From Cellvibrio sp. UBA7671 (lineage in GTDB: Bacteria; Pseudomonadota; Gammaproteobacteria; Pseudomonadales; Cellvibrionaceae): a stretch of DNA of 64,000 bases. Of this stretch, positions 1-64,000 are shown piece after piece (the stretch's first letter is position 1; each line of letters starts with the position of its first letter). The notes beneath the pieces are model-generated. The model was not told the DNA's origin. It did not search any database and saw nothing but the letters and a program-made list of their open reading frames with translations. Both the position numbers and the translations under genes were made by a program. The DNA lies in the NCBI GenBank assembly GCA_002483145.1, contig DLHJ01000014.1, positions 248,001 to 312,000 of the forward strand, given 5' to 3'.

Positions 1-285
1 AGTTACCTCCCCGATTCCCTTCACCTCCAATAACTGATCCACAGTTTTGAAGTTGCCGTTCTCCTCGCGCCACGCAATGATAGCTTCGGCCTTCTTCACA
101 CCAACCCCTTTCAGTTTGGTTAATTCCTGTACATCCGCAGTATTGATGTTAATTGCTTCTTGAGTTGTCACTGCCTCCACCTTTGCAACTGGAGCCTTAG
201 TGGCAGACACCTCCGCTGCGAATGCCAGTGAAGAAGTACCAAAAGATAAAATGACAATTGAGGCGAGCGAAAGAATAAACTTCAT
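1..285 (-). CDS. ComEA-like helix-hairpin-helix DNA-binding protein, 3' end cut by window edge
   Basis: The first 95 codons of a small secreted protein are present; the 3' end lies outside the window. It starts with a Sec signal peptide (MKFILSLASIVILSFG, cleavage near AFA-AE), then a short Ala/Val/Lys linker. After that come paired helix-hairpin-helix motifs: the NINTADVQEL segment, LKGVGVKKAEAII and VKGIGEVT. This is the usual layout of the ComEA family, periplasmic dsDNA-binding proteins that in naturally competent bacteria pull DNA through the outer membrane. Many Gammaproteobacteria carry such small ComEA-like proteins without proven competence. The ATG at 285 is preceded by a strong AAGGAG ribosome site. 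It is separated from the cysN terminator by about 140 bases and is probably its own unit. Confidence 0.85.
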   Translation of the reverse strand, partial: MKFILSLASIVILSFGTSSLAFAAEVSATKAPVAKVEAVTTQEAININTADVQELTKLKGVGVKKAEAIIAWREENGNFKTVDQLLEVKGIGEVT

Positions 286-423
286 GAAATAACTCCTTAT
301 TAATTGATATTGAAAATACGCTGCTTTCCATTCGGTGCGCGCAGGTAGAGAATATTGGCCCGACGGCGTGTTAAAAAGCAGACAATCACCATATTGAATG
401 TGCGAGATTTCTTACAAAAAACA

Positions 424-457
424 GCAAAAAAAAAGCCCTGATTCTCATCAGGGCTTT
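424..457 (-). terminator. Rho-independent terminator of cysDN
   Basis: A perfect 9-bp stem (AGCCCTGAT / ATCAGGGCT, loop TCTC, 434-455) is followed on the minus strand by an uninterrupted run of T. It lies about 20 bases past the cysN stop codon. Confidence 0.9.
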
Positions 458-476
458 CTGAAGGGTGCTTTATTTA

Positions 477-1895
477 TCACTTAAGCAGCTTTTGCAAATC
501 AGCAGCATTCCAGTGAGGGAAGTGTTTTCGGATAAGTGCATTCAACTCCAATTCAAACTCACTGAAATTCGTTGCTGAAGTGGCTTTTGCCGCTAATTGC
601 TCAATTACCATACCTGCACCGACAGTGATATTCGTCAGGCGATCAATCACAATAAATGCACCCGTTGCGCGATTATTGCTGTACTGGTCGGCAACCACCG
701 GCTGGGTCAATAAAATATCAACAACAGCGATATCATTCAGTTGTAGCTGATTAACTATTGAGTGTTCTTGTGTATTTACATCAATGCGATAATCGATAGC
801 TTCAACGATACCACTTACCACTTTGCTAGCAAATTTGAACAAATACTCAGAATTAGCCTCGGTTGTTTTTTCTGCCATCCAGACTATATGCGCTTTAAGA
901 TGATTTGACTGAGGCACCGAATCTTTTGCTAACACCAACATATCACCGCGGCTTACATCAACCTCGGTTGTAAGCGTTAATGTTACTGCCTGACCGGTAA
1001 AAGCTTCCGCTAGGTCGCCATCGTAAGTCACGATAGACTTCACATGGCTAGTTTTTCCTGAAGGTAATACACGAACTTCATCACCAACTTTCACTACGCC
1101 AGAGGCGACATTGCCACAGAAACCACGAAAATCGAGATTAGGGCGATTGACATACTGCACGGGGAAACGAAAATCCGAGAAATTTTTATCGCCTGCGATA
1201 GGTACAGTTTCAAAAATTTCCATCAAAGTTTGACCTTGATACCATGGCGATCGCTCAGAGCGATTGACAACGTTATCGCCGTCCAGCGCGGAGATAGGTA
1301 CAAACATTACATTCTTCATGCCGAGCTTTGCGGAGAAATCAAAATAATCCTGTTTGATTTTTTCAAACACAGCCTGATCGAAATTCAACAAGTCCATTTT
1401 GTTTACGGCGACAACAATATGTTTAATACCTAGTAGCGAAGCTATGTAACTGTGACGACGAGTTTGCGTCACTACACCGTAGCGTGCATCGATCAAAATA
1501 ATGGCAAGGTCGCAAGTAGATGCACCCGTTGCCATATTGCGCGTGTACTGTTCATGTCCTGGAGTATCCGCGATAATAAATTTACGTTTCGCGGTAGAAA
1601 AATAACGATATGCAACATCGATAGTAATGCCCTGCTCACGCTCTGCTTGCAAACCATCAACTAACAACGCCAGATCAATTTTTTCACCAGTTGTACCGTG
1701 CTTGACGCTGTCGGAACGTATTGCATCCAATTGATCTTCGTAAATCATTTTGGAGTCGTGCAACAAGCGGCCAATCAGGGTGCTTTTTCCATCATCCACA
1801 CTGCCGCAGGTTAAAAAACGCAGCAATTCTTTTTGTTCATGTTGCGCGAGATATGCGTTGATATCCTGTGCAATTAATTCGGACTGATGACTCAT
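477..1895 (-). CDS. cysN: Sulfate adenylyltransferase subunit 1 (GTPase subunit)
   Basis: This is the 472-residue GTPase subunit of ATP sulfurylase, which couples GTP hydrolysis to formation of adenosine 5'-phosphosulfate from ATP and sulfate in assimilatory sulfate reduction. EF-Tu-like G motifs are visible: GSVDDGKST (31-39), DTPGHEQ (110-116) and NKMD (165-168), followed by beta-barrel domains. The protein stops at the length of stand-alone CysN, so it has no C-terminal APS kinase (CysC) fusion, unlike the CysNC of Pseudomonas. It lies 51 bases downstream of cysD, in the conserved cysD-cysN operon order, and ends at a strong terminator. Confidence 0.97.
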
Positions 1896-1946
1896 AAGGG
1901 TCTCTTTGCAATCAGTAAGATGTGATAAACATTGTGTTAACGGACT

Positions 1947-2855
1947 TTAGAAATAGCCTTCTTGCTTTTTCTTTTCCATGGAGCCGGAACTGTCGTGATC
2001 GATAACTCTGCCCTGACGCTCTGAGGTAGTGGTCAGCAGCATCTCTTGAATAATTTCCGGCAAGGTGGTCGCCTCGGATTCAACAGCGCCAGTCAGCGGA
2101 TAACAACCGAGTGTACGGAAACGCACCATTTTCTCTTCAATTTTGTCGTTCGGGCCAATAGGCATGCGATCATCATCAACCATAATAAGCGTGCCATCAC
2201 GCTCAACAACAGGACGTTTTGCCGCAAAATAAAGAGGGACAATGGGGATATTTTCCAGATGAATATATTGCCAAATATCCAGTTCCGTCCAGTTGGATAA
2301 CGGGAACACACGGATGCTTTCACCTTTATCTACGCGACCGTTATAAATATTCCACAACTCTGGGCGTTGATTTTTTGGATCCCAGCGATGATTTTTGTCG
2401 CGGAAAGAATATACACGCTCTTTCGCTCGCGACTTTTCCTCGTCGCGGCGTGCACCGCCAAATGCAGCATCAAAACCGTATTTATTCAACGCCTGTTTCA
2501 AACCTTGGGTTTTCATGATATCGGTGTGTTTGGCACTGCCGTGAACAAAAGGGCTAATCCCCATATCCACACCTTCTTGATTAATATGCACAATCAAATC
2601 CCATCCCAGCTCCTTGATGCGCTGATCACGAAACTCGATCATTTCACGAAATTTCCAAGTGGTATCCACATGCATCATAGGAAATGGTGGCTTACCGGGG
2701 AAAAAGGCTTTCATAGTGAGGTGCATCATCACGGCAGAATCTTTACCCACAGAGTAAAGCATAACCGGCTTATCAAATTCAGCAGCCACCTCGCGGATGA
2801 TATGGATGCTTTCAGCTTCTAGCTGTTTGAGATGAGTCAAGCTGTAGTTTGACAT
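1947..2855 (-). CDS. cysD: Sulfate adenylyltransferase subunit 2
   Basis: This is the catalytic subunit of ATP sulfurylase (302 residues), which adenylylates sulfate with its partner CysN. It belongs to the PP-loop ATP pyrophosphatase family; the SVGKDSAV loop is at residues 35-42. The [14 protein letters not shown] segment and the C-terminal [10 protein letters not shown] / [11 protein letters not shown] segments are typical of CysD. It is the first gene of cysDN, transcribed from a sigma-70-like promoter about 60 bases upstream. No Cys-box operator could be asserted. Confidence 0.97.
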
Positions 2856-2916
2856 TCAATAGTTACCAGATTGAGTACGCATTGGTGATTGGTGCAGTGT
2901 TAGAAAAACAGCAGCG

Positions 2917-2945
2917 ATTATATAGCACCAACGCACAAGGTTTAA
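2917..2945 (-). promoter_or_regulatory. Probable sigma-70 promoter of cysDN
   Basis: On the minus strand an exact TATAAT -10 box (2917-2922) lies 17 bases from a weak TTAAAC -35 box (2940-2945). The predicted start is near 2910, giving a leader of about 55 nt before cysD. Confidence 0.5.
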
Positions 2946-2993
2946 TGACTAAATAATTCTAAGTTTATTGCTTTTAGTTTGGATGCAACCGAT

Positions 2994-3908
2994 TTAATCC
3001 TCCTTAGCGGCTGCATGACGCTTTGCCAGCATGAGAGTGAATTCATCGCGTGCTTCTTTAGCGCGACTAAATACACTGAGTAAATAACTACTGTCCTCAT
3101 GCTCTATTCCGCTACGCAACCGTGAGAGATTATCGATAAATAAATCCATCGATTGCAAAATCGCAGTTTTATTTGCCCGCATAATATCGTGCCACATTAC
3201 CGGGTCGCTGGAGGCGATGCGGGTAAAATCCCGAAAACCACCGGCAGCATAACGAAAAATATTAGGGTTCTTAATATCTTGCGCCAAGGTATCCACTAAT
3301 GAATAGGCAATTACATGGGGCAGATGGCTGGTTGCGCCAAGAACTTCATCGTGCTCCGCTACTGACATGCTTAACACTTCTGCACCAACAACCTGCCACA
3401 TACGGGTAACCAGATCAAAATGCTGGGTAGAAGTATTTTCCAGCGGAGTGAGAATGACGCGATGATTTTCATAAAGATTTGGATTCGCAGCAGTAACACC
3501 ACTTTTTTCTGAACCAGCAATAGGATGTCCAAGCACAAATTGTGGTGGCACTACTCCAAACACAGCTTCAGCAGCACGTTGCACACTGCCTTTCACGCTA
3601 GCGCCATCTGTGATGGTTACAGAATCAGCAACGCAGCTTTTAATTTCATCCAGAACAGCACTTACCGACAGTGTCGGTACCGCGATAAAAATCACATCGC
3701 CCTGTCCTAATTCACCAGCAATATCACATAAAGAAGTATAGGCGCGATCAACTACTCCATGATTAACTGCCTCAGTGCAGGTATCGGATTTGCGCGCAAT
3801 TCCAATGACTTCCGCACAGGCGCCACGCTGTTTCAAACCAGTGGCAAGGCTGCCACCAATTAAACCTATACCAACTACAACAAATTTATTGATTAAGGGT
3901 TGGGACAT
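2994..3908 (-). CDS. tyrA: Prephenate dehydrogenase
   Basis: This 304-residue enzyme oxidatively decarboxylates prephenate to 4-hydroxyphenylpyruvate for tyrosine synthesis. The N-terminal Rossmann fold has GIGLIGGS (13-20). The substrate-domain signatures HPIAGSEKSG and LGATSHLPHVIAYSLV are present. It is a stand-alone enzyme: there is no fused chorismate mutase (enteric TyrA) and no fused EPSP synthase, which is the arrangement in Pseudomonas. The gene starts 6 bases after the pheA stop, so gyrA, pheA and tyrA run as one series on this strand. Confidence 0.95.
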   Translation of the reverse strand: MSQPLINKFVVVGIGLIGGSLATGLKQRGACAEVIGIARKSDTCTEAVNHGVVDRAYTSLCDIAGELGQGDVIFIAVPTLSVSAVLDEIKSCVADSVTITDGASVKGSVQRAAEAVFGVVPPQFVLGHPIAGSEKSGVTAANPNLYENHRVILTPLENTSTQHFDLVTRMWQVVGAEVLSMSVAEHDEVLGATSHLPHVIAYSLVDTLAQDIKNPNIFRYAAGGFRDFTRIASSDPVMWHDIMRANKTAILQSMDLFIDNLSRLRSGIEHEDSSYLLSVFSRAKEARDEFTLMLAKRHAAAKED

Positions 3909-3914
3909 AAGTAA

Positions 3915-5024
3915 TCACAACACCGCTTTGGGATAGGAGCCGAGCAATTTTAAATCGGCGCAACGGCTGGCGACTTCTTTCATCACATCGCTGATCAAAG
4001 GCTCATCGACATGCCCAGCGAAATCGATAAAGAAAACGTAAGTCCAGGCACCTGTGCGCGATGGACGTGTTTCTACGCGAGTTAAATCAATATTGTGACG
4101 ATGGAAGGGTTCCAATAATTTATGCAATGCGCCCGGTTCATTGCGCATAGCGACAACGATAGAGGTTTTATCAACGCCACTTTGCGGAACCGCTTGTTTA
4201 CCGATAATTAAAAAGCGCGTTGAATTATCTGGCTGGTCTTCAATTTTTTCGGCAATCATTTTCAAACCGTACAGTTCTGCTGCCATAGAGCCCGCAATAG
4301 CAGCTGCATTCCACTCACCTTTCAAACGTTTTGCTGCTTCAGCATTACTGCTGACGGCGATGCGCTCGGCGTTAGGATAATGCGCATCCAACCACTTGCG
4401 ACATTGTGCAAGTGATTGGGAGTGGGAATAAATACGGGTGATACTATTAACGCTGGTGACATCTGACACCATCAAATTGTGATGAATACGCAATTCAACT
4501 TCACCGCAAATTTTCAGGTTGGAACCCATAAAATTATCAAGCGTGTGGTTTACTACACCTTCGGTAGAATTCTCTACCGGAACTACGCCGTAATTTACCG
4601 CACCGGCTTCCACTTCACGAAACACTTCATCAATCGCAGAGAATGGCAATACAACTGCCGAGTGGCCGAAATGTTTTAGCGATGCTTGTTGGGTAAATGT
4701 TCCTTCCGGGCCGAGATAAGCGACTTTAATTGGATTTTCCAGCGCCAAGCAAGCCGACATAATTTCACGAAACAAGCGCGCCATTTCTTCATCGCTAAGC
4801 GGGCCTTTATTGCGCTCCATCGCTTTGCGCAATACTTGTGCTTCGCGCTCGGGGCGATAAAACAAGATTTTGGCATCTTCAGGCAGATTCGCTTTTTTCA
4901 CATCCGCAACTTCTTGCGCGCATTCTGCGCGCGCCGAAATCAAGCGACCGATTTCTTCATCAATCGCATCGATTTTGTTGCGCAATGCAAGCAGCTTTTC
5001 TGCTTCAGTTTGGTCAGTGCTCAT
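3915..5024 (-). CDS. pheA: Bifunctional chorismate mutase / prephenate dehydratase (P-protein)
   Basis: This protein converts chorismate to prephenate and then to phenylpyruvate. It has an AroQ-type chorismate mutase helix bundle (about 1-90), a prephenate dehydratase domain (YLGPEGTFTQQA, VPVENSTEGVVNHTLD, RFLIIG) and a C-terminal ACT domain (NEPGALHKLLEPF, then ESRP-like ETRPSRTG) that senses phenylalanine. I chose the ATG at 5024 (369 residues, MSTDQTEAEK); an in-frame TTG at 5036 would add four residues. It lies 43 bases after gyrA. In Pseudomonas, serC sits between gyrA and pheA; here it is missing. Confidence 0.95.
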   Translation of the reverse strand: MSTDQTEAEKLLALRNKIDAIDEEIGRLISARAECAQEVADVKKANLPEDAKILFYRPEREAQVLRKAMERNKGPLSDEEMARLFREIMSACLALENPIKVAYLGPEGTFTQQASLKHFGHSAVVLPFSAIDEVFREVEAGAVNYGVVPVENSTEGVVNHTLDNFMGSNLKICGEVELRIHHNLMVSDVTSVNSITRIYSHSQSLAQCRKWLDAHYPNAERIAVSSNAEAAKRLKGEWNAAAIAGSMAAELYGLKMIAEKIEDQPDNSTRFLIIGKQAVPQSGVDKTSIVVAMRNEPGALHKLLEPFHRHNIDLTRVETRPSRTGAWTYVFFIDFAGHVDEPLISDVMKEVASRCADLKLLGSYPKAVL

Positions 5025-5067
5025 GTGCCCACTCAATTTACTAATTGGTCATTTAGCTATCGATTGA

Positions 5068-7734
5068 TTACTCGTCGGCTACTTCATCGGCCGCGTCATC
5101 GACGATATCGTCTGAGACATCATCTGCAGCTACACCATCTTCAAGCGCTTCTTCACCTTCGGCTGCCTCCGCACGTGCCAATTCACGCTTGGCATTTTCA
5201 TCAACATTCTCTTCAATGCGCTCCAAGCCTTGCATGCGCTCGCCTTCTTTCAATTTAATCAGCCGCACGCCTTGGGTATTACGGCTCAGCACAGAGACTT
5301 CATCGACGCGTGTACGAACCATAGTGCCCTGGTCAGAAATTAACATGATTTCTTCACCGTCAAACACTTGTACCGCACCAACCAGTTGCCCGTTACGCTC
5401 GGTAGTTTGCATACCGATAACACCTTGTGAGCCACGACCTTTAGCAGGGAACTCGCCTACTTCGGTGCGTTTGCCATAACCATTTTCACTGACTGTCAGT
5501 ACCTGGCCGTTTTCCATCGGGATGACCATGCCGACTACGCGCTGACCTTCAGCTAAACGAATACCGCGTACGCCACGCGAGGTGCGCCCCATCGCACGCA
5601 CTTGCGATTCGCGGAAGCGCGCCGCTTTACCAGAGCTTGAGAACAGAATTACATCGCATGAACCGTTGGTGATAGCGGTGCCCACCAAGGTATCACCTTC
5701 ATCCAATTCGATTGCACGCAAACCGACGCTGCGTTGACGCGAGAATTGAGTGAGCGCAGTTTTCTTCACTGTACCGTTAGCGGTGGTCATGAAAATAAAC
5801 TTGTCGTCATCGTAAGATTTCACCGGCAGGATCGAGGTGATGCGCTCACCCTCTTCCAATGATGGCAACAAGTTGATAACTGGACGGCCACGTGATTGGC
5901 GACCAGCGACAGGAATCATATAAACCTTCAGCCAATACACTTTACCGGCGTTAGTAAACAACAGCACTGTATCGTGGGTGCTGGCGATCAATAAGTGCTG
6001 AACATAATCTTCATCTTTTACAGCGGTCGCAGATTTGCCCATACCGCCGCGACGCTGCGCCTGGTAATCATCAAGCGGTTGGCTCTTCGCATAACCACCG
6101 TGAGAAATTGTCACAACGCGATCTTCCACATTGATCAAATCTTCAGTGGTCAAATCAAGTGTTGATGCCACAATTTCTGTGCGACGCTTATCGCCGTAGT
6201 CATTAATAACTTGCGTTAATTCTTCACGGATAACTTCCATCAAGCGCAGGGCATTGCCTAGAATTTCGAGGAACTCGGCTATCTGAATTAATTTTTCGTC
6301 GTATTCGGCGAGCAGCTTGTCGTGCTCCATGCCGGTCAAACGATGTAGGCGCAATTCGAGAATCGCCTGCGCTTGTGCGGCTGACAAATAATAATGTCCA
6401 TCGCGCATGCCGAACTCGGGACCCAAATCTTCCGGGCGGCAAGCATCGTCACCGGCGCGCTCAAGGTAAGGCGCCATCTCAGCCGCATTCCAGCCACGCC
6501 CCATCAAACTATCTTTTGCTTCGGCGGGCGACGCCGAGTTTTTAATCAGCGCAATAACTTCATCAATATTGGAAATGGCAACCGCCAAACCTTCCAGAAT
6601 ATGGCCGCGCTCACGCGCTTTGCGCAACAAATATACGGTGCGGCGAGTCACCACTTCACGGCGATGCTTAACAAAGGCCTCAAGCAATTGTTTGAGGTTG
6701 AGAATTTTTGGCTGGCCATCATCCAACGCAACAATGTTGACGCCGAAGGTGGTTTGCAATTGGGTTTGTGAGTAGAGATTGTTGAGCAATACATCTGCTG
6801 CTTCGCTCTTCTTCACTTCGATCACAATGCGCATACCGTCTTTGTCAGACTCATCGCGCAACTCGCTAATACCTTCGATTTTCTTCTCTTTTACCAACTC
6901 GGCGATGCGTTCAATCAGGCGCGCCTTATTTAATTGGTAGGGAATTTCGTGGATCAGAATGGTTTCACGGCCGGTTTTTTCATCACGTTCAATTTCTGCT
7001 TTGGCGCGCACGATAATGCTGCCGCGGCCAGTGCGGTATGCCTGCACAATTCCTGCACGGCCATTGATGATAGCGCCGGTCGGGAAATCTGGCCCCGGGA
7101 TAAATTCCATTAACTCATCGATGGTGATATCCGGGTTATTGATTAACTCTAAACAGCCCTGCACCACTTCTTTTAAGTTGTGCGGCGGAATATTGGTCGC
7201 CATACCTACGGCGATACCGGAGGAGCCATTAACCAACAGGTTGGGAATACGGGTTGGCATTACTGCCGGAATTTGTTCAGTGCCGTCGTAGTTGGGTACA
7301 AAATCGACGGTTTCTTTGTCGAGATCCGCTAACAGATCGTGGGCAATTTTTGCCATACGGATTTCGGTATAACGCATGGCTGCTGCACGGTCACCGTCTA
7401 CGGAACCGAAGTTACCCTGGCCATCGACCAGCATATAACGCAACGAGAAAGGCTGAGCCATACGAACGATGGTGTCGTATACGGCGGTATCACCGTGCGG
7501 GTGATATTTACCAATTACGTCACCCACCACACGGGCAGATTTTTTGTAAGGCTTATTCCAATCATTGTTAAGTTCGCTCATCGCAAACAGCACGCGGCGA
7601 TGCACGGGCTTCAAACCATCGCGCACATCGGGCAAGGCGCGACCCACGATTACACTCATGGCGTAATCAAGGTAGGACTGTTTGAGTTCGTCTTCGATAC
7701 TTACTGGTGATATTTCTTTGGCGAATTCGACCAT
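5068..7734 (-). CDS. gyrA: DNA gyrase subunit A
   Basis: This 888-residue subunit breaks and rejoins DNA in the GyrA2GyrB2 complex that introduces negative supercoils. The catalytic tyrosine is Y122 (AAAMRYTE). The quinolone-resistance region reads [10 protein letters not shown] with Thr83 and Asp87, where E. coli has Ser83; Thr83 is also the wild-type residue in Pseudomonas, so it is not evidence of selection. The six-bladed C-terminal DNA-wrapping domain includes the GyrA box QRRGGMG. The last 40 or so residues are a strongly acidic tail. The ATG at 7734 follows an AGGAAAG-type ribosome site. Confidence 0.98.
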
Positions 7735-8114
7735 GGGAATACAGCTTTCCTTTCTTATATAAAGCTATGGGCTTAAAAAGCGTAGATTACGGACTGCGAT
7801 TACAAACAATTAAACCGATAGCGCTTGTTTTGCGCACCAATCAAATACAAGCAAAAACCGCTACCCTACTACCGGCCAAACAAAAGGCTGGCTAAAAATG
7901 CATCTAACGCTTAATTCAGGGGCGCGATGGTAGCATAAAATCTGCTGGATAGGCACTTGGCAGATCCGTATCACTATGAAAATACGGACGAATTCAACCG
8001 TAAAAGAAGCGCAGCCAAAGCAATAAACCGCTGCGCAAATCTGCCATGGCTGAGCAGAGGCTTTGCAGTATACTGGGCTCCCCTTTTTGCGACCAAAGCC
8101 GCCAGTTTACGCCT
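7735..8114. promoter_or_regulatory. Divergent intergenic region gyrA / mtaD
   Basis: This 380-base region separates gyrA (minus) from mtaD (plus). On the minus strand a TATGCT-like -10 (AGCATA at 7932-7937) lies about 200 bases before gyrA, without a convincing -35. On the plus strand a TATACT -10 (8069-8074) lies about 40 bases before the preferred mtaD start, again with a weak -35. No RNA gene or small ORF is convincing here. The mtnA gene that occupies this place in Pseudomonas is absent. Confidence 0.4.
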
Positions 8115-9452
8115 ATGTTTACGCCTACCCCTGAACCTCATCCGATTGATTTGATTATCAAAGCCCGCTGGATTATCCCTGTGGTACCCGAAAATCGCGT
8201 GTTGGAAAACTGCGCAATAGCAATCGATAAGGGGCGAATCCTGGCAATGATTCCCAGCGATGAAGCCGGGCGCCGTTTTACTGCTGCCGAAACAATCAAT
8301 CTCGGCAGCCACGTATTGATTCCCGGGCTTGTCAATGCGCACGGTCATGCGGCGATGAGCCTGCTGCGGGGTTATGCTGACGACCAACCGCTGCACACCT
8401 GGCTTAACGATCACATTTGGCCAACGGAGAGCCGCTGGGTGGGAGAAGAGTTTGTACGCGATGGCACCCAGCTTGCCATGGCAGAAATGATTAAGACCGG
8501 CACCACCTGCTTTGCCGATATGTATTTTTACCCGGAGCAGGCCGCCCAAGTCTGCCTGGATGCCAAAATGCGCAGCCAAATCAGTTTCCCAATTTTCGAC
8601 TTTGCCACCTCGTGGGGTTTGGGTGCTGACGATTACTTCGCCAAAGGCCTCAACCTGCACGACAGCTTGCGCGCAACAGACCTTGTCAATATTGCCTTTG
8701 GCCCTCATGCGCCCTACACGGTATCGGATGCGCCGCTGCAAAAGATTGCTGTGCTTGCACAGGAAATGGATATGCCAGTGCAGATCCACCTGCATGAAAC
8801 TGCGTTTGAAGTAGAAGAATCGCTCAATAAATTCGGCAAACGCCCAACCCAGCGATTGATGGAGCTCGGCTTGCTCTCACCACTCACACAATGCGTACAT
8901 ATGACGCAGATTACTGATGTGGATATAGTACTACTACAACAAACCGGCGCACATGTTGTGCACTGCCCGGAATCCAATTTGAAATTGGCGAGCGGCTTTT
9001 GCCCGGTCGATAAATTATTAAAGGCCGGAATTAATGTTGCACTCGGTACCGATGGTGCCGCTAGCAATAATGACCTGGATTTATTTAGCGAATTAAAAAC
9101 GGCTGCATTACTTGCTAAAGCGGTTGCCGGTGATGCCGCCGCATTGGATGCCCACACCGCATTGCGTATGGCCACACTCAATGGCGCAAAAGCCCTGGGC
9201 ATGGAGGAAAAAATCGGCAGCCTGGAAACGGGGAAATTTGCCGACATTACCGCAATTGATTTAAGCGGACTAGGAACGCAACCTTTATATAACCCCGCAT
9301 CGCAACTGGTTTACACCCATTCAGGTCAAGGTGTCACCCACGTATGGGTGCAAGGCAAAGCGTTACTCCTTAATCGCCAGTTACAAACGCTGGATGAACG
9401 CGAAATATTAGGTAAAGCCAATTGGTGGCGAAAACAAATCGCCACTCACTAA
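8115..9452 (+). CDS. mtaD: 5'-methylthioadenosine / S-adenosylhomocysteine deaminase (TRZ/ATZ amidohydrolase)
   Basis: This is a 445-residue metal-dependent amidohydrolase. Metal-ligand motifs NAHGHAAMS, HLHETAFEVEES and GTDGAASNNDLD place it in the TRZ/ATZ branch whose Pseudomonas member deaminates methylthioadenosine and related adenosine thioethers. The same position before ubiG in Pseudomonas supports the call. An upstream in-frame ATG at 8046 would add 23 residues. I prefer 8115 because a TATACT -10 lies at 8069-8074, so the transcript probably begins after the upstream ATG, and homologues begin close to this point. Substrate preference cannot be read from sequence; guanine- or chlorohydrolase-type relatives exist. 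Confidence 0.85.
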   Translation: MFTPTPEPHPIDLIIKARWIIPVVPENRVLENCAIAIDKGRILAMIPSDEAGRRFTAAETINLGSHVLIPGLVNAHGHAAMSLLRGYADDQPLHTWLNDHIWPTESRWVGEEFVRDGTQLAMAEMIKTGTTCFADMYFYPEQAAQVCLDAKMRSQISFPIFDFATSWGLGADDYFAKGLNLHDSLRATDLVNIAFGPHAPYTVSDAPLQKIAVLAQEMDMPVQIHLHETAFEVEESLNKFGKRPTQRLMELGLLSPLTQCVHMTQITDVDIVLLQQTGAHVVHCPESNLKLASGFCPVDKLLKAGINVALGTDGAASNNDLDLFSELKTAALLAKAVAGDAAALDAHTALRMATLNGAKALGMEEKIGSLETGKFADITAIDLSGLGTQPLYNPASQLVYTHSGQGVTHVWVQGKALLLNRQLQTLDEREILGKANWWRKQIATH

Positions 9453-9473
9453 ATCTACGAGATGGAAAAAATT

Positions 9474-10178
9474 ATGGCCAATGTCGATACTGCCGAAATT
9501 GCAAAATTTGAAGCCCTCGCCAGCCGCTGGTGGGATAAGAACAGTGAATTCAAACCATTGCATGATATCAATCCACTGCGTGCTAATTTTATTGACGAAC
9601 GCTCGCCGGTTGCACAGAAAAAAATTATCGACGTGGGTTGCGGCGGTGGCATTCTCGCCGAATCACTTGCACAGCGCGGCGCGGTAGTAACGGGCATCGA
9701 TATGGGGGAAGCCCCACTTGCCGTTGCGCGCTTGCACGCACTGGAAAGTGGTGTTGAATTAACTTACGAGCAAATCACTGCAGAAGATAAAGCAGCGAAA
9801 ATGCCCGGCGAGTTTGATGTTGTTACTTGTATGGAAATGCTGGAACACGTACCCGATCCCTCATCGGTAGTACGCGCCTGTGCGCAGCTGGTAAAAGAAG
9901 GTGGTGATGTATATTTCTCTACCATCAATCGCAGCCCGAAAGCCTATGCATTTGCCATTCTTGGTGCAGAATATATTTTAAAATTGCTGCCCAAGGGCAC
10001 ACACGAGTACAGCAAATTTATTCGCCCCTCTGAACTGGCGCAATGGTTGCGCGCAGCAGGTTTGGAATTGCAAACCATTACCGGTATGACTTACAACCCG
10101 CTGACCAAACACTACAAGCTCAATCCAAATGATGTCAGCGTTAATTATCTGTTGCATGCTAAAAAGGTTAGCGATTAA
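9474..10178 (+). CDS. ubiG: Ubiquinone biosynthesis O-methyltransferase
   Basis: This SAM-dependent methyltransferase carries out both O-methylation steps of ubiquinone synthesis. The family N-terminus [19 protein letters not shown] and [11 protein letters not shown] is present, followed by the SAM loop [13 protein letters not shown] and the acidic GID. I chose the ATG at 9474 (234 residues) because a GGAA ribosome site lies 6 bases before it and homologues begin at this point; an in-frame ATG exists at 9462. The stop codon overlaps the next start (TAATG), so ubiG is translationally coupled to the phosphatase gene. Confidence 0.95.
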
Positions 10179-10846
10179 TGGCAAAATCTATTCGCGCAGT
10201 GATGTTTGATCTGGACGGGACTTTATTGGATACCGCGCCGGATTTTATTGTCGTCGTCAACCAATTACTCGCTGAACAACAACGCCCTGCCCTCGCTGCA
10301 GAAACTATTCGCGCAGGCGTATCAAACGGCTCCAAAGCATTGATCAAACTTGCTTTTGCTATTGACGAGAGCAACGAGCAATTCGAGCCGCTACGCCATC
10401 GACTATTGGAATTGTATCTGGCGCATATCGCGGTCTATACCACTCCATTTCCCGGCATTAATGATTTACTCGATAAATTGGCCGATAACAACATCGCCTG
10501 GGGCATAGCTACCAATAAACCGGCAACCTATACCTTACCCTTAATGGCCGCACTGGACATACACCCTGCGCCGCTCAGTGTGATTTGCCCCGACCATGTA
10601 GCACGCAGCAAACCCGATCCTGAATCTTTATTTCTCGCCAGCAAACAATTGGGCTGCACCCCCGATGAGATAATTTATATCGGCGACCATAAACGCGATA
10701 TCGACTGCGGCAAAGGCGCCGGTAGTATCACTATCGCTGCGGCTTATGGTTATGTAGATGAAGGTGATGATCCGGCAAGCTGGAATGCGGATTACTGCGT
10801 AAACCACGCTAATGAAATTTGGCCAATCATTGAAAAATATTTGTAA
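10178..10846 (+). CDS. mupP: HAD phosphatase, probably N-acetylmuramic acid 6-phosphate phosphatase MupP
   Basis: A 222-residue HAD-superfamily hydrolase with motif I FDLDGTLLDTAPDF, motif II TNK, motif III lysine in RSKPDPE and motif IV GDHKRDID. By sequence alone it could be called phosphoglycolate phosphatase (Gph). In Pseudomonas the gene between ubiG and yciK is MupP, which dephosphorylates MurNAc-6-phosphate in the cell-wall recycling route that bypasses de novo UDP-MurNAc synthesis and underlies fosfomycin tolerance. The conserved place and the CPDHVARSKPDPE block favour MupP. It overlaps ubiG by one base. Confidence 0.78.
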   Translation: MAKSIRAVMFDLDGTLLDTAPDFIVVVNQLLAEQQRPALAAETIRAGVSNGSKALIKLAFAIDESNEQFEPLRHRLLELYLAHIAVYTTPFPGINDLLDKLADNNIAWGIATNKPATYTLPLMAALDIHPAPLSVICPDHVARSKPDPESLFLASKQLGCTPDEIIYIGDHKRDIDCGKGAGSITIAAAYGYVDEGDDPASWNADYCVNHANEIWPIIEKYL

Positions 10847-10869
10847 AACCATTTGTTAAAGGCATAGCC

Positions 10870-11622
10870 ATGCAAACTCCTCACGATTACACCATTAAAT
10901 CTGACGCACTGAGTGGAAAAATTATTCTCGTTACGGGTGCTGGTGCAGGCATTGGCAAAACGGCAGCAATAACGTTTGCTGGGTGTGGCGCGACCGTCAT
11001 TCTCTGCGGGCGCACACTGGCCAAACTGGAACAGGTTTATGATGAGATTGAAGCGGCGGGCCATCCACAGCCCGCCATTTACCCTATTAATTTCGAAAGC
11101 GCCGTTGAAAAAGATTACGACGATATGTGCAACGCACTTGAAGATACGTTTGGGCGATTGGATGGAATCCTGTTTAATGCGGCAGATTTAGGTGAGCGCA
11201 CACCTATCAGTAATTATTCAGTTAGCGCTTGGTTGCGCTGCATGCAAATCAATGTGAATTCACCGTTTATGATGACGCAGGCTTTGCTGCCATTGCTAGA
11301 GCGCTCAGAAAACGCGAGCATTTTATTTACCAGCTCCAGCGTTGCATTTAAAGGCCGTGCATTTTGGGGCGCTTATGCTGCATCCAAAGCGGCGACCGAA
11401 AATTTTATGCAGACGCTACACGACGAACTGGAAGGCGCGACTCGCATTCGAGCCAATAGTATCAACCCCGGCGCGACACGTACTGCTATGCGCGCAGCGG
11501 CTTATCCTGCAGAAGATCCGGAAACGGTAAAATCACCAGAAGCATTAATGTCGTCTTACGTATATTTATTAAGCGATGATTCTGTTGGTGTTAGCGGGCA
11601 GGCATTTCATTATCAACAATAA
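10870..11622 (+). CDS. yciK: YciK-family short-chain dehydrogenase/reductase
   Basis: A 250-residue SDR oxidoreductase. The cofactor loop is TGAGAGIGK, the NADP-type Arg follows in CGRTLAKL, and the catalytic set is Ser in TSSSVAF with YAASKAA (Tyr and Lys). YciK proteins are conserved in Gammaproteobacteria, but their substrate is unknown. It follows the HAD phosphatase by 23 bases, as in Pseudomonas, and is the last gene of the mtaD-ubiG-mupP-yciK unit before a strong terminator. Confidence 0.88.
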   Translation: MQTPHDYTIKSDALSGKIILVTGAGAGIGKTAAITFAGCGATVILCGRTLAKLEQVYDEIEAAGHPQPAIYPINFESAVEKDYDDMCNALEDTFGRLDGILFNAADLGERTPISNYSVSAWLRCMQINVNSPFMMTQALLPLLERSENASILFTSSSVAFKGRAFWGAYAASKAATENFMQTLHDELEGATRIRANSINPGATRTAMRAAAYPAEDPETVKSPEALMSSYVYLLSDDSVGVSGQAFHYQQ

Positions 11623-11660
11623 TTTCATGCTGCCAAATTCACGCAAAAAAATGACGCAAT

Positions 11661-11691
11661 AAAAAAGGAGATCAATGGATCTCCTTTTTTT
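11661..11691. terminator. Bidirectional Rho-independent terminator
   Basis: A perfect 13-bp stem (AAAAAAGGAGATC / GATCTCCTTTTTT, loop AATG). Because the arms begin with A and end with T runs, it can serve both yciK (plus) and the convergent DUF2802 gene (minus). Confidence 0.9.
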
Positions 11692-11713
11692 ACACTCACG
11701 CTTGATGCTATTG

Positions 11714-12100
11714 TTAGTGACTGGATTTTTGCATCATCTCCAATAGCGAGGCTTCCGCGCGCGACAATCCACAGCGCCGCGCTACCTCATCGCAATCCAT
11801 ACCCATCTTAAACATTTGTGCCGCTTGTGAATAAGGCTGGAATTCGTCGTCATTGTAGTAATCAATTTTTTCCGGCTGTTTGGCCGCATTGGCTTGCAAC
11901 CGCTTTTCCATTGCCAGCAAACGCTGCCCCATGCCGACGGAACCACTGCTGGACGCCGCCACTTCACGCATCAATTTTTGAATCAGTTTTTCATTTGCGT
12001 CTGCTTGACGGCGCACGTGCTTCAAACTGAGCACGGCAATCACCAGTGCGATAACACTGACAATTGCAGATGCCGACAAACCTATTTCCAACACTGTCAT
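11714..12100 (-). CDS. DUF2802 membrane-anchored protein at the end of the chemotaxis operon
   Basis: A 128-residue protein with one N-terminal membrane helix (about 8-27), a short coiled-coil-like segment (HVRRQADANEKLIQKL) and a C-terminal helix-turn-helix-like stretch (MFKMGMDCDEVARRCGLSRAEASLLEMM). This matches the DUF2802 family, found after cheW in the flagellar clusters of Pseudomonas and Vibrio relatives. No function is established. It lies 62 bases after cheW and is the last gene before a terminator. Confidence 0.8.
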   Translation of the reverse strand: MTVLEIGLSASAIVSVIALVIAVLSLKHVRRQADANEKLIQKLMREVAASSSGSVGMGQRLLAMEKRLQANAAKQPEKIDYYNDDEFQPYSQAAQMFKMGMDCDEVARRCGLSRAEASLLEMMQKSSH

Positions 12101-12162
12101 GGGAGTTTCTCTGCGTCCGATTCCATCAATGACCGCCAGCTTGCCCTAAGTGGTTTAACAAC

Positions 12163-12648
12163 TCAAACATCTTCCAGTTCTGACCACTCTTCACTGGTCA
12201 GCAGTTTATTTAAATCGATCAGGATTAAGAGTTCGTTGTTTTTGTGGCAAACCCCCTGGATAAATTTAGCGCTTTCCTCATTGCCAACATTGGGAGCCAT
12301 TTCAATTTCTGATTGGCGCAGGTAAACCACTTCGGCCACACTGTCCACCAAAATACCAATCACATGGCGGTCAGTTTCGATAATCACGATACGGGTATTA
12401 TCGGTAATCTCGCCGCTGGATAAATTAAAGCGGTGGCGGGTATCAATCACCGTTACTACATTGCCGCGTAGATTGATAATCCCCAACACATAGGATGGCG
12501 CACCCGGTACCGGGGCTATCTCGGAGTAGCGCAGCACTTCCTGCACTTGCATTACGTTAATACCGTAAGTTTCGCCATCCAGTCGAAAGGTTACCCACTG
12601 CAGTACGGGATCATCACTACTCTTATTCTTTGCTGCATCAGTTGCCAT
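12163..12648 (-). CDS. cheW: Chemotaxis coupling protein CheW
   Basis: A 161-residue CheW-fold adaptor that links chemoreceptors to the CheA kinase in polar arrays. The core begins WVTFRLDGETYGINVMQVQEVL, with VLGIINLRGNVVTVIDTR typical of CheW and RIVIIETDRHVIGILVDSVAEV in the second half. An AGAGGA ribosome site precedes the ATG. It follows parP by 133 bases, and the parC-parP-cheW order is kept in polar-array bacteria. Confidence 0.95.
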   Translation of the reverse strand: MATDAAKNKSSDDPVLQWVTFRLDGETYGINVMQVQEVLRYSEIAPVPGAPSYVLGIINLRGNVVTVIDTRHRFNLSSGEITDNTRIVIIETDRHVIGILVDSVAEVVYLRQSEIEMAPNVGNEESAKFIQGVCHKNNELLILIDLNKLLTSEEWSELEDV

Positions 12649-12781
12649 CGTCTAATTCCTCTATAGCCGCCTCCGGTGGACGGCAAATCACATAAATGTC
12701 GTTATAACTATAGCCGAGGACTTTTCCTATGCCACTTTTGTTTAGTCATTGAGGCCGGCGTTAATAATCAGTTTGGCGCAA

Positions 12782-13792
12782 TCAGGCAGGTACAAAATTT
12801 TTATCCGCATCAACCAGCATTTGACCGATACGGGGGATGTCCAACAACGCGCACATATGATCTTTCACTGTACCAGCAAGCCAAGGGCGATTGCTGCGAT
12901 CACTGCGCCACTTAACATCATCTGGCATCAAGGTGATAGGTTGATTCACCGAATCAACGGCCAACCCCCAAGGCACTCCGTTGATCGACATAACATACTT
13001 TGCGGTTTCCAAAAATCGTGGATCATAACGCTCAGGCATCACAAACTTGGCTGTGTTGACCGTGCGGATTTTACCGGCCGGTGTAGGTTGCAACCCCATA
13101 AACCAATCAGCCTGACCAAATAACGGAGTCAGCTCATCCGTTAGCGGCTGTATTTGCCCTAGCGATATCAGCGGCACCGCAAGCGTCAGCCCTGATACCT
13201 TAAATAAGAGCACATCAAACCGCGACTGTGCCCATTGCGGACGGCCATTCTCCAGCCATTCCAACCCCTCCATTTGAAAATGCGCAACTTGGGAGATTTC
13301 TTCATGCGTAACCGCTGTGATCACCTCTACAGGAACAGCCTCGACAACTGGAGTTTCAATAATCCATTCCTGAATTTCATCAGGATCGCTGACAAATGAG
13401 GTTTTTGTCTCAGTCGAAATCTGCGTAGTTACTGGTGTATCCACTAATAATTGTGTTCGCGCCGATTGCAGCAGCCTTTCAAGTTGACGCTTCTGCTCCA
13501 GTGTTTGAACGGGTTCGGGTTCAGCAAATGAGGCTATAGGTTTGGGAGCAGATTTAGGCGTTGGCTCAGCGCGCAGGTTGGTTTTTTTAAGTTTTTCTTC
13601 CGGATTTTTTTTAGTCGGCAAGGAAACCACACGTGCACCACCGGAGCCGGCAGCAATCGGCATGGGGCGCTCATCCATTGCCGCAAACGCTTGCTCAAGC
13701 ACATCTTCGCCACCCAGCAAATCATCAAAGTAATTACTCAAGCTGTCGTCAGGCGGCTTGATATCATCGCCGGAATCTTTTCGCTTACTCAC
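12782..13792 (-). CDS. parP: ParP-like CheW-domain protein for polar chemotaxis arrays
   Basis: A 336-residue protein with a long, low-complexity Pro/Glu-rich N-terminus (about 1-190) and a C-terminal CheW-like domain (FDVLLFKVSGLTLAVPLISL, then WFMGLQ, KFVMPERY and WGLAVDSV). This is the layout of ParP, which ties ParC to CheA and the receptors and keeps arrays at the pole in Vibrio and Pseudomonas. It starts with a GTG that overlaps the parC stop (GTGA), so translation is coupled. The CheW domain is divergent, as expected for the AIF domain of ParP. Confidence 0.85.
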   Translation of the reverse strand: MSKRKDSGDDIKPPDDSLSNYFDDLLGGEDVLEQAFAAMDERPMPIAAGSGGARVVSLPTKKNPEEKLKKTNLRAEPTPKSAPKPIASFAEPEPVQTLEQKRQLERLLQSARTQLLVDTPVTTQISTETKTSFVSDPDEIQEWIIETPVVEAVPVEVITAVTHEEISQVAHFQMEGLEWLENGRPQWAQSRFDVLLFKVSGLTLAVPLISLGQIQPLTDELTPLFGQADWFMGLQPTPAGKIRTVNTAKFVMPERYDPRFLETAKYVMSINGVPWGLAVDSVNQPITLMPDDVKWRSDRSNRPWLAGTVKDHMCALLDIPRIGQMLVDADKNFVPA

Positions 13793-14625
13793 GACACGAC
13801 ACCCGCCTTATTGGCGATAACCACTGGCGAGGTCTCGATTTTTGCTTCATCCGCACGTATCGCTTTTTCCAACCAATGCCAGAGAGACTGATAAGCCTCG
13901 GCACCGCGGCTGACTGCATCAAATAAATGGGGCGGCACACCCGCTTTACTTGCATCGCGGAAGCGGGTATCGATAGGAATATGGCCAGGCCAGGCCTGTT
14001 CAGGATAAGTATTTCGAATGGTACGCAAGCTCGTGACCGATGCTTGGGTACGGCGGTCAAACATAACGGGAACAATAGTATAGGCCAGGGCTTTCTTGCG
14101 TGAACGCGACATCATCTTAAGTGTGTTGACCATGCGCTCCAACCCTTTGAGCGCAAGGAACTCCGTCTGCACGGGAATCACCAAATACTGGCAAGCCGCC
14201 AATGCATTTACCATCAATACACCCAACAAGGGCGGTGTATCTATCAACACATAATCGTAATCATCGGCGATATGCGCCAACGCCCGGCTTAATACGAGCC
14301 CCATCCCATCCTGCCCTATCGCTTGGCGCTCCAGGGTAGCCAAGGCAGTGGTCGACGGCATTACATGAAGATTGGGATAATCGGTGGCGATGATCAGCTT
14401 GCGGATAGAATCCCGCGAAAGCTCTTTGCGCTCCTGGAACAAGGTGTAGCTGCTGAGGGTTTGGGAGTCAGGATCCTGACGGAAATAGGTCGATAGCGAA
14501 CCATGCGGGTCAATATCCAGCAATAGCACACGTTTCCCTGATGAGGCAATTAGCCCCCCAAGCGACACACTAGTGGTCGTTTTACCCACCCCACCCTTTT
14601 GGTTTGCTATTGCCAGAACACGCAC
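13789..14625 (-). CDS. parC: ParC, ParA-type ATPase for chemotaxis-array placement
   Basis: A 278-residue ParA/MinD-family ATPase with deviant Walker A KGGVGKTTT, DIDPHGS and the Walker B-like VLIDTPPLLG. In Vibrio and Pseudomonas the orthologue recruits and segregates chemotaxis arrays at the cell pole. The name is unrelated to topoisomerase IV ParC. I chose the GTG at 14625 (MRVLAIANQKGG) because GAGGA lies 7 bases upstream and family members begin here; an in-frame GTG at 14652 would add nine residues. A sigma-28-type promoter lies about 240 bases upstream. Confidence 0.9.
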   Translation of the reverse strand: MRVLAIANQKGGVGKTTTSVSLGGLIASSGKRVLLLDIDPHGSLSTYFRQDPDSQTLSSYTLFQERKELSRDSIRKLIIATDYPNLHVMPSTTALATLERQAIGQDGMGLVLSRALAHIADDYDYVLIDTPPLLGVLMVNALAACQYLVIPVQTEFLALKGLERMVNTLKMMSRSRKKALAYTIVPVMFDRRTQASVTSLRTIRNTYPEQAWPGHIPIDTRFRDASKAGVPPHLFDAVSRGAEAYQSLWHWLEKAIRADEAKIETSPVVIANKAGVVS

Positions 14626-14864
14626 GTTTGAATCCTCGCTGGCGTCAAACACCAGACATTTTTTGCCCCTATACCAAGCAAAGCAAGCTCTATGCCCACT
14701 CGCCTAAAATCAGGATTATCAGTTTTATACTTTGCGGGTTATTGTCGCCTTTATCAACACCGCACGGTAATGAAAATCCCTTATCGAACACTTGCAATGG
14801 ACAGGGGCGATTATTTTTCAACCAGCCGGAAGTTAATTATTGCCCAGCCTCAAGGAACGTCAAG

Positions 14865-14891
14865 CTATCGGCATTTAACCGGGAATATTTA
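14865..14891 (-). promoter_or_regulatory. Sigma-28 (FliA) promoter of parC-parP-cheW
   Basis: On the minus strand TAAA (14888-14891) lies exactly 15 bases from GCCGATAG (14865-14872), against the FliA consensus TAAA-N15-GCCGATAA. It lies between the solute-binding-like gene and parC, giving a leader of about 230 nt. The rest of the 339-base gap shows no ORF or terminator that I can support. Confidence 0.75.
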
Positions 14892-14964
14892 GCGAGGATG
14901 TAAAGCGCAATTGCGCGCTTACGACAGGGAAAAGATGCGGCAGGTTTTCAATGGTGGCGACCTA

Positions 14965-15852
14965 TTACTGAGGTGCATCACTGAAACTAAAATTACTTAG
15001 CGGTATCACGCGGCGATTTGCTTGCTTGAGCATGGATTCAGCCCAGGTAAAGTTCTCAAACTGATGAAACAACGCATCAAAACTGCCATCGTCAACCGCT
15101 ATTTTCAACCCAAGTGAAAGCCGCTCGGCAAGTAAAGTATTCGATTTGTTCACGTAAAAATACACTGGGTTTTCATAGCGAAGGAGCAGCTCACGCTCCA
15201 GTGCCAGCCCTTTATCTGCATAAGCGCGCACTTCAGGCAATACCTGATGGATGCCACGGGAGTAATAATCAAACCGGTTGGAGGCAAGCATCTTGAACAA
15301 ATTAAAATAACTTAAGCTTAATACCAGTGGCAGTCCGTTTTCTTCCATAACGGACCGATCAGGCCAATGCGAGCCAATACCACCGCGTAAGCGACGCAAG
15401 TCTTCTATGGACTTAACCTGAGAGAATCGAGCCTGATCATCTGCGCGAATTAAAAATACACGATGGTCACTCAAATTTTTTAACAGACGAATTTTAATGG
15501 GCATTAGCTGCGCTGGTGCATTCCTATTGTAGGGCATCCAGGTGATATCAACTCGGCCCAACTCAATTTCGCGCAGCAGCCGGTTAGTAATTGGCATAAC
15601 CGGAACCAGTTTAATCTGGTACGGCCCATGAGTAGATGCAGTTTTAGCCAGCGCCAGCTCTAACAACTTGCTGAAGTAATAATCGTCGTGATCAGGTGTG
15701 AGTTTGCTTTCGCGCGAAATCACCACCGTCATTAGAGGTTTTACGTCATTAGCGAGAGAACTCACCGGTGCGACCGTCAAATAGAATGCAATAAAAACCA
15801 GCATCAGGCATCTGCAGTGCAAATACATTTTACCCAATGCCAATAGACGCAT
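14965..15852 (-). CDS. Periplasmic solute-binding-protein-like (family 3 type) protein between motD and parC
   Basis: A secreted protein of 295 residues when started at the ATG at 15852, which has GAGG 6 bases upstream; a GTG at 15873 and other ATGs are possible. A long signal peptide (LMLVFIAFYLTVAPVSSLA) precedes a type II periplasmic-binding-like body (TVVISRESKL, YYFSKLLELAL, ELGRVDITWMPYN, IEDLRRLRGGIGSHW, NRFDYYSRGIHQV). Such domains resemble amino-acid-binding proteins but often have sensory or orphan roles. No transporter genes are adjacent. It follows motD by about 60 bases and precedes the FliA promoter of parC, so it may be co-transcribed with motCD. It is not part of the usual Pseudomonas cluster. 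Confidence 0.75.
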   Translation of the reverse strand: MRLLALGKMYLHCRCLMLVFIAFYLTVAPVSSLANDVKPLMTVVISRESKLTPDHDDYYFSKLLELALAKTASTHGPYQIKLVPVMPITNRLLREIELGRVDITWMPYNRNAPAQLMPIKIRLLKNLSDHRVFLIRADDQARFSQVKSIEDLRRLRGGIGSHWPDRSVMEENGLPLVLSLSYFNLFKMLASNRFDYYSRGIHQVLPEVRAYADKGLALERELLLRYENPVYFYVNKSNTLLAERLSLGLKIAVDDGSFDALFHQFENFTWAESMLKQANRRVIPLSNFSFSDAPQ

Positions 15853-15913
15853 GAATGGCCTCATGGAGTTCACACTGAATGCCCCGACTTTTTATCAATA
15901 GTGGGCTAACAGG

Positions 15914-16792
15914 TTAATTTGATACTGACGAATCAGGTACAGCTTGGGGCAATGGTTTAGCAGGTTCAACACTAATCTTGGGGCGATCCATTTTACGTTT
16001 GGCAACCATAATAGTGACTCGGCGATTTTGTGCCCTACCCTGTTCCGTATCATTCGCGGCAACAGGCTGATACTCACCATAACCCACGGCAGACAAACGT
16101 TCAGGAGCAACACCTTTACTCGCCAGATACTTCACAATTGCGCTGGCACGCGCAGTGGAAAGTTCCCAGTTGGTAGGGTATTTCACACTCTTGATGGGAA
16201 TGTTATCGGTAAACCCTTCTACTTGAACCGGGTTTGAATAGCCCTGCAAAATACCCGCAATCTCATCAAATATTTTTTGCGCTTGCTCACTGGTATCTGC
16301 ACTGCCCGATGAAAACAAAATGCTATCCTTCAACTCAATCTGCAACCACAACTCATTGCTGGAGACCTGGATCATTTGATCATTGATTAGCTGCGTAAAT
16401 TTTTCAGTCACCAAATCAGAAATTTGTGTGAGTTCATCACTGGTTTTAATTGGTTCATCCGGCTGCGGAATTTCAACGGTAGATTGGCCGCTAATTGCTG
16501 AGGCCTGCTCCCCACTCACCGGTTCTACTGCTGTTTGCCCCATATCAATAGGTGCAATGATCGCTGTTGATGGCGAGTTAGTGTCTTGCGGCTCAGAATT
16601 TATTTGTGCATCGGTAGGCTGGTTGAATGCTTCAATAAAGGTATCAGATAAGACACGGTATTTACTGTCATTTACTTGGGAAATGGAATACATCACTACA
16701 AAAAAAGCAAACAGCAGGGTAATAAAGTCGGCATAGGAAATCAGCCAACGCTCTTGATTAACATGAACTTCTTGCCGTCTGCGACGCACCAT
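15914..16792 (-). CDS. motD: Flagellar stator protein MotD
   Basis: The MotB-type stator subunit (292 residues) that pairs with MotC. It has one N-terminal membrane helix with the ion-binding aspartate (ISYADFITLLFAFFVVMYSI). After a Ser/Thr/Pro-rich linker comes a C-terminal OmpA-like peptidoglycan-binding domain (VEGFTDNIPI, NWELSTARASAIVKYL, GYGEYQPVAAND, NRRVTI). MotCD is the second stator set of Pseudomonas, used for swarming and high load. The start lies 20 bases after the motC stop. Confidence 0.95.
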   Translation of the reverse strand: MVRRRRQEVHVNQERWLISYADFITLLFAFFVVMYSISQVNDSKYRVLSDTFIEAFNQPTDAQINSEPQDTNSPSTAIIAPIDMGQTAVEPVSGEQASAISGQSTVEIPQPDEPIKTSDELTQISDLVTEKFTQLINDQMIQVSSNELWLQIELKDSILFSSGSADTSEQAQKIFDEIAGILQGYSNPVQVEGFTDNIPIKSVKYPTNWELSTARASAIVKYLASKGVAPERLSAVGYGEYQPVAANDTEQGRAQNRRVTIMVAKRKMDRPKISVEPAKPLPQAVPDSSVSN

Positions 16793-16812
16793 AAAAAATG
16801 ACTACTGTGAAC

Positions 16813-17559
16813 TTAATGAGGATGTAAATACCCGTTTAATTTCATTTCAATCGAACGCGGGTTCTCGCCATCAGCAATAGCGATGATACCTTCGATAATT
16901 AATTCACGGTATTGGGAATTTTCATTTACACACATACGCAATTTGTTAGACATAGGAATGAATACCAAATTAGCAAGCGCCACACCATAAATGGTCGCCA
17001 CAAATGCAATAGCGATTCCAGGCCCAAGAGTGGCAGGATCAGCAAGATTATTCATTACATGAATCAACCCCATTACGGCGCCAATAATTCCGATAGTGGG
17101 CGCGTATCCGCCCATGGATTCATAAAATTTTATTGCATCAAAATCGCGCTGCTCATCCACAATCAAATCTGTTTCCAGGATGCGGCGAATCACTTCTGGC
17201 TCATTGCCATCCACTAATAACTGCAATCCTTTTTTTGCAAACTTATCTTTTTCCCGCTCGGAAATCGCTTCAAGCCCCAAGAGACCATCCTTACGCGCGG
17301 CAGCTGCCCAGCGCACGATATTGGCAACACCTTGTTTAAAGGGAACATAGGGTGGTTTAAAAACCCAACTAATAATTTTTAATGCACGTTTCAAACTATT
17401 TTTGGATGTCTGTAGCATGGCAGCACCCAAGGTGCCACCAAATACAATAAAAGCAGCAGGTCCATTGACTAACGTACCCAAGCCTCCCCCTTCCAAAAAA
17501 TTTCCACCGATAATGGCGGCAAACGCAATAATAACGCCAAGGATGCTGAGTAAATCCAT
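16813..17559 (-). CDS. motC: Flagellar stator protein MotC
   Basis: The MotA/ExbB-type stator subunit (248 residues) with four membrane helices: two near the N-terminus (LSILGVIIAFAAIIGG, AAFIVFGGTLGAAML) and two later (GYAPTIGIIGAVMGLIHVM, GIAIAFVATIYGVALANLVF). The cytoplasmic loop carries charged residues for contact with FliG. The start codon overlaps the cheB stop by one base. Confidence 0.95.
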   Translation of the reverse strand: MDLLSILGVIIAFAAIIGGNFLEGGGLGTLVNGPAAFIVFGGTLGAAMLQTSKNSLKRALKIISWVFKPPYVPFKQGVANIVRWAAAARKDGLLGLEAISEREKDKFAKKGLQLLVDGNEPEVIRRILETDLIVDEQRDFDAIKFYESMGGYAPTIGIIGAVMGLIHVMNNLADPATLGPGIAIAFVATIYGVALANLVFIPMSNKLRMCVNENSQYRELIIEGIIAIADGENPRSIEMKLNGYLHPH

Positions 17560-18689
17560 TACATTACCTCTCGCACCAAACGCGGCCCTATGTCTTTCAG
17601 GCTAAGTACTTTATCTGTCAGTCCAGCACGCGCGACTGCCATGGGCATACCATAAATCACACAACTTGCTTCGTCCTGTGACCAGAGTGCTGAACCAGCC
17701 TCTTTTAATAGACGCGCACCATTGCAACCGTCCGACCCCATTCCCGTCAACACGACTCCCAACACTTTATCACCATAAATATTAGCAGCCGATCCAAAGG
17801 TGATATCCAGCGACGGCTTGTAATTAACACGCTCATCATCCGGCAACACTCGCACAGAACCACCATTGCGTTTATCCAGCATCAATTGTTTTCCACCTGG
17901 CGCCAGCAGCGCCAACCCCGGTTGTAATTGATCGCCATCAACCGCTTCACGAACACGAATGTTGCATTGTTTGTTTAAACGCTCTGCAAATGCTTTGGTA
18001 AAGTTTTCAGGCATATGCTGCACGAGCACTATCGGCAACGGAAAATTTGCTGGCAAGGTAATTAATACTTCTGCCAGGGCGACCGGCCCACCGGTAGATG
18101 CACCAATCACTAATATCTTGGGTTGTTTTTTTAAGCGGTAATTATCAGGACCAGATGCTTTTGCTGATTCATCTTGCTGGGAACTTACGGGGGCACGAGC
18201 AGGTGCAGATGCACCTGGAACCGGTGCGCGCAAATTAGGTGCTATAGGAATCGATGAAGGTTTCGGTTCAGCAACGGGAACTGCACGTGCTGTAACACCA
18301 GCCAGCGTAATTAAACGCTCGTGCAATTTTTTCTTTAGGGATTCTGAGCTGCGCGATACTTCAGCAAAATCCTTGGGAATAAAATCCAATGCACCTGCTG
18401 CCAATGCATCCAAAGTCACTTTCGCTCCCTCATAGGTGAGAGAGCTAAACATTAAAATAGGAACTTTACGATTCGCCATGATGAGCTTGATCGCCGTAAC
18501 ACCATCCATCACCGGCATTTCAAAATCCATGGTGATGATATCAGGCTTAAGCTGCTCTGCTTTCTCTACTGCTTCACGGCCATTACTGGCGATACCAATC
18601 ACTTTTAAATCCGGATGCTCATTAATAATATCTTTCAGGCGATGCTGAAAGAAATTCGAATCATCAACTACCAATACCCGGACAGGCAT
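17559..18689 (-). CDS. cheB: Protein-glutamate methylesterase CheB
   Basis: A 376-residue response regulator that demethylates and deamidates chemoreceptors for adaptation. The receiver domain (VVDDSNFFQHRL, phospho-Asp in ITMDFEMPVMDG, Lys in FIPKDF) is joined by a Pro/Ala-rich linker to the CheB esterase domain. The esterase has the catalytic Ser in GASTGGP, His in QHMPENFTKAFAERL and Asp in LTGMGSDG. It lies between cheA and motC. No CheR gene is present in the window. Confidence 0.96.
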   Translation of the reverse strand: MPVRVLVVDDSNFFQHRLKDIINEHPDLKVIGIASNGREAVEKAEQLKPDIITMDFEMPVMDGVTAIKLIMANRKVPILMFSSLTYEGAKVTLDALAAGALDFIPKDFAEVSRSSESLKKKLHERLITLAGVTARAVPVAEPKPSSIPIAPNLRAPVPGASAPARAPVSSQQDESAKASGPDNYRLKKQPKILVIGASTGGPVALAEVLITLPANFPLPIVLVQHMPENFTKAFAERLNKQCNIRVREAVDGDQLQPGLALLAPGGKQLMLDKRNGGSVRVLPDDERVNYKPSLDITFGSAANIYGDKVLGVVLTGMGSDGCNGARLLKEAGSALWSQDEASCVIYGMPMAVARAGLTDKVLSLKDIGPRLVREVM

Positions 18690-18774
18690 CTAACTCACTC
18701 CGCAGTTGCAACTGCTTTGGAAAATAAAATGGTTGGAGCAACCTTGGGAAAAAGTATTGCCAGCTTAACGACAA

Positions 18775-21036
18775 CTAACTATGACCCCAGCTAGTCGATC
18801 CCTTTGCATAGCGACGAAGTAAACTGGGAATATCCAAAATCAATGCGATGGTGCCATCACCGGTAATAGTTGCACCTGCCATACCCGGAGTACCTTGTAA
18901 CATTTTTCCAAGCGGTTTAATCACCACCTCTTCCTGACCGATCAGTTGATCCACCACAAAACCAACACGGCGGGTGCCTACCGTGACAATCACCACATGT
19001 GCATTGTCCGGGCGCTCACCATAGGCATTTTTTACCAACCAATCTTTCATATAAAACAGCGGGATTGCCTGGTCGCGAATAGCAACGCAATCCTGGCCGT
19101 CAACAATATGGCTCCTGGTGAGATCCATATGGAAAATTTCATTGACACTCACCAGCGGAAACGCAAAGGTTTGTTGCCCCAGCATAAACATTAACGTTGG
19201 CATAATCGCCAAAGTCAGTGGCACTTTGATGATAAAGCGTGTGCCTTTACCTAATTCTGATTTAATTTCCACGGTGCCGTTAAGTTGGGTGATTTTGGTT
19301 TTCACCACATCCATCCCCACACCACGCCCTGACACATCCGAAATTTCTTTTTTAGTAGAAAAACCTGGAGCAAAAATTAAATTATAGGCTTCCGTATCTG
19401 AGAGGCGATTAGCGGTGTCTTCATCAAACAACCCTTTTTCGACAGCAATCGTGCGTAGCTTAACGGGGTCCATACCTGCGCCATCATCGCTAATCGATAA
19501 CAGGATATGATCGCCCTCTTGTTCTGCAGAAAGTATCACTTGCCCCAACCGTGGTTTACCGGCGGCTTCACGTACCTCAGGAAATTCAATGCCGTGGTCG
19601 ACCGAGTTGCGTACCAAATGCACCAAAGGGTCGGCGAGCGCTTCTACCAAATTTTTATCCAGATCAGTTTCTTCACCTACCAATTCCAGATTGATTTCTT
19701 TGCGCAAACTGCGCGCCAAATCGCGCACTACACGCGGGAAACGACCAAACACCTTTTTGATCGGTTGCATGCGGGTTTTCATGACCGATGTTTGCAAATC
19801 GGCAGTCACCACATCAAGATTTGCGACAGCCTTTACCAAGGCCTCATTAGTAGAACTATTACCTAAACGCACTAAACGGTTACGCACCAAAACCAATTCG
19901 CCAACCATATTCATAATATCGTCGAGACGCTGGGTATCGACACGCACAGTCGTTTCAACTTGCGGCGCTTCTTTATCGCTGACAGGTGCGGGAGAGGTCG
20001 CTGGTGCAACAACTGGTTTAGGCGGCTCTACTTTTTTGGCTGCAACCGGGGCAGGTTTTGCTACTGCAGGTGCAGGTTTTACTTCAGGTGCTTTTACGTT
20101 AGATACGGGTACTGATGATGCAGGTGTAGCTGCTATAACGCCAGGCCCTTTTCCTTTGCCATGAAGTTGATCCAGTAGCGCATCAAATTCATCATCACTA
20201 ATTAAATCACTGCCACCGCTAGCTGCAGTTGGGGCTGGTGCAGATACCGCAGGCGCTACAGGTGCAGCAGCAGGCCCTTTACCCTTACCGTGCAATTGAT
20301 CGAGTAATGCTTCGAATTCGTCTTCGGTAATCTCATTACTGGTGGCGGCAGTAGCAGGTGTGACAACAGCTGCCGCGGGAGGCGCTATACCGGGAGCACT
20401 CCCTTTGCCGTGCAATTGATCAAGTAGTGCATCAAATTCATCTTCAGTAATTTCATCGTTGCCCGATGTACTGACGGGTGCAGCAGCAACAGATGTAGAA
20501 GCAGCCGATGCCGGTTCACCAGCAATTGCATCAAGTAATTGTTCAAACTCTGCATCGGTAATATCACCGGTGGGAGTTTCTGTAACAACAGTTTCACTGG
20601 CAGCCGCAATGTTTGCGTTTGCAGCTTCAGCGGCCTCATCCAAATCGGCGCATGAAACCAAACGTTCCAACGCAGCAATTAATGAATGATCTACTGGTGG
20701 CAAGGCTTCGCGTTGGGAAACCAATTCAAACTGTTGGTTCACTAAGTCCAACGCTTCTAGCACTACGTCCATTAATTCAGAAGTAACGGCGCGTTTTCCA
20801 TTGCGCAAAATATCAAACAAGTTTTCCGTCAAATGACAACATTCAACCATTGGGGTCAACGCTAAAAAGCCGGCACCACCTTTTACGGTATGAAAACCGC
20901 GAAAGATTGCATTTAGCAAGTCTTTATCTTCAGGGCGCTGCTCCAAGTCAACCAATTGCTGGCTGAGGCGCTCAAGGATTTCTCCCGCCTCTACCAGAAA
21001 ATCCTGGAGAATATCCTCGTCATCACCAAAACTCAT
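18775..21036 (-). CDS. cheA: Chemotaxis histidine kinase CheA with four short repeats in place of P2
   Basis: A 753-residue kinase. The P1/Hpt domain has the phospho-acceptor His49 (FHTVKGGAG). From about 150 to 350 there is an Ala/Pro-rich linker holding four copies of an acidic amphipathic motif at 159-174, 196-212, 236-252 and 279-295 (core DEFDALLDQLHGKG; the first copy is diverged). Then come dimerisation P3 (DTQRLDDIMNMVGELVLVRNRL), ATP-binding P4 (LVRNSVDHGIE, SDDGAGMD, GRGVGMDVV) and CheW-like P5. I see no globular P2 domain. It lies between cheZ and cheB. Confidence 0.95.
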   Translation of the reverse strand: MSFGDDEDILQDFLVEAGEILERLSQQLVDLEQRPEDKDLLNAIFRGFHTVKGGAGFLALTPMVECCHLTENLFDILRNGKRAVTSELMDVVLEALDLVNQQFELVSQREALPPVDHSLIAALERLVSCADLDEAAEAANANIAAASETVVTETPTGDITDAEFEQLLDAIAGEPASAASTSVAAAPVSTSGNDEITEDEFDALLDQLHGKGSAPGIAPPAAAVVTPATAATSNEITEDEFEALLDQLHGKGKGPAAAPVAPAVSAPAPTAASGGSDLISDDEFDALLDQLHGKGKGPGVIAATPASSVPVSNVKAPEVKPAPAVAKPAPVAAKKVEPPKPVVAPATSPAPVSDKEAPQVETTVRVDTQRLDDIMNMVGELVLVRNRLVRLGNSSTNEALVKAVANLDVVTADLQTSVMKTRMQPIKKVFGRFPRVVRDLARSLRKEINLELVGEETDLDKNLVEALADPLVHLVRNSVDHGIEFPEVREAAGKPRLGQVILSAEQEGDHILLSISDDGAGMDPVKLRTIAVEKGLFDEDTANRLSDTEAYNLIFAPGFSTKKEISDVSGRGVGMDVVKTKITQLNGTVEIKSELGKGTRFIIKVPLTLAIMPTLMFMLGQQTFAFPLVSVNEIFHMDLTRSHIVDGQDCVAIRDQAIPLFYMKDWLVKNAYGERPDNAHVVIVTVGTRRVGFVVDQLIGQEEVVIKPLGKMLQGTPGMAGATITGDGTIALILDIPSLLRRYAKGSTSWGHS
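20152..20562 (-). repeat. Four DEFxALLDQLHGKG-type motif repeats inside cheA
   Basis: Codons 159-295 of cheA contain four repeats spaced about 40 residues apart. Three are nearly identical (ITEDEFDALLDQLHGKG, ITEDEFEALLDQLHGKG, ISDDEFDALLDQLHGKG) and one is diverged (ITDAEFEQLLDAIAGE). The linkers between them are Ala/Pro-rich and not conserved, so selection seems to act on the motif. Confidence 0.9.
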
Positions 21037-21063
21037 TCAACGTTCCTCGCGTGACCCGCAGAC

Positions 21064-21867
21064 CTAAAAACCAAGGCTAGACAATAAATCATCGACATCG
21101 TCTTGCCCGGACATTACATCTGCACGCTCTTTATTAATTTGTGGGCCTTCGGCTTCGACCTTGCGCTTATTCATAATTTCTTTGTCATGATCGAGTGTCT
21201 CGCTGTCATTCGAAAGACCAGCAATTTCTTCCACTTGACCCGCAATACGCACCAGACTGACTAGATCTTTTTCAACATCGTTAATTAAACCGATCACGCG
21301 TTTTAACACTTGCCCAGTTAAATCCTGAAAGCCCTGCTCCAGTACAATGTCTTGTAGATTTTTACTTAATTGTTCGGTGCCAGTTACCATCTGCTTGAGA
21401 AAATCATCCATGCGGTCATAGAGCTGGCGAAACTCATCAGGGCCCATTTCACGGCGCTTAAGCCGCGCCCATTCTGCACGTAAGCTGCTGGCCTCTTGCC
21501 CAAGGTTCATCGCAATAGGTGCTGCCTCATCGACCATATCCATGGTTTTTTCAGCTGCTTTTTGTGTGAGATCAATAACGTAATTCAAACGATTGGATGC
21601 ATCATGAATATCTGAGTTGGCAATTTTGGGCGGCTCTTTGGTTAAGTCCGCGTCCACATTAAAATTGACAATAGCATTGTGCAGACCGCGCGTTAAACGC
21701 CCCACCGACTGAAATATATGTCGGTCGCGCGCTTGGGTGATGGTGTGAATCAGCACCGATGCCTCTTCGAATTGATTGCTTTGCAATTTCTCCGTGAGCA
21801 ACTTGGCGCACTCTTTCAATTCGACAACAAATTCTTCGTTGAAAGATGTTTGGGGTTCAGATGCCAT
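21064..21867 (-). CDS. cheZ: CheY-P phosphatase CheZ
   Basis: A 267-residue, mostly helical protein that dephosphorylates CheY-P. The catalytic stretch around LQDIVLEQGFQDLTGQVLKRVI carries the active-site Gln (QDLTGQ). The extreme C-terminus DDVDDLLSSLGF is the CheY-binding peptide typical of CheZ. It is 34 bases from cheY and 27 from cheA. Confidence 0.95.
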   Translation of the reverse strand: MASEPQTSFNEEFVVELKECAKLLTEKLQSNQFEEASVLIHTITQARDRHIFQSVGRLTRGLHNAIVNFNVDADLTKEPPKIANSDIHDASNRLNYVIDLTQKAAEKTMDMVDEAAPIAMNLGQEASSLRAEWARLKRREMGPDEFRQLYDRMDDFLKQMVTGTEQLSKNLQDIVLEQGFQDLTGQVLKRVIGLINDVEKDLVSLVRIAGQVEEIAGLSNDSETLDHDKEIMNKRKVEAEGPQINKERADVMSGQDDVDDLLSSLGF

Positions 21868-21901
21868 GACAACGCCTTATTTATTATTTGATCGAGCCAA
21901 A

Positions 21902-22273
21902 TTAACCTACGCGATCAAAAATTTTCTCGATTTTTTCCTTGAGTGCTTGAGCGGTAAATGGTTTGACAACATAACCATTAACACCCGCTTGCGCTGCCTC
22001 AATAATCTGGTCGCGCTTGGCCTCAGCCGTTACCATTAACACCGGTAAGGTGCGCAACTTTTCATCTGCCCGAACGGCTTTCAGCAAATCGATACCCGTC
22101 ATACCTGGCATATTCCAATCTGTGACTAGAAATTGAAAGTCGCCACTTTTCAGCATCGGCAATGCTGTAACCCCATCATCCGCTTCATGGGTATTGGAAA
22201 AACCCAAGTCCCGCAGCAAGTTTTTAATAATCCGTCGCATTGTTGAAAAGTCGTCAACAATTAAGATTTTCAT
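21902..22273 (-). CDS. cheY: Chemotaxis response regulator CheY
   Basis: A single receiver domain (123 residues from the ATG at 22273) that carries the signal from CheA to the flagellar switch FliM/FliN. The acidic pocket is VDDFSTM, the phospho-Asp lies in VTDWNMPGM, Thr in VTAEA and Lys in VKPFT. An upstream GTG (22297) would add eight residues. I prefer 22273 because GGATAAG precedes it and CheY proteins begin MKILIVDDF. Confidence 0.96.
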
Positions 22274-22354
22274 ATTCTTATCCAACGCAACCTCCACTCA
22301 CCCTGACGGGATTTTCATTTAATCATAGTCTAGTAGGAGTTGAAGCTTCGGCCA

Positions 22355-22382
22355 GTTCCGGCGCATCAATCTTCAACTTTTA
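22355..22382 (-). promoter_or_regulatory. Possible sigma-28 promoter of cheY
   Basis: On the minus strand TAAAAGTT and GCCGGAAC are 12 bases apart. This is close to the FliA pattern TAAAGTTT-N11-GCCGATAA, but with one extra base and only the GCCG core intact. It lies about 80 bases before cheY in the 212-base fliA-cheY gap. In Pseudomonas, cheYZ is FliA-dependent. Confidence 0.35.
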
Positions 22383-22485
22383 ATTCGAATCATAGCCCAA
22401 TTCGCTGAAAACACAGAGTTTTTGATATTTACACTGCAACTTGAACGATGCTTTTTGCTAGATTCGTTTGTTATTTAAACAGTCA

Positions 22486-23229
22486 TCAGCCCGATTGCCA
22501 ATCTGCCAATTTGTGGCGCAGCCGCGCTGCCGCCTGACTGTGGATCTGGCTCACGCGGGATTCACTGACTCCGAGCACCATACCAATTTCTTTCAGATTT
22601 AGTTCTTGATCATAGTAGAGCGCCAACACCATCCGTTCACGTTCGGGCAAGAGGGCTATAGCCTTCACCAGTGCTTTTTTTAAGCCATCGCGCTGGATAC
22701 CATCGAGCGGGCTGACAAACGCGCTGCTGTGCTCAGATGCATCTATATTGCTGTCTTCCTCGCCAAAAGTTTCTTCATAGCTGAATAGGCGACTGCCATT
22801 GGAATCTTGCAGCATTTCAAAATATTCATTGAGTTCCACACCTAACTCGGCGGCGACTTCACTGTCAGTGGCATCGCGACCGGTGCGCGCTTCTACTGCA
22901 GCAACGGCCTGGGAAACACGGCGTGCATTGCGGTGCACTGAGCGCGGAACCCAATCGCCGCGGCGCATTTCGTCAACAATTGCACCGCGAATTCGGATAC
23001 CCGCATAAGTTTCAAAACTTGCACCGCGGGAGGCATCGTATTTTTGGGAGGCTTCGATAAGGCCGATCATGCCAGCCTGGATAAGATCGTCCACCTGCAC
23101 GCTGGCCGGCATACGCATCATCATGTGATAGGCAATACGCTTTACCAAAGGCGCGTAGTCTTCAATATTGATCTGTACATCAAGTAAGGTTTTTTTATCG
23201 TACATGGCTAAACCATTGACTACGGCCAT
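22486..23229 (-). CDS. fliA: RNA polymerase sigma factor FliA (sigma-28)
   Basis: A sigma-70-family alternative sigma factor for late flagellar and chemotaxis genes (247 residues). Region 2 (YAPLVKRIAYHMMMRMPASVQVDDLIQAGMIGLIEA) and region 4 (LPERERMVLALYYDQELNLKEIGMVLGVSESRVSQI) are clear. An upstream TTG at 23253 is in frame; I prefer the ATG at 23229, which has AAGG at good spacing. It lies downstream of fleN, the usual flhA-flhF-fleN-fliA order. Two sigma-28-like sequences in this window (14865 and 22355) are likely targets. Confidence 0.96.
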   Translation of the reverse strand: MAVVNGLAMYDKKTLLDVQINIEDYAPLVKRIAYHMMMRMPASVQVDDLIQAGMIGLIEASQKYDASRGASFETYAGIRIRGAIVDEMRRGDWVPRSVHRNARRVSQAVAAVEARTGRDATDSEVAAELGVELNEYFEMLQDSNGSRLFSYEETFGEEDSNIDASEHSSAFVSPLDGIQRDGLKKALVKAIALLPERERMVLALYYDQELNLKEIGMVLGVSESRVSQIHSQAAARLRHKLADWQSG

Positions 23230-23324
23230 TGAGCACCTTCTTATCAGCAACAACCCTGCGTTTTACCAACGATCTGGCGGCACAACGTATTACATACCTA
23301 TTTTTTTCTGCATCACACACCAGG

Positions 23325-24149
23325 CTAGCGCGCATTCGCAGCCTGCAATAAACGTTCTACAAAAAATTCCAGGCGCCCTGTAGGCGAGTTGGGTAGCGGC
23401 CATTTATCTACGACTTGTGCAAGTGCACGTATAGCGACAGACGCTTTGGAAGTGGGCGCAAATTCCAGCAGGGATTTTTGTTTTTGTACCGCTTTGCGCA
23501 CGTTTTCGTCGAAGGGAACCTGGCCGACAAACTGCAAAGTCACATCCAGAAAGCGTTCGCATACGGTATTGAGCTTGTTAAACATATTGATGCCTTCCTG
23601 CGGTGTACGCGTCATATTCGCCACCACCCGGAAACGCTGCATGCCGTATTCTTTGTTGAGTAATTTGATCAATGCGTAGGAGTCGGTAATAGATGAAGGT
23701 TCGTCGCAGACAACGATAATCACTTCATTGGCAGCACGCACAAAACTCACGACCGTATCGGAAATACCGGCTGCCGTATCGATAACCAGGATATCAACTT
23801 GATCCGAAAGATCATTGAAGGCATTGATCAGTCCTGCGTGCTCAGCAGCACTTAGTTCTGCCATGCGCTGTACACCGGATGACGCAGGAACAATCTTCAT
23901 ACCTGCAGGACCACTTACCAGTACGTCCGCCAAACTATGGGTGCCGGCAAGTACATCTGCCAGCGTATGGGTCGCCCTGATCCCCAACAGCACATCGACA
24001 TTGGCTAAGCCCAAGTCAGCATCCAACAACACCACACGCCGACGCAATTCTGCCAGCGCAATGCTGAGGTTAACGGAAATATTGCTCTTCCCTACTCCGC
24101 CCTTGCCGCCGGACACAGCGATCACTTGTACTGGTCGCATTTGGCTCAT
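23325..24149 (-). CDS. fleN: Flagellar number regulator FleN (FlhG)
   Basis: A 274-residue MinD/ParA-type ATPase with deviant Walker A SGGKGGVGKSN, LLDADLGLANVD and VIDTAAGISDTV. FleN limits polar flagella to one by binding the master activator FleQ and by antagonising FlhF. It lies 170 bases after flhF; this spacer has no recognised signal. Its presence predicts polar flagellation. Confidence 0.95.
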   Translation of the reverse strand: MSQMRPVQVIAVSGGKGGVGKSNISVNLSIALAELRRRVVLLDADLGLANVDVLLGIRATHTLADVLAGTHSLADVLVSGPAGMKIVPASSGVQRMAELSAAEHAGLINAFNDLSDQVDILVIDTAAGISDTVVSFVRAANEVIIVVCDEPSSITDSYALIKLLNKEYGMQRFRVVANMTRTPQEGINMFNKLNTVCERFLDVTLQFVGQVPFDENVRKAVQKQKSLLEFAPTSKASVAIRALAQVVDKWPLPNSPTGRLEFFVERLLQAANAR

Positions 24150-24319
24150 CTACACATAACTCCAAACCTATTTCTTCGAGTTGTACGCCTGGTTGCCGAA
24201 TGGGCCTTGGGGTACACCAATGGTGATCTGAGTATAGATAGGGATTGGAATTTCATCCGACTAATTTCAGTTTCACCGACAAATTCCTGTGGTTATAACT
24301 GTTGTTTAACCTTCACCGT

Positions 24320-25888
24320 TTACGAGACAGCCGTTGTTGGATTGGATTTAAGCAATGCAACCGCTTTCGACACCAATTGATGCGCACGCGCCACATCCAA
24401 ATTTTTGGGAATGTCTTGCCCGTCGGTGGTGTAGGCAATCGACAAGCGATTTTGTATGGCAACTCCCAAGGCTTCACCAATGCTTGCGGTCTCGTCTAAT
24501 TTGGTAAGGATGCAACCTTGCAAACGCGCAGCGCCATATGCATGGATCGATGCTTTTAACATTTGTACCTGGCTGTTGCATGACATAACAAGATAGGTTT
24601 TTACCACTTGCTGCTCAGCCAATGCTTTCAATTGTGCTTTCAGATGCGGGTCGCCGTGGCGGAAACCAGCGGTATCAATTAACACCAGCGAACAATGACG
24701 CAGGCTGCGCAGGACTGAATCCAGAGGATTGGCTTCGTCCACCACGCGCACTGGTACACGCAAAATACGCGCGAGTGAACGCAACTGGTCATGAGCGGCG
24801 ATGCGGTAGGTATCGGTAGTAATAAGCGCGACCTTATCGGCACCATGCTGTAACACATAGCGCGCCGCCAATTTACCAATGGTAGTGGTTTTGCCTACAC
24901 CGGTCGGGCCGACAAATGCAAACACACCGCCTTGCTCGACCACATCACGCCCATTAATTGGCAATTGGTGCGCAAGGTTCGCCAACGCATCCGGCCAGGC
25001 ATCGCTTAGAGTTTTGGCTTTAGTGCAGGCGTTGATAACGCTGCTGATAACATCCTTCGGCAAATTCAATCGCTCAAGACGACGCGCAACGCTGGCAAGC
25101 ACAGGGGAATTAATCGGTGCCGATTGTTGGCCAGTAAGACGATCCAATTGCTGCTCCAGTAAAAAGCGCATATCGGCAATTTCTGCTTGTAGATCGGTGA
25201 GCTGTGAGGATTGGTCAACGCTATCCCTGGTTGGGCCTTCAGCCTTGGGCGCTTCTTGCAAGCGCCCCTCTTTCAGCAAGGCCTCGCGGAATGACATTGC
25301 CTCTTTGCTGAGTGCTGTCGCTGAAGCTGCTCGCAACGAGGGAGCTAAAGCAGATACCGGAGCTGCATCAACTAACGGATATCTTTCGGCGGCACTCATA
25401 CCAACCATTGGCTTCTGTGCTGGTGCCGGAGTATTGCGCGGAATCCCTGCGTTCACGACCGTATTTTTTCCCACTAAAAATTCTTTCGCCGAATCTTCTG
25501 CTTTGCGCGCAGCAATCATGCGCAAACGCGCTTTTTCAATATCATCGGCCAACTGCGCACCGCTTTTACCTGCATTAGGATGGGCGGGCTGATCAACCGC
25601 TCTACTAATCACTGGCGCGGCGCGGCGCGGTTGCGGATTTGCCAAAGCGCGGGGAGAGATATCACCATCACTCAACAGTGGCTCGCTCGGCGCAAATGTG
25701 GATTCGGAAAAAGGGCGATTTTGCAATTGCTTGAGTTCGTAATCGGAACCCATGGTAGTCAGCAATTCCACCCCTTCCGGAATGCGATTGCTGGAGAGAA
25801 TAATGGCATCTGGCCCCAGTTCCTGGCGAACCAATTCCAACGCACGGCGCATATCAGCTGCTACGAAACGTTTGACTTGCATATTCAA
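24320..25888 (-). CDS. flhF: Flagellar placement GTPase FlhF
   Basis: A 522-residue SRP-type GTPase that marks the pole for flagellar assembly. It has an N-terminal B domain (MNMQVKRFVAADMRRALELVRQ), a long disordered middle (about 75-215), then the NG domain: G1 GPTGVGKTTTIGKLAARY, G3 DTAGFRHGDPHL and G4-like TKLDETASIGEAL. It starts 16 bases after flhA. Together with FleN this is the polar-flagellum pair. Confidence 0.95.
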   Translation of the reverse strand: MNMQVKRFVAADMRRALELVRQELGPDAIILSSNRIPEGVELLTTMGSDYELKQLQNRPFSESTFAPSEPLLSDGDISPRALANPQPRRAAPVISRAVDQPAHPNAGKSGAQLADDIEKARLRMIAARKAEDSAKEFLVGKNTVVNAGIPRNTPAPAQKPMVGMSAAERYPLVDAAPVSALAPSLRAASATALSKEAMSFREALLKEGRLQEAPKAEGPTRDSVDQSSQLTDLQAEIADMRFLLEQQLDRLTGQQSAPINSPVLASVARRLERLNLPKDVISSVINACTKAKTLSDAWPDALANLAHQLPINGRDVVEQGGVFAFVGPTGVGKTTTIGKLAARYVLQHGADKVALITTDTYRIAAHDQLRSLARILRVPVRVVDEANPLDSVLRSLRHCSLVLIDTAGFRHGDPHLKAQLKALAEQQVVKTYLVMSCNSQVQMLKASIHAYGAARLQGCILTKLDETASIGEALGVAIQNRLSIAYTTDGQDIPKNLDVARAHQLVSKAVALLKSNPTTAVS

Positions 25889-25904
25889 CTCCTACCCGGT
25901 TGGG

Positions 25905-28118
25905 CTATTTTTTATCGGCACCGACACTTGCATCGATACTGATCTGTTTGTTGTCGGGCACTTCGGTGTAAGCCAGTACCCGCATATCAGGAACACTGTG
26001 GCGAACAAAGCGCGATAGCATTGGCCTGAGCGGCGCTGCTACGAGCAATACCAAAGGTTTACCTGAAAGTTCTTGTTTCTGCGCTGCGCTAATCAATGAT
26101 TGCTGCAGACGATCTGCCAAGCCAGGCTCAATAAAGGCGCTATCATCCGCGCCAGCTTTTTGTGCCTGCTGTACGGTGTTTAGCAACAACTGTTCCAACG
26201 TCGGCTCAAGCGTGATAACTGGCAGGTTTCGGTCATTACCCACAATGTTTTGGACAATTTGACGGCATAAGGCCACCCTGGCCAATGCGGTAAGAGCGGC
26301 GGGATCTTGACTCTTGCCACCGCTTCCCGCCAAGGCTTCGGCGATGGAACGGATATCGCGGATAGGTACGCGTTCGCGCAGCAAGTTCTGCAACACTTTC
26401 AACAGGACATTAATCCCCATCGTGTTAGGCACTAGCTCTTCCACAAGCTTGGGCGATGTCTTGGCTAGCATATCCAGCAGCTTCTGCACATCCTCATGAC
26501 CGAGCAGTTCAAAAGTATGCTGCTGAAGGATTTGGTTGAGATGAGTCGCCACCACCGTGCTCGGATCAACTACGGTGTAACCCAATGTCTGCGCCTGTTC
26601 ACGCTGGCTGGGATTGATCCAGATTGCATCCAGGCCAAACGCCGGATCTTTGGTTTTAATACCGTCGAGGGTACCGAACACCTGCCCCGGATTAATCGCC
26701 AATTCGCGATCGGGATACACGTCGGCTTCCGCCATCGAAACGCCCATCAAGCTGAGGCGATAACCGGTGGGGTTCAAATCCAGATTGTCGCGGATATGAA
26801 CTGAAGGAATTAAAAAGCCCATCTCTTGCGAGAGCTTTTTGCGCACACCTTTGATACGGCCAAGCAGTTCGCCACCTTGATTTTTATCGACCATAGGAAT
26901 CAGGCGATACCCCACCTCCAAGCCGATGACATCCACCGGCTGCACATCATCCCAACCCAGCTCTGGCGACTCCTGAGCACCCGGAGGTAAAGCTGGTGCC
27001 GAGCGCTGCGGTGCAATACTGGCACCGCCCGACGGCGCAACCTCTCCCGCAGCACGAGCACCTGCAGGAATAAATGTATTCTCTTCCACTACAGCCGGTT
27101 GCTGCTTACGCCAATGGATGTAATACGCCAAGCCAGCACACAACAAGCCCAAGCCCAAGAATGCAAGATGTGGCATACCGGGGACGGACCCCATAATAAT
27201 CAACATAATAGCAGCGACAGCTAAAGCTTTAGGCGAGGTAAACATTTGGCTTACCACCATTTTGCCCATGTCTTCAGAGCTATTAACGCGGGTTACCAAA
27301 ATGGCGGAGGCAACCGACAGCAAAAGACCAGGGATTTGCGCCACAAGGCCATCGCCGATAGTGAGGATGGTGTATTTTTCAAAGGCATCACCAAACTCAA
27401 GATCATGCTGCATCATGCCGATGGCAAGTCCACCAAAAATATTGATGAACATAATCATGATGCCCGCGACAGCATCGCCGCGCACAAACTTACTGGCACC
27501 GTCCATTGCACCGTAAAAGTCAGCTTCGGCAGACACTTCCTGACGACGTGCGCGCGCCTGATCCTGATCAATTAAGCCCGCATTCAAGTCCGCATCAATC
27601 GCCATTTGTTTACCGGGCATTGCATCGAGGGTAAAGCGTGCGCTCACCTCGGATATACGGCCTGCACCCTTGGTGATTACCACGAAGTTGATGATCATCA
27701 AGATGATAAACACCACGATACCCACAGCGAGATTCCCGCCAATAACTACGTGCCCAAAGGCTTCGATTACCTTACCTGCCGCATCGCCACCATTGTGGCC
27801 TTCCAACAACACCACACGGGTGGAGGCTACGTTCAAGCCCAAGCGGAGAAGCGTTGCAATCAACAAAATAGTAGGGAAAGCGGCGAAATCTAAAGGGCGC
27901 ATGGCATATACAGCAACCAGCAACACCACCAACGACAGCGCGATATTGAAGGTGAAGAACGCATCCAGCAGCAAGGGGGGAATCGGCAATATGATCATTG
28001 CCAGAAGCATCATCAGCAGGATTGGAATACCCAGATTGCCACGCCCCATGGCGCGTACTGAGCCAAACGCAGCTTTGCCGTTAAAGTTATTCAACTGGTT
28101 AAACGTTGGTAAGGCCAT
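25905..28118 (-). CDS. flhA: Flagellar export apparatus protein FlhA
   Basis: The large subunit of the flagellar type III export gate (737 residues). About eight membrane helices fill the first 340 residues, with the FHIPEP-region signatures LLRLGLNVASTRVVLLEG and FVVITKGAGRISEVSARFTLDAMPGKQMAID. The rest is the cytosolic ring domain that docks export chaperones. A GTG two codons upstream (28124) is also possible; I prefer the ATG. A sigma-54-type promoter lies just upstream, so flhA starts a new transcript. Confidence 0.96.
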   Translation of the reverse strand: MALPTFNQLNNFNGKAAFGSVRAMGRGNLGIPILLMMLLAMIILPIPPLLLDAFFTFNIALSLVVLLVAVYAMRPLDFAAFPTILLIATLLRLGLNVASTRVVLLEGHNGGDAAGKVIEAFGHVVIGGNLAVGIVVFIILMIINFVVITKGAGRISEVSARFTLDAMPGKQMAIDADLNAGLIDQDQARARRQEVSAEADFYGAMDGASKFVRGDAVAGIMIMFINIFGGLAIGMMQHDLEFGDAFEKYTILTIGDGLVAQIPGLLLSVASAILVTRVNSSEDMGKMVVSQMFTSPKALAVAAIMLIIMGSVPGMPHLAFLGLGLLCAGLAYYIHWRKQQPAVVEENTFIPAGARAAGEVAPSGGASIAPQRSAPALPPGAQESPELGWDDVQPVDVIGLEVGYRLIPMVDKNQGGELLGRIKGVRKKLSQEMGFLIPSVHIRDNLDLNPTGYRLSLMGVSMAEADVYPDRELAINPGQVFGTLDGIKTKDPAFGLDAIWINPSQREQAQTLGYTVVDPSTVVATHLNQILQQHTFELLGHEDVQKLLDMLAKTSPKLVEELVPNTMGINVLLKVLQNLLRERVPIRDIRSIAEALAGSGGKSQDPAALTALARVALCRQIVQNIVGNDRNLPVITLEPTLEQLLLNTVQQAQKAGADDSAFIEPGLADRLQQSLISAAQKQELSGKPLVLLVAAPLRPMLSRFVRHSVPDMRVLAYTEVPDNKQISIDASVGADKK

Positions 28119-28159
28119 AAGCACGGATTCTTGACAGTTAGGTCATTTTTCCGTGATAT

Positions 28160-28176
28160 CGCAAGAAGCGTACCGA
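28160..28176 (-). promoter_or_regulatory. Sigma-54 promoter of flhA
   Basis: The minus strand reads TCGGTAC-GCTTC-TTGCG, with GG and GC twelve bases apart as required for -24/-12 elements. The predicted start is near 28149, about 30 bases before flhA. Confidence 0.7.
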
Positions 28177-28218
28177 TTTACGCAATTACTACAACAGATC
28201 TGCAAAGCTGTTTATTAT

Positions 28219-28261
28219 TTGATCTTTAATAAAAATGCGCATAAACTATGCGCATTATAAT
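28219..28261 (+). promoter_or_regulatory. Promoter and palindromic operator of the ccdAB-like pair
   Basis: A perfect inverted repeat AATGCGCATA-AAC-TATGCGCATT (28234-28256) overlaps a promoter. One reading is TTGATC (28219-28224), 17 bases, TAAACT (28242-28247). An exact TATAAT at 28256-28261 is an alternative -10. This is what an autorepressed toxin-antitoxin operator looks like. Confidence 0.7.
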
Positions 28262-28273
28262 TGAGCATTAATT

Positions 28274-28519
28274 ATGAACAACATCTACGATCCCAGCGCG
28301 CCCAAAAAACCCACAAATGTGAGTATTAACAGTGAGTTATTGCGCAAAGCTAAAGAGTTTGAGATCAATTTATCCGCTACGCTCGAGCAGGCGCTAGTGG
28401 AGAAAGTGAAGCAGCGCCAACAGGAGCTTTGGTTATCCGCCAATAAAAGCGCCATCGATGAGTACAACCAATACACCGAACAAAACAGCAATCCCAATGA
28501 TCCACAGCGGGGTTTCTGA
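28274..28519 (+). CDS. ccdA: CcdA-family antitoxin
   Basis: An 81-residue protein of the CcdA type. A ribbon-helix-helix N-terminus (KPTNVSINSELLRKAKEFEINLSATLEQAL) binds the operator just upstream. The C-terminal tail (WLSANKSAIDEYNQYTEQN) should wrap the toxin and neutralise it. The stop codon overlaps the ccdB start by one base (TGATG). The gene points against all its neighbours, between flhB and flhA. Confidence 0.88.
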   Translation: MNNIYDPSAPKKPTNVSINSELLRKAKEFEINLSATLEQALVEKVKQRQQELWLSANKSAIDEYNQYTEQNSNPNDPQRGF

Positions 28520-28833
28520 TGAGCCAATTCCGCGCTTACAAAAACCACAATCTGGAAAACCACCACGTCCCTTATTTGCTGGATGTGCAAAATGACCTAC
28601 TTGCAGGCTTGGATACACGCATGGTGATCCCACTCATCCGCGAGTCCAGCTTTAAGGGCAGCGGCATTACCACCCTAACCCCCAAGCTCACCATCAACGG
28701 TGAAACGCTGTTGCTGTTAACACCGCAAATGGCGGGTATCAGCAAACATCTGCTAACTGAAGAGGTAGGCAACCTGGGGAATTTTCGCTACGAAATTTTG
28801 GCGGCAATCAATTTATTGATAGAAGGGTTCTAA
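28519..28833 (+). CDS. ccdB: CcdB-family gyrase-poisoning toxin
   Basis: A 104-residue protein that matches CcdB along its length: FRAYKN at the start, YLLDVQNDLLAGLDTRMVIPL in the middle, PKLTINGETLLLLTPQMAGI, then EEVGNL and a NLLIEGF end comparable to the NLMFWGI of F-plasmid CcdB, whose last residues contact GyrA. CcdB traps gyrase on cut DNA; the cell's own gyrA is at 5068-7734. The stop lies two bases from the end of flhB, which runs the other way. Nothing in sequence shows damage, so it is probably intact. Confidence 0.9.
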   Translation: MSQFRAYKNHNLENHHVPYLLDVQNDLLAGLDTRMVIPLIRESSFKGSGITTLTPKLTINGETLLLLTPQMAGISKHLLTEEVGNLGNFRYEILAAINLLIEGF

Positions 28834-28835
28834 GT

Positions 28836-29990
28836 TTAATCCAACTTACCTGTAGCGTCGTACCGCAAGTCACGCGGTACATTGATATTGCGTGGATATG
28901 CAGGTTTCTCACCTTTTCCTTTACGGAAATTGCGCAGTTGAAACACATAAGCCAATATTTGCGCGACCGCAAGGTACAACCCGGATGGAATTTCCTGATC
29001 TACTTCTGTGGTGTAAAAAATCGCACGCGCGAGCACAGGTGATTGGATAATTTCGATTTTGTGGGCGTTGGCAATTTCACGGATTTTTAATGCGGTGTGA
29101 TCACCACCTTTGGCAATCATAATCGGCGTATCCATATTTTCCGGATCGTATTTCAGGGCCACCGAAAAGTGTTCCGGGTTGGTGATGACGACATCGGCTT
29201 GGGGGACATTAGACATCATGCGGCGCTGCGCCATTTCCCGTTGCAACTGACGAATACGGCCTTTTACTTCCGGCTTACCATCCGTATCTTTGGATTCATC
29301 TTTTTGATCCTGCCGCGACATTTTTAATTTTTTATTGTATTCGTAAATTTGCAGAGGAACATCAATCGCAGCAATTAAAATCGTAGTCGCAGAAAGTGCG
29401 ATAGTGGCAAAAATGGAGATTTCCAGGGAATGGATAATCGCGTTGCCAACGCTTTCATCCACCAAGCGAAACATATCCTGCGCGTAAAATTTTAACAGCC
29501 AAATAGTCGCACCTAAAATAATCAGTACTTTGCCCAGGGCTTTTAATAATTCAATCAGGGATTTAACTGAAAACATGCGTTTAATCCCCGCCAGCGGATC
29601 CATACGACTCAGCTTTGGCTCCATGGCTTTACCGCTGAAGTTCCAACCACCTAAAGCAATCGGGCCGACAATCGAGGCGATTAATAAAATCGCCATCAGT
29701 GGCGCAATACTAAAAAGGCCGTCATAAATGGCGCTAGCCAAATGGGCAATCATGGCATTGGGGTCATAAATCGTTGCGCGGTTGAGGACAAAATTGTCGC
29801 GTGTAAGGCCAATCAATTTTGCGCCCATAAATTCAGCAAAGAAATAAATACCCAGCGCCGCCAACATTAAAACCGCTGTAGTCGTGAGATCTCTGGAGCG
29901 GGGAATCTGGCCTTCTTCGCGCGCTTTTTCAATTTTGCGCGAACTGGCCTCTTCCGTTTTTTCCTGACTGCTGTCGTCTTCTTCAGCCAT
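28836..29990 (-). CDS. flhB: Flagellar export apparatus protein FlhB
   Basis: The substrate-specificity switch of flagellar export (384 residues): four membrane helices, then a cytosolic domain that cleaves itself between Asn and Pro. The cleavage motif here is NPEH (271-274) in place of the NPTH of Salmonella; Asn-Pro is kept, so cleavage is still expected. The N-terminus DDSSQEKTEEASSRKIEKAREEGQIPRSRDL is typical. It is 9 bases after fliR. Confidence 0.96.
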   Translation of the reverse strand: MAEEDDSSQEKTEEASSRKIEKAREEGQIPRSRDLTTTAVLMLAALGIYFFAEFMGAKLIGLTRDNFVLNRATIYDPNAMIAHLASAIYDGLFSIAPLMAILLIASIVGPIALGGWNFSGKAMEPKLSRMDPLAGIKRMFSVKSLIELLKALGKVLIILGATIWLLKFYAQDMFRLVDESVGNAIIHSLEISIFATIALSATTILIAAIDVPLQIYEYNKKLKMSRQDQKDESKDTDGKPEVKGRIRQLQREMAQRRMMSNVPQADVVITNPEHFSVALKYDPENMDTPIMIAKGGDHTALKIREIANAHKIEIIQSPVLARAIFYTTEVDQEIPSGLYLAVAQILAYVFQLRNFRKGKGEKPAYPRNINVPRDLRYDATGKLD

Positions 29991-29999
29991 GACTACACC

Positions 30000-30785
30000 T
30001 TATGGGGTCAATGCCAAAGTACGCAGCACACCTATACCCTCTTCCATAATTTCAAAATACACTGGTAAGAAGTTGGCAAGCGTGAACCACATGAGGATAA
30101 AACCAAATATCAGGGTGATGGGGAAACCTACCGTGAATACGTTCATTTGCGGTGCTGAACGGCTCATTACTCCAAACGACATATTCACAATCATTAATGA
30201 CGTGAACAGCGGCAAAGTAATTAATAAGGCCGCACTAAATAACCAGGAACCCAAATCTACAATCGTCATAAAATGGGCGCTATTCATGCCTGCCCCACCA
30301 ATCGGAAAGGTGGTAAAACTGTCGATCATTAATTGCAACACTACCAAGTGACCATTACTGGCCAAAAATAATAAGGTGGACACTAATAAATAAAATTGCG
30401 ATAAAATAGTCACACTTACACCGCTGGATGGATCATTCATCGCAGCAAATCCCAAGCCCATTTTCATTGCGATAAACTGCCCCGCCAATACAAACACATG
30501 CAGCACTACCTGCATGGCAAAGCCTAAAGCCAGACCAATCAGCACTTCTTGAATGATCATCATAAAACCTTGCGCCGACACAAACGAAACCACAGGCGCA
30601 GGCGGCAATACCGGAGCGATCATGATGGAGGTAAACAGGGTGAGGATAATACGCACACGGGCCGGTACAGTACGCGCACCAATGACCGGCACGGCAAAAT
30701 AAAAAGCGCTGATACGCAACAACGGCCAGAGGTACTGGCCGATAAATTGCGATAGCTGCTCTTCACTTATGATTAATTCTTGCAT
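30000..30785 (-). CDS. fliR: Flagellar export apparatus protein FliR
   Basis: A 261-residue membrane protein of the type III export gate (FliPQR helical assembly). It is almost wholly hydrophobic with about six helices. Typical blocks are SEEQLSQFIGQYLWPLLRISAF, FYFAVPVIGARTVPARVRI and GMNSAHFMTIVDLGSWLFSAALLITLPLF. It follows fliQ by 29 bases. Confidence 0.95.
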   Translation of the reverse strand: MQELIISEEQLSQFIGQYLWPLLRISAFYFAVPVIGARTVPARVRIILTLFTSIMIAPVLPPAPVVSFVSAQGFMMIIQEVLIGLALGFAMQVVLHVFVLAGQFIAMKMGLGFAAMNDPSSGVSVTILSQFYLLVSTLLFLASNGHLVVLQLMIDSFTTFPIGGAGMNSAHFMTIVDLGSWLFSAALLITLPLFTSLMIVNMSFGVMSRSAPQMNVFTVGFPITLIFGFILMWFTLANFLPVYFEIMEEGIGVLRTLALTP

Positions 30786-30814
30786 TGCTCTGACCGACCC
30801 GATGAGGCCCCGTT

Positions 30815-31087
30815 TTACCCAATAAGAGAAGGTACGCTCGAAAATAATCGATTAAATAAATCCATAAACTTGGTTAACAACCAGGGACCCGCCATCATCA
30901 ATGTAATCAAAGTAACGATAAGACGCGGCAAAAAACTGAGGGTCTGCTCGTTAATTTGAGTCGCCGCTTGGAACATACTCACGATCAGCCCCACGATCAA
31001 ACCGGGGCCAATAATAACCAGCAGCATCAAGATCACCAGAAAAAATGCCTCTGCGAATAAATCCATTACTACTTCGGGAGTCATCAT
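30815..31087 (-). CDS. fliQ: Flagellar export apparatus protein FliQ
   Basis: A 90-residue protein with two membrane helices, a core part of the export gate. The stretch MTPEVVMDLFAEAFFLVILM and GLIVGLIVSMFQAATQINEQTLSFLPRL is diagnostic of FliQ. The first two codons are both ATG; either may be used. It is 13 bases after fliP. Confidence 0.95.
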   Translation of the reverse strand: MMTPEVVMDLFAEAFFLVILMLLVIIGPGLIVGLIVSMFQAATQINEQTLSFLPRLIVTLITLMMAGPWLLTKFMDLFNRLFSSVPSLIG

Positions 31088-31100
31088 AATAAAGCCTCCA

Positions 31101-31961
31101 TCATATGCCGTAGCTAGCGGCGAGCGTGCCTACAATCATCGCCCAGCCGTCGACGAGGACAAACAACATAATTTTAAACGGCAGGGAAATAATCAATGGC
31201 GAGAGCATCATCATACCCATGGCCATAAGCACACTGGATACCACAATATCGATTACCAAAAAGGGAATGAAAATAATAAAACCAATTTGGAATGCCGTTT
31301 TTAATTCACTGATAATGAATGCGGGCACCAAAATACTGAATGGTGTTTCCTCCGGTGTGGCTATCGGCGGATGCTTGGCGATGCCTACAAACAAAGCGAT
31401 ATCGGATTCGCGCGTCTGGGCAATCATAAACGCATGAAAAGGGGCAGCGGTTTTTGCCAGAGCTTCCTGCGCACCAATCTGCTGGTTAATGTAGGGCTGC
31501 AGCGCATCTTCATTCACCTTATTTAATACCGGCTGCATAATAAACAGGGTTAAAAATAACGCGAGACCAATCAAAATCTGGTTTGACGGCGACTGTTGCA
31601 AACCCAGTGCCTGACGCAAAATAGAAAACACAATAATAATGCGGGTAAAGGATGTCATCATCATTAATAGCGCCGGTAAAAACGTCAGCGCCGTCATAAT
31701 GGCGAGGATTTGCAGCGTGACCGTATATTCCTGCGTGCCATCCGGATTGGTTTTAACCGTTAACGCTGGCAACCCAGGAATGGCAGGCAGGCTACCCAGG
31801 TTAGAAGGAGTTGTTTGCGTCAATGGTAAATTATTTGCGGCCGTATCCACTACATTAGGGGTATTGGTCTGCGCAGAAACAACCCCCGCAAACACCAGGC
31901 ATAACAGTGCAAGCAAGATCCGCATAAATACCACTTTGGTATCAACAGCATTATTCAACAT
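31101..31961 (-). CDS. fliP: Flagellar export apparatus protein FliP
   Basis: A 286-residue export-gate membrane protein made with a cleaved signal peptide ([17 protein letters not shown]). Signatures are [47 protein letters not shown] and [32 protein letters not shown]. The ATG at 31961 has AGGA at good spacing; an inner ATG at 31925 would give the more usual short N-terminus. It follows fliO by 8 bases. Confidence 0.95.
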
Positions 31962-31969
31962 GGTATTTC

Positions 31970-32485
31970 CTAGGGAGCAGAATTGTTTTTATTATTGGAA
32001 TCTTGCGCGGAGGTTAGCGATGACTTTTGCTGCAGGATCGCCATTAACTTACGGCTAAAGTCAGATGGATTTTCGGTTTTATCATCCACCACAATAGGCG
32101 TTTCAAATACATGCAGGGTATTAATATTAGTTGAAGTAATACCCAATAATAATTGCTGCCCACCCGCCTCAATCAGCACTATGCGTTCGCGCGTGCCCAA
32201 AGGCATAGCTGACAAAATTTTAATATGGGCGTTAGCTGAAAAAGTCCCTTGGCTAAAACGTTTTACGAACCAGGAAATCGCAAAAATTAAACCGATAATA
32301 CCCATCAACGCTAGCGTCACATTTACCAAGTGACGGCCACTGCCAATTTGCGCAGTGGGAACCGTAGCCTGTGCATAACTGAGCTCGGTGAAGAACACCA
32401 ACAACAATACCCAAAAACCTCGTCCTGCAACGGAGAGCCAGTTCCTCGATGAGAAGAGGATTGTTGTTAACAAGACGAGGGTCAT
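31970..32485 (-). CDS. fliO: Flagellar export accessory protein FliO
   Basis: A poorly conserved protein needed for stable FliP assembly. From the ATG at 32485 it has 171 residues with a signal-like N-terminal helix, one further membrane helix ([24 protein letters not shown]) and a cytosolic domain ([27 protein letters not shown]) typical of FliO. Its ribosome site AGGAA is well placed. An earlier in-frame start at 32536 would overlap fliN by 40 bases and is less likely. Confidence 0.92.
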
Positions 32486-32495
32486 TCTTTTATTC

Positions 32496-32900
32496 CTAAC
32501 GCAATTTTTTAATGCGTTCCGCAGGGCTAATAACATCGGTCATACGAATACCGAATTTTTCATTGACCACCACCACTTCACCGTGGGCGATCAATGTACC
32601 ATTGACCAATACATCCAACGGCTCGCCTGCAAGACGATCCAATTCAATTACCGAGCCTTGGTTAAGTTGCAATAAATTGCGAATCGTAATCGAAGTGCGC
32701 CCTACCTCCATGGAGATGGAAACTGGAATATCCAGAATCACATCCAAATCCGGGCTGCCCGGCGGTTGTTTAAGCACATCACTTTTTAATTCATCAAACG
32801 ACACTGTGCTGGCCATGGCTTCATCAACATCAGCCTGCTCTGCCATAGCGGCAGCCCAATCATCGGCCATTGAGTCTTGATCAACATCATCACTTGCCAT
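32496..32900 (-). CDS. fliN: Flagellar motor switch protein FliN
   Basis: A C-ring component (134 residues). The SpoA domain is clear (LDVILDIPVSISMEVGRTSITIRNLLQL, GSVIELDRLAGEPLDVLVNGTLIAHGEVVVVNEKFGIRMTDVIS). The N-terminus DDWAAAMAEQ is the segment that in enteric FliN helps bind CheY. The ATG at 32900 lies inside the end of fliM (11-base overlap) with a GGTGG ribosome site; a GTG at 32909 is also in frame. Confidence 0.96.
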   Translation of the reverse strand: MASDDVDQDSMADDWAAAMAEQADVDEAMASTVSFDELKSDVLKQPPGSPDLDVILDIPVSISMEVGRTSITIRNLLQLNQGSVIELDRLAGEPLDVLVNGTLIAHGEVVVVNEKFGIRMTDVISPAERIKKLR

Positions 32901-33960
32901 TTTTTCCACCTTTAGTTGCAGTCACGCGTTCATCTTTAGCGTTAGTTGTTTCATCCGTTTTTGTACTATCGCCTTTAGTACCGGTTATATTGTAAGCACT
33001 GCGACGGTCAATAAATTCGCGAATTTTCAAACTGAGAAAACCATTGGTTTGACCTAACTGGGTCCTGAACATGGGAACACCATTGGCGGTCAACACATGG
33101 TAATCCGGGAATTCAATGGGAATAATATCGCCCGCTTTTAAATCAACAATATCGCGTAGGGTAATGTCGCGCCGCACAATATCGCATTCCAAATCCACAC
33201 TTGCCGAAAGCACATCCTCGCGCAAGGCCTTTTCCCAACGCTCATCGTGCTCGTCGCTATCACTTTGTAAACCAGCGTCGAGCACTTCACGAATCGGCTC
33301 AATCATTGAATAGGGAACGGTGATATGCATTTCACCACCGCCGCCGTCCAATTCAATATGGAATGTACTCACCACTACAACTTCACTGGGGCTCACAATG
33401 TTGGCAAGCGAGGGATTAACTTCTGAATGGACATATTCAAAATTGATGGGGAAAACCGCTTTCCAGGCCTCGGTTAAATCGATAAATGCCTGATTTAATA
33501 CCATCTGCACAACGCGCAATTCAGTCGGGGTAAATTCGCGGCCTTCAATTTTTGCGTGGCGGCCATCGCCCCCAAAAAAGTTATCCACTAATTTAAAAAC
33601 CAACCGCGCATCGAGAATAATTAATGCCGTACCACGCAAAGGTCGAAACTTCACCATATTCAAACTGGTAGGCACGTAAAGCGTATGAACATACTCGCCA
33701 AATTTTTGGATTTGCACACCACCAACAGAAACATCGGCAGTTCTACGCAATAAGTTAAACATACTGATGCGGGTGTAGCGGGCAAAACGTTCATTGATCA
33801 TTTCGAGCGTGGGCATGCGCCCACGCACAATACGATCCTGGCTGGTGAGGTCATAGTTTCTTACCGTGCCGGGTTCAGCATCGCCCTCGGTATCTATGTC
33901 ACCGTCATCAACGCCATGGAGGAGCGCGTCAATTTCGTCTTGCGAGAGTAAATCTTGCAC
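32890..33960 (-). CDS. fliM: Flagellar motor switch protein FliM
   Basis: The CheY-P receptor of the motor (356 residues). The N-terminal CheY-binding peptide is LLSQDEIDALLHG, followed by the CheC-like middle domain (FARYTRISMFNLLRRTADVSV) and a C-terminal SpoA domain that pairs with FliN. The DEIDALLHG peptide strongly resembles the repeats in this cluster's CheA. It starts 10 bases after fliL. Confidence 0.97.
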   Translation of the reverse strand: MQDLLSQDEIDALLHGVDDGDIDTEGDAEPGTVRNYDLTSQDRIVRGRMPTLEMINERFARYTRISMFNLLRRTADVSVGGVQIQKFGEYVHTLYVPTSLNMVKFRPLRGTALIILDARLVFKLVDNFFGGDGRHAKIEGREFTPTELRVVQMVLNQAFIDLTEAWKAVFPINFEYVHSEVNPSLANIVSPSEVVVVSTFHIELDGGGGEMHITVPYSMIEPIREVLDAGLQSDSDEHDERWEKALREDVLSASVDLECDIVRRDITLRDIVDLKAGDIIPIEFPDYHVLTANGVPMFRTQLGQTNGFLSLKIREFIDRRSAYNITGTKGDSTKTDETTNAKDERVTATKGGKNGK

Positions 33961-33970
33961 AGCGGTTTCC

Positions 33971-34540
33971 TTATTGCATTACAAAGTTGGTAAACAACAC
34001 TTGTTCGACATTCGAGGGGGAAACCTCCTCGCTTTTGCCACTGGTAACCAGTGCCTCTTGTTCTTTTTGCAATTGGCTACGAATAATTTCCAGCGCTTCT
34101 TTCCGTAAAATTTCTTTCCCTTCGTTGGTCTGTAACTCTTCAAAGTTTTTGGCACTTAATAGCATGACCAAACCGTTGCGAATTGCCGGCATATGTAACT
34201 TTAATAGCTCCTCCAGCAAAGGATCGCGATACAACAAGGTAATTGCCGCCTGTAGATAACGCTGGCGGCCATTCACATTGAAATTAATCGTAAAGTTAGG
34301 GGTCATTTCATAATAGAGCGCTGGCGCTAAAGTCGATTCTGCCTGCTCTTCTTCTGCAACCTCACCCTCGGGTGGTGCTGGTGCTAAAAATTTTAACGCC
34401 ACAATAGTACCGCCGATGGAAATTGCGATCAGCGCCACCGCCAGACCAATGATTAACAACAATTTCTTTTTTTTCTTTTTTGCATCTGCAGCTGCATCAG
34501 CGTTGCCTGCATCAGTTTTTGCTTTGGGGGCTGCCGCCAT
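33971..34540 (-). CDS. fliL: Flagellar basal-body-associated protein FliL
   Basis: A 189-residue inner-membrane protein that rings and supports the stators. A lysine-rich cytosolic start (KKKKKK before LLLIIGLAVALIAISIGGTIVAL) leads into one membrane helix and a periplasmic domain (YYEMTPNFTINFNVNGRQRYLQAAITLLYRD). The lysine run is coded by a long A/G tract. It is the first gene of fliLMNOPQR-flhB, 28 nt from the predicted sigma-54 start. Confidence 0.95.
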   Translation of the reverse strand: MAAAPKAKTDAGNADAAADAKKKKKKLLLIIGLAVALIAISIGGTIVALKFLAPAPPEGEVAEEEQAESTLAPALYYEMTPNFTINFNVNGRQRYLQAAITLLYRDPLLEELLKLHMPAIRNGLVMLLSAKNFEELQTNEGKEILRKEALEIIRSQLQKEQEALVTSGKSEEVSPSNVEQVLFTNFVMQ

Positions 34541-34578
34541 GTCAAAACTCCGTCACTTTCAAAGTCTAAGAGGGTTTG

Positions 34579-34595
34579 AGCAATACCTATGCCAG
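34579..34595 (-). promoter_or_regulatory. Sigma-54 promoter of fliLMNOPQR-flhB
   Basis: The minus strand reads CTGGCAT-AGGTA-TTGCT, a close match to the -24/-12 consensus with correct GG-GC spacing. The predicted start near 34568 is 28 bases before fliL. Confidence 0.8.
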
Positions 34596-34699
34596 TATCG
34601 CCTTTGAAAGCTTAGCAGCGGATAGAGGGTTTGCGAGGGCAAGCGTGAGAAAGGTGTTTAGAATGAAGAAAAAAATCTGATGCAAAACAAAGGTGTAGA

Positions 34700-34724
34700 G
34701 AACCTGATCAATCTGATCAGGTTC
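34700..34724 (-). terminator. Hairpin after fliK, probable terminator
   Basis: A perfect 11-bp stem (GAACCTGATCA / TGATCAGGTTC, loop ATC) lies about 45 bases past fliK. There is no clean T run after it on either strand, so it may act as a Rho-dependent or mRNA-stabilising end. Confidence 0.5.
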
Positions 34725-34767
34725 CCGGCAAAAAAGCTTAGCTTAATTAATGAGGAACAGATTAAAT

Positions 34768-36321
34768 CTATGCGTAATGATCAACCAGACGCATTGAAAC
34801 AGCTTGGGTGATGGCCACCGGCGCCAACTCCTCTTCATCCAACCCGGCATTACCTGAATTTTTAGTTGACTCCTCCTTTTCTCGCTCGTGTTGGGCAAAG
34901 GATTTGTCGGATACATCCACATTCACCAGATTTAATCCCTGCTCGGAGAACATTTCGCGCAGGCGATTCAATTGCTGATCCAGAGCTTCGCGCACCGCTG
35001 GATGTGGGCTGGTGAAAGTAACGCTGGCTTGGTCCTGATTAACGCTCACCCTGACTTGCATAGGGCCCAGCTCGGGCGGATCGAGGCGTATTTCAGCAGA
35101 GCTCACATTTTGTGCTGCAAGCCATAGGACTTTATCGCCCACTGCTTGACTCCATTGGGGCGTACCGACTGTTACTGGAACTCCCGTTTGAACAACAAAC
35201 GCGCGCGCAGCAGGTGATTGTGCATCAGCTAATCGTGTCAATGTTTCAACTGCCGCGCTCACCGCTGCGGGTTTTGCCAAATCAGCGGCGGGAGCTGCTT
35301 TATCGAGCGTCGCTGCAGTCATGGTGGTTTCGGCCAATTTATTCAGCGCAGCTTTGGAGTTAAGCAGCAGAAAATCCGGGTTTTCTCCGGATTCAGTAGC
35401 GGAGCTATCGCCGGTCAATACATCGATTTCACCCTCCGCACCATCCAAGTCCAGTTCACTCACCAAGTTTGACGAGGTTCCTCCCACAGCTAGCAGAGCG
35501 GCAGGCTGTGCATCTACAGCAGCACTTGTGATGGTGGGTCCAGCAACTTGACCCGGTGTAACCTGGGGAGTTACGGCTAAGGGTGGTTGATTATTGACTG
35601 ATGTGCCTAATGCTAGCCCTGGCAATATGGAAGCTTCCGGCGCTACAGGCATAACAGATGGTTGTATTGCCAACACGCCTTGATCAAGCACAGAGTTATC
35701 TGATGATAAATCGATATCGCCATCATTTAGCGATTCATCTGCAAGCAACGGCTGCGGGTTCGCGGCATTGAACAAATTTTCAGGCGACGCCAACATCTCA
35801 TCAACCTTGCCCTCGCCTGATGAGCCGTGAGTAATCAACAAAAAATTATCGAGCGCAACAGGCACTTCATCGGCCGATTGATCCTGCCCCTCACCGGTGT
35901 GAGTAGTTCCTGCCTGTGTTTGCGGTTGGCCGTCGGCAGATTGCTCTTCAGTTTGATTATCCATCACAGGTTCATCCACACTTGTATCGCGAACTACCGT
36001 CTCTGATTTCTCTACCGGTTTACTAGCAACATCTTGCGCATGGTCGCGCGCTTTAGACGGTGTATCCGTCTTGCGTGTTTCTTGCACTGAATTGCGCTGG
36101 GCTGCAGGTTTTGAGGCTTCGCGCGCAGCCGCAGGCTCAGCGGGCGGATTTTCTTTGCGCGCAACCGGTTTGCGGGCGGCAACCTCTGGCCGCACTTGCT
36201 CAAGTGCCTGCTGGAATTTTTCAGTCGATTCGGCACGCGCTTTGGCGGCAGATGCTTTAGTCACCACCGGGTTTGCATTGGTTATGCCCAATAAACTATT
36301 TAAAAGATTGCCATTGTTCAT
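34768..36321 (-). CDS. fliK: Flagellar hook-length control protein FliK
   Basis: The exported ruler that sets hook length and triggers the FlhB switch (517 residues from the ATG at 36321, which has AGGAG 7 bases upstream; an earlier start at 36375 is in frame). The first 350 residues are low-complexity, rich in Ala, Glu, Gln and Pro. The conserved C-terminal domain includes ELGPMQVRVSVNQDQASVTFTS and HPAVREALDQQLNRLREMFSEQGL. It is alone between the Hpt gene and fliL, with its own consensus sigma-54 promoter. Confidence 0.93.
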   Translation of the reverse strand: MNNGNLLNSLLGITNANPVVTKASAAKARAESTEKFQQALEQVRPEVAARKPVARKENPPAEPAAAREASKPAAQRNSVQETRKTDTPSKARDHAQDVASKPVEKSETVVRDTSVDEPVMDNQTEEQSADGQPQTQAGTTHTGEGQDQSADEVPVALDNFLLITHGSSGEGKVDEMLASPENLFNAANPQPLLADESLNDGDIDLSSDNSVLDQGVLAIQPSVMPVAPEASILPGLALGTSVNNQPPLAVTPQVTPGQVAGPTITSAAVDAQPAALLAVGGTSSNLVSELDLDGAEGEIDVLTGDSSATESGENPDFLLLNSKAALNKLAETTMTAATLDKAAPAADLAKPAAVSAAVETLTRLADAQSPAARAFVVQTGVPVTVGTPQWSQAVGDKVLWLAAQNVSSAEIRLDPPELGPMQVRVSVNQDQASVTFTSPHPAVREALDQQLNRLREMFSEQGLNLVNVDVSDKSFAQHEREKEESTKNSGNAGLDEEELAPVAITQAVSMRLVDHYA

Positions 36322-36394
36322 CTGCTGCTCCTGCTCTTGATCACGGCAAGGGTTTGCCGCTCGATCAGCCAACAATTCGGTTCAGTAGATACTT

Positions 36395-36411
36395 TGCAAA
36401 GCAGGTGCCAA
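36395..36411 (-). promoter_or_regulatory. Consensus sigma-54 promoter of fliK
   Basis: The minus strand reads TTGGCAC-CTGCT-TTGCA, a perfect match to TTGGCAC-N5-TTGCA. The predicted start is near 36384, about 63 bases before fliK. Confidence 0.88.
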
Positions 36412-36502
36412 TTCGCGGTGACAGCCCCACCCCGGGTCGGGATAGTTGCCGATGAATAAGGCAGGATGAGGAAAGGTGAAATGGGTAAGAATAAATCGCT
36501 AA

Positions 36503-36835
36503 TCAGGGCAGAGAACGCAACAGAACCATAACTTGGGCAAACTCTCTTTCGATGGAATCGAGGTCAACGTCCAAGGCTTCCAGTCGCTTTTCCAAGGCCT
36601 TTTTTTCCAATGCAGCACACAATGACGACAAATGTGGAGCGCCAATGTTGCTGCTACTCCCCTTAAAGCTATGGGCTGCACGGCGGATCAAATCGGCATC
36701 GGTACCCTGGATAACCTCGCGTAAGGTGCTGATACGGTCGGTGGAATCTTGTACAAAGGTATCTATCAGCAACGCAAAATCATCCTCCATGACTTGCTTG
36801 AGCGTATTTAAGGTGTCGTAGTCCAGATGTTCCAT
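36503..36835 (-). CDS. Histidine phosphotransfer (Hpt) protein, HptB-like
   Basis: A 110-residue single-domain Hpt protein with phospho-His55 in RRAAHSFKGSSSNIGA. It is the last gene after the regulator-phosphatase gene, from which it is 55 bases away. In Pseudomonas, HptB passes phosphate to HsbR, a regulator with a PP2C-type phosphatase, which acts on the anti-sigma antagonist HsbA; those three genes have the same order as here. A start at 36850 is also possible. Confidence 0.85.
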   Translation of the reverse strand: MEHLDYDTLNTLKQVMEDDFALLIDTFVQDSTDRISTLREVIQGTDADLIRRAAHSFKGSSSNIGAPHLSSLCAALEKKALEKRLEALDVDLDSIEREFAQVMVLLRSLP

Positions 36836-36890
36836 TGGGCTGCATCTCATTCGTATGGGGGAATGCTCAGGGTTAATTCATCAACATGAA

Positions 36891-38600
36891 TCAATCATCG
36901 CTCACCCATGAAAAAGCGACTTCGACGATATTACCGCATCCCAGATAGGTAACGGTACCACAAAGTTTCTCCACCAGCGCAATACCGCGCCCGCTATAAC
37001 CGAATGACGTCAGATTGTCGGTAGAACGCTGCTGATGATCAAAGCCGTCACCACTGTCTTCAATGCGCACTTTTAATAGCCCGCCATTCTCATTGGTCTT
37101 GTGGGAGATATTAATGCGCACAAACCCTTCAGTGACTTGATTAATTCGCTGCTCGCGCAACTCATAATAATCGGAAAAACCATCCGGTGTTTTTTTGAGT
37201 TCAGAATCCAGTTTTAATACGCCATGCTCAAGGGCATTGGTGTATAGCTCGGCGAGAATGGTGTAAAGCGTGCTGCTAAACGCGCGCAAGCTGGGCACCT
37301 CCATCAGAACATTTAGCAGCATCGGCAGTGGATCAAATACTTTGAAGCTAGTGGGTTTGACTTCAAACCCCATGGTCCATTCAATTTCCGAGTTGCCAAA
37401 TTTGTCGCTAGCTTCTTTAGCGAAACTATTCACCCGTGCAGGTTCATCCATGCGAATCTCAAGCAAGGATAAATCATCATCTTTTTCACCACTGCCAACA
37501 AATTGCTGCACACTTTCAATGATGTCGTTAAATAAAAGTTCGGGGTTGCTGTTGCGACTAAATACCGCCTTCAAGCGCTCTTCACCAAACATATCACCAT
37601 CTGCATTGCGCGCCTCATGAATTCCATCCGACCAGACAAAAATCCGGTCCTCCTTCTGTAATTCAAAATATTCACAATTATCTTTAAAGGCGCGATTGGA
37701 TAACACACCGAGCGGCAAATGGGTTGATTTAACTGGGGTGATATTGCCCTCTTGATGGTGATATACAAAACAATCGGGCAAACCACCATTCCAGATTTTC
37801 AAACGTTTTTTGCGGAAATTGATATCCATCATGGTGGCGCAACAAAAAATCCCTACCGGTAAAATATTTTTTAATTTGCCATTTATTTCACGCAAGATAT
37901 CGGTCATGGAAAAGCCTTTCGACACCATACCGTAAAAAGTAGATGCCAAAGGCATAGCGCCAATTGCAGCGGGCAGACCATGGCCAGTAAAATCGCCAAG
38001 CAACACCATCATGCTGCCATTAGGACGCATAGCGGCGACCAATACATCGCCGTTAAATACCGCAAGCGACGATAAAAAATAACGGACATTACTGGCATTC
38101 AAGCAACCGCTGTGTGCGACATTGTCAAACACGTGTTTTGCAACGGTTTGTTCCTGCAATAAACGATTGTTGTACTGCACGATTTGGTTGCGCTGCGTCA
38201 GCATTGTGCTGTGCATCTCGCGCATACGGTTGAAGGATTTTATTTTGGCTTGCAGGATAATGCGGTTGTAAGGTTTGGAGAGAAAATCATCGCCACCAGC
38301 ATCCAGGCACTGCACCAGGGATTCAGTATCGGAAAGGGAGGTGAGAAATATAATAGGGACTAATTCATCGCCCGCAAGCTCTTTGATTTTGCGCGCCGCA
38401 CCAAAACCATCAAGTTCTGGCATGAGCGCATCGAGCAACACAATATCGGGTTTTTCAGCGGAGTAGACCTGAATCGCTTCAAGCCCGTTACAAGCGGAAA
38501 CAACGTGATGGCCTTCTTTGCGAACAATACTTTCAAGGATGAGCCTGTCAGTGTCTGTATCATCGGCAACCAAAATTTTTAAACGCCGGACATCATTCAT
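36891..38600 (-). CDS. HsbR-like response regulator with PP2C phosphatase and anti-sigma-kinase domains
   Basis: A 569-residue, three-part regulator. It has a receiver domain (VADDTDTDRL, phospho-Asp57 in VLLDALMPELDG), a SpoIIE/PP2C phosphatase (FTGHGLPAAIG, VWSDGIHEA, EKDDDLSLLEI) and a C-terminal RsbW-type HATPase (ILAELYTNALEHGVLKL, IEDSGDGFD, GYSGRGIALVEKL). It can thus both phosphorylate and dephosphorylate a STAS partner, presumably the protein encoded just upstream. The ATG at 38600 has GGAAG upstream; an earlier start at 38621 is in frame. Its place between fliK and fliJ matches some Pseudomonas species. Confidence 0.88.
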   Translation of the reverse strand: MNDVRRLKILVADDTDTDRLILESIVRKEGHHVVSACNGLEAIQVYSAEKPDIVLLDALMPELDGFGAARKIKELAGDELVPIIFLTSLSDTESLVQCLDAGGDDFLSKPYNRIILQAKIKSFNRMREMHSTMLTQRNQIVQYNNRLLQEQTVAKHVFDNVAHSGCLNASNVRYFLSSLAVFNGDVLVAAMRPNGSMMVLLGDFTGHGLPAAIGAMPLASTFYGMVSKGFSMTDILREINGKLKNILPVGIFCCATMMDINFRKKRLKIWNGGLPDCFVYHHQEGNITPVKSTHLPLGVLSNRAFKDNCEYFELQKEDRIFVWSDGIHEARNADGDMFGEERLKAVFSRNSNPELLFNDIIESVQQFVGSGEKDDDLSLLEIRMDEPARVNSFAKEASDKFGNSEIEWTMGFEVKPTSFKVFDPLPMLLNVLMEVPSLRAFSSTLYTILAELYTNALEHGVLKLDSELKKTPDGFSDYYELREQRINQVTEGFVRINISHKTNENGGLLKVRIEDSGDGFDHQQRSTDNLTSFGYSGRGIALVEKLCGTVTYLGCGNIVEVAFSWVSDD

Positions 38601-38651
38601 AAAATCGCTTCCATACATCACTCAACACGCAATTTGGGCATGCATGGCCAC

Positions 38652-38957
38652 CTATTGGATATCAAATAATTGCTCAAAATTGGAAATTAATAAAATCTTT
38701 TTCACATCCGGTGCACAATTCACAATCTGGATATTGGATTGTTCGCCGCCCGCATAATCACGCAACAGCAATAACATGCCTAAGGCCGAACTATCCAGAT
38801 AAGAAGTACCCTGCAAATCGACACGGTAATGAATGGGAGCTTGGGCGAGCTTTTCATACGCTCCGCGAAACTCCTGGTGGGAACTAAAATCGAAACGGCC
38901 CTGGATATAAATAGTGACTTGATTGCCATCAGGGGAAACTGTTGACGTGATCGCCAT
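38652..38957 (-). CDS. STAS-domain anti-sigma-factor antagonist, HsbA-like
   Basis: A 101-residue STAS protein. The conserved phospho-site is YLDSSALGML, with Ser57 the likely target by comparison with SpoIIAA. In Pseudomonas the orthologue HsbA binds either the anti-sigma factor FlgM or a diguanylate cyclase depending on its phosphorylation, switching between swimming and attachment. No FlgM gene is in this window. It is the first gene of the three-gene set, 51 bases before the regulator. Confidence 0.88.
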   Translation of the reverse strand: MAITSTVSPDGNQVTIYIQGRFDFSSHQEFRGAYEKLAQAPIHYRVDLQGTSYLDSSALGMLLLLRDYAGGEQSNIQIVNCAPDVKKILLISNFEQLFDIQ

Positions 38958-39022
38958 GTCTTACCTCATCAAAAAACTCTGAACATTCCTGATACGAGTC
39001 GGCAGGAAGTAACCCACTACCC

Positions 39023-39039
39023 TGCACCAGCACAACCTA
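39023..39039 (-). promoter_or_regulatory. Weak sigma-54-like element before the anti-sigma-antagonist gene
   Basis: The minus strand reads TAGGTTG-TGCTG-GTGCA. GG and GC are at the right spacing, but the rest of the -24 box is poor. The predicted leader is about 55 nt. Confidence 0.3.
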
Positions 39040-39149
39040 AGGATAGCCTATAAAACTATAGTTGCTGGGGACTTACACAATATAACCAGTAAGCGATAAA
39101 ACTGCTCTAAATGGCCAATTTACAATAACTATTGCGTTGCGGGTCCGGG

Positions 39150-39605
39150 TTATTGGCCGTTGTCCGACTGCCGCCGTAACTGCTGCGAGCTTAATTCATC
39201 CATTTCTTTCTGCAAGCGTTTATCGAGCAGAAGATTATCTTCCTGCTGCAAGCGAGTGATTAAATCCTCAATAGATTTTCGTTTTTGATGTTTAACGCGC
39301 CATTGTTGCTGCAAGGATTCAAGTATCGCTTTGTAACGCTGTACTTTGGCTTCTTGCTCACGGCAGGCTTCATTGAGACGATTGATGAACGTACTGTAAT
39401 TGATCAACTCGTGGGCAAGAACACCCTCGCGCAACTCCCCCTGCGCATGCAGATACTGGGTGGCATACTCACGCAAATCCGCCAGTTGCATTTCCTCCTG
39501 TGCAAGCTGTTCGCGAAACTGGCTGAGTTTTTTGGCTGCTTCATCCTCCTGACGCACAGCCAATGTCAGCACCACCTGCATACGTTTAGCGCGGGATTCA
39601 GCCAT
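39150..39605 (-). CDS. fliJ: Flagellar export chaperone FliJ
   Basis: A 151-residue protein that is almost all coiled coil (heptads from about 10 to 140, rich in Gln, Glu and Arg). FliJ links the FliI ATPase ring to FlhA, like the gamma stalk of ATP synthase. It follows fliI by 67 bases, which is wider than most gaps in this operon. Confidence 0.9.
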   Translation of the reverse strand: MAESRAKRMQVVLTLAVRQEDEAAKKLSQFREQLAQEEMQLADLREYATQYLHAQGELREGVLAHELINYSTFINRLNEACREQEAKVQRYKAILESLQQQWRVKHQKRKSIEDLITRLQQEDNLLLDKRLQKEMDELSSQQLRRQSDNGQ

Positions 39606-39672
39606 GACAGGGGCTCGCTGCTAGATAACCCAAGTTAATTTACCTTTTGTTTTTTTATTGGCGATTGGTTTT

Positions 39673-41058
39673 TTATCGTTGCCGATGTTGCTGCGCCAGC
39701 GGGCTGTTAGCTTTGCTATTGGCGGGTGGCTTGAGTAACACTTTTAGATTCGCGATAGACTCCGGCAGACGCACCCCCTGCTTGATCCCCTGCTGGATGA
39801 ACGCGCGCAAGTGCGGGAAGCGTTCGATAGCCGCATCAGTTTCCGGATCAGCTCCCGGTGTGTAAGCACCAATGGCAATTAAATCGCGGTTCTGTTGATA
39901 GCGCGCCAACAGTTGTTTAAACCGTTGCATCATTTTCAAATGGTCGTCATCAACGATATTTTGCATAGCCCGGCTAATCGATGCCTCGACATCAATTGCG
40001 GGGTAAACGCCCTCCTCCGCCAAGCGCCGCGATAGCACCACATGGCCATCAAGAATTGCGCGCGCCGAATCGGCAATCGGGTCTTGCAAATCATCACCTT
40101 CCGTCAATACGGTATAAAAAGCAGTAATTGAACCCTCACCTTCTGCCGCATTACCGGCGCGTTCGACTAACTGTGGAATTTTCGCAAACACCGAGGGCGG
40201 ATATCCTTTAGTAGCGGGCGGCTCGCCAATTGCCAGTGCAATTTCACGCTGCGCCTGCGCAAAGCGCGTTAATGAATCCATTAGCAAAAGCACGTTTAAT
40301 CCCTGGTCGCGATAATATTCAGCGATGCGGCTAGACAACTGCGATGCGCGCAACCGCATTAAAGGAGCATCGTCGGCGGGTGATGCAACCACAACCGCGC
40401 GGCGCAAACCTTCCTCACCGAGGATGTGATCAATAAATTCTTTTACTTCACGGCCACGCTCGCCTACCAACCCCACAACAACTACGTCTGCTGTCGTAAA
40501 GCGGGTCATCATTCCCAGGAGCACACTTTTACCCACACCGGAACCGGCCATTAAACCCAGACGCTGGCCACGCCCAACGGTAATCAGTGCATTGATTGCA
40601 CGCACACCTACATCCAAGGGCTCGCTGATGGGATGACGCTGCAAGGGATTAATTTCGTGCGGAGTGAAATCGAGGAATTCATCGCCAACGAGTGGGCCTT
40701 TACCATCCAACGGTTGGCCGATGCCATTCACAACACGGCCTAACAAATGCGGGCCAACCCGCATCCCCATTTGGGTGGCAATGGGCACGACGCGCGCACC
40801 TGGCTGCAAACCTTCAACGCGTTTAATCGGCATTAAAAAAACTTTATCGCCAGAAAAACCAACCACTTCTGCTTCAATACGGCGGTTGTCACTATTGATA
40901 ATTTCACACTGGCGGCCGACAGATACATTCAAACCCACTGCTTCAAGAGTCAATCCGACTGAACGGGTAATACGCCCTTCTGCCTGAGGTTCCACCACAA
41001 CTAACTTACGCGGTGCGTAAGTGCGTAAACGAGAACCAATAGATTGACGTTCTGACAT
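39673..41058 (-). CDS. fliI: Flagellum-specific ATPase FliI
   Basis: The hexameric ATPase of flagellar export (461 residues), related to F1 beta. Walker A is [11 protein letters not shown], Walker B is [28 protein letters not shown], and [10 protein letters not shown] is typical. Its start lies 2 bases after the fliH stop. Confidence 0.97.
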
Positions 41059-41060
41059 GC

Positions 41061-41960
41061 TTACACCTCATCCTGTTGATCAGGTTTCAGGTCAGATTTT
41101 TTTTCACGTTCTTTCTCGTTCTCCAGTTCCGCTTTATGCAACATATTTCCGTGAGCAAACGCATCATCACCTTCGTCATCGTCTCTGTCTCCACTCGCTA
41201 ACTGCTTGGAAATAAATTGTTCCAACACGGTTTGCAAACGCGATGACACAGAAAAATCCACGCGGCTTTCCGGAGTTTCAATTCGGCAACCACCGGGCAA
41301 CAATTCCCCATCGCCAAAAAAACTCCAGGCTAATTGCTGTTCTGCAGCATAGGTTTCAACAGCGGCGAGATCGTCGGGATTTAAACAAACACGGATATTT
41401 TTACTGCCAATAGGCAATGCATCCACCGCATTTCTTACTAAACCGACAATATGGGAGGAATCCGTCAGTAATTCGCGCTGCACCACACTTTGGGTGAGCG
41501 TGCAAATCACATCCAGTAATAAATGTTCTACATCGGTATCTTGTGCGTTGATGGGTTCGAGCAATGCATTGGCCAATTTTTGAAAACGCTGCTGCTCGGC
41601 AACCAACTGCGCGCGCATTTCCATTAGTCCCTGCTGGCGCCCGGCTTCATAACCCTCGGAATTGCCTTTAGTAAAACCTTCCTTATGCCCCTGCTCAAAA
41701 CCGTCTTTTTCTGCAGTGTCAAAAATCGCCTGCATCTCCTCGGCGGTCATGCCTAATTGTGGTGGCGCTTCCGGCTCGGGGATTTCAACGGTTTCAATCG
41801 TTTCTTTTTCGCGGCGCAACAACCGCTCACGTCGTTCACGTGCTTCTTTTTCTGCCGACGACAAAATTTTGCCGTGTTCCGTAATCGGGGGAATTACCCA
41901 AGTCGTGGCATTTTCGACCACTTCAGCGGGAATACGATTTAGCAAACTGTTATCCGACAT
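41061..41960 (-). CDS. fliH: Flagellar export regulator FliH
   Basis: A 299-residue stator-like regulator of FliI. It has a charged, coiled-coil N-terminus with the GxxxG-type run ([26 protein letters not shown]) typical of FliH and a C-terminal globular part (ICLNPDDL-like [27 protein letters not shown]). The C-terminal tail is long and highly charged. It is separated from fliG by a 113-base repeat-bearing spacer. Confidence 0.93.
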
Positions 41961-41981
41961 GGACGCTCTATCTCAATTTGG

Positions 41982-42058
41982 ATACCCGCGTTCGCGGGTA
42001 TGACGAGCAATGTACTGCTATGACGAGAAATGTACTTCTATGATGAGAAATGTATTTT
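41982..42058. repeat. REP-like palindrome followed by three 20-bp tandem repeats
   Basis: A palindrome ATACCCGCG-TT-CGCGGGTAT (41982-42001) is followed by three direct repeats of 20 bases (41999-42018, 42019-42038, 42039-42058; unit TATGACGAGAAATGTACTTC with few changes). The same palindrome with the flanking GG and TGACGA occurs again at 56183-56209. Confidence 0.85.
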
Positions 42059-42073
42059 TCAACGACCCCGTAC

Positions 42074-43105
42074 TTAAACCATTTGGTCGCCACCGCCGCC
42101 CAACATAATTTCGCCAGCATCGGCCATACGGCGCGCGGTAATAAGGATTTCTTTTTGCGCGGCTTCCACATCGGCCAAACGCATTGGGGGTTTGGTTTCC
42201 AAATCGTCGCGCAACAATTCGGCGGCACGCTTGGACATATTTTTGAAGATTTTTTCTTTGAGTTCGTCGTCTGCACCTTTAAGTGCAACCACCAACACGT
42301 CCGAGGACACTTCGCGCAGCAGCGCCTGGATTCCGCGGTCGTCCACCTCTTTGAGGTTTTCGAACACGAACATCAGATCCTGGATTTGGTTGCCCATATC
42401 CTCGTCGATTTCTTTGATGCCTTCCATCAATTCGGCTTCAATAGAACCATCCAGATTGTTCATAATTTCCGCCGCCACTTTGTAACCACCCATGGCTTTG
42501 GTTTGCGATGCCGCATTGCCCGAGAATTGTTTTTCCAGAATATCGTTCAATTCTTGCAACGCGCTCGGCTGTACGGTGTCCAGCGAGGCGACGCGCATCA
42601 TAATATCGAGGCGAACTTTCTCGGGGAAATATCCCAAAATTTCTGCGGATTGATCTGAATCCAGATAGGCGATCACAATCGCCTGAATCTGCGGGTGTTC
42701 GTTGCGAATAATATCGGCAACGGAACGCGCTTCCATCCATTTGAGCGTATCCAGACCTGTGGTATTGCCACCAATCAAAATACGGTCGATCAAACTATTC
42801 GCTTTATCTTCACCTAGCGCAGTGACCAGCATTTTGCGGATGTAATTATCAGCTCCCACACCAAGCCCAGTGAGCGTGCGCACTTCATCTAAAAAGTTAC
42901 CGAGCACAGCATGTACTTCTGATTGCTGCACATTTTGCAACTGGGTCATTGCAGCACCAATCCGCTGCACCTCTTTTGGCCCCATGTGCTTGAGTATTTC
43001 TGCTGCGTCCGATTCACCCAGCGACATCAATAAAATGGCCGCCTGATCAACGTAGCGCAGTTTAAGTTTGGCTTTATCGACCGCTTTATCGTTAGCTTCA
43101 GTCAT
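42074..43105 (-). CDS. fliG: Flagellar motor switch protein FliG
   Basis: The rotor protein that contacts the stators (343 residues). It has an N-terminal FliF-binding domain (AAILLMSLGESDAAEILKHMGPKEVQ), the middle EHPQ motif (RNEHPQIQAIVIAYL) and a C-terminal torque helix with charged residues (DDRGIQALLREVSSDVLVVALKGADDELKEKIF). Its start overlaps the fliF end by 8 bases. Confidence 0.97.
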   Translation of the reverse strand: MTEANDKAVDKAKLKLRYVDQAAILLMSLGESDAAEILKHMGPKEVQRIGAAMTQLQNVQQSEVHAVLGNFLDEVRTLTGLGVGADNYIRKMLVTALGEDKANSLIDRILIGGNTTGLDTLKWMEARSVADIIRNEHPQIQAIVIAYLDSDQSAEILGYFPEKVRLDIMMRVASLDTVQPSALQELNDILEKQFSGNAASQTKAMGGYKVAAEIMNNLDGSIEAELMEGIKEIDEDMGNQIQDLMFVFENLKEVDDRGIQALLREVSSDVLVVALKGADDELKEKIFKNMSKRAAELLRDDLETKPPMRLADVEAAQKEILITARRMADAGEIMLGGGGDQMV

Positions 43106-44798
43106 CGCGATTTATCCACTGTTTCACTACCTGAGCCACACGGCCCGGGTCATCGGCAATCAAACCTTTAATGGCGTTCAGTTGTGCTTCGTAACCTTCT
43201 TCCGGGCTGGGCAATAACAGCGCCGAGCCGCCGGTCAGTGTGACAGTTTCATCAGACATGCCATCTAACCCGCCAGCGCCAGCTGCTTCCAGAGCGGCCA
43301 ATTGACGGGCCTCTTCTTGTTCTGCCAGCGCGCCACCTTGTTTGGACAAACTTTTAAACATAGGGCGGAGCAAGCCAAATATGATCAACAGAATAACCAG
43401 CACACTGGCGATATATTTAATATTGGGAATAATCCATTGCTCCCACCAAGGTACGTCTACCATCACACTGGGATCCTCCACGCGATTGGCAAACGCCGAG
43501 TTCAAAACATTGACGCTATCGCCACGCACAGCACTGAAACCCACTGCGTCACGTACCAGTATAGACAAGCGTTCCAATTCGTTTTCTGTCCAGGGCACCA
43601 TGGTTTCAGTACCGTCTGCATTTTTAACAACCTTATCATCGACAACGACAGCAACGGTCAGGCGCTTAAGGGTTCCCTGTTGATGCTTCGTGTAACTAAC
43701 CGTGCGGTCCAGTTCGTAATTACGAGTTGCCTGTTCGCGGTTATTGGTCGGTTGCGCAGCAGCAACTGGCTGGCCAGTGGCAGGATCAATTTGTTCCGGC
43801 GCTTCCGCAGTGCCTGGTGGTTGATTGGTTAGGGCGCCAGGAATACCGGCAGCAACATCGCCCGCGCGGCGGGTTTCATTGAGGGTTTGCTCAGAGCGGA
43901 TTGCCGGTAAGTCCGGGTTAAAGGTTTCGGCCGCCTGCTCTACCGCCGTAAAATCGATATCAGCGCTCACTTCTGCACGGAATTTACCACCGCCAACCAC
44001 CGGTTCCAAAATACCGTTTATGCGTTTGATTACGCTGTTTTCGACCTCCTTGGAATATTGGTGTTGCTTCGCGGCCATCAACAAATCAGCACTGTCTTCG
44101 CCGGTGGAAATTAAATTGCCGTGTTGGTCTACCACCGTCACATCGGCCATTTTCATTCCAGGCACTGAGGATGCCACCAAATTCATAATGGCTTTGACTT
44201 GCGCAGGCTCAACACTGCGGCCAGCAAACACTTCCACAAATACCGATGCCGTTGGATTAGTTACATCGCGTACAAATACGGTTTTTTTCGGAATTGCCAA
44301 ATGCACGCGCGCGTTACGAATACTGGTAATACTGGTAATGGTGCGCGCTAACTCGCCTTCAATGCTGCGCTGATAACGGGTGTTTTCCACGAATTGGCTG
44401 GTGCCTAGTGGCTGCTCTTTATCCATCAATTCAAAGCCCTGGGTCGGGCTGGAAGGCAAACCGAACTCAGCGAGTTTCAACCGCGCCATGTGCACATCTT
44501 CGCTAGCGACTAAAATCGCACCGCTGTTTTCGTCCACCTTGAATTTGATTTGGTTTTGTTCAAGCACGTCCACCACATTGGCGGCATCAAGGTTATCCAT
44601 GCGGCCATACAGCGGGCGGTAATCCTCGCCCTGCATCCACATCACAATCGCAAAACCAATCGCAACACTGGCCGCGAGGGTGATCATCAAACCGACTTGG
44701 CGCAGCAAATTCAGGTTGCTTAAACCTTCCAAAAAATCGCCACCCAATTTCGGTTGCGCTGGTGCATTTTCAGATTCGGAAGCGGCAGACGTAGCCAT
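43098..44798 (-). CDS. fliF: Flagellar MS-ring protein FliF
   Basis: The base on which the flagellum is built (566 residues). Two membrane helices (QVGLMITLAASVAIGFAIVMW near the start, YIASVLVILLIIFGLL near the end) flank a large periplasmic part with ring-building motifs (VHLAIPKKTVFVRD, ADIDFTAVEQAAETFNPD). The C-terminal tail (PEEGYEAQLNAIKGLIADDPGRVAQVVKQWI) binds FliG. Confidence 0.97.
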   Translation of the reverse strand: MATSAASESENAPAQPKLGGDFLEGLSNLNLLRQVGLMITLAASVAIGFAIVMWMQGEDYRPLYGRMDNLDAANVVDVLEQNQIKFKVDENSGAILVASEDVHMARLKLAEFGLPSSPTQGFELMDKEQPLGTSQFVENTRYQRSIEGELARTITSITSIRNARVHLAIPKKTVFVRDVTNPTASVFVEVFAGRSVEPAQVKAIMNLVASSVPGMKMADVTVVDQHGNLISTGEDSADLLMAAKQHQYSKEVENSVIKRINGILEPVVGGGKFRAEVSADIDFTAVEQAAETFNPDLPAIRSEQTLNETRRAGDVAAGIPGALTNQPPGTAEAPEQIDPATGQPVAAAQPTNNREQATRNYELDRTVSYTKHQQGTLKRLTVAVVVDDKVVKNADGTETMVPWTENELERLSILVRDAVGFSAVRGDSVNVLNSAFANRVEDPSVMVDVPWWEQWIIPNIKYIASVLVILLIIFGLLRPMFKSLSKQGGALAEQEEARQLAALEAAGAGGLDGMSDETVTLTGGSALLLPSPEEGYEAQLNAIKGLIADDPGRVAQVVKQWINRDD

Positions 44799-44865
44799 AA
44801 TTTCAACACCTTAAACAAATTTTTAATCGCACTGGGTGATGCAACATAACCATCAGGCACAACCA

Positions 44866-45240
44866 TTAAATTGGCATGTTCATCACATCGCGATAGGCAT
44901 CCACTAATTTATTGCGCACCTGCACCATCGCCTGAAACGACACTGAGGCTTTTTGCGAGGCGATCATCACATCGGTAATGTCTACACCGGCAACACCGCG
45001 TTCATAAGCATCCGCCATAGAGCTGGAAGCCTTTTGCACATCATTCACTTTGTTGACTGCCTGCGTCATTAAATCGCCAAAGCTGGGAACTTTTGACGTC
45101 CCCTCAACCGGCAAAGCGCCGAGGCTGCGCATACCGGCCGGTGTATCACCAACGCCCTGCGGGCGCTGAAATGCCTGGGTTTGCGCCTTTAAATTACGCA
45201 TATCGCCTAATAATCGGTTGATATCTACGCGATCAGTCAT
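44866..45240 (-). CDS. fliE: Flagellar hook-basal-body protein FliE
   Basis: The adaptor between MS ring and rod (124 residues from the ATG at 45240, with GAGG upstream; 45255 is also in frame). The C-terminal half is typical: [30 protein letters not shown] and [33 protein letters not shown]. It is the first gene of fliEFGHIJ. Confidence 0.96.
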
Positions 45241-45354
45241 GGTATGCCCTCTCAAACAAGCTCAAAACAATCCCAAACAGCCATTTCACTTGTACAACTC
45301 ACAGTGACAATAATTTGGCATTGCCGCCTATAAATCTGTCATTGCAGGGGATTT

Positions 45355-45371
45355 TGCACAAAGCAGGCCAA
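45355..45371 (-). promoter_or_regulatory. Probable sigma-54 promoter of fliEFGHIJ
   Basis: The minus strand reads TTGGCCT-GCTTT-GTGCA; GG and GC spacing is correct and TTGGC and TGCA match. The predicted start is about 100 bases before fliE. The rest of the 260-base gap carries nothing else that I can name. Confidence 0.6.
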
Positions 45372-45500
45372 CCTTTGCCGCCCGGCAATCACTTGCCCCA
45401 AGCTGCGCAAGCATTAATCAATTTGTCGCAGATCCTTAACCGGTTTGTCACCCAGCGCGATTAAGCTCAAGCCGTCACCAACCCCATCAAGGAGTTTTTC

Positions 45501-45701
45501 ATGAGCGACATGAACCAACTAAGCGATCTGGAACTAATCGAAAATGCAATGGCGAGTTTCATCGCCGACGTGGTGATCTCAAAAGGAAAAAAACAACAGA
45601 TACGCCGCAACATGGAATGCCGCCGCAAGTTGGAAGAAAAATGGGAAGAGAAAAAATTACAGCGGGAAACCTGTGAGTATGAATTTGAGTATTTGCACTA
45701 A
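45501..45701 (+). CDS. Small charged protein of unknown function
   Basis: A 66-residue ORF with an excellent AAGGAG ribosome site 8 bases before the ATG. The N-terminal half is acidic and hydrophobic (MSDMNQLSDLELIENAMASFIADVVIS); the C-terminal half is a charged helix (KKQQIRRNMECRRKLEEKWEEKKL). I do not recognise it with certainty; it has the feel of short cytosolic proteins seen in Pseudomonas-related genomes. It points away from fliE and ends just before a large inverted repeat that may end its transcript. Confidence 0.65.
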   Translation: MSDMNQLSDLELIENAMASFIADVVISKGKKQQIRRNMECRRKLEEKWEEKKLQRETCEYEFEYLH

Positions 45702-45719
45702 ATTGCCAGCGCAATTTAA

Positions 45720-45789
45720 TGTAGGGGCGCTGCTTGCCGCGCCCAGATTTTTATCCGGTAATTTGGGCGCAGCAAGCGGCGCCCCTACA
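45720..45789. repeat. Long imperfect inverted repeat (26-bp arms)
   Basis: Two 26-base arms (45720-45745 and 45764-45789) that begin TGTAGGGGCGC and end GCGCCCCTACA pair with only two mismatches around an 18-base loop. The size and GC-rich ends suggest a MITE-like or dispersed intergenic hairpin. Confidence 0.85.
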
Positions 45790-46060
45790 ATAAACGTCAA
45801 TCACCTCATTTGCCGGTGATTGTCAGGTGGGTGTCGCCACCGTAAATTCTAATTTAGGCAACATTCTTTTCTGCGATTCGCTATAAACCTCCCCAACTTT
45901 CACTGCGCCTTTCTTTAAATAAAATCTTCAGCTTCAGTGTATTGCATTTTCTTTTTTCAAGTTGATACCGAGATAAGGATAGTTTTAAGCTCGACTTTAT
46001 TAATAAAACCAAATAAAGCAGAAAAATTATAATGCAACCACACGGTAGCTGCGCATCAAT
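45790..46060. other. Non-coding spacer
   Basis: AT-rich sequence with no ORF, RNA gene or repeat that I can support. Confidence 0.5.
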
Positions 46061-46462
46061 TTATTTGTGTCTACCCTCATGATCCCAAAGCAAGAACATC
46101 TGATTTGAGGTCGATGCCATCGCCTGAATCAAGCGCTCGTTATTAAATGATGGAATTTCCTGAAGTCGTCGTAGCAGTTCGCCAGCGCCTGTAGCTTCAC
46201 TCGGATATGTTACAACACCATTTTTCGTTGCCAGGTGCCACCACACATCCTCTACAAATGGCCCTTGATCAGTTGTTTCAACGGCCACTCCGATTAGTTC
46301 ACTCCAAGCGACGGACTGAGGCTCTTTTTCCGGCCATCGTACATGAGCATAATCTTCATCGAACCAAACCTTTACCGCAGCATATGGGCTCGCCTGCCCC
46401 GCCTTCTCTGCAGATTTTTTGAGCTTAAATTTTGCAAGTAAAGATAAAATCAGATCAAACAT
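46061..46462 (-). CDS. Conserved protein of unknown function
   Basis: A 133-residue protein (ATG at 46462; a TTG one codon earlier is possible). It has an N-terminal hydrophobic segment (FDLILSLLAKFKL), a beta-rich core (VKVWFDEDYAHVRWPEKEPQSVAWSELIGVAVETTDQGPFVEDVWWHL) and a helical end (GAGELLRRLQEIPSFNNERLIQAM). The ETTDQGPFVEDVWW and ATGAGELLRRLQ blocks look like a widespread uncharacterised family, but I cannot name it. It lies alone on the minus strand. Confidence 0.65.
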   Translation of the reverse strand: MFDLILSLLAKFKLKKSAEKAGQASPYAAVKVWFDEDYAHVRWPEKEPQSVAWSELIGVAVETTDQGPFVEDVWWHLATKNGVVTYPSEATGAGELLRRLQEIPSFNNERLIQAMASTSNQMFLLWDHEGRHK

Positions 46463-46621
46463 CAACTATTCCCATTTTTCCAAAATTTTAAACCCGGAAG
46501 AGCTATTAAACAGCGCCTTAAAAAAATCAGTGGAAAAACTTTTCCGGCTGTACGCACAACAATCAGAGAACTACATATCTTCAGAGCTGAATTAAATCTT
46601 ATCCTTCCCCATTAAATGTTC

Positions 46622-47173
46622 TCACACAGAAGGAACAGCAATCGCTCTACTGGTAAGCATCAACTGTTGAGCAAGTTTATCAGGTGTTGTGGAATATACG
46701 CCTGTCAGCCAGTTGCTCAATAACGAGAGTTGCGTTGCGGCCAGTGCCTGAGCAACAGCGGACACGGGGACATAGCGGTTAAGTGAAGGTGAAGACATGT
46801 TTTGCAATTGCTCGACAAGTATCTGGCTAAGGCAACGACTGACATGCTTACGTGTAGTGCCCGTCAATATAGGGCGAGCAAAACTTCTGTTCTGCCAAAA
46901 ATGCTCCAGTATCCCTTGTACATCCAACACCTTGTTCGGGGGTAACATCGCAGAGGCCAAAACAGTCATCGGCCAGCGCAAACTCGCATAGAGTAGATCG
47001 TCTTTGTTTTTATAATGCTCATAAAACGTCGAGCGCCCCACATCAGCCTTGGCGATGATGTCTGCAATTTTTATCTTGCTGTAAGGCTGTAATAACACCA
47101 GTTCAAAAAACGCGTTGCGCAACGCTAACCCTGTGCGTTCTGCTCGCTTGTCTCCTTCAAATTCCTCTGTCAC
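46622..47173 (-). CDS. TetR-family transcriptional regulator
   Basis: A repressor-type regulator with the TetR helix-turn-helix (YSKIKIADIIAKADVGRSTFYEHYKNKDDLL) and a helical ligand-binding part. I chose the GTG at 47173 (183 residues). The reading frame is open back to an ATG at 47239 (205 residues), but that stretch contains a 24-base palindrome at 47204-47227 that looks like the operator, and no ribosome site precedes the ATG. It is divergent from a membrane-protein gene, its probable target. Confidence 0.82.
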   Translation of the reverse strand: MTEEFEGDKRAERTGLALRNAFFELVLLQPYSKIKIADIIAKADVGRSTFYEHYKNKDDLLYASLRWPMTVLASAMLPPNKVLDVQGILEHFWQNRSFARPILTGTTRKHVSRCLSQILVEQLQNMSSPSLNRYVPVSAVAQALAATQLSLLSNWLTGVYSTTPDKLAQQLMLTSRAIAVPSV

Positions 47174-47203
47174 ACAATTTACCCAAGGTTTTGTTGTAGA
47201 TGC

Positions 47204-47227
47204 CGGACATTCTAATCGTATTGTCCG
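47204..47227. promoter_or_regulatory. Probable TetR-type operator
   Basis: An inverted repeat CGGACA-N12-TGTCCG lies between the TetR gene and the divergent membrane-protein gene, the usual place for an operator controlling both. Confidence 0.55.
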
Positions 47228-47290
47228 CCAAGTATCCATATGCGCTTGTTAGGCTGGCATTCAATTTAAATAACTACCTTTGGAGGCATC

Positions 47291-47971
47291 GTGTTAAACG
47301 AAAACGAACAAAGAACACATTCGTATTACCGTCTTATTGGCTGGAGCTTAATTGCCCTATCCATACTGGCGAACGCGGGTATGGCTCATCACCCGTATAT
47401 CAGCGCGTCGCAACCTGAAGCCCAAATTGAACAGATGGCTCAAATTGCTGGGCTGACTATGCATGTGCACGGCTTGCTAATTTTGGTGGTACTCATCTAC
47501 GTTTGGTTATTTACACTCTATGGTGCCGCAAAAAATACCCCCATCGTTTGGCTCGGAAGTGGTTTGTTTGCAGCAGGCGGATTAGCGATGGCTGGCGCAG
47601 CATTGATTAGCGGCTTTCTCGCACCTGCAATGGTGCTGGGAGCAGAGATCAATACCGCTGAGCAATTAACAATTTTCGAATTTCAATCGCGCTTATTGAT
47701 GCAATCGAATAAGGTGCTAGCGAATGCAGGAACCTCTGTATGGCTATGTGCGGTGATCTGTTGGAGCGGCAATCTGGTTCGCGATAACAAACTCTTTCGT
47801 TGGGTAGGATTAGCAGGTTTATTAATCGGCACAATCAGCTTGTTCATAATAGCTACCGGCAAATGGCATTTGAATGTGAAAGGAATGAGTCTATTTGTGT
47901 TAGTTATTACCATCTGGTTTTGTGCACTTGGGTGTTGTTTGTTGTGGAGTACAAGTATAAAAAAGTTCTAG
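47291..47971 (+). CDS. Multi-pass membrane protein of unknown function
   Basis: A 226-residue protein with about six membrane helices (RLIGWSLIALSILANAGMA, LTMHVHGLLILVVLIYVWLFTLYG, WLGSGLFAAGGLAMAGAALISGF, VLANAGTSVWLCAVICWSG, WVGLAGLLIGTISLFIIATG, LFVLVITIWFCALGCCLLW). It starts with GTG after a strong GGAGG site. I do not recognise the family. Divergence from a TetR gene suggests ligand-induced expression. Confidence 0.75.
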   Translation: MLNENEQRTHSYYRLIGWSLIALSILANAGMAHHPYISASQPEAQIEQMAQIAGLTMHVHGLLILVVLIYVWLFTLYGAAKNTPIVWLGSGLFAAGGLAMAGAALISGFLAPAMVLGAEINTAEQLTIFEFQSRLLMQSNKVLANAGTSVWLCAVICWSGNLVRDNKLFRWVGLAGLLIGTISLFIIATGKWHLNVKGMSLFVLVITIWFCALGCCLLWSTSIKKF

Positions 47972-48113
47972 TAAGCTAATTTTTTGCGCGAAAACCGTTA
48001 CCCAAAATAAAATAAATTTTCACTTTCACTAGGTTTCCGAATTCGTCAAAAACAGACATAGAAACAGTTGAATTTTTTGAAAAACAAGGCGATGCAGGCG
48101 CCATTTTTCCGAA
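47972..48113. other. Non-coding AT-rich spacer after the membrane protein
   Basis: No ORF, terminator or repeat that I can support. Confidence 0.4.
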
Positions 48114-48347
48114 TTATTTACTACTGGGGTTTATCAATAAGAATTTGCTTTTTTTCACCAACCGCCTCAGTTCTTGAAACTGCGTTAAGTGAAACTTATG
48201 CTCCGCCCATTTTTTTTCGTATTTCTCATTGCCATAAGTGTTTAAAACTTCCGTTGCGCATTCACGAGCAGCAGTTGCAAATGTTACAGGCAAGCAGTAA
48301 TTGTTAAAAATAAGTTCTCCGCCTGAATCAGGCTGCCCACCCCACAT
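48114..48347 (-). CDS. Doubtful short ORF, possible gene remnant
   Basis: A 77-residue frame whose composition looks protein-like (CLPVTFATAARECATEVLNTYGNEKYEKKWAEHKFHLTQFQELRRLVKKSKFLL). There is no clear ribosome site and no family that I recognise. It may be a fragment of a decayed gene. The overlapping plus-strand frame (48068-48307) looks like a shadow. Confidence 0.3.
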   Translation of the reverse strand: MWGGQPDSGGELIFNNYCLPVTFATAARECATEVLNTYGNEKYEKKWAEHKFHLTQFQELRRLVKKSKFLLINPSSK

Positions 48348-48649
48348 AGTTCGGAGCTACTAAGAATAGATAATTCAATTTCGTTTAATCGGGGACTTGA
48401 TATTACCCAGTGCTGGTCGCCAAGCTTTTCGTCAAATCGGCAGGAGACAGTAGCTTATCGTGAAACGTTAAAATAATTAACCGTAACTTGATCCCTGCGC
48501 GTAAGTAAACTAGCCCCAAATTTTACATGGGGAAACTTTGATTGAAGGGCTCATCCTGAAGAGTGTGTTCCCGCGCCAGTGCACGGGAACAAAATCAACG
48601 CGTGAACACCCAAGACCTTAACGTTGGCCTCCAGTTATCAGCCGGACTC
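48348..48649. other. Spacer with one hairpin
   Basis: The only structure I see is an inverted repeat TGTTCCCG-N10-CGGGAACA (48566-48591), about 60 bases past the HAF-repeat gene. It lacks a T run, so it is at best a weak terminator. Confidence 0.4.
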
Positions 48650-49786
48650 TCATTTTCCACAGGAATATTGATAACTGTCTGTTAAGGAACGCCGTGCGGG
48701 CGTGAGCAAGAAACTGCGATACTGACGGTCGCGCGTATCAAAGCCCGATGCCGTTATCCAACCCGCATCGGTAATTTTCGCCGCACCGAGCATATACAGA
48801 TACTGATCGTCAGGTTTGTCGCGGATTAGTAGCTCGTTCAGATTGTAAATCTGGAACTGCGAGTCCCAGATGACGGCCGCTGACCCACCTTGGCCCGTGG
48901 CGTATCCAACGATCTGCCGGTGGTTGTTGATGTCGGAAGCATAACTGCTCTCGATGCTGCCGGGCAGGTCGCCCAAGTCCACAGTCCCCGTTTCCTCGCT
49001 CCAGAAAATTGCATGCGAACCGTAGTTATAAAAGCTGCCGCCACCCACGACATCCCCGTGATCGTTGATGCTTGAAGGAAAACCGACTCCGCCACTGGTC
49101 AACCCATCAATTGCGCGAAGACCACTTTTGCGATCCCAAATGTAACCGCGGCCTCCGCCCGGTGTGTTGTTGACACCAATGACCTGCCCGGCGTCATTCA
49201 TAGCGTAAGGCCTACTTCCTGTGCTGTCTGGAAACTCGGGTATGACGGTTACTCGAGCGTGGCGGTCCCATATGACGGAGCGTTCACCCAATGCCGATTC
49301 ATTCGGGTAAGGTCCGCTGACGCCTACCACCTCACCGCGATTATTAATGTCGACTGCAACACTGCTGTCATCTTCAGGCGCGGGCTCCAAGAATTTTAAA
49401 CCTTTGCCCTGTTGCCAGATAACTGCCCGAAGAAACGCACCGGCCGGTTCTATAGGTTGAGTGCTGACGACCTGCCCTCGATCATTTAAAGCGGCGGCCT
49501 TTACGGGAATTTCTAGCTCGTGCGCGAGCTCATCAATAAATTTATATCCATGTTTTCGGTTCCACAAAAATACTTCAACCCCCTCACCCAAGTAGCCCCA
49601 ACCCAGCACTTGACCTCGTCGGTTCAGACCGACAGTTGCAGTGTAATACAACCCGCTATCAGCAACACTAAGCTCCGTAGTGCAATAGTGTGTAATATCT
49701 GGAGGGGTAGCACGTTCGACTTCGTTAGCAACTGCGGAAGTCGTGATCAATACACCAATCAGTAAGAATTCGATAACGGGTCGCAT
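48650..49786 (-). CDS. Secreted HAF-repeat protein
   Basis: A 378-residue protein from the ATG at 49786, which has a strong AAGGAG site; the open frame extends further upstream without signals. A signal peptide (VIEFLLIGVLITTSAVANE) is followed by at least six repeats of a beta-propeller-like unit with the core xxNxxGQVVGxx: GLNRRGQVLG, ALNDRGQVVS, DINNRGEVVG, AMNDAGQVIG, SINDHGDVVG and DINNHRQIVG. This is the HAF repeat, common in exported proteins of unknown function. Two Cys near the ends could pair. It is not linked to any neighbour. Confidence 0.8.
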   Translation of the reverse strand: MRPVIEFLLIGVLITTSAVANEVERATPPDITHYCTTELSVADSGLYYTATVGLNRRGQVLGWGYLGEGVEVFLWNRKHGYKFIDELAHELEIPVKAAALNDRGQVVSTQPIEPAGAFLRAVIWQQGKGLKFLEPAPEDDSSVAVDINNRGEVVGVSGPYPNESALGERSVIWDRHARVTVIPEFPDSTGSRPYAMNDAGQVIGVNNTPGGGRGYIWDRKSGLRAIDGLTSGGVGFPSSINDHGDVVGGGSFYNYGSHAIFWSEETGTVDLGDLPGSIESSYASDINNHRQIVGYATGQGGSAAVIWDSQFQIYNLNELLIRDKPDDQYLYMLGAAKITDAGWITASGFDTRDRQYRSFLLTPARRSLTDSYQYSCGK

Positions 49787-50614
49787 AATTGTCTCCTTAA
49801 TTAAGAACGTGCTCGTGAGAGGTCCGTTAGGATTACCAGCTCGCTCGGGTCTATTTCGAGCCCTGCAAACTAGTATGGGTGAAATTGATTCGGAAATACT
49901 GTGATGTAGCATTAAAATTGCGAGCGAAAAATCACAGCGAAATTGGTTAGCTTAAAAGAATTTAAATAAATGAACTTTAAAGCGCCATCCGTAAGCTCGT
50001 ACCAATATTTTTTCGCCAATGTTAACTAATACTGGATCCTAAAAAAATCGACTGCGATTGTCATCGAATTTAGCAAAAGCACAGCTTTTTGAATCTGGCA
50101 TGAAAGAGACGGCGCCAATTTTTTAAAGCCAAGCTCCATCTTTTTTTAGACATAATCGGCCCCATTTATTCCAAACTTGCTAAATACAGGTACCATATTT
50201 TTTTCAAGCGGCGGGTCAGTATAAAACTTGATGAAATTCACAGTTGATAAACATTGGGGAATGATTTTCTATAAAACTGAAGAAACAACAAAAAGTAAAC
50301 CTGCCTTTTGATTTGTACTCTGTACGGCGCCACTTTTATGTCGAATCTTGCCCCATATAACCCATTAAAAAATCTATTTGGAGTGTTGCCTTATAACCAT
50401 TATTCCGGCTCCTTATTAAACGCACATGTGGATCAAATTGAGGCACTAATCAACAATTGCAGCATTTAGCGCCAGCTGGGATTAGACCCACTACCGCGCC
50501 TGCGTTGACACCCCAACCCTCATCCACTAAGCTGCCCGCGCTACGGTAAATTCCGCAGCCGGGAATCTCACCCGTGGTAGCGGTTTGCAAACTCAAACTG
50601 CGAGATTTTCTATT
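49787..50614. other. Long AT-rich spacer without a gene
   Basis: About 830 bases with stop codons in every frame and short AT-rich runs. I see no convincing ORF, RNA gene or repeat. Such a low-coding gap fits a decayed or acquired region. Confidence 0.5.
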
Positions 50615-50929
50615 ATGGATAATGTAACCCCTCGCCCCGCCTTCCCCGATGCTTGCGTTATTAAACTTGATCAAACGCAATTCGATTTTTTCCGCAAATC
50701 CCGACTTGAAATTCATTCGCCGGACAAAGTTCTTACGGTGATCAGCAAGCCTCTGCCGCATAAAACCGATGTAGATTTGGTTTATCAGTTGTGGTGCCAA
50801 GCGTGTTTGCTGGAGGTGTTGCTTGATGAAGTAGAAGACAACATAAAGTTGCCGCAACGAGCAACTAATTGTATTGCCTATGTGGTTGACAGAATTGATA
50901 TGCATCTTAAACGGCAGACGCGTATTTAA
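50615..50929 (+). CDS. Small protein of unknown function
   Basis: A 104-residue protein from the ATG at 50615 (an upstream in-frame ATG at 50585 is possible). It is soluble and mixed alpha/beta (AFPDACVIKLDQTQFDFFRKSRLEIHSPDKVLTVISKPLPHK, then LVYQLWCQACLLEVLLDEVEDNI). No family was recognised. A strong terminator follows at once, which supports a real gene. Confidence 0.55.
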   Translation: MDNVTPRPAFPDACVIKLDQTQFDFFRKSRLEIHSPDKVLTVISKPLPHKTDVDLVYQLWCQACLLEVLLDEVEDNIKLPQRATNCIAYVVDRIDMHLKRQTRI

Positions 50930-50932
50930 AAA

Positions 50933-50962
50933 AATAAAGGCGGTTTTTCAACCGCCTTTATT
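50933..50962 (+). terminator. Rho-independent terminator between the small gene and fleR
   Basis: A perfect 13-bp stem (AATAAAGGCGGTT / AACCGCCTTTATT, loop TTTC) is followed on the plus strand by CGTTTTTAT. It lies between convergent genes and may also end fleSR transcripts. Confidence 0.85.
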
Positions 50963-51022
50963 CGTTTTTATCAGCTGAATATTTCGCTAGCCATATTCAT
51001 GGTCATTAACGAAATGGGCGTA

Positions 51023-52567
51023 TTACTCCGTAATCTCATACCCCTCTTCACGCAACCGCGCGATCTTATAGCGCAGGGTACGCGCGCTAATGCCCAAACG
51101 CTCTGCCGTATTTTTGCGACTGCCGCGTTCGTTGCGCAGGGTGTTCATGATGATTTCGTATTCGCGCTGTTTAAGGTCATTGCCCAGCGCCGGGTTATTT
51201 AGCGATGAGTGATGCACAGGTTGGTTGTTGACCAGCGCGATATTATCAGCGATTCCGCCGACAGGAAATTGGCTAGCGCGGGCGTAGGCTTGTGCAGCAA
51301 AAGATGATTCGCCGTTGGATTCAAAATCCGCGCTTGGATTAACAGCTTGCGCGGCCTCTAACAAATTCGGTTTTTGGCTGTAGTGCGCTGGGCTTTGTGA
51401 GTAAGGGCCGTTTGCGCCCAAACCCAAATCATCCGCCTGGATGGATTTGCCTTCCTGCAAAATTAACGCGCGCTGCATGATATTATCCAGCTCACGCACA
51501 TTACCCGGCCACGGATAGGCGAGCAGCATTTGCTGTGCAGATGCCGATAGACTGACACCGCGACGATTTTGTTTTTGTGCGTGTTTTTGCAAGATTTTTT
51601 CGGCGAGCGGAATAATGTCTTCCACGCGGTCGCGCAACGGTGCCCATTGCAGTGGCAATACGCTCAAGCGGTAGTACAAGTCTTCACGGAATTTTCCGGC
51701 GACAACATCGCTGCGCATATTGCGGTTGGATGTGGCAATCACACGCACATTTAATTTAATTGTCTTGCGGCCACCCAAGCGCTCTACTTCGCGCTCCTGC
51801 AATACGCGCAATAATTTTGCTTGCAAACCAATATCCATTTCGGAAATTTCATCGAGCAATAATGTGCCGCCGTTGGCTTGTTCAAATTTACCGGGGCTGC
51901 TGGTGTGCGCGCCGGTGTAGGCACCTTTTTCATGGCCGAACAACATGGCTTCCAACATATTTTCTGGAATAGCAGCGCAGTTGATCGCAATAAACGGTTG
52001 GTTACGGCGCGATGAATGGTCGTGAATATAACGTGCGAGCACTTCTTTACCGGTACCTGATTCGCCTACTACCAATACGGTTGAATCTGATTGCGCGACA
52101 CGGCGGGCAAGTTGCAATAATTGTTTGCTGGACTGCGCCATAGCAACGGGTTCGTCGCCCTCGATCTGTGCTACGCCCAAGTGACGCGCTACGGTTTCTA
52201 CCAGGGTTTGTGGTTCAAAGGGTTTTACCAAATAATCAACGGCGCCCTGCTTCATCGCATTCACGGATTCAGCGATGCTGGCATAAGCGGTAATCAGCAT
52301 CATGGGAATTTGTGGATATTCTTGCTTCACACAGCGCAGTAAATCATGGCCGCTCATTGCGCCCATATTGACATCGGAAACAATCATGCGGATATCGCCA
52401 TAAAGTGCCAACTCTTTTAGCGCCTCTTCGCCACTACTGACGGCAATTACCGAATAATCGGCTAATTGCAGCGTGTCTGTTAACGCCTCGCGGAGATTGT
52501 TGTCATCTTCAACAACCAATACCTTGATCGCATTTTCAAAATCAGCTTGTTGCAATGCTAACGCCAT
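51023..52567 (-). CDS. fleR: Sigma-54-dependent flagellar response regulator FleR
   Basis: A 514-residue NtrC-type activator. The receiver domain has phospho-Asp65 (IVSDVNMG). The AAA+ domain has Walker A GESGTGKE (168-175), GAYTGA (215-220, Tyr for the usual Phe) and LLLDEI. The C-terminal Fis-type helix-turn-helix is GSRKNTAERLGISARTLRYKI. With FleS it turns on the sigma-54 genes of hook and basal body. I chose the ATG at 52567, with GGGGAA upstream; an earlier frame start at 52618 overlaps fleS. Confidence 0.95.
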   Translation of the reverse strand: MALALQQADFENAIKVLVVEDDNNLREALTDTLQLADYSVIAVSSGEEALKELALYGDIRMIVSDVNMGAMSGHDLLRCVKQEYPQIPMMLITAYASIAESVNAMKQGAVDYLVKPFEPQTLVETVARHLGVAQIEGDEPVAMAQSSKQLLQLARRVAQSDSTVLVVGESGTGKEVLARYIHDHSSRRNQPFIAINCAAIPENMLEAMLFGHEKGAYTGAHTSSPGKFEQANGGTLLLDEISEMDIGLQAKLLRVLQEREVERLGGRKTIKLNVRVIATSNRNMRSDVVAGKFREDLYYRLSVLPLQWAPLRDRVEDIIPLAEKILQKHAQKQNRRGVSLSASAQQMLLAYPWPGNVRELDNIMQRALILQEGKSIQADDLGLGANGPYSQSPAHYSQKPNLLEAAQAVNPSADFESNGESSFAAQAYARASQFPVGGIADNIALVNNQPVHHSSLNNPALGNDLKQREYEIIMNTLRNERGSRKNTAERLGISARTLRYKIARLREEGYEITE

Positions 52568-52577
52568 GATTATTCCC

Positions 52578-53885
52578 CTAAGATGTAAAATTCGCGAACG
52601 GCAACAGCAGACTTGCACAAGTCCCTTTGCCTACTGTTGATTGCAATAAAAATTTTCCGTGATGCGCACGCGCAACGGCTTTCACTACACTTAACCCCAA
52701 GCCAGTACCCTGCGCTTTGGTGGTGACAAATAAATCCCCTACGGATTTGAGCAACTCGGCAGACATTCCCGGCCCTTTATCACACACGCGAATCCACAAA
52801 CGCTGTTCTTCAGAAGCGAGTTGCGCACTGAGTGATGAATCATTCAGGGTTTGCGGATAGAGATTGAATTCAATGCGCAGCGCCGCTTTGCGGTCTACAG
52901 CTTGAATCGCGTTATTGACCAGATTTAGCAACGCACCGATTAATGCATCGCGATTGCATTGGATGTAACGCTCGCGGCAATTGATAATCCATTCGCAGGT
53001 AGATTCGCTGGTCATCAACGGGACTTCCATTGCCTCTGCCAATTCAGACTGCAATTGCGCAACGCTGATCACATCGTTCAGCGCAAGCTCGCCCTTCACA
53101 TAGAAAAGCATGTCTTGCACCTGGCGCTCGATATTATTCAAACGCCCGAGAATTTTTTCTGAAAATTGTTGGCGACGCGCATCATCCAACTTGCCGCTGC
53201 ACAAATGGCCGGCGTATAACATGGCGGACGATAAAGGCGTGCGGATTTGATGTGCGAGTGCACCCATCATTTTGCCTAATGCAGATAAACGCTCATGACG
53301 ACTTAATTCGCCCTGCAAACGACGGGTTTCAGTTTGGTCGGTGAGTAAAATAATTTGGCCATCAGCACCCAGGTTGCGGGTTTGGATACTAATGAGGCGG
53401 CCATCGCGCAATGACACTTCGTGGCCGTCATCCTGACGCGGTGCGAAACAGCGTGCGATCACTTCGCGCCACAATTCGCCTTGCAAAGGTTCGCCTAGCA
53501 ATTCAATCGCAGCGGGGTTTGATTCAGACACGCGCCCGGAGGAATCCAATACCACCACACCACCGGGTAAAAAATTCAGCAGGCTTTCAAGGCGATTGGC
53601 TAATTTTTCTTTTTCTGCCAACTCCTGCAAGCGGCGGTCACTAAGACTGGACAGTTCTTCATTTAATTCAGCAACGCGGTTTTCCAACAGGTGATAAGAA
53701 TCCGCCAGCTGTTCAGACATCTGGTTAAACAGCTCAAACGCACTTTTCAGATCCTGGCCTTTTTCACTGAGCGCCTTCTCCATCGGTAGTGCCGCCAAAG
53801 GCTCATCCGAATTGGCAGCCAGTAAGCCAGCTCGCGCTTTAGCCGCGCTGCCGACCTTGATCACATTGGAAACTGCTTGCGTCAT
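52578..53885 (-). CDS. fleS: Flagellar sensor histidine kinase FleS
   Basis: A 435-residue cytosolic kinase with no membrane helix. It has a coiled coil (about 50-105), a PAS domain (GGVVVLDSSGRVSESNPAAIELLG), HisKA with the phospho-His in ALAHQIRTPLSSAMLYAG, and HATPase (NLVNNAIQAV, DKGPGMSAELL, GTGLGLSVVKAVARAHHG). The lack of membrane parts fits a sensor of basal-body assembly. fleR follows 10 bases downstream. In Pseudomonas fleQ lies just upstream; here it does not. Confidence 0.94.
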   Translation of the reverse strand: MTQAVSNVIKVGSAAKARAGLLAANSDEPLAALPMEKALSEKGQDLKSAFELFNQMSEQLADSYHLLENRVAELNEELSSLSDRRLQELAEKEKLANRLESLLNFLPGGVVVLDSSGRVSESNPAAIELLGEPLQGELWREVIARCFAPRQDDGHEVSLRDGRLISIQTRNLGADGQIILLTDQTETRRLQGELSRHERLSALGKMMGALAHQIRTPLSSAMLYAGHLCSGKLDDARRQQFSEKILGRLNNIERQVQDMLFYVKGELALNDVISVAQLQSELAEAMEVPLMTSESTCEWIINCRERYIQCNRDALIGALLNLVNNAIQAVDRKAALRIEFNLYPQTLNDSSLSAQLASEEQRLWIRVCDKGPGMSAELLKSVGDLFVTTKAQGTGLGLSVVKAVARAHHGKFLLQSTVGKGTCASLLLPFANFTS

Positions 53886-53982
53886 AAAAACCCCTGTTGC
53901 ACAACTCTTGCCCTGCCCGAAAAATCAAACCGTCAATAAAACAACGGATATTTGTCGTTAAAGGCTTGCTTAAGGGGTTAAT

Positions 53983-53999
53983 TGCAAGCTGGATGCCAA
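53983..53999 (-). promoter_or_regulatory. Sigma-54 promoter of fleSR
   Basis: The minus strand reads TTGGCAT-CCAGC-TTGCA, one base off the -24/-12 consensus. The predicted start near 53972 gives a leader of about 87 nt. Confidence 0.85.
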
Positions 54000-54083
54000 A
54001 GTATTTAGTTGTTATTTTTCATATAGTTACAACTAATAAGACGCAACATAAGTCAAACATTTGGCTTGCGCGGGATTTTCAGG

Positions 54084-54112
54084 TTGTCGCATTAATCATG
54101 CATCCTTATAAT
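54084..54112 (+). promoter_or_regulatory. Sigma-70 promoter of the riboswitch-transporter unit
   Basis: TTGTCG (54084-54089) and an exact TATAAT (54107-54112) are 17 bases apart. The predicted start near 54119 is just before the riboswitch. Confidence 0.7.
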
Positions 54113-54118
54113 GCGCGA

Positions 54119-54345
54119 ACCCTCTCGGGGGAGTAATCTGCTCCAGCATTGCGATGCCTGCATCGGTAAATGCTGAGCGCTTTTGTCAACAAACTTGCCG
54201 CACTCTTCCTTCAAGAGCGCATTTACGGCATGGCAAAAGCGTCCTCTGTTGTGCTTACAGCACACATCGGATTGATGAGACCTGAGATACCACTGTGGCC
54301 CCGGCGGGACTGCGGTTGTATCTCATGTTATTCATCCCGCCCTGG
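54119..54345 (+). promoter_or_regulatory. yybP-ykoY-type manganese riboswitch
   Basis: The leader has the conserved elements of this class in order: GGGGAGTA (54128-54135), GTCAAC (54185-54190) and TGAGACC (54276-54282), then a CCCCGGCGGGA stretch. GGCGGGA (54303-54309) can pair with TCCCGCC (54335-54341) next to the ribosome site, a plausible expression switch. The class binds Mn2+ and often controls this very transporter family. The fold was not computed. Confidence 0.88.
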
Positions 54346-54353
54346 TAAATTTT

Positions 54354-54926
54354 ATGGAAGCCTTTCTCAGCTCAACCTTCGCCGTCGCCATTGCCGAAAT
54401 TGGTGATAAAACCCAATTGCTCGCACTTTTCCTCGCTGCGCGCTATGGCCGCCCCTACATCATCAGCTTGGGTGTATTAGTCGCCACCATCGTTAACCAT
54501 GCAATCTCGGCATGGCTCGGAACTGTGTTGGCAGATGTGATTCCTGCCGAGTGGATTCGCTGGATTATTGCGGGCAGTTTTTTTGCTATCGGCCTTTGGT
54601 TATTAATTCCCGATAAAGAAGATGACGACATGGGCCGCTTCGCTAACTACGGCCCCTTTGTCGCAACGCTGGTGTTATTTTTTCTGGCAGAGATTGGCGA
54701 TAAAACCCAAATCGCCACCGTCATACTCGCGGCCAAATACAATGCAGATATGTGGATGACCTGTGCTGTTATTGCCGGAACAACACTAGGCATGTTGCTG
54801 GCAAACGTGCCGGTTATTTTTGCAGGAAAATGGTTAATGGATAAATTGCCACTCGGTGTTGCACACAAAGCCGCCTGCGTTTTATTTATCGCATTGGGAA
54901 TTGCAACTTTGATAGGAATGGGCTGA
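54354..54926 (+). CDS. GDT1/UPF0016 family manganese exporter
   Basis: A 190-residue membrane protein with six helices in two repeats, each carrying the family motif ExGDKT (AEIGDKTQLLALFLAARYG near residue 14 and AEIGDKTQIATVILAAKYN near 115). Bacterial members such as MneA of Vibrio cholerae export Mn2+; relatives TMEM165 and Gdt1 handle Mn2+/Ca2+. An acidic loop (PDKEDDD) links the halves. The manganese riboswitch upstream supports this function. Confidence 0.92.
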   Translation: MEAFLSSTFAVAIAEIGDKTQLLALFLAARYGRPYIISLGVLVATIVNHAISAWLGTVLADVIPAEWIRWIIAGSFFAIGLWLLIPDKEDDDMGRFANYGPFVATLVLFFLAEIGDKTQIATVILAAKYNADMWMTCAVIAGTTLGMLLANVPVIFAGKWLMDKLPLGVAHKAACVLFIALGIATLIGMG

Positions 54927-54948
54927 GTTGATTCGCTAAACCTGATGT

Positions 54949-54973
54949 ACTATGGTGGCACAATCACCATAGT
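54949..54973. repeat. Inverted repeat before the AraC-type gene
   Basis: Perfect 9-bp arms ACTATGGTG / CACCATAGT around a 7-base loop lie about 25 bases before the preferred start of the next gene. It may be an operator or a terminator stem without a T run. Confidence 0.5.
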
Positions 54974-54995
54974 CGTCACGTCAGGCCAGAGATTA

Positions 54996-56156
54996 ATGAT
55001 TACTCCTATTTTTAATTTAAACGATATTATTCTCATTCTGGCGATAGGTTTGAGTTTAATTCTAGCCTTATTCCAACCCATCTTACCCGCCAAGAAAAAA
55101 CTCACCAAAGCATTATTAGCCAGTTTTTTCTTGAGCCTCACATTATCCGATATCGGCATTATGTTGATCTGGAATGAATACATTCCGCAATCAACCATGA
55201 GCGCAACGCTAGTACCCTACTTCTACTGCTGCTCCATGCTGTTAAAAGCGCCTTTGCTGTTACTGTATGTACGCAGTATTACGGAAGAAAATTTCCAATT
55301 AAAACGCATCCATCTTTTGCATTTAACACCGATGCTCATCGCCATACTGGTGATATCCAGTTTCGATATTGATATCAACCGCCTGAAGCTCGACACCTTT
55401 GGTATGGATGCACTGCTCTATCAAGTCATAGACAGCCTTTGGTATTCGCTGAAAATTATTCCACTGGGATATTTTATCGCCGCAACTTTTACTGTTTGGC
55501 ACTATCACAAAATGCTGCGCCAACAACATTCCGACGTAAATGAAACCGCTCTCTGGTGGTTGTATTATTTAACCCTGGGTTTTGTATTAGCCGGTATTTG
55601 GACGCTCTCTCTAAGCATACTTGCCTATTTCTATCGCTTGCCGTTTGGTGTTACCGATAACTACCTGAACTTTATTTTATTGATCGCACTCTTCTATTAC
55701 AGTATTTCCCATGCGCAAAACCTCACTACCACCAAGGAAGAAGAGGAGTTTGATGATCCGAAAGAATCTGCTGCATTGGTAGACACCAAACCGCTGGATT
55801 CCACTATCAGCAAAATTATGGACGGCATAGTCAACCAAAAGCTTTACCTTAACCAAAGCCTTAACGTTGAGCAGTTTTCAGCGAAGATCGGGGTGCCTTA
55901 CCGGGATGTCTCTTTTGCCATTAACAAAGCATTTGGCACAAACTTTTTTGAGTTTGTTAATTCCTACCGCATTGAAGAATCCAAACGTTATCTCACCGAT
56001 GAAAAATACAAAGACATGACTATTATGGATATTTTATTAGAGTCGGGCTTTAACAGTAAATCGGCATTCCAACGCTTCTTCAAGCGTTTGACGGGCACAT
56101 CACCAACAGAATTCCGCCGCGAGGCATTGCGCAAAGCACACTTTGCGCAGGAGTAG
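54996..56156 (+). CDS. Membrane-anchored AraC-family regulator
   Basis: A 386-residue protein whose first 240 residues hold about seven membrane helices (ILILAIGLSLILALF, ALLASFFLSLTLSDIGIMLIW, FYCCSMLLKAPLLLLYV, LTPMLIAILVIS, IIPLGYFIAATFTVW, YYLTLGFVLAGIWTLSLSILAYF, FILLIALFYYSIS). They are followed by a linker and a C-terminal AraC DNA-binding domain (LNVEQFSAKIGVPYRDVSFAINKAFGTNFFEFVNSYRIEESKRYL, then MDILLESGFNSKSAFQRFFKRLTGTSPTEFRR). Such proteins sense at the membrane and bind DNA directly. An earlier ATG at 54945 is in frame but includes the inverted repeat. Targets are unknown. Confidence 0.85.
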   Translation: MITPIFNLNDIILILAIGLSLILALFQPILPAKKKLTKALLASFFLSLTLSDIGIMLIWNEYIPQSTMSATLVPYFYCCSMLLKAPLLLLYVRSITEENFQLKRIHLLHLTPMLIAILVISSFDIDINRLKLDTFGMDALLYQVIDSLWYSLKIIPLGYFIAATFTVWHYHKMLRQQHSDVNETALWWLYYLTLGFVLAGIWTLSLSILAYFYRLPFGVTDNYLNFILLIALFYYSISHAQNLTTTKEEEEFDDPKESAALVDTKPLDSTISKIMDGIVNQKLYLNQSLNVEQFSAKIGVPYRDVSFAINKAFGTNFFEFVNSYRIEESKRYLTDEKYKDMTIMDILLESGFNSKSAFQRFFKRLTGTSPTEFRREALRKAHFAQE

Positions 56157-56182
56157 TGCTCAGCACTTGAGGCTGTTTTTAT

Positions 56183-56209
56183 GGATACCCGCGTATGCGG
56201 GTATGACGA
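56183..56209. repeat. REP-like palindrome, second copy
   Basis: GGATACCCGCGTATGCGGGTATGACGA shares its arms and TGACGA flank with the copy between fliH and fliG. It lies between convergent genes and could end both transcripts. Confidence 0.8.
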
Positions 56210-56235
56210 CAATATAACTATTCATTGATTTGCCA

Positions 56236-57825
56236 TTATTTAGGCAAAAGACCAGCATCAGTTAATATCGCAATTGCAGGTTCAAGATAAGCCGCATAAT
56301 GTTTCCATTGCCCAACACTTGCCGCTGAAATCGGTTGCCGGACTTGCACTGCGCTAGCCGTAGCAACTGGCTTGCTATTCTTCTCTACGGCCAAACAGGC
56401 CTCCTCCCACTCCAGACCACAAAAACCTAATAGTGCTTTAATCTCGTCAGTAGGGTTAGCCACTAAGGATTCATAATTAGCCACATAAAAATTATTGGGG
56501 TAAAGCGTCTGCCAGTGGTCAACTAAACGTTTGAATGCCACGTAATAGCGCGCGGCATCTTCAAGATTCAAAGTGTATCCAAAGGTGGAATCATGGAAGC
56601 TGAACAGTTGGCGATAATTACTGACGATAGTATCGAGCGGATTACGGTCAAGGCAGACTATTTTTGCCTCAGGTAAAGCGGCAATAATTAAACCGGCATA
56701 GAGTATATTCAGCGGCAATTTATCCACTAAATAACGCTTTCCCGCCAACAAATAATCCGTACTGGAAATATATTCACGCCCCAATGCTGCAAGATCCACC
56801 TCGTCCAAACGGTTAATAAAATCGCTATCAATAAACTCATTACTGGTTGACTTGAGCTGACGTTTTAGCGCTACCGAAAAATTATACAGCTCACCACCTG
56901 TGGCCACTTGGCTATGGTTTGAGATAATACGCTCAACCAAGGTTGTTCCTGTTCGCGGCATTCCAACAACAAATATCGCTCGCCCATTTGCATAACCCTT
57001 ATTTAACACTGGCGGTTTTGCTGAAAAATGCTGCTTTACTCGTGCAAAAATATCCTCATCCCGCGCAAACTGATAGGCGAGCTTTTTAGTCATTTTCTGC
57101 TTTGCTTGTGCCAGCACCGCCATGGATTCATCACAACACTTTAGTGCCTCAAGCTCTTTGGAAAGCGCATGGGCCACGCACAAACTATCATCAGGATCTG
57201 TTGCCGTGGACACCAACTCACGTAAGCGAGCGATGTGGTTAGTTTGCGGAGTAATCCCCCCCAAACTAGTTAATGCGGCATGTGCTTTGTAATAATCGGG
57301 TTTTAAAGCGATAGCACTTTCATAAGCATCACGAGCACCAGCAAAGTCACCACAAAATTTTAGTGACGAGGCAAGATTAAAAAAAAGACCAGGTTGTGCT
57401 TGCCCAAACGCAATAACTTTTTTAAAACAAACCGCCGCTTGTTCATACATACAAAGTCGATTGTAAGCTACGCCCATCACATCCAACACTTCTGCCGTGT
57501 GGTTTTGCAGACGCTCTGCACGTGCCAACAAATACACAGCATCTGTATTTCCAGCAAGCACCTGTGCACGAGCCAAATACACCGTGTATTCCAGTTTATC
57601 CGGCTCAAGGCGGTAAGCATGGGTTAGCATCTCAACTTCTTTGAGATGGTTTTTGAAATCATAGGCAATGCGGCTCAGCAAAAAATAAGCGCCTGCCCAC
57701 TGCGGATAACGACTAACGGCATCAGTCAATAATTGAAACGCATTGCGGTAGTCGCCTTGCAGCAAAGCAAGGCGCGCCGAATCCTGAATCAGCATTTGTT
57801 CATGTTCATTATCGACTACAACCAT
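56236..57825 (-). CDS. TPR-repeat sulfotransferase family protein
   Basis: A 529-residue protein. The N-terminal half (about 10-200) is a series of tetratricopeptide repeats (QDSARLALLQGDYRNAFQLL, GVAYNRLCMYEQAAVCFKKVIAFG, AGARDAYESAIALKPDYYKAHAAL). The C-terminal half is a sulfotransferase domain with the PAPS 5'-phosphosulfate loop FVVGMPRTGTTLVERIIS and the 3'-phosphate block CLDRNPLDTIVSNYRQLF. Genes of this type commonly sit near TonB-dependent receptors in polysaccharide-degrading Proteobacteria; the acceptor is unknown. It follows the lipoprotein gene by 21 bases. Confidence 0.88.
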   Translation of the reverse strand: MVVVDNEHEQMLIQDSARLALLQGDYRNAFQLLTDAVSRYPQWAGAYFLLSRIAYDFKNHLKEVEMLTHAYRLEPDKLEYTVYLARAQVLAGNTDAVYLLARAERLQNHTAEVLDVMGVAYNRLCMYEQAAVCFKKVIAFGQAQPGLFFNLASSLKFCGDFAGARDAYESAIALKPDYYKAHAALTSLGGITPQTNHIARLRELVSTATDPDDSLCVAHALSKELEALKCCDESMAVLAQAKQKMTKKLAYQFARDEDIFARVKQHFSAKPPVLNKGYANGRAIFVVGMPRTGTTLVERIISNHSQVATGGELYNFSVALKRQLKSTSNEFIDSDFINRLDEVDLAALGREYISSTDYLLAGKRYLVDKLPLNILYAGLIIAALPEAKIVCLDRNPLDTIVSNYRQLFSFHDSTFGYTLNLEDAARYYVAFKRLVDHWQTLYPNNFYVANYESLVANPTDEIKALLGFCGLEWEEACLAVEKNSKPVATASAVQVRQPISAASVGQWKHYAAYLEPAIAILTDAGLLPK

Positions 57826-57846
57826 ACAATCGCCATTCTTTCAAAA

Positions 57847-58929
57847 TTACTGGACGTCACAACCATTGGAAATAACTCCGCCCGATTGATTGCCATTCAG
57901 GTTTTTTACATCCAGGAACTTATCATAAATAAACCAGGTAGCACCAACGACCTCGATATTTTCCTTCCATGGCTTATTGAGTGCATCATACTGTTCGCGC
58001 CAGGATTTATAAGCCTGCTGATGTGGATTCTTTTCCAGCCAACATCCCATAAACGGAATATCATTGGTGTTTTTTGGGCCTTCGTTGGAAAAAATGGGCG
58101 CAATTTTTACCTTGCGGCTAGCAGCAGATAGCCACTCAAGACGCTCAAGGCCGTAATTGATAATAGTCACATCCGTCTGCATGTAATAGTGCACTAAAAT
58201 CCGGTCGGTAACATTTCCCAACCTAACTGCTTCCGTTGCATTAATCCAGCCAACATAAATCTCTGTTTGCAAATCATGCACCATGCCGACGGATTTAAAA
58301 TGCTCTAGCATCGCAATCGTATTATTAAACGCAGTGGCGCGATCAGGCATATTCCAGAACTCGTACTCCACATTCAATACGTTGATACGTTCGGATTCGG
58401 GGCGACCATTATTGTAGGCGACTATAGTATTCGCCTCACTCACATCCCCCAAGGCGGCGGCGACGCTTTTAACTCCGGCAGTTAATTTAGCGCGACTGAC
58501 CAATGCAGCAAACTGTTTGGCGGTGGTTGAGGTTGGATTAAGGCCTTCCAAATCATAAAAAATGAGATAGTTAAATCCATTATCGCGTACAAATTTTATA
58601 AATTGATCTTCACGCTCAACATTGCCCAACAATGCATTAGTGCGCCCCGTATTAAGGGACACGTACATTCCGTATAGTTGATCGTTTTGTGGTTCACCAC
58701 CTTGAGCTGATGATGCGATGGAGGAATTGGAGCTAGAAACTTCCGCGCTGGACGCACTTGCTTCTGCTGCTGAACTCGCATTCGTTACTATCTTAGATGA
58801 ATCATTTGATGAAGCACTTGATCCAACAACAGAATTGCCACTGTTGTTGGTATTTTTTATTGCAGAGGAACCACCACCGCAGGACACCAGCGCAAAAATA
58901 AAACTGAAAATACATAAATTGCGTAACAT
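57847..58929 (-). CDS. Polyserine-linker lipoprotein with a divergent GH18-like barrel
   Basis: A 360-residue lipoprotein. The signal peptide ends in lipobox LVSC (Cys17). Residues 18-77 form a Ser/Ala/Asn-rich linker of the kind found in Cellvibrio and Saccharophagus enzymes. The rest is a barrel-like domain (YGMYVSLNTGR, FIKFVRDNGFNYLIFYDLEG, INVLNVEYEFW, TEIYVGWI, RILVHYYMQ, KIAPIFSNEGP). The NxxNxExE arrangement at 183-190 sits where GH18 chitinases have DxxDxDxE. It is about 50 bases from the GH20 gene and is a close paralogue of the product of 61625-63232. Catalysis is not shown. Confidence 0.75.
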   Translation of the reverse strand: MLRNLCIFSFIFALVSCGGGSSAIKNTNNSGNSVVGSSASSNDSSKIVTNASSAAEASASSAEVSSSNSSIASSAQGGEPQNDQLYGMYVSLNTGRTNALLGNVEREDQFIKFVRDNGFNYLIFYDLEGLNPTSTTAKQFAALVSRAKLTAGVKSVAAALGDVSEANTIVAYNNGRPESERINVLNVEYEFWNMPDRATAFNNTIAMLEHFKSVGMVHDLQTEIYVGWINATEAVRLGNVTDRILVHYYMQTDVTIINYGLERLEWLSAASRKVKIAPIFSNEGPKNTNDIPFMGCWLEKNPHQQAYKSWREQYDALNKPWKENIEVVGATWFIYDKFLDVKNLNGNQSGGVISNGCDVQ

Positions 58930-58979
58930 TATAAAAACCTTTCAATAATTTTCCCGGAAGCGGCTGTATAGCCAACACA

Positions 58980-61541
58980 CTAATCAACAGTCGCTGTGTT
59001 GCTTACAACGGAATGTAAGCGGCTGCGCAGCAATACTTGCCCCGTCCCTACATCCACTTTATCTTGATACTGGACCCAATCTTTGCCGTTATTAAGGCTG
59101 TACTCGATACCAATTCCGGGTAACGATGAATTAGCACTTAGCTGGTTGTTAACGCGAATACCACCGGGGGGTGGCAAATAAAATTTAACGCCTGACTGTT
59201 CCAATTTGGGTAACTCTTTTGCAACCAAGGTGGCCGCGAACTCTCGCCAATCAGTAGCGCGTTTGCTCACATCAGGACTATCACTTTCCCACTCCGCCTT
59301 AAACCATGCGCGCTCTGCCAATACAATTACACGCGGGAAAATCATGGTTTGTAATTGTTCTGCAGTCCTGATGGTTTCAGTCCACACCTGCCCTTGCATA
59401 CCCAGAACATGCTCGGGGTTTTTCAGCGGTGGAAGAATGCGGCCAACCAAGCCATTCAAATTGGTAATGTCATTTCCAATAAATGTCCTATCGGCATTGG
59501 CGTAAAGATTATCTGGCATAAAACCAAATACTTTTGCGAGATCGGTATAACGTGTTGCCCAGTGGTAGCCGCGCTCCCCTGCACTGGCTTCATGTGGGTG
59601 ATCAAAATACAAATGTGTTGCACCAGAAATAACAACATCGTAACCGTTATTGGCTAAACGATGCGCACGGTCAGCGACCCCGGCCTCCCAGATATTGTCC
59701 CAGGCATTGGCGATCACGCGTTTATTGAATAATTGGTTGCGGTTAAAGGTATTGTTCGGGTCGTACATCAAACCGTCTTCCCACCCCATTAAATCGAGGC
59801 CACGTTTGTTGGTCATTTCAGAAACACGTTGGACAAAATAGGGTTTAAGGTCAGCTACACCGGCAACGCCTTTATCATTGTTAGCAAATAATTGAGTGCA
59901 CGCGGGTGATGCAGTCCATGCACCTGCACCGACTTCATCGCCACCCATGTGGAATACCGTCAGTTTTTGCCCTGCTTTGCGATACATTTGTTGAAGTTCA
60001 TAAGTCACTTTTTCAATAAATTCATAGGTCGATGGCAAGCAGACGTTGGCTGCATTATCCGAATAACTTTGCACCGACATGTAGCGGGATTTATCTTGCG
60101 GATCACTCAGTAGATATTGCTCTGCAGCGGCTTGTTGACCAGATGCCATTAACTTTTTATAGCGTGCCTCCATGGATTTAATGGCAGCGCGGGAATGGCC
60201 GGGCATATCTATTTCAGGAATAACCTCAATATGGCGTTGCGCCGCAAATTTAATGATCTCGGTAAAATCCGCAGCGGTTAAGTAACCATTGCCTACTGCA
60301 GTTTTACTGGGGCCATTACCCAATTGCGTCATCAGGCAGGTGGTTTCGGTTAAATCGAAACAGCGGAATGCTCCCACCTCCGTTAATTCCGGTAAGCCAG
60401 GAATTTCAATTCGCCAACCTTCATCTTCTGTGAGATGCAAATGGAGTTTATTAAGTTTGTAACGCCCCATTTGTTCAACCAGCGACATTACTGCTTCTTT
60501 GCCGTGAAAATTACGTGCAAGATCGTAATGCATGCCGCGCCATTCCGCGCGCGGCTCATCAAATACCCGCAGCGCAGGCACGGATTGCACGGTTGCTTTT
60601 TCTACTGGCAACAAACTCAATAAACTTTGTACTCCGTAAAACACACCCGTCGCAGTACCGGCTGAAACGGTAATTTTTTCGCTGGTAATATTTAGCTCAT
60701 AGGCTGCAGAATCCGCGAGTTTTTTATCGACACTGAGTGCGATGACCTGTTGCTTGGGAATGTTGGTAGATACTCTTTTTTCCAGCGACAAGCCTGCATC
60801 ATGCAACCGCTTCTGCAAATAACCGGATTCAAACGCAAGGCCACCCACTTCAATAATCACCCAGCGATTATCAATTTGTGCGCTGCCCTTGCTGTAGGTT
60901 ACATTTTTGGGTGTCGGAACTATCTTTACGTGTTCAGTATCTACATCCAATTGGTTAATCGCCATATTGGTGTGATAACGGCTCTTGGTGGTTACAACGG
61001 AATAAAAGTCTTTAGGCGTATCAAAACGTAAAAATTGTTCTGGCTTAATAAAGGGATCAACAAAAGCTTCAAGGTTTTCAGTATCGGTATTGGCAAATAC
61101 GGCTGCATCCCCTGCGGTATTGGCAATAAATGCGCGCGGCATAAAATCGCTGTAACTCACGATGTGGCCACGTGCCACATAGGGAAACCGCAAGGATTTT
61201 CCAGATGTTAAACCCGGGAATTTATCAGTGGGCGAAAGCTCATAAAGATCACCTTGCAGATGCTTAAAGGTAAATTCGGCGGAGTCACTCGACAATATGC
61301 GTTTGACCGAGTGAATATAAATTCTCCAATTTCCCTCTCCTTTTGGTAAGGCCAGGGAGGAATTATTATTGATAGTCACTTGCGCAGTAAAAGCACCTTC
61401 GCGGCCAAAATTACTGACTGTGCCAAAGCGCAATTCCGCGTTTTGGGCAAACACCCTTAAATCCGCCGATGAAAGCGACCCCGCGCACACCTGACCCGCA
61501 ATAAGAACAAGCCCTGCAACTGATAAATATTTTTTCCACAT
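58980..61541 (-). CDS. GH20 beta-N-acetylhexosaminidase (chitobiase type)
   Basis: An 853-residue exported enzyme that should release N-acetylglucosamine from chitooligosaccharides. After a signal peptide (cleavage near VCAG) come the CHB_HEX carbohydrate-binding domain (about 28-180), the GH20b domain (200-330), the GH20 barrel (about 330-770) and the C-terminal CHB_HEX_C domain. The catalytic pair is Asp535-Glu536 in HMGGDEVG; EIDMPGHSRA and HLHLTEDEGWRIEI are also typical. The layout matches Serratia chitobiase. It has its own short upstream region after a terminator. Confidence 0.95.
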   Translation of the reverse strand: MWKKYLSVAGLVLIAGQVCAGSLSSADLRVFAQNAELRFGTVSNFGREGAFTAQVTINNNSSLALPKGEGNWRIYIHSVKRILSSDSAEFTFKHLQGDLYELSPTDKFPGLTSGKSLRFPYVARGHIVSYSDFMPRAFIANTAGDAAVFANTDTENLEAFVDPFIKPEQFLRFDTPKDFYSVVTTKSRYHTNMAINQLDVDTEHVKIVPTPKNVTYSKGSAQIDNRWVIIEVGGLAFESGYLQKRLHDAGLSLEKRVSTNIPKQQVIALSVDKKLADSAAYELNITSEKITVSAGTATGVFYGVQSLLSLLPVEKATVQSVPALRVFDEPRAEWRGMHYDLARNFHGKEAVMSLVEQMGRYKLNKLHLHLTEDEGWRIEIPGLPELTEVGAFRCFDLTETTCLMTQLGNGPSKTAVGNGYLTAADFTEIIKFAAQRHIEVIPEIDMPGHSRAAIKSMEARYKKLMASGQQAAAEQYLLSDPQDKSRYMSVQSYSDNAANVCLPSTYEFIEKVTYELQQMYRKAGQKLTVFHMGGDEVGAGAWTASPACTQLFANNDKGVAGVADLKPYFVQRVSEMTNKRGLDLMGWEDGLMYDPNNTFNRNQLFNKRVIANAWDNIWEAGVADRAHRLANNGYDVVISGATHLYFDHPHEASAGERGYHWATRYTDLAKVFGFMPDNLYANADRTFIGNDITNLNGLVGRILPPLKNPEHVLGMQGQVWTETIRTAEQLQTMIFPRVIVLAERAWFKAEWESDSPDVSKRATDWREFAATLVAKELPKLEQSGVKFYLPPPGGIRVNNQLSANSSLPGIGIEYSLNNGKDWVQYQDKVDVGTGQVLLRSRLHSVVSNTATVD

Positions 61542-61561
61542 AGTGCTAATACCTCTACCAC

Positions 61562-61581
61562 ATCAAACCCTGGAGTTTGAT
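61562..61581. promoter_or_regulatory. Palindrome before the GH20 gene, possible operator
   Basis: ATCAAAC-CCTGGA-GTTTGAT has perfect 7-bp arms and lies 20-40 bases before the GH20 start, where a sugar-responsive repressor could bind. Confidence 0.4.
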
Positions 61582-61588
61582 TAACAAT

Positions 61589-61620
61589 AAAAATGACTGC
61601 CTCACAGAGGCAGTCTGTAA
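61589..61620 (-). terminator. Rho-independent terminator after the CBM32 protein gene
   Basis: A 9-bp stem GACTGCCTC / GAGGCAGTC (loop of 3) is followed on the minus strand by ATTTTTATT, just past the stop of the upstream gene. Confidence 0.8.
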
Positions 61621-61624
61621 CGAA

Positions 61625-63232
61625 TCAATAGACTTCCAACTCAAACAGCGAGAAGCCCCAAGCTGGCAATGCTTTCGCTGTGCCGTTGATGCGGACATAA
61701 CGGCCGGTGCCACTTAAGCCGGTTTGGTCATTGATCAACGCTGTATTTCCCGTAACTGAACGCAGCGTTGTCCAGTTATTGCCATTAGTAGAAATCTGGA
61801 TTTGATAAGCCGTTGCGTAAGCTGCTTCCCAGGTTAATTTCACCCGGGTAATGCTGTATGAAGCACCCAGATCAACCTGAATCCACTGTGAGCCGGAATA
61901 AGCACTTGCCCAACGGGTTGTGGTGGTATTGCCGTCAACTATTTTTGCAGGTTCATAACCCGCTGCGATAAATGAAGATGCCGTAACCGATTTATTCAGC
62001 GCGCGATTTGTTCCAGAACCACCGCAGCTACCGCCTATGCTTAAGCTCGCATTGGTTGAGGTAAAACTGGTGGGATTATTTGCATCGTAACTAATCACTC
62101 GCGCCGCATAATTACCCACATCTGCTGCGCTGATGTTAGATACAGTGAGTGATGCTGTACGTGCGCCAGCAATGTTTCCACCATCAATCAAGCACTTGCC
62201 ATTTTTCATCCAGCAATAACTTTTGTTGGTAGCAGAACTCGCGACAGTAAAAGTGCGCGACTGACCAGCGCAGGCAGTTTGATTGGTGGGATTGCTGGTA
62301 ATGTGATTGGGTTTAGCAGCGTAAATAGCGGGAAAATGATTGTATAAAAACCAATTGGAACCCACGACTTGAAGATTATTTTTCCAGGTGGCATTGAGTG
62401 CGTTGTAGCCGGTAATCCAACTTTTAAACGCTTTATCATTCGGGTTGGTTGCTAACCAGTTGCCCATAAAATAGGTTTCAGCATCGTCAGTCGTTGTTGG
62501 GCCTTCATTGGAAAAAATAGGCGCTATGTTCACTTTGCGGCTGGCACCGGCGAGGTACTGCAAACGCTCTATACCGTAATTAATAATTTCGGTATCGGTC
62601 TGGCGATAAAAATGTACCAATACCCGATCAGCTGCATCACCCAAACGCGCGCCTTCTGTAGCGGTAATCCAGCCAATATAAATTTCAGTGGTTAAGTTAT
62701 TGGCAGTACCAAGATTTTTGAAGTAATTCAGTACATTGATGGTTTCATCAAATTCAGCAGCTCGGTTAGTTGTAGAACGCCAAAATTCACGCTCCACATT
62801 GAGCACATCAATTCGCTCGTTAAATGCATGGCTATTGTTGTAATCGACAATGTTGTTGCCAAATTGTGATTCCGCTAATGCTGCCCCCACTTGCTGCACG
62901 CCATACTGGGTTTTTGCACGGGAAATCAGCGATGCCAATTGTGTTGCACGGGTAGAATTGGCCACTAATCCTTGCAGGTCGTACATGATCAGGTAATTGA
63001 TGCCGTTGTCGCGCGCAAATTTGAGCAAGGTATTTTCAGCTGCGGTATCACCCAATACGCCAGCGATTCTGGAGGTTGAATCAAGCTTTACATACATCGC
63101 ATTAATGTCTGCGCAACCGCCACCGACATAGGCATTACAGGTTTGTTGTGCACTAACTGAATAACAAAAAATAAATGATGAGATAAATAATGATAGAAAT
63201 TTAAAAATACGAAGGTTGAATAATTTTTTCAT
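61625..63232 (-). CDS. Secreted GH18-like barrel protein with Ig-like and CBM32-type domains
   Basis: A 535-residue secreted protein. A signal peptide (SLFISSFIFCYSVSAQ) leads into a barrel-like domain (about 44-305) that matches the neighbouring lipoprotein block by block: ARDNGINYLIMYDLQG, IDVLNVEREFW, TEIYIGWITATE, RVLVHFYRQTD and KVNIAPIFSNEGP. Here the GH18-like motif reads DxxNxExE (142-149). Next come an Ig-like domain (about 313-400, with Cys321 and Cys340) and a discoidin/CBM32-type C-terminal domain (NRALNKSVTASSF, ESPAKIVDG-like YEPAKIVDGNTTTRW, WIQVDLGASYSITRVKLTWE). It should bind and perhaps process a GlcNAc-containing polymer. Confidence 0.78.
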   Translation of the reverse strand: MKKLFNLRIFKFLSLFISSFIFCYSVSAQQTCNAYVGGGCADINAMYVKLDSTSRIAGVLGDTAAENTLLKFARDNGINYLIMYDLQGLVANSTRATQLASLISRAKTQYGVQQVGAALAESQFGNNIVDYNNSHAFNERIDVLNVEREFWRSTTNRAAEFDETINVLNYFKNLGTANNLTTEIYIGWITATEGARLGDAADRVLVHFYRQTDTEIINYGIERLQYLAGASRKVNIAPIFSNEGPTTTDDAETYFMGNWLATNPNDKAFKSWITGYNALNATWKNNLQVVGSNWFLYNHFPAIYAAKPNHITSNPTNQTACAGQSRTFTVASSATNKSYCWMKNGKCLIDGGNIAGARTASLTVSNISAADVGNYAARVISYDANNPTSFTSTNASLSIGGSCGGSGTNRALNKSVTASSFIAAGYEPAKIVDGNTTTTRWASAYSGSQWIQVDLGASYSITRVKLTWEAAYATAYQIQISTNGNNWTTLRSVTGNTALINDQTGLSGTGRYVRINGTAKALPAWGFSLFELEVY

Positions 63233-63334
63233 ATAACACCTTTATCGGATAACAAACATTATTGTGTGATTAACGCTATCTACAGCAAAGATGTGGTCCA
63301 TTACGCAGTACTTCCTGTTGAACACAAATTTCAG

Positions 63335-63368
63335 GCAAAAGGGGAAAAAGGCCCGGCCGAAGCCGGGC
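63335..63368 (-). terminator. Rho-independent terminator after the TonB-dependent receptor
   Basis: A GC-rich stem GCCCGGC / GCCGGGC (loop CGAA, 63351-63368) is followed on the minus strand by CTTTTTCCCCTTTT. It lies about 50 bases past the receptor stop codon. Confidence 0.8.
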
Positions 63369-63415
63369 AAACGGGAGTCACAACTAAAGGACAATTAAAT
63401 AAGAACGACAAAAAC

Positions 63416-64000
63416 CTAGAGCTTGGCGCGAATACCAAAGGTGTATAAAGCACCGGTATCTTCAAAACCGATGAATTGGTTTTTGTAACGGCCATATTTG
63501 TTGACGGTTTCGCCGGTGACGTTACTGCCTTCAACAAACACCGTAATCTTGTCGGTGAAATCGTAACTTGCACTGACATCAACCGCACCATAGGCATCGT
63601 AATGAACAGGTTCACTACTTGGCCCGTTAGATACACGGCCGAGGAATTCGGTGCGGTAGTTATAGGCAACACGCAATTGCAGGCCATCTTTATCGTAAAA
63701 AACCGTTGCGTTTCCAGTGTCACTAATACCTGGCAACGCAAATCGTTGGATTGCACCTGCAGCACTTAGTGATGCATCGCTGTTCACAAATGTGTAGTTA
63801 CCGGATAAACCAAATCCATTTTCAAACACGTGAGTCCAGTTAAGTTCAGCACCTTCAATAGTGGCCGACTCACCGTTTTGTGGACGCGTAACGGTAAACG
63901 TTCGCCAAGCCGGATCTTCAACATCAACAATCGTTTCCAAGGTTTCCGGCAAACTCATCGTCACGATAAAATCGTCGATATCTTTTTTATACAACGCCAC
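63416..64000 (-). CDS. TonB-dependent receptor, C-terminal part (5' end outside window)
   Basis: The last 194 residues of an outer-membrane beta-barrel. Alternating strands and turns typical of TonB receptors are seen (ATIEGAELNWTHVFENGFGLSGNYTFVNSDAS, LRVAYNYRTEF, YGAVDVSASYDFTDKITVFVEGSNVTGE). It ends in TFGIRAKL; a final hydrophobic residue is common in barrel proteins. The plug domain and TonB box lie outside the window. Its position suggests uptake of the oligosaccharides produced by this locus. Confidence 0.9.
   Translation of the reverse strand: MALYKKDIDDFIVTMSLPETLETIVDVEDPAWRTFTVTRPQNGESATIEGAELNWTHVFENGFGLSGNYTFVNSDASLSAAGAIQRFALPGISDTGNATVFYDKDGLQLRVAYNYRTEFLGRVSNGPSSEPVHYDAYGAVDVSASYDFTDKITVFVEGSNVTGETVNKYGRYKNQFIGFEDTGALYTFGIRAKL

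Follow-up and report, generated by a model that had tools for sequence, protein, structure and literature searches.

A predicted TIM-barrel domain with an ExEF motif, possibly founding a glycosidase-like family, in a Cellvibrio locus with a GH20 hexosaminidase and a TonB-dependent receptor

The active sites of TIM-barrel proteins lie at the C-terminal ends of the strands. In GH18 chitinases and endo-beta-N-acetylglucosaminidases a spaced acidic motif, DxxDxDxE, ends strand 4, and an MxYD motif and a strand-8 Trp are further features; in clan GH-A the acid/base Glu follows an Asn (NE) on strand 4, with an HxY motif and a strand-8 Trp. Chitolectins typically lose the catalytic Glu, and IDGF2 and Ym1 are chitinase-like proteins without activity. 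Cwp19, with a GHL10 glycosidase domain, is reportedly a lytic transglycosylase, and the C-terminal barrel of PgaB presumably belongs to GH153. Uptake of chito-oligosaccharides in Cellvibrio japonicus is said to involve two TonB transporters and one hexosaminidase. According to the Cwp19 paper, Asp195-Asp196 are likely the first active-site acids of that protein, and Gly328 stands where others have a strand-7 Glu (PMC5765458). Two further papers report that the CBM32 modules DD1 and DD2 bind chitosan (PMC5651945, PMC5635096), and one of them describes these modules in the chitosanase of Paenibacillus sp. IK-5 as attached to a GH8 enzyme (PMC5635096).

Here we describe a locus of Cellvibrio sp. 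UBA7671 located in a window of 64,000 nucleotides, which is the whole stretch of DNA analyzed (contig DLHJ01000014.1). The locus resembles the C. japonicus uptake system in its logic of a TonB receptor with a hexosaminidase, and differs from it in having its own GH20 and two proteins with a barrel domain, called barrel proteins 1 and 2 here. This domain shares with GH18 a predicted TIM barrel, a spaced acidic motif ending strand 4, a conserved Tyr just after strand 6 and a GlcNAc-related locus. Unlike GH18, to which no significant sequence homology was found, the barrel family has Glu for the Asp before the acid and lacks MxYD. Identity of the barrel domain is 10% to the Cwp19 domain, and the GHL10 Pfam profile had no match at E up to 1 among 23 family members (HMMER default filters). 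The PgaB barrel, part of a poly-GlcNAc deacetylase, is 7% identical and has Asp466 rather than ExE.

The gene row runs on the minus strand in the order TonB receptor end, barrel protein 2, GH20, barrel protein 1 and TPR-sulfotransferase-like gene, with intergenic gaps of about 20 to 190 bases (Table 1). The common direction and short gaps of these genes suggest an operon. The receptor gene, which heads the row, extends past the window end and encodes 942 amino acids at full length. Neither this receptor nor the Ig-like stretch between barrel and CBM32 was mentioned in the preliminary description of this DNA.

Table 1. Positions of the locus features in the window
Feature	Position	Strand	Evidence
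AraC-type regulator that converges on the gene row; N-terminal half hydrophobic by eye	54945..56156	+	PF12833 E 1.5e-17
TPR-sulfotransferase-like protein, last gene of the row	56236..57825	-	PF13469 E 2.7e-42
Barrel protein 1 (360 aa), made up of a lipoprotein signal (lipobox LVSC), a linker rich in Ser (about residues 18-84) and the barrel domain	57847..58929	-	ORF
Predicted TIM-barrel domain of barrel protein 1 (residues 85-341)	57907..58677	-	AlphaFold2 pLDDT 92.6, pTM 0.90
Motif NVLNVEYEFW, barrel protein 1 residues 183-192	58354..58383	-	E188, E190, F191 invariant in 23/23 aligned rows
GH20 beta-N-acetylhexosaminidase, chitobiase architecture, signal peptide by eye	58980..61541	-	PF00728 E 7.5e-93, PF03173, PF02838, PF03174
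Barrel protein 2 (535 aa), made up of a signal peptide (by eye), the barrel, an Ig-like domain and CBM32	61625..63232	-	ORF and Pfam
CBM32 of barrel protein 2 (residues 408-535)	61628..62011	-	PF00754 E 1.3e-24
Ig-like domain of barrel protein 2 (residues 308-375)	62108..62311	-	PF13927 E 2.1e-5, 25.4 bits, below the curated cut-off of 30
Predicted TIM-barrel domain of barrel protein 2 (residues 45-300)	62333..63100	-	55% identity to protein 1; genus search
Motif DVLNVEREFW, barrel protein 2 residues 142-151	62780..62809	-	Sequence
TonB-dependent receptor, C-terminal part	63416..64000	-	TIGR01782 E 9.3e-47 (C-terminal part)

The preliminary description had proposed that two proteins with a shared domain flank a chitobiase gene, and both open reading frames are indeed present with the GH20 gene between them. 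Pairwise alignment gave 55% identity over 255 residues (E 2e-97); the likeness of the two proteins is therefore real homology, and chance likeness is ruled out by this identity. The domain common to both covers about 257 residues. The motif numbering given earlier is exact, namely N183-V-L-N186-V-E188-Y-E190-F-W192 in protein 1 and D142-V-L-N145-V-E147-R-E149-F-W151 in protein 2. The N-termini of the two proteins fit the earlier suggestion of one tethered copy and one copy secreted with a CBM. A lipobox was identified by pattern in 8 of the 22 family copies, most others start with signal-like stretches as judged by eye, and from such readings the family appears to be exported.

The CBM32 assigned earlier to the second protein holds up, scoring 87.1 bits with the F5/8 type C profile against a curated cut-off of 28.2, and the module thus belongs to CBM32. 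Its closest PDB entries are 2rv9 (E 3e-30) and 4zz5/4zz8 (E 2.8e-29), named as glucanase/chitosanase, which we take to be the DD1 and DD2 modules of the Paenibacillus enzyme. DD1 and DD2 are thus the closest solved relatives of this CBM32, a likeness of overall similarity only, and the module sits on the predicted TIM barrel here and on a GH8 enzyme there.

AlphaFold2 predicts a TIM barrel for the shared domain of protein 1, as the preliminary description had anticipated, and in the predicted barrel models ExE sits at the end of strand 4, where the NVExE segment had been expected. No match to the barrel domain was found among Pfam families, NCBIfam families or PDB sequences, and hence none to a described family of other function in these collections. 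In one search of PDB sequences, matches fell on the CBM32 and Ig parts, save three weak ones, which were rejected: chains of wsv230 matched the barrel at E 0.24-0.25, then at E 1-1.1 in a second search and not at all in a later one, and a phosphoribosyltransferase matched at E 0.56. Among the publications listed in our literature searches, we recognised none as describing this domain. Fold searches with Foldseek and VIA-align singled out no one family. The top Foldseek rows include F420 and MTHFR barrels, with TM values by query length mostly of 0.4-0.57, which speaks against a glycosidase. In favour of one, nearly all of the 50 chains shown in the structural match list are glycosidases or glycosidase-derived proteins, judging by title.

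Conservation was evaluated in an alignment (A3) of 23 rows from two phyla, consisting of 12 of the 22 Cellvibrionaceae copies and one copy from each of 11 Bacteroidota genomes; positions follow domain numbering, to which 84 is added for the residue number in protein 1. Ten positions are invariant in all 23 rows: E104, E106, F107, L124, Y141, G143, D158, Y165, L180 and G245. Among these, E104, E106, Y141 and Y165 correspond to residues 188, 190, 225 and 249 of protein 1, the Tyr pair lying on strands 5 and 6. Position 99 is occupied by D in 17 rows, N in 5 and Q in 1, and N102 (N186 of protein 1) is N in 19. At the first motif position, where the lipoprotein has N, each of the 14 other copies from the same genus carries D. 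Thus the two Glu of the NxxNxExE / DxxNxExE motif named in the preliminary description are fixed and its other two positions are not; because position 99 and N102 vary and E104, E106 and F107 are invariant, what is fixed is ExEF with W or Y after it and not the Asn positions. H163 is kept in 18 rows and W248 in 16. Near the end of strand 7 stands E199 (E283 of protein 1), which is E in 19 rows and R in 4, and the rows with Arg keep ExE. With similar rows down-weighted, the C-terminal strand ends hold 12 of the 30 most conserved columns in 48 of 257 positions (hypergeometric p 0.003), as compared with 5 of 30 in the 38 positions of the N-terminal strand ends used as a control. E199 is not among these 30 columns.

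The barrel domain was detected in 22 copies in 15 of 144 Cellvibrionaceae genomes and, within the genus, in 8 of 21 genomes. Receptor matches of at least 64% identity occur in exactly these 15 genomes; in the other 129, the best receptor match is 41% among the matches listed, and the 13 genus genomes without the barrel likewise have none above 41% among the matches listed. In this search, matches at E 1e-100 or better were listed and the six best candidates scored per genome. The receptor is the strongest clue to a role in glycan uptake. GH20 is present in the locus in all 15 barrel genomes and lies directly beside the barrel gene in 12. Since 14 of the 15 genomes have a further GH20 match elsewhere (E 1e-60 or better), the copy in the locus looks dedicated to it. 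Of the 15 loci, 14 contain the TPR-sulfotransferase (absent in L036), 14 the AraC-type regulator (L038 is covered only to position 16000) and 13 a CBM32 (not found in L038 or L064). Gene order varies: in L035 and L036 the receptor has GH20 upstream of it, and in L038 the barrel gene is on the other strand with another gene between; the locus genes thus stay together despite rearrangement. The proposed link to GlcNAc/GlcN glycans is supported by this content, namely the receptor, the GH20 and a CBM32 near chitosan-binding modules.

Our preferred reading, quite possible if short of probable, is that the barrel domain founds a family of extracellular, glycosidase-like TIM barrels, undescribed as judged against Pfam, NCBIfam and PDB sequences, that perform endo cutting for the TonB receptor and GH20. 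We infer catalysis, endo action and substrate from this evidence, and sequence homology of the domain to any proven glycosidase was not established. The barrel proteins would cut, in endo fashion, a GlcNAc- and/or GlcN-containing polymer, most likely chitin- or chitosan-like, with protein 1 working lipid-tethered at the membrane and protein 2 released with its CBM32. The receptor would import the resulting oligosaccharides and GH20 would trim them. E190 (E149 in protein 2) is the candidate acid. Its partner could be the N-acetyl group of the substrate, held by E188 and Y249 in a GH18-like logic, or the strand-7 Glu E283 in a two-Glu retaining logic. The evidence favours neither the N-acetyl-assisted nor the two-Glu mechanism, and the Arg found on strand 7 in 4 of 23 rows speaks against a two-Glu mechanism that is universal in the family.

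That the domain is an enzyme of some kind is probable. A bolder statement appears possible but doubtful to us: a new glycoside hydrolase family of Cellvibrionaceae and Bacteroidota in which an ExE dyad on strand 4 replaces DxE, with a tethered and released pair in Cellvibrio that supplies a dedicated TonB receptor by cutting partly deacetylated chitin (chitosan). If catalytic, the domain would add a family with a two-Glu signature on strand 4 to the enzymes of amino-sugar polymers and would explain by what means one specific TonB receptor is fed in some Cellvibrionaceae. The proposal comes down to two residues and to chitin and chitosan as substrates, and is directly testable.

One alternative, on balance unlikely, is a retaining glycosidase similar to clan GH-A, with a Glu on each of strands 4 and 7, a strand-6 HxY and a strand-8 Trp, working without the N-acetyl assistance of the GH18 type. 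It is compatible with the glycosidase reading given above and forms one branch of it. The strand-7 Glu (19 of 23 rows), H163 (18), Y165 (23) and W248 (16) agree with such an arrangement, yet Arg replaces the strand-7 Glu in 4 rows that keep ExE. GH1, GH5, GH72 and GH164 barrels occur in the structural list, as does PgaB. For PgaB, the Cwp19 paper gives Asp466 together with the strand-7 Glu607 (PMC5765458). Two proteins assigned by Pfam to the GH2 barrel type gave weak profile matches (E 3e-4 and 4e-4 per genome), which cover strands 5-6 with HxY in register, and hhalign of these two against the barrel family gave E 0.0015 and 0.00026; however, matches as strong as the profile matches are expected by chance about once per ten surveys of 296 genomes. 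In addition, strand 4 here reads N102-V103-E104, and the weak alignment pairs N102-V103 with the NE of the GH2-type protein, whose Glu thereby sits on V103, one off E104.

The two invariant Glu could instead bind an amino sugar. The domain would then be a non-catalytic glycan-binding barrel, of the chitolectin or surface glycan-binding protein type, which hands amino-sugar oligosaccharides to the TonB receptor from the membrane and in released form; we regard this, too, as rather improbable. Consistent with binding are the occurrence of one lipoprotein copy and one CBM-bearing copy, the co-occurrence with one TonB receptor, the chitinase-like IDGF2 and Ym1 among the structural matches, and a GH20 that already supplies a hydrolase. 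However, both ExE Glu are kept in all 23 rows, whereas chitolectins typically lose theirs, and barrel protein 2 already has CBM32 for binding. A domain that only binds would be a glycan-binding barrel with an intact, catalytic-looking dyad, and as such a caution for annotation.

The preliminary description had aligned the motif with DxxDxDxE of GH18. The register is right, with DxxNxExE at the end of strand 4, but the letters are mostly D-x-x-N-x-E-x-E; agreement in all 23 rows is limited to the last Glu, and the first Asp is present in 17. Y165 may correspond to the Tyr in MxYD and W248 to the Trp of strand 8, and 17 of the 50 chains in the structural list are GH18-type judging by title. Against this, every row has Glu two residues before the acid, and the residue after the Tyr is R, Q, V, H or M and never D. 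Against four of the six GH18 regions in this genome, hhalign aligned only the motif (31 columns in the DxxDxDxE register, E 0.13, probability 0.5%), and hmmsearch of four GH18 domains stayed at noise level, one insignificant alignment again being in the motif register. The Pfam GH18 model (PF00704) finds those six places and none at the barrel proteins, and Pfam scans with a high E limit placed no GH18 on them either. A divergent but true GH18 member is very unlikely, and GH18 membership is not supported, although a GH18-like way of working is possible. The earlier idea of an undescribed branch of GlcNAc-polymer-active enzymes or binding proteins is supported in part, by the lack of a match in Pfam, NCBIfam or PDB sequences and by the GlcNAc/GlcN locus content, and not in its placing of the domain with GH18.

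Draws over the order and the phylum returned only Cellvibrionaceae members (2 of 293 genomes for the order and 1 of 299 for the phylum, counts that include the genome of the window). A Bacteroidota draw, the phylum of a Saprospiraceae MAG, matched in 3 of 296 genomes, one of which (G862) holds a true relative; G957 and G918, with the weak matches discussed above, were excluded, both being of the GH2 barrel type according to Pfam. Searching the order of G862 with an enlarged profile (A2) gave matches in 11 of 396 genomes, one of them G862 itself. Bacillota, sampled as the phylum of a Lachnospiraceae MAG, gave 0 of 101 genomes and a further sample of Bacteroidota 0 of 153; as draws without a proven positive genome, these indicate weak absence. 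Plasmids and viral contigs held no relative at the limits used.

The copies in Bacteroidota are distant ones and include small lipoproteins (L084-L087, by eye), a protein with a secretion tail (L082) and fusions to GH9 (L088) or a LamG-type domain (L091). Judged by eye, the neighbours are two BNR genes and a SusC/SusD-like pair in L060 and sugar-nucleotide genes of a biosynthetic kind in L083, and no glycan-degradation genes were seen beside the barrel gene in the other Bacteroidota loci, L084-L087 among them. These neighbourhoods weaken a general link of the domain to glycan degradation; being mostly unrelated to it, they leave the link to the Cellvibrionaceae and a few fusions.

A tree was built from 23 rows of A2; it has a very long outgroup branch, which leaves the root unsure. 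Six other tethered copies form a group with the lipoprotein of the window (support 91/99). Because G011 has a tethered copy that is placed among those of the CBM type (support 100/99), at least two changes between tethered and CBM forms would be needed. The locus is also carried by Cellvibrio mixtus J3-8 (L008).

At the first position of the barrel motif, residue 183 of the window lipoprotein (motif NVLNVEYEFW) is asparagine, and aspartate occupies this position in all of the other copies from the same genus (14/14). The alignment also places asparagine there in four barrel copies of Bacteroidota.

A second lipid-tethered barrel copy, distinct from the window type, was detected in one genome (G011), and in the tree it clusters among the copies of the type that carries CBM32. 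Two CBM32 modules in tandem were found on the barrel proteins of the latter type in G015 and G016 (loci L036 and L037).

Among the Bacteroidota, the barrel of G1072 belongs to a single protein of 1769 residues that also contains PD40 repeats, the catalytic domain of a GH9 enzyme and a beta-helix region. The barrel copy of G862 (locus L060) is flanked on one side by a gene cluster that includes a member of the DHDPS family and two BNR genes, which are sialidase-like, and on the opposite side by a SusC/SusD-like pair, recognized by eye; a transposase-like gene is adjacent.

In the window, the gene row ends with a TPR-sulfotransferase-like gene, which is present in 14 of the 15 Cellvibrionaceae loci. 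Translations read by eye show a sensor kinase paired with a sigma-54-type response regulator on the far side of the region.

Coordinates of the features described
Feature	Source	Positions
Kinase and regulator pair	window	51023-53885
TPR-sulfotransferase-like gene	window	56236-57825
Barrel lipoprotein	window	57847-58929
Second tethered copy	L035 (G011)	10979-12952
Barrel-GH9 fusion	L088 (G1072)	3962-9271
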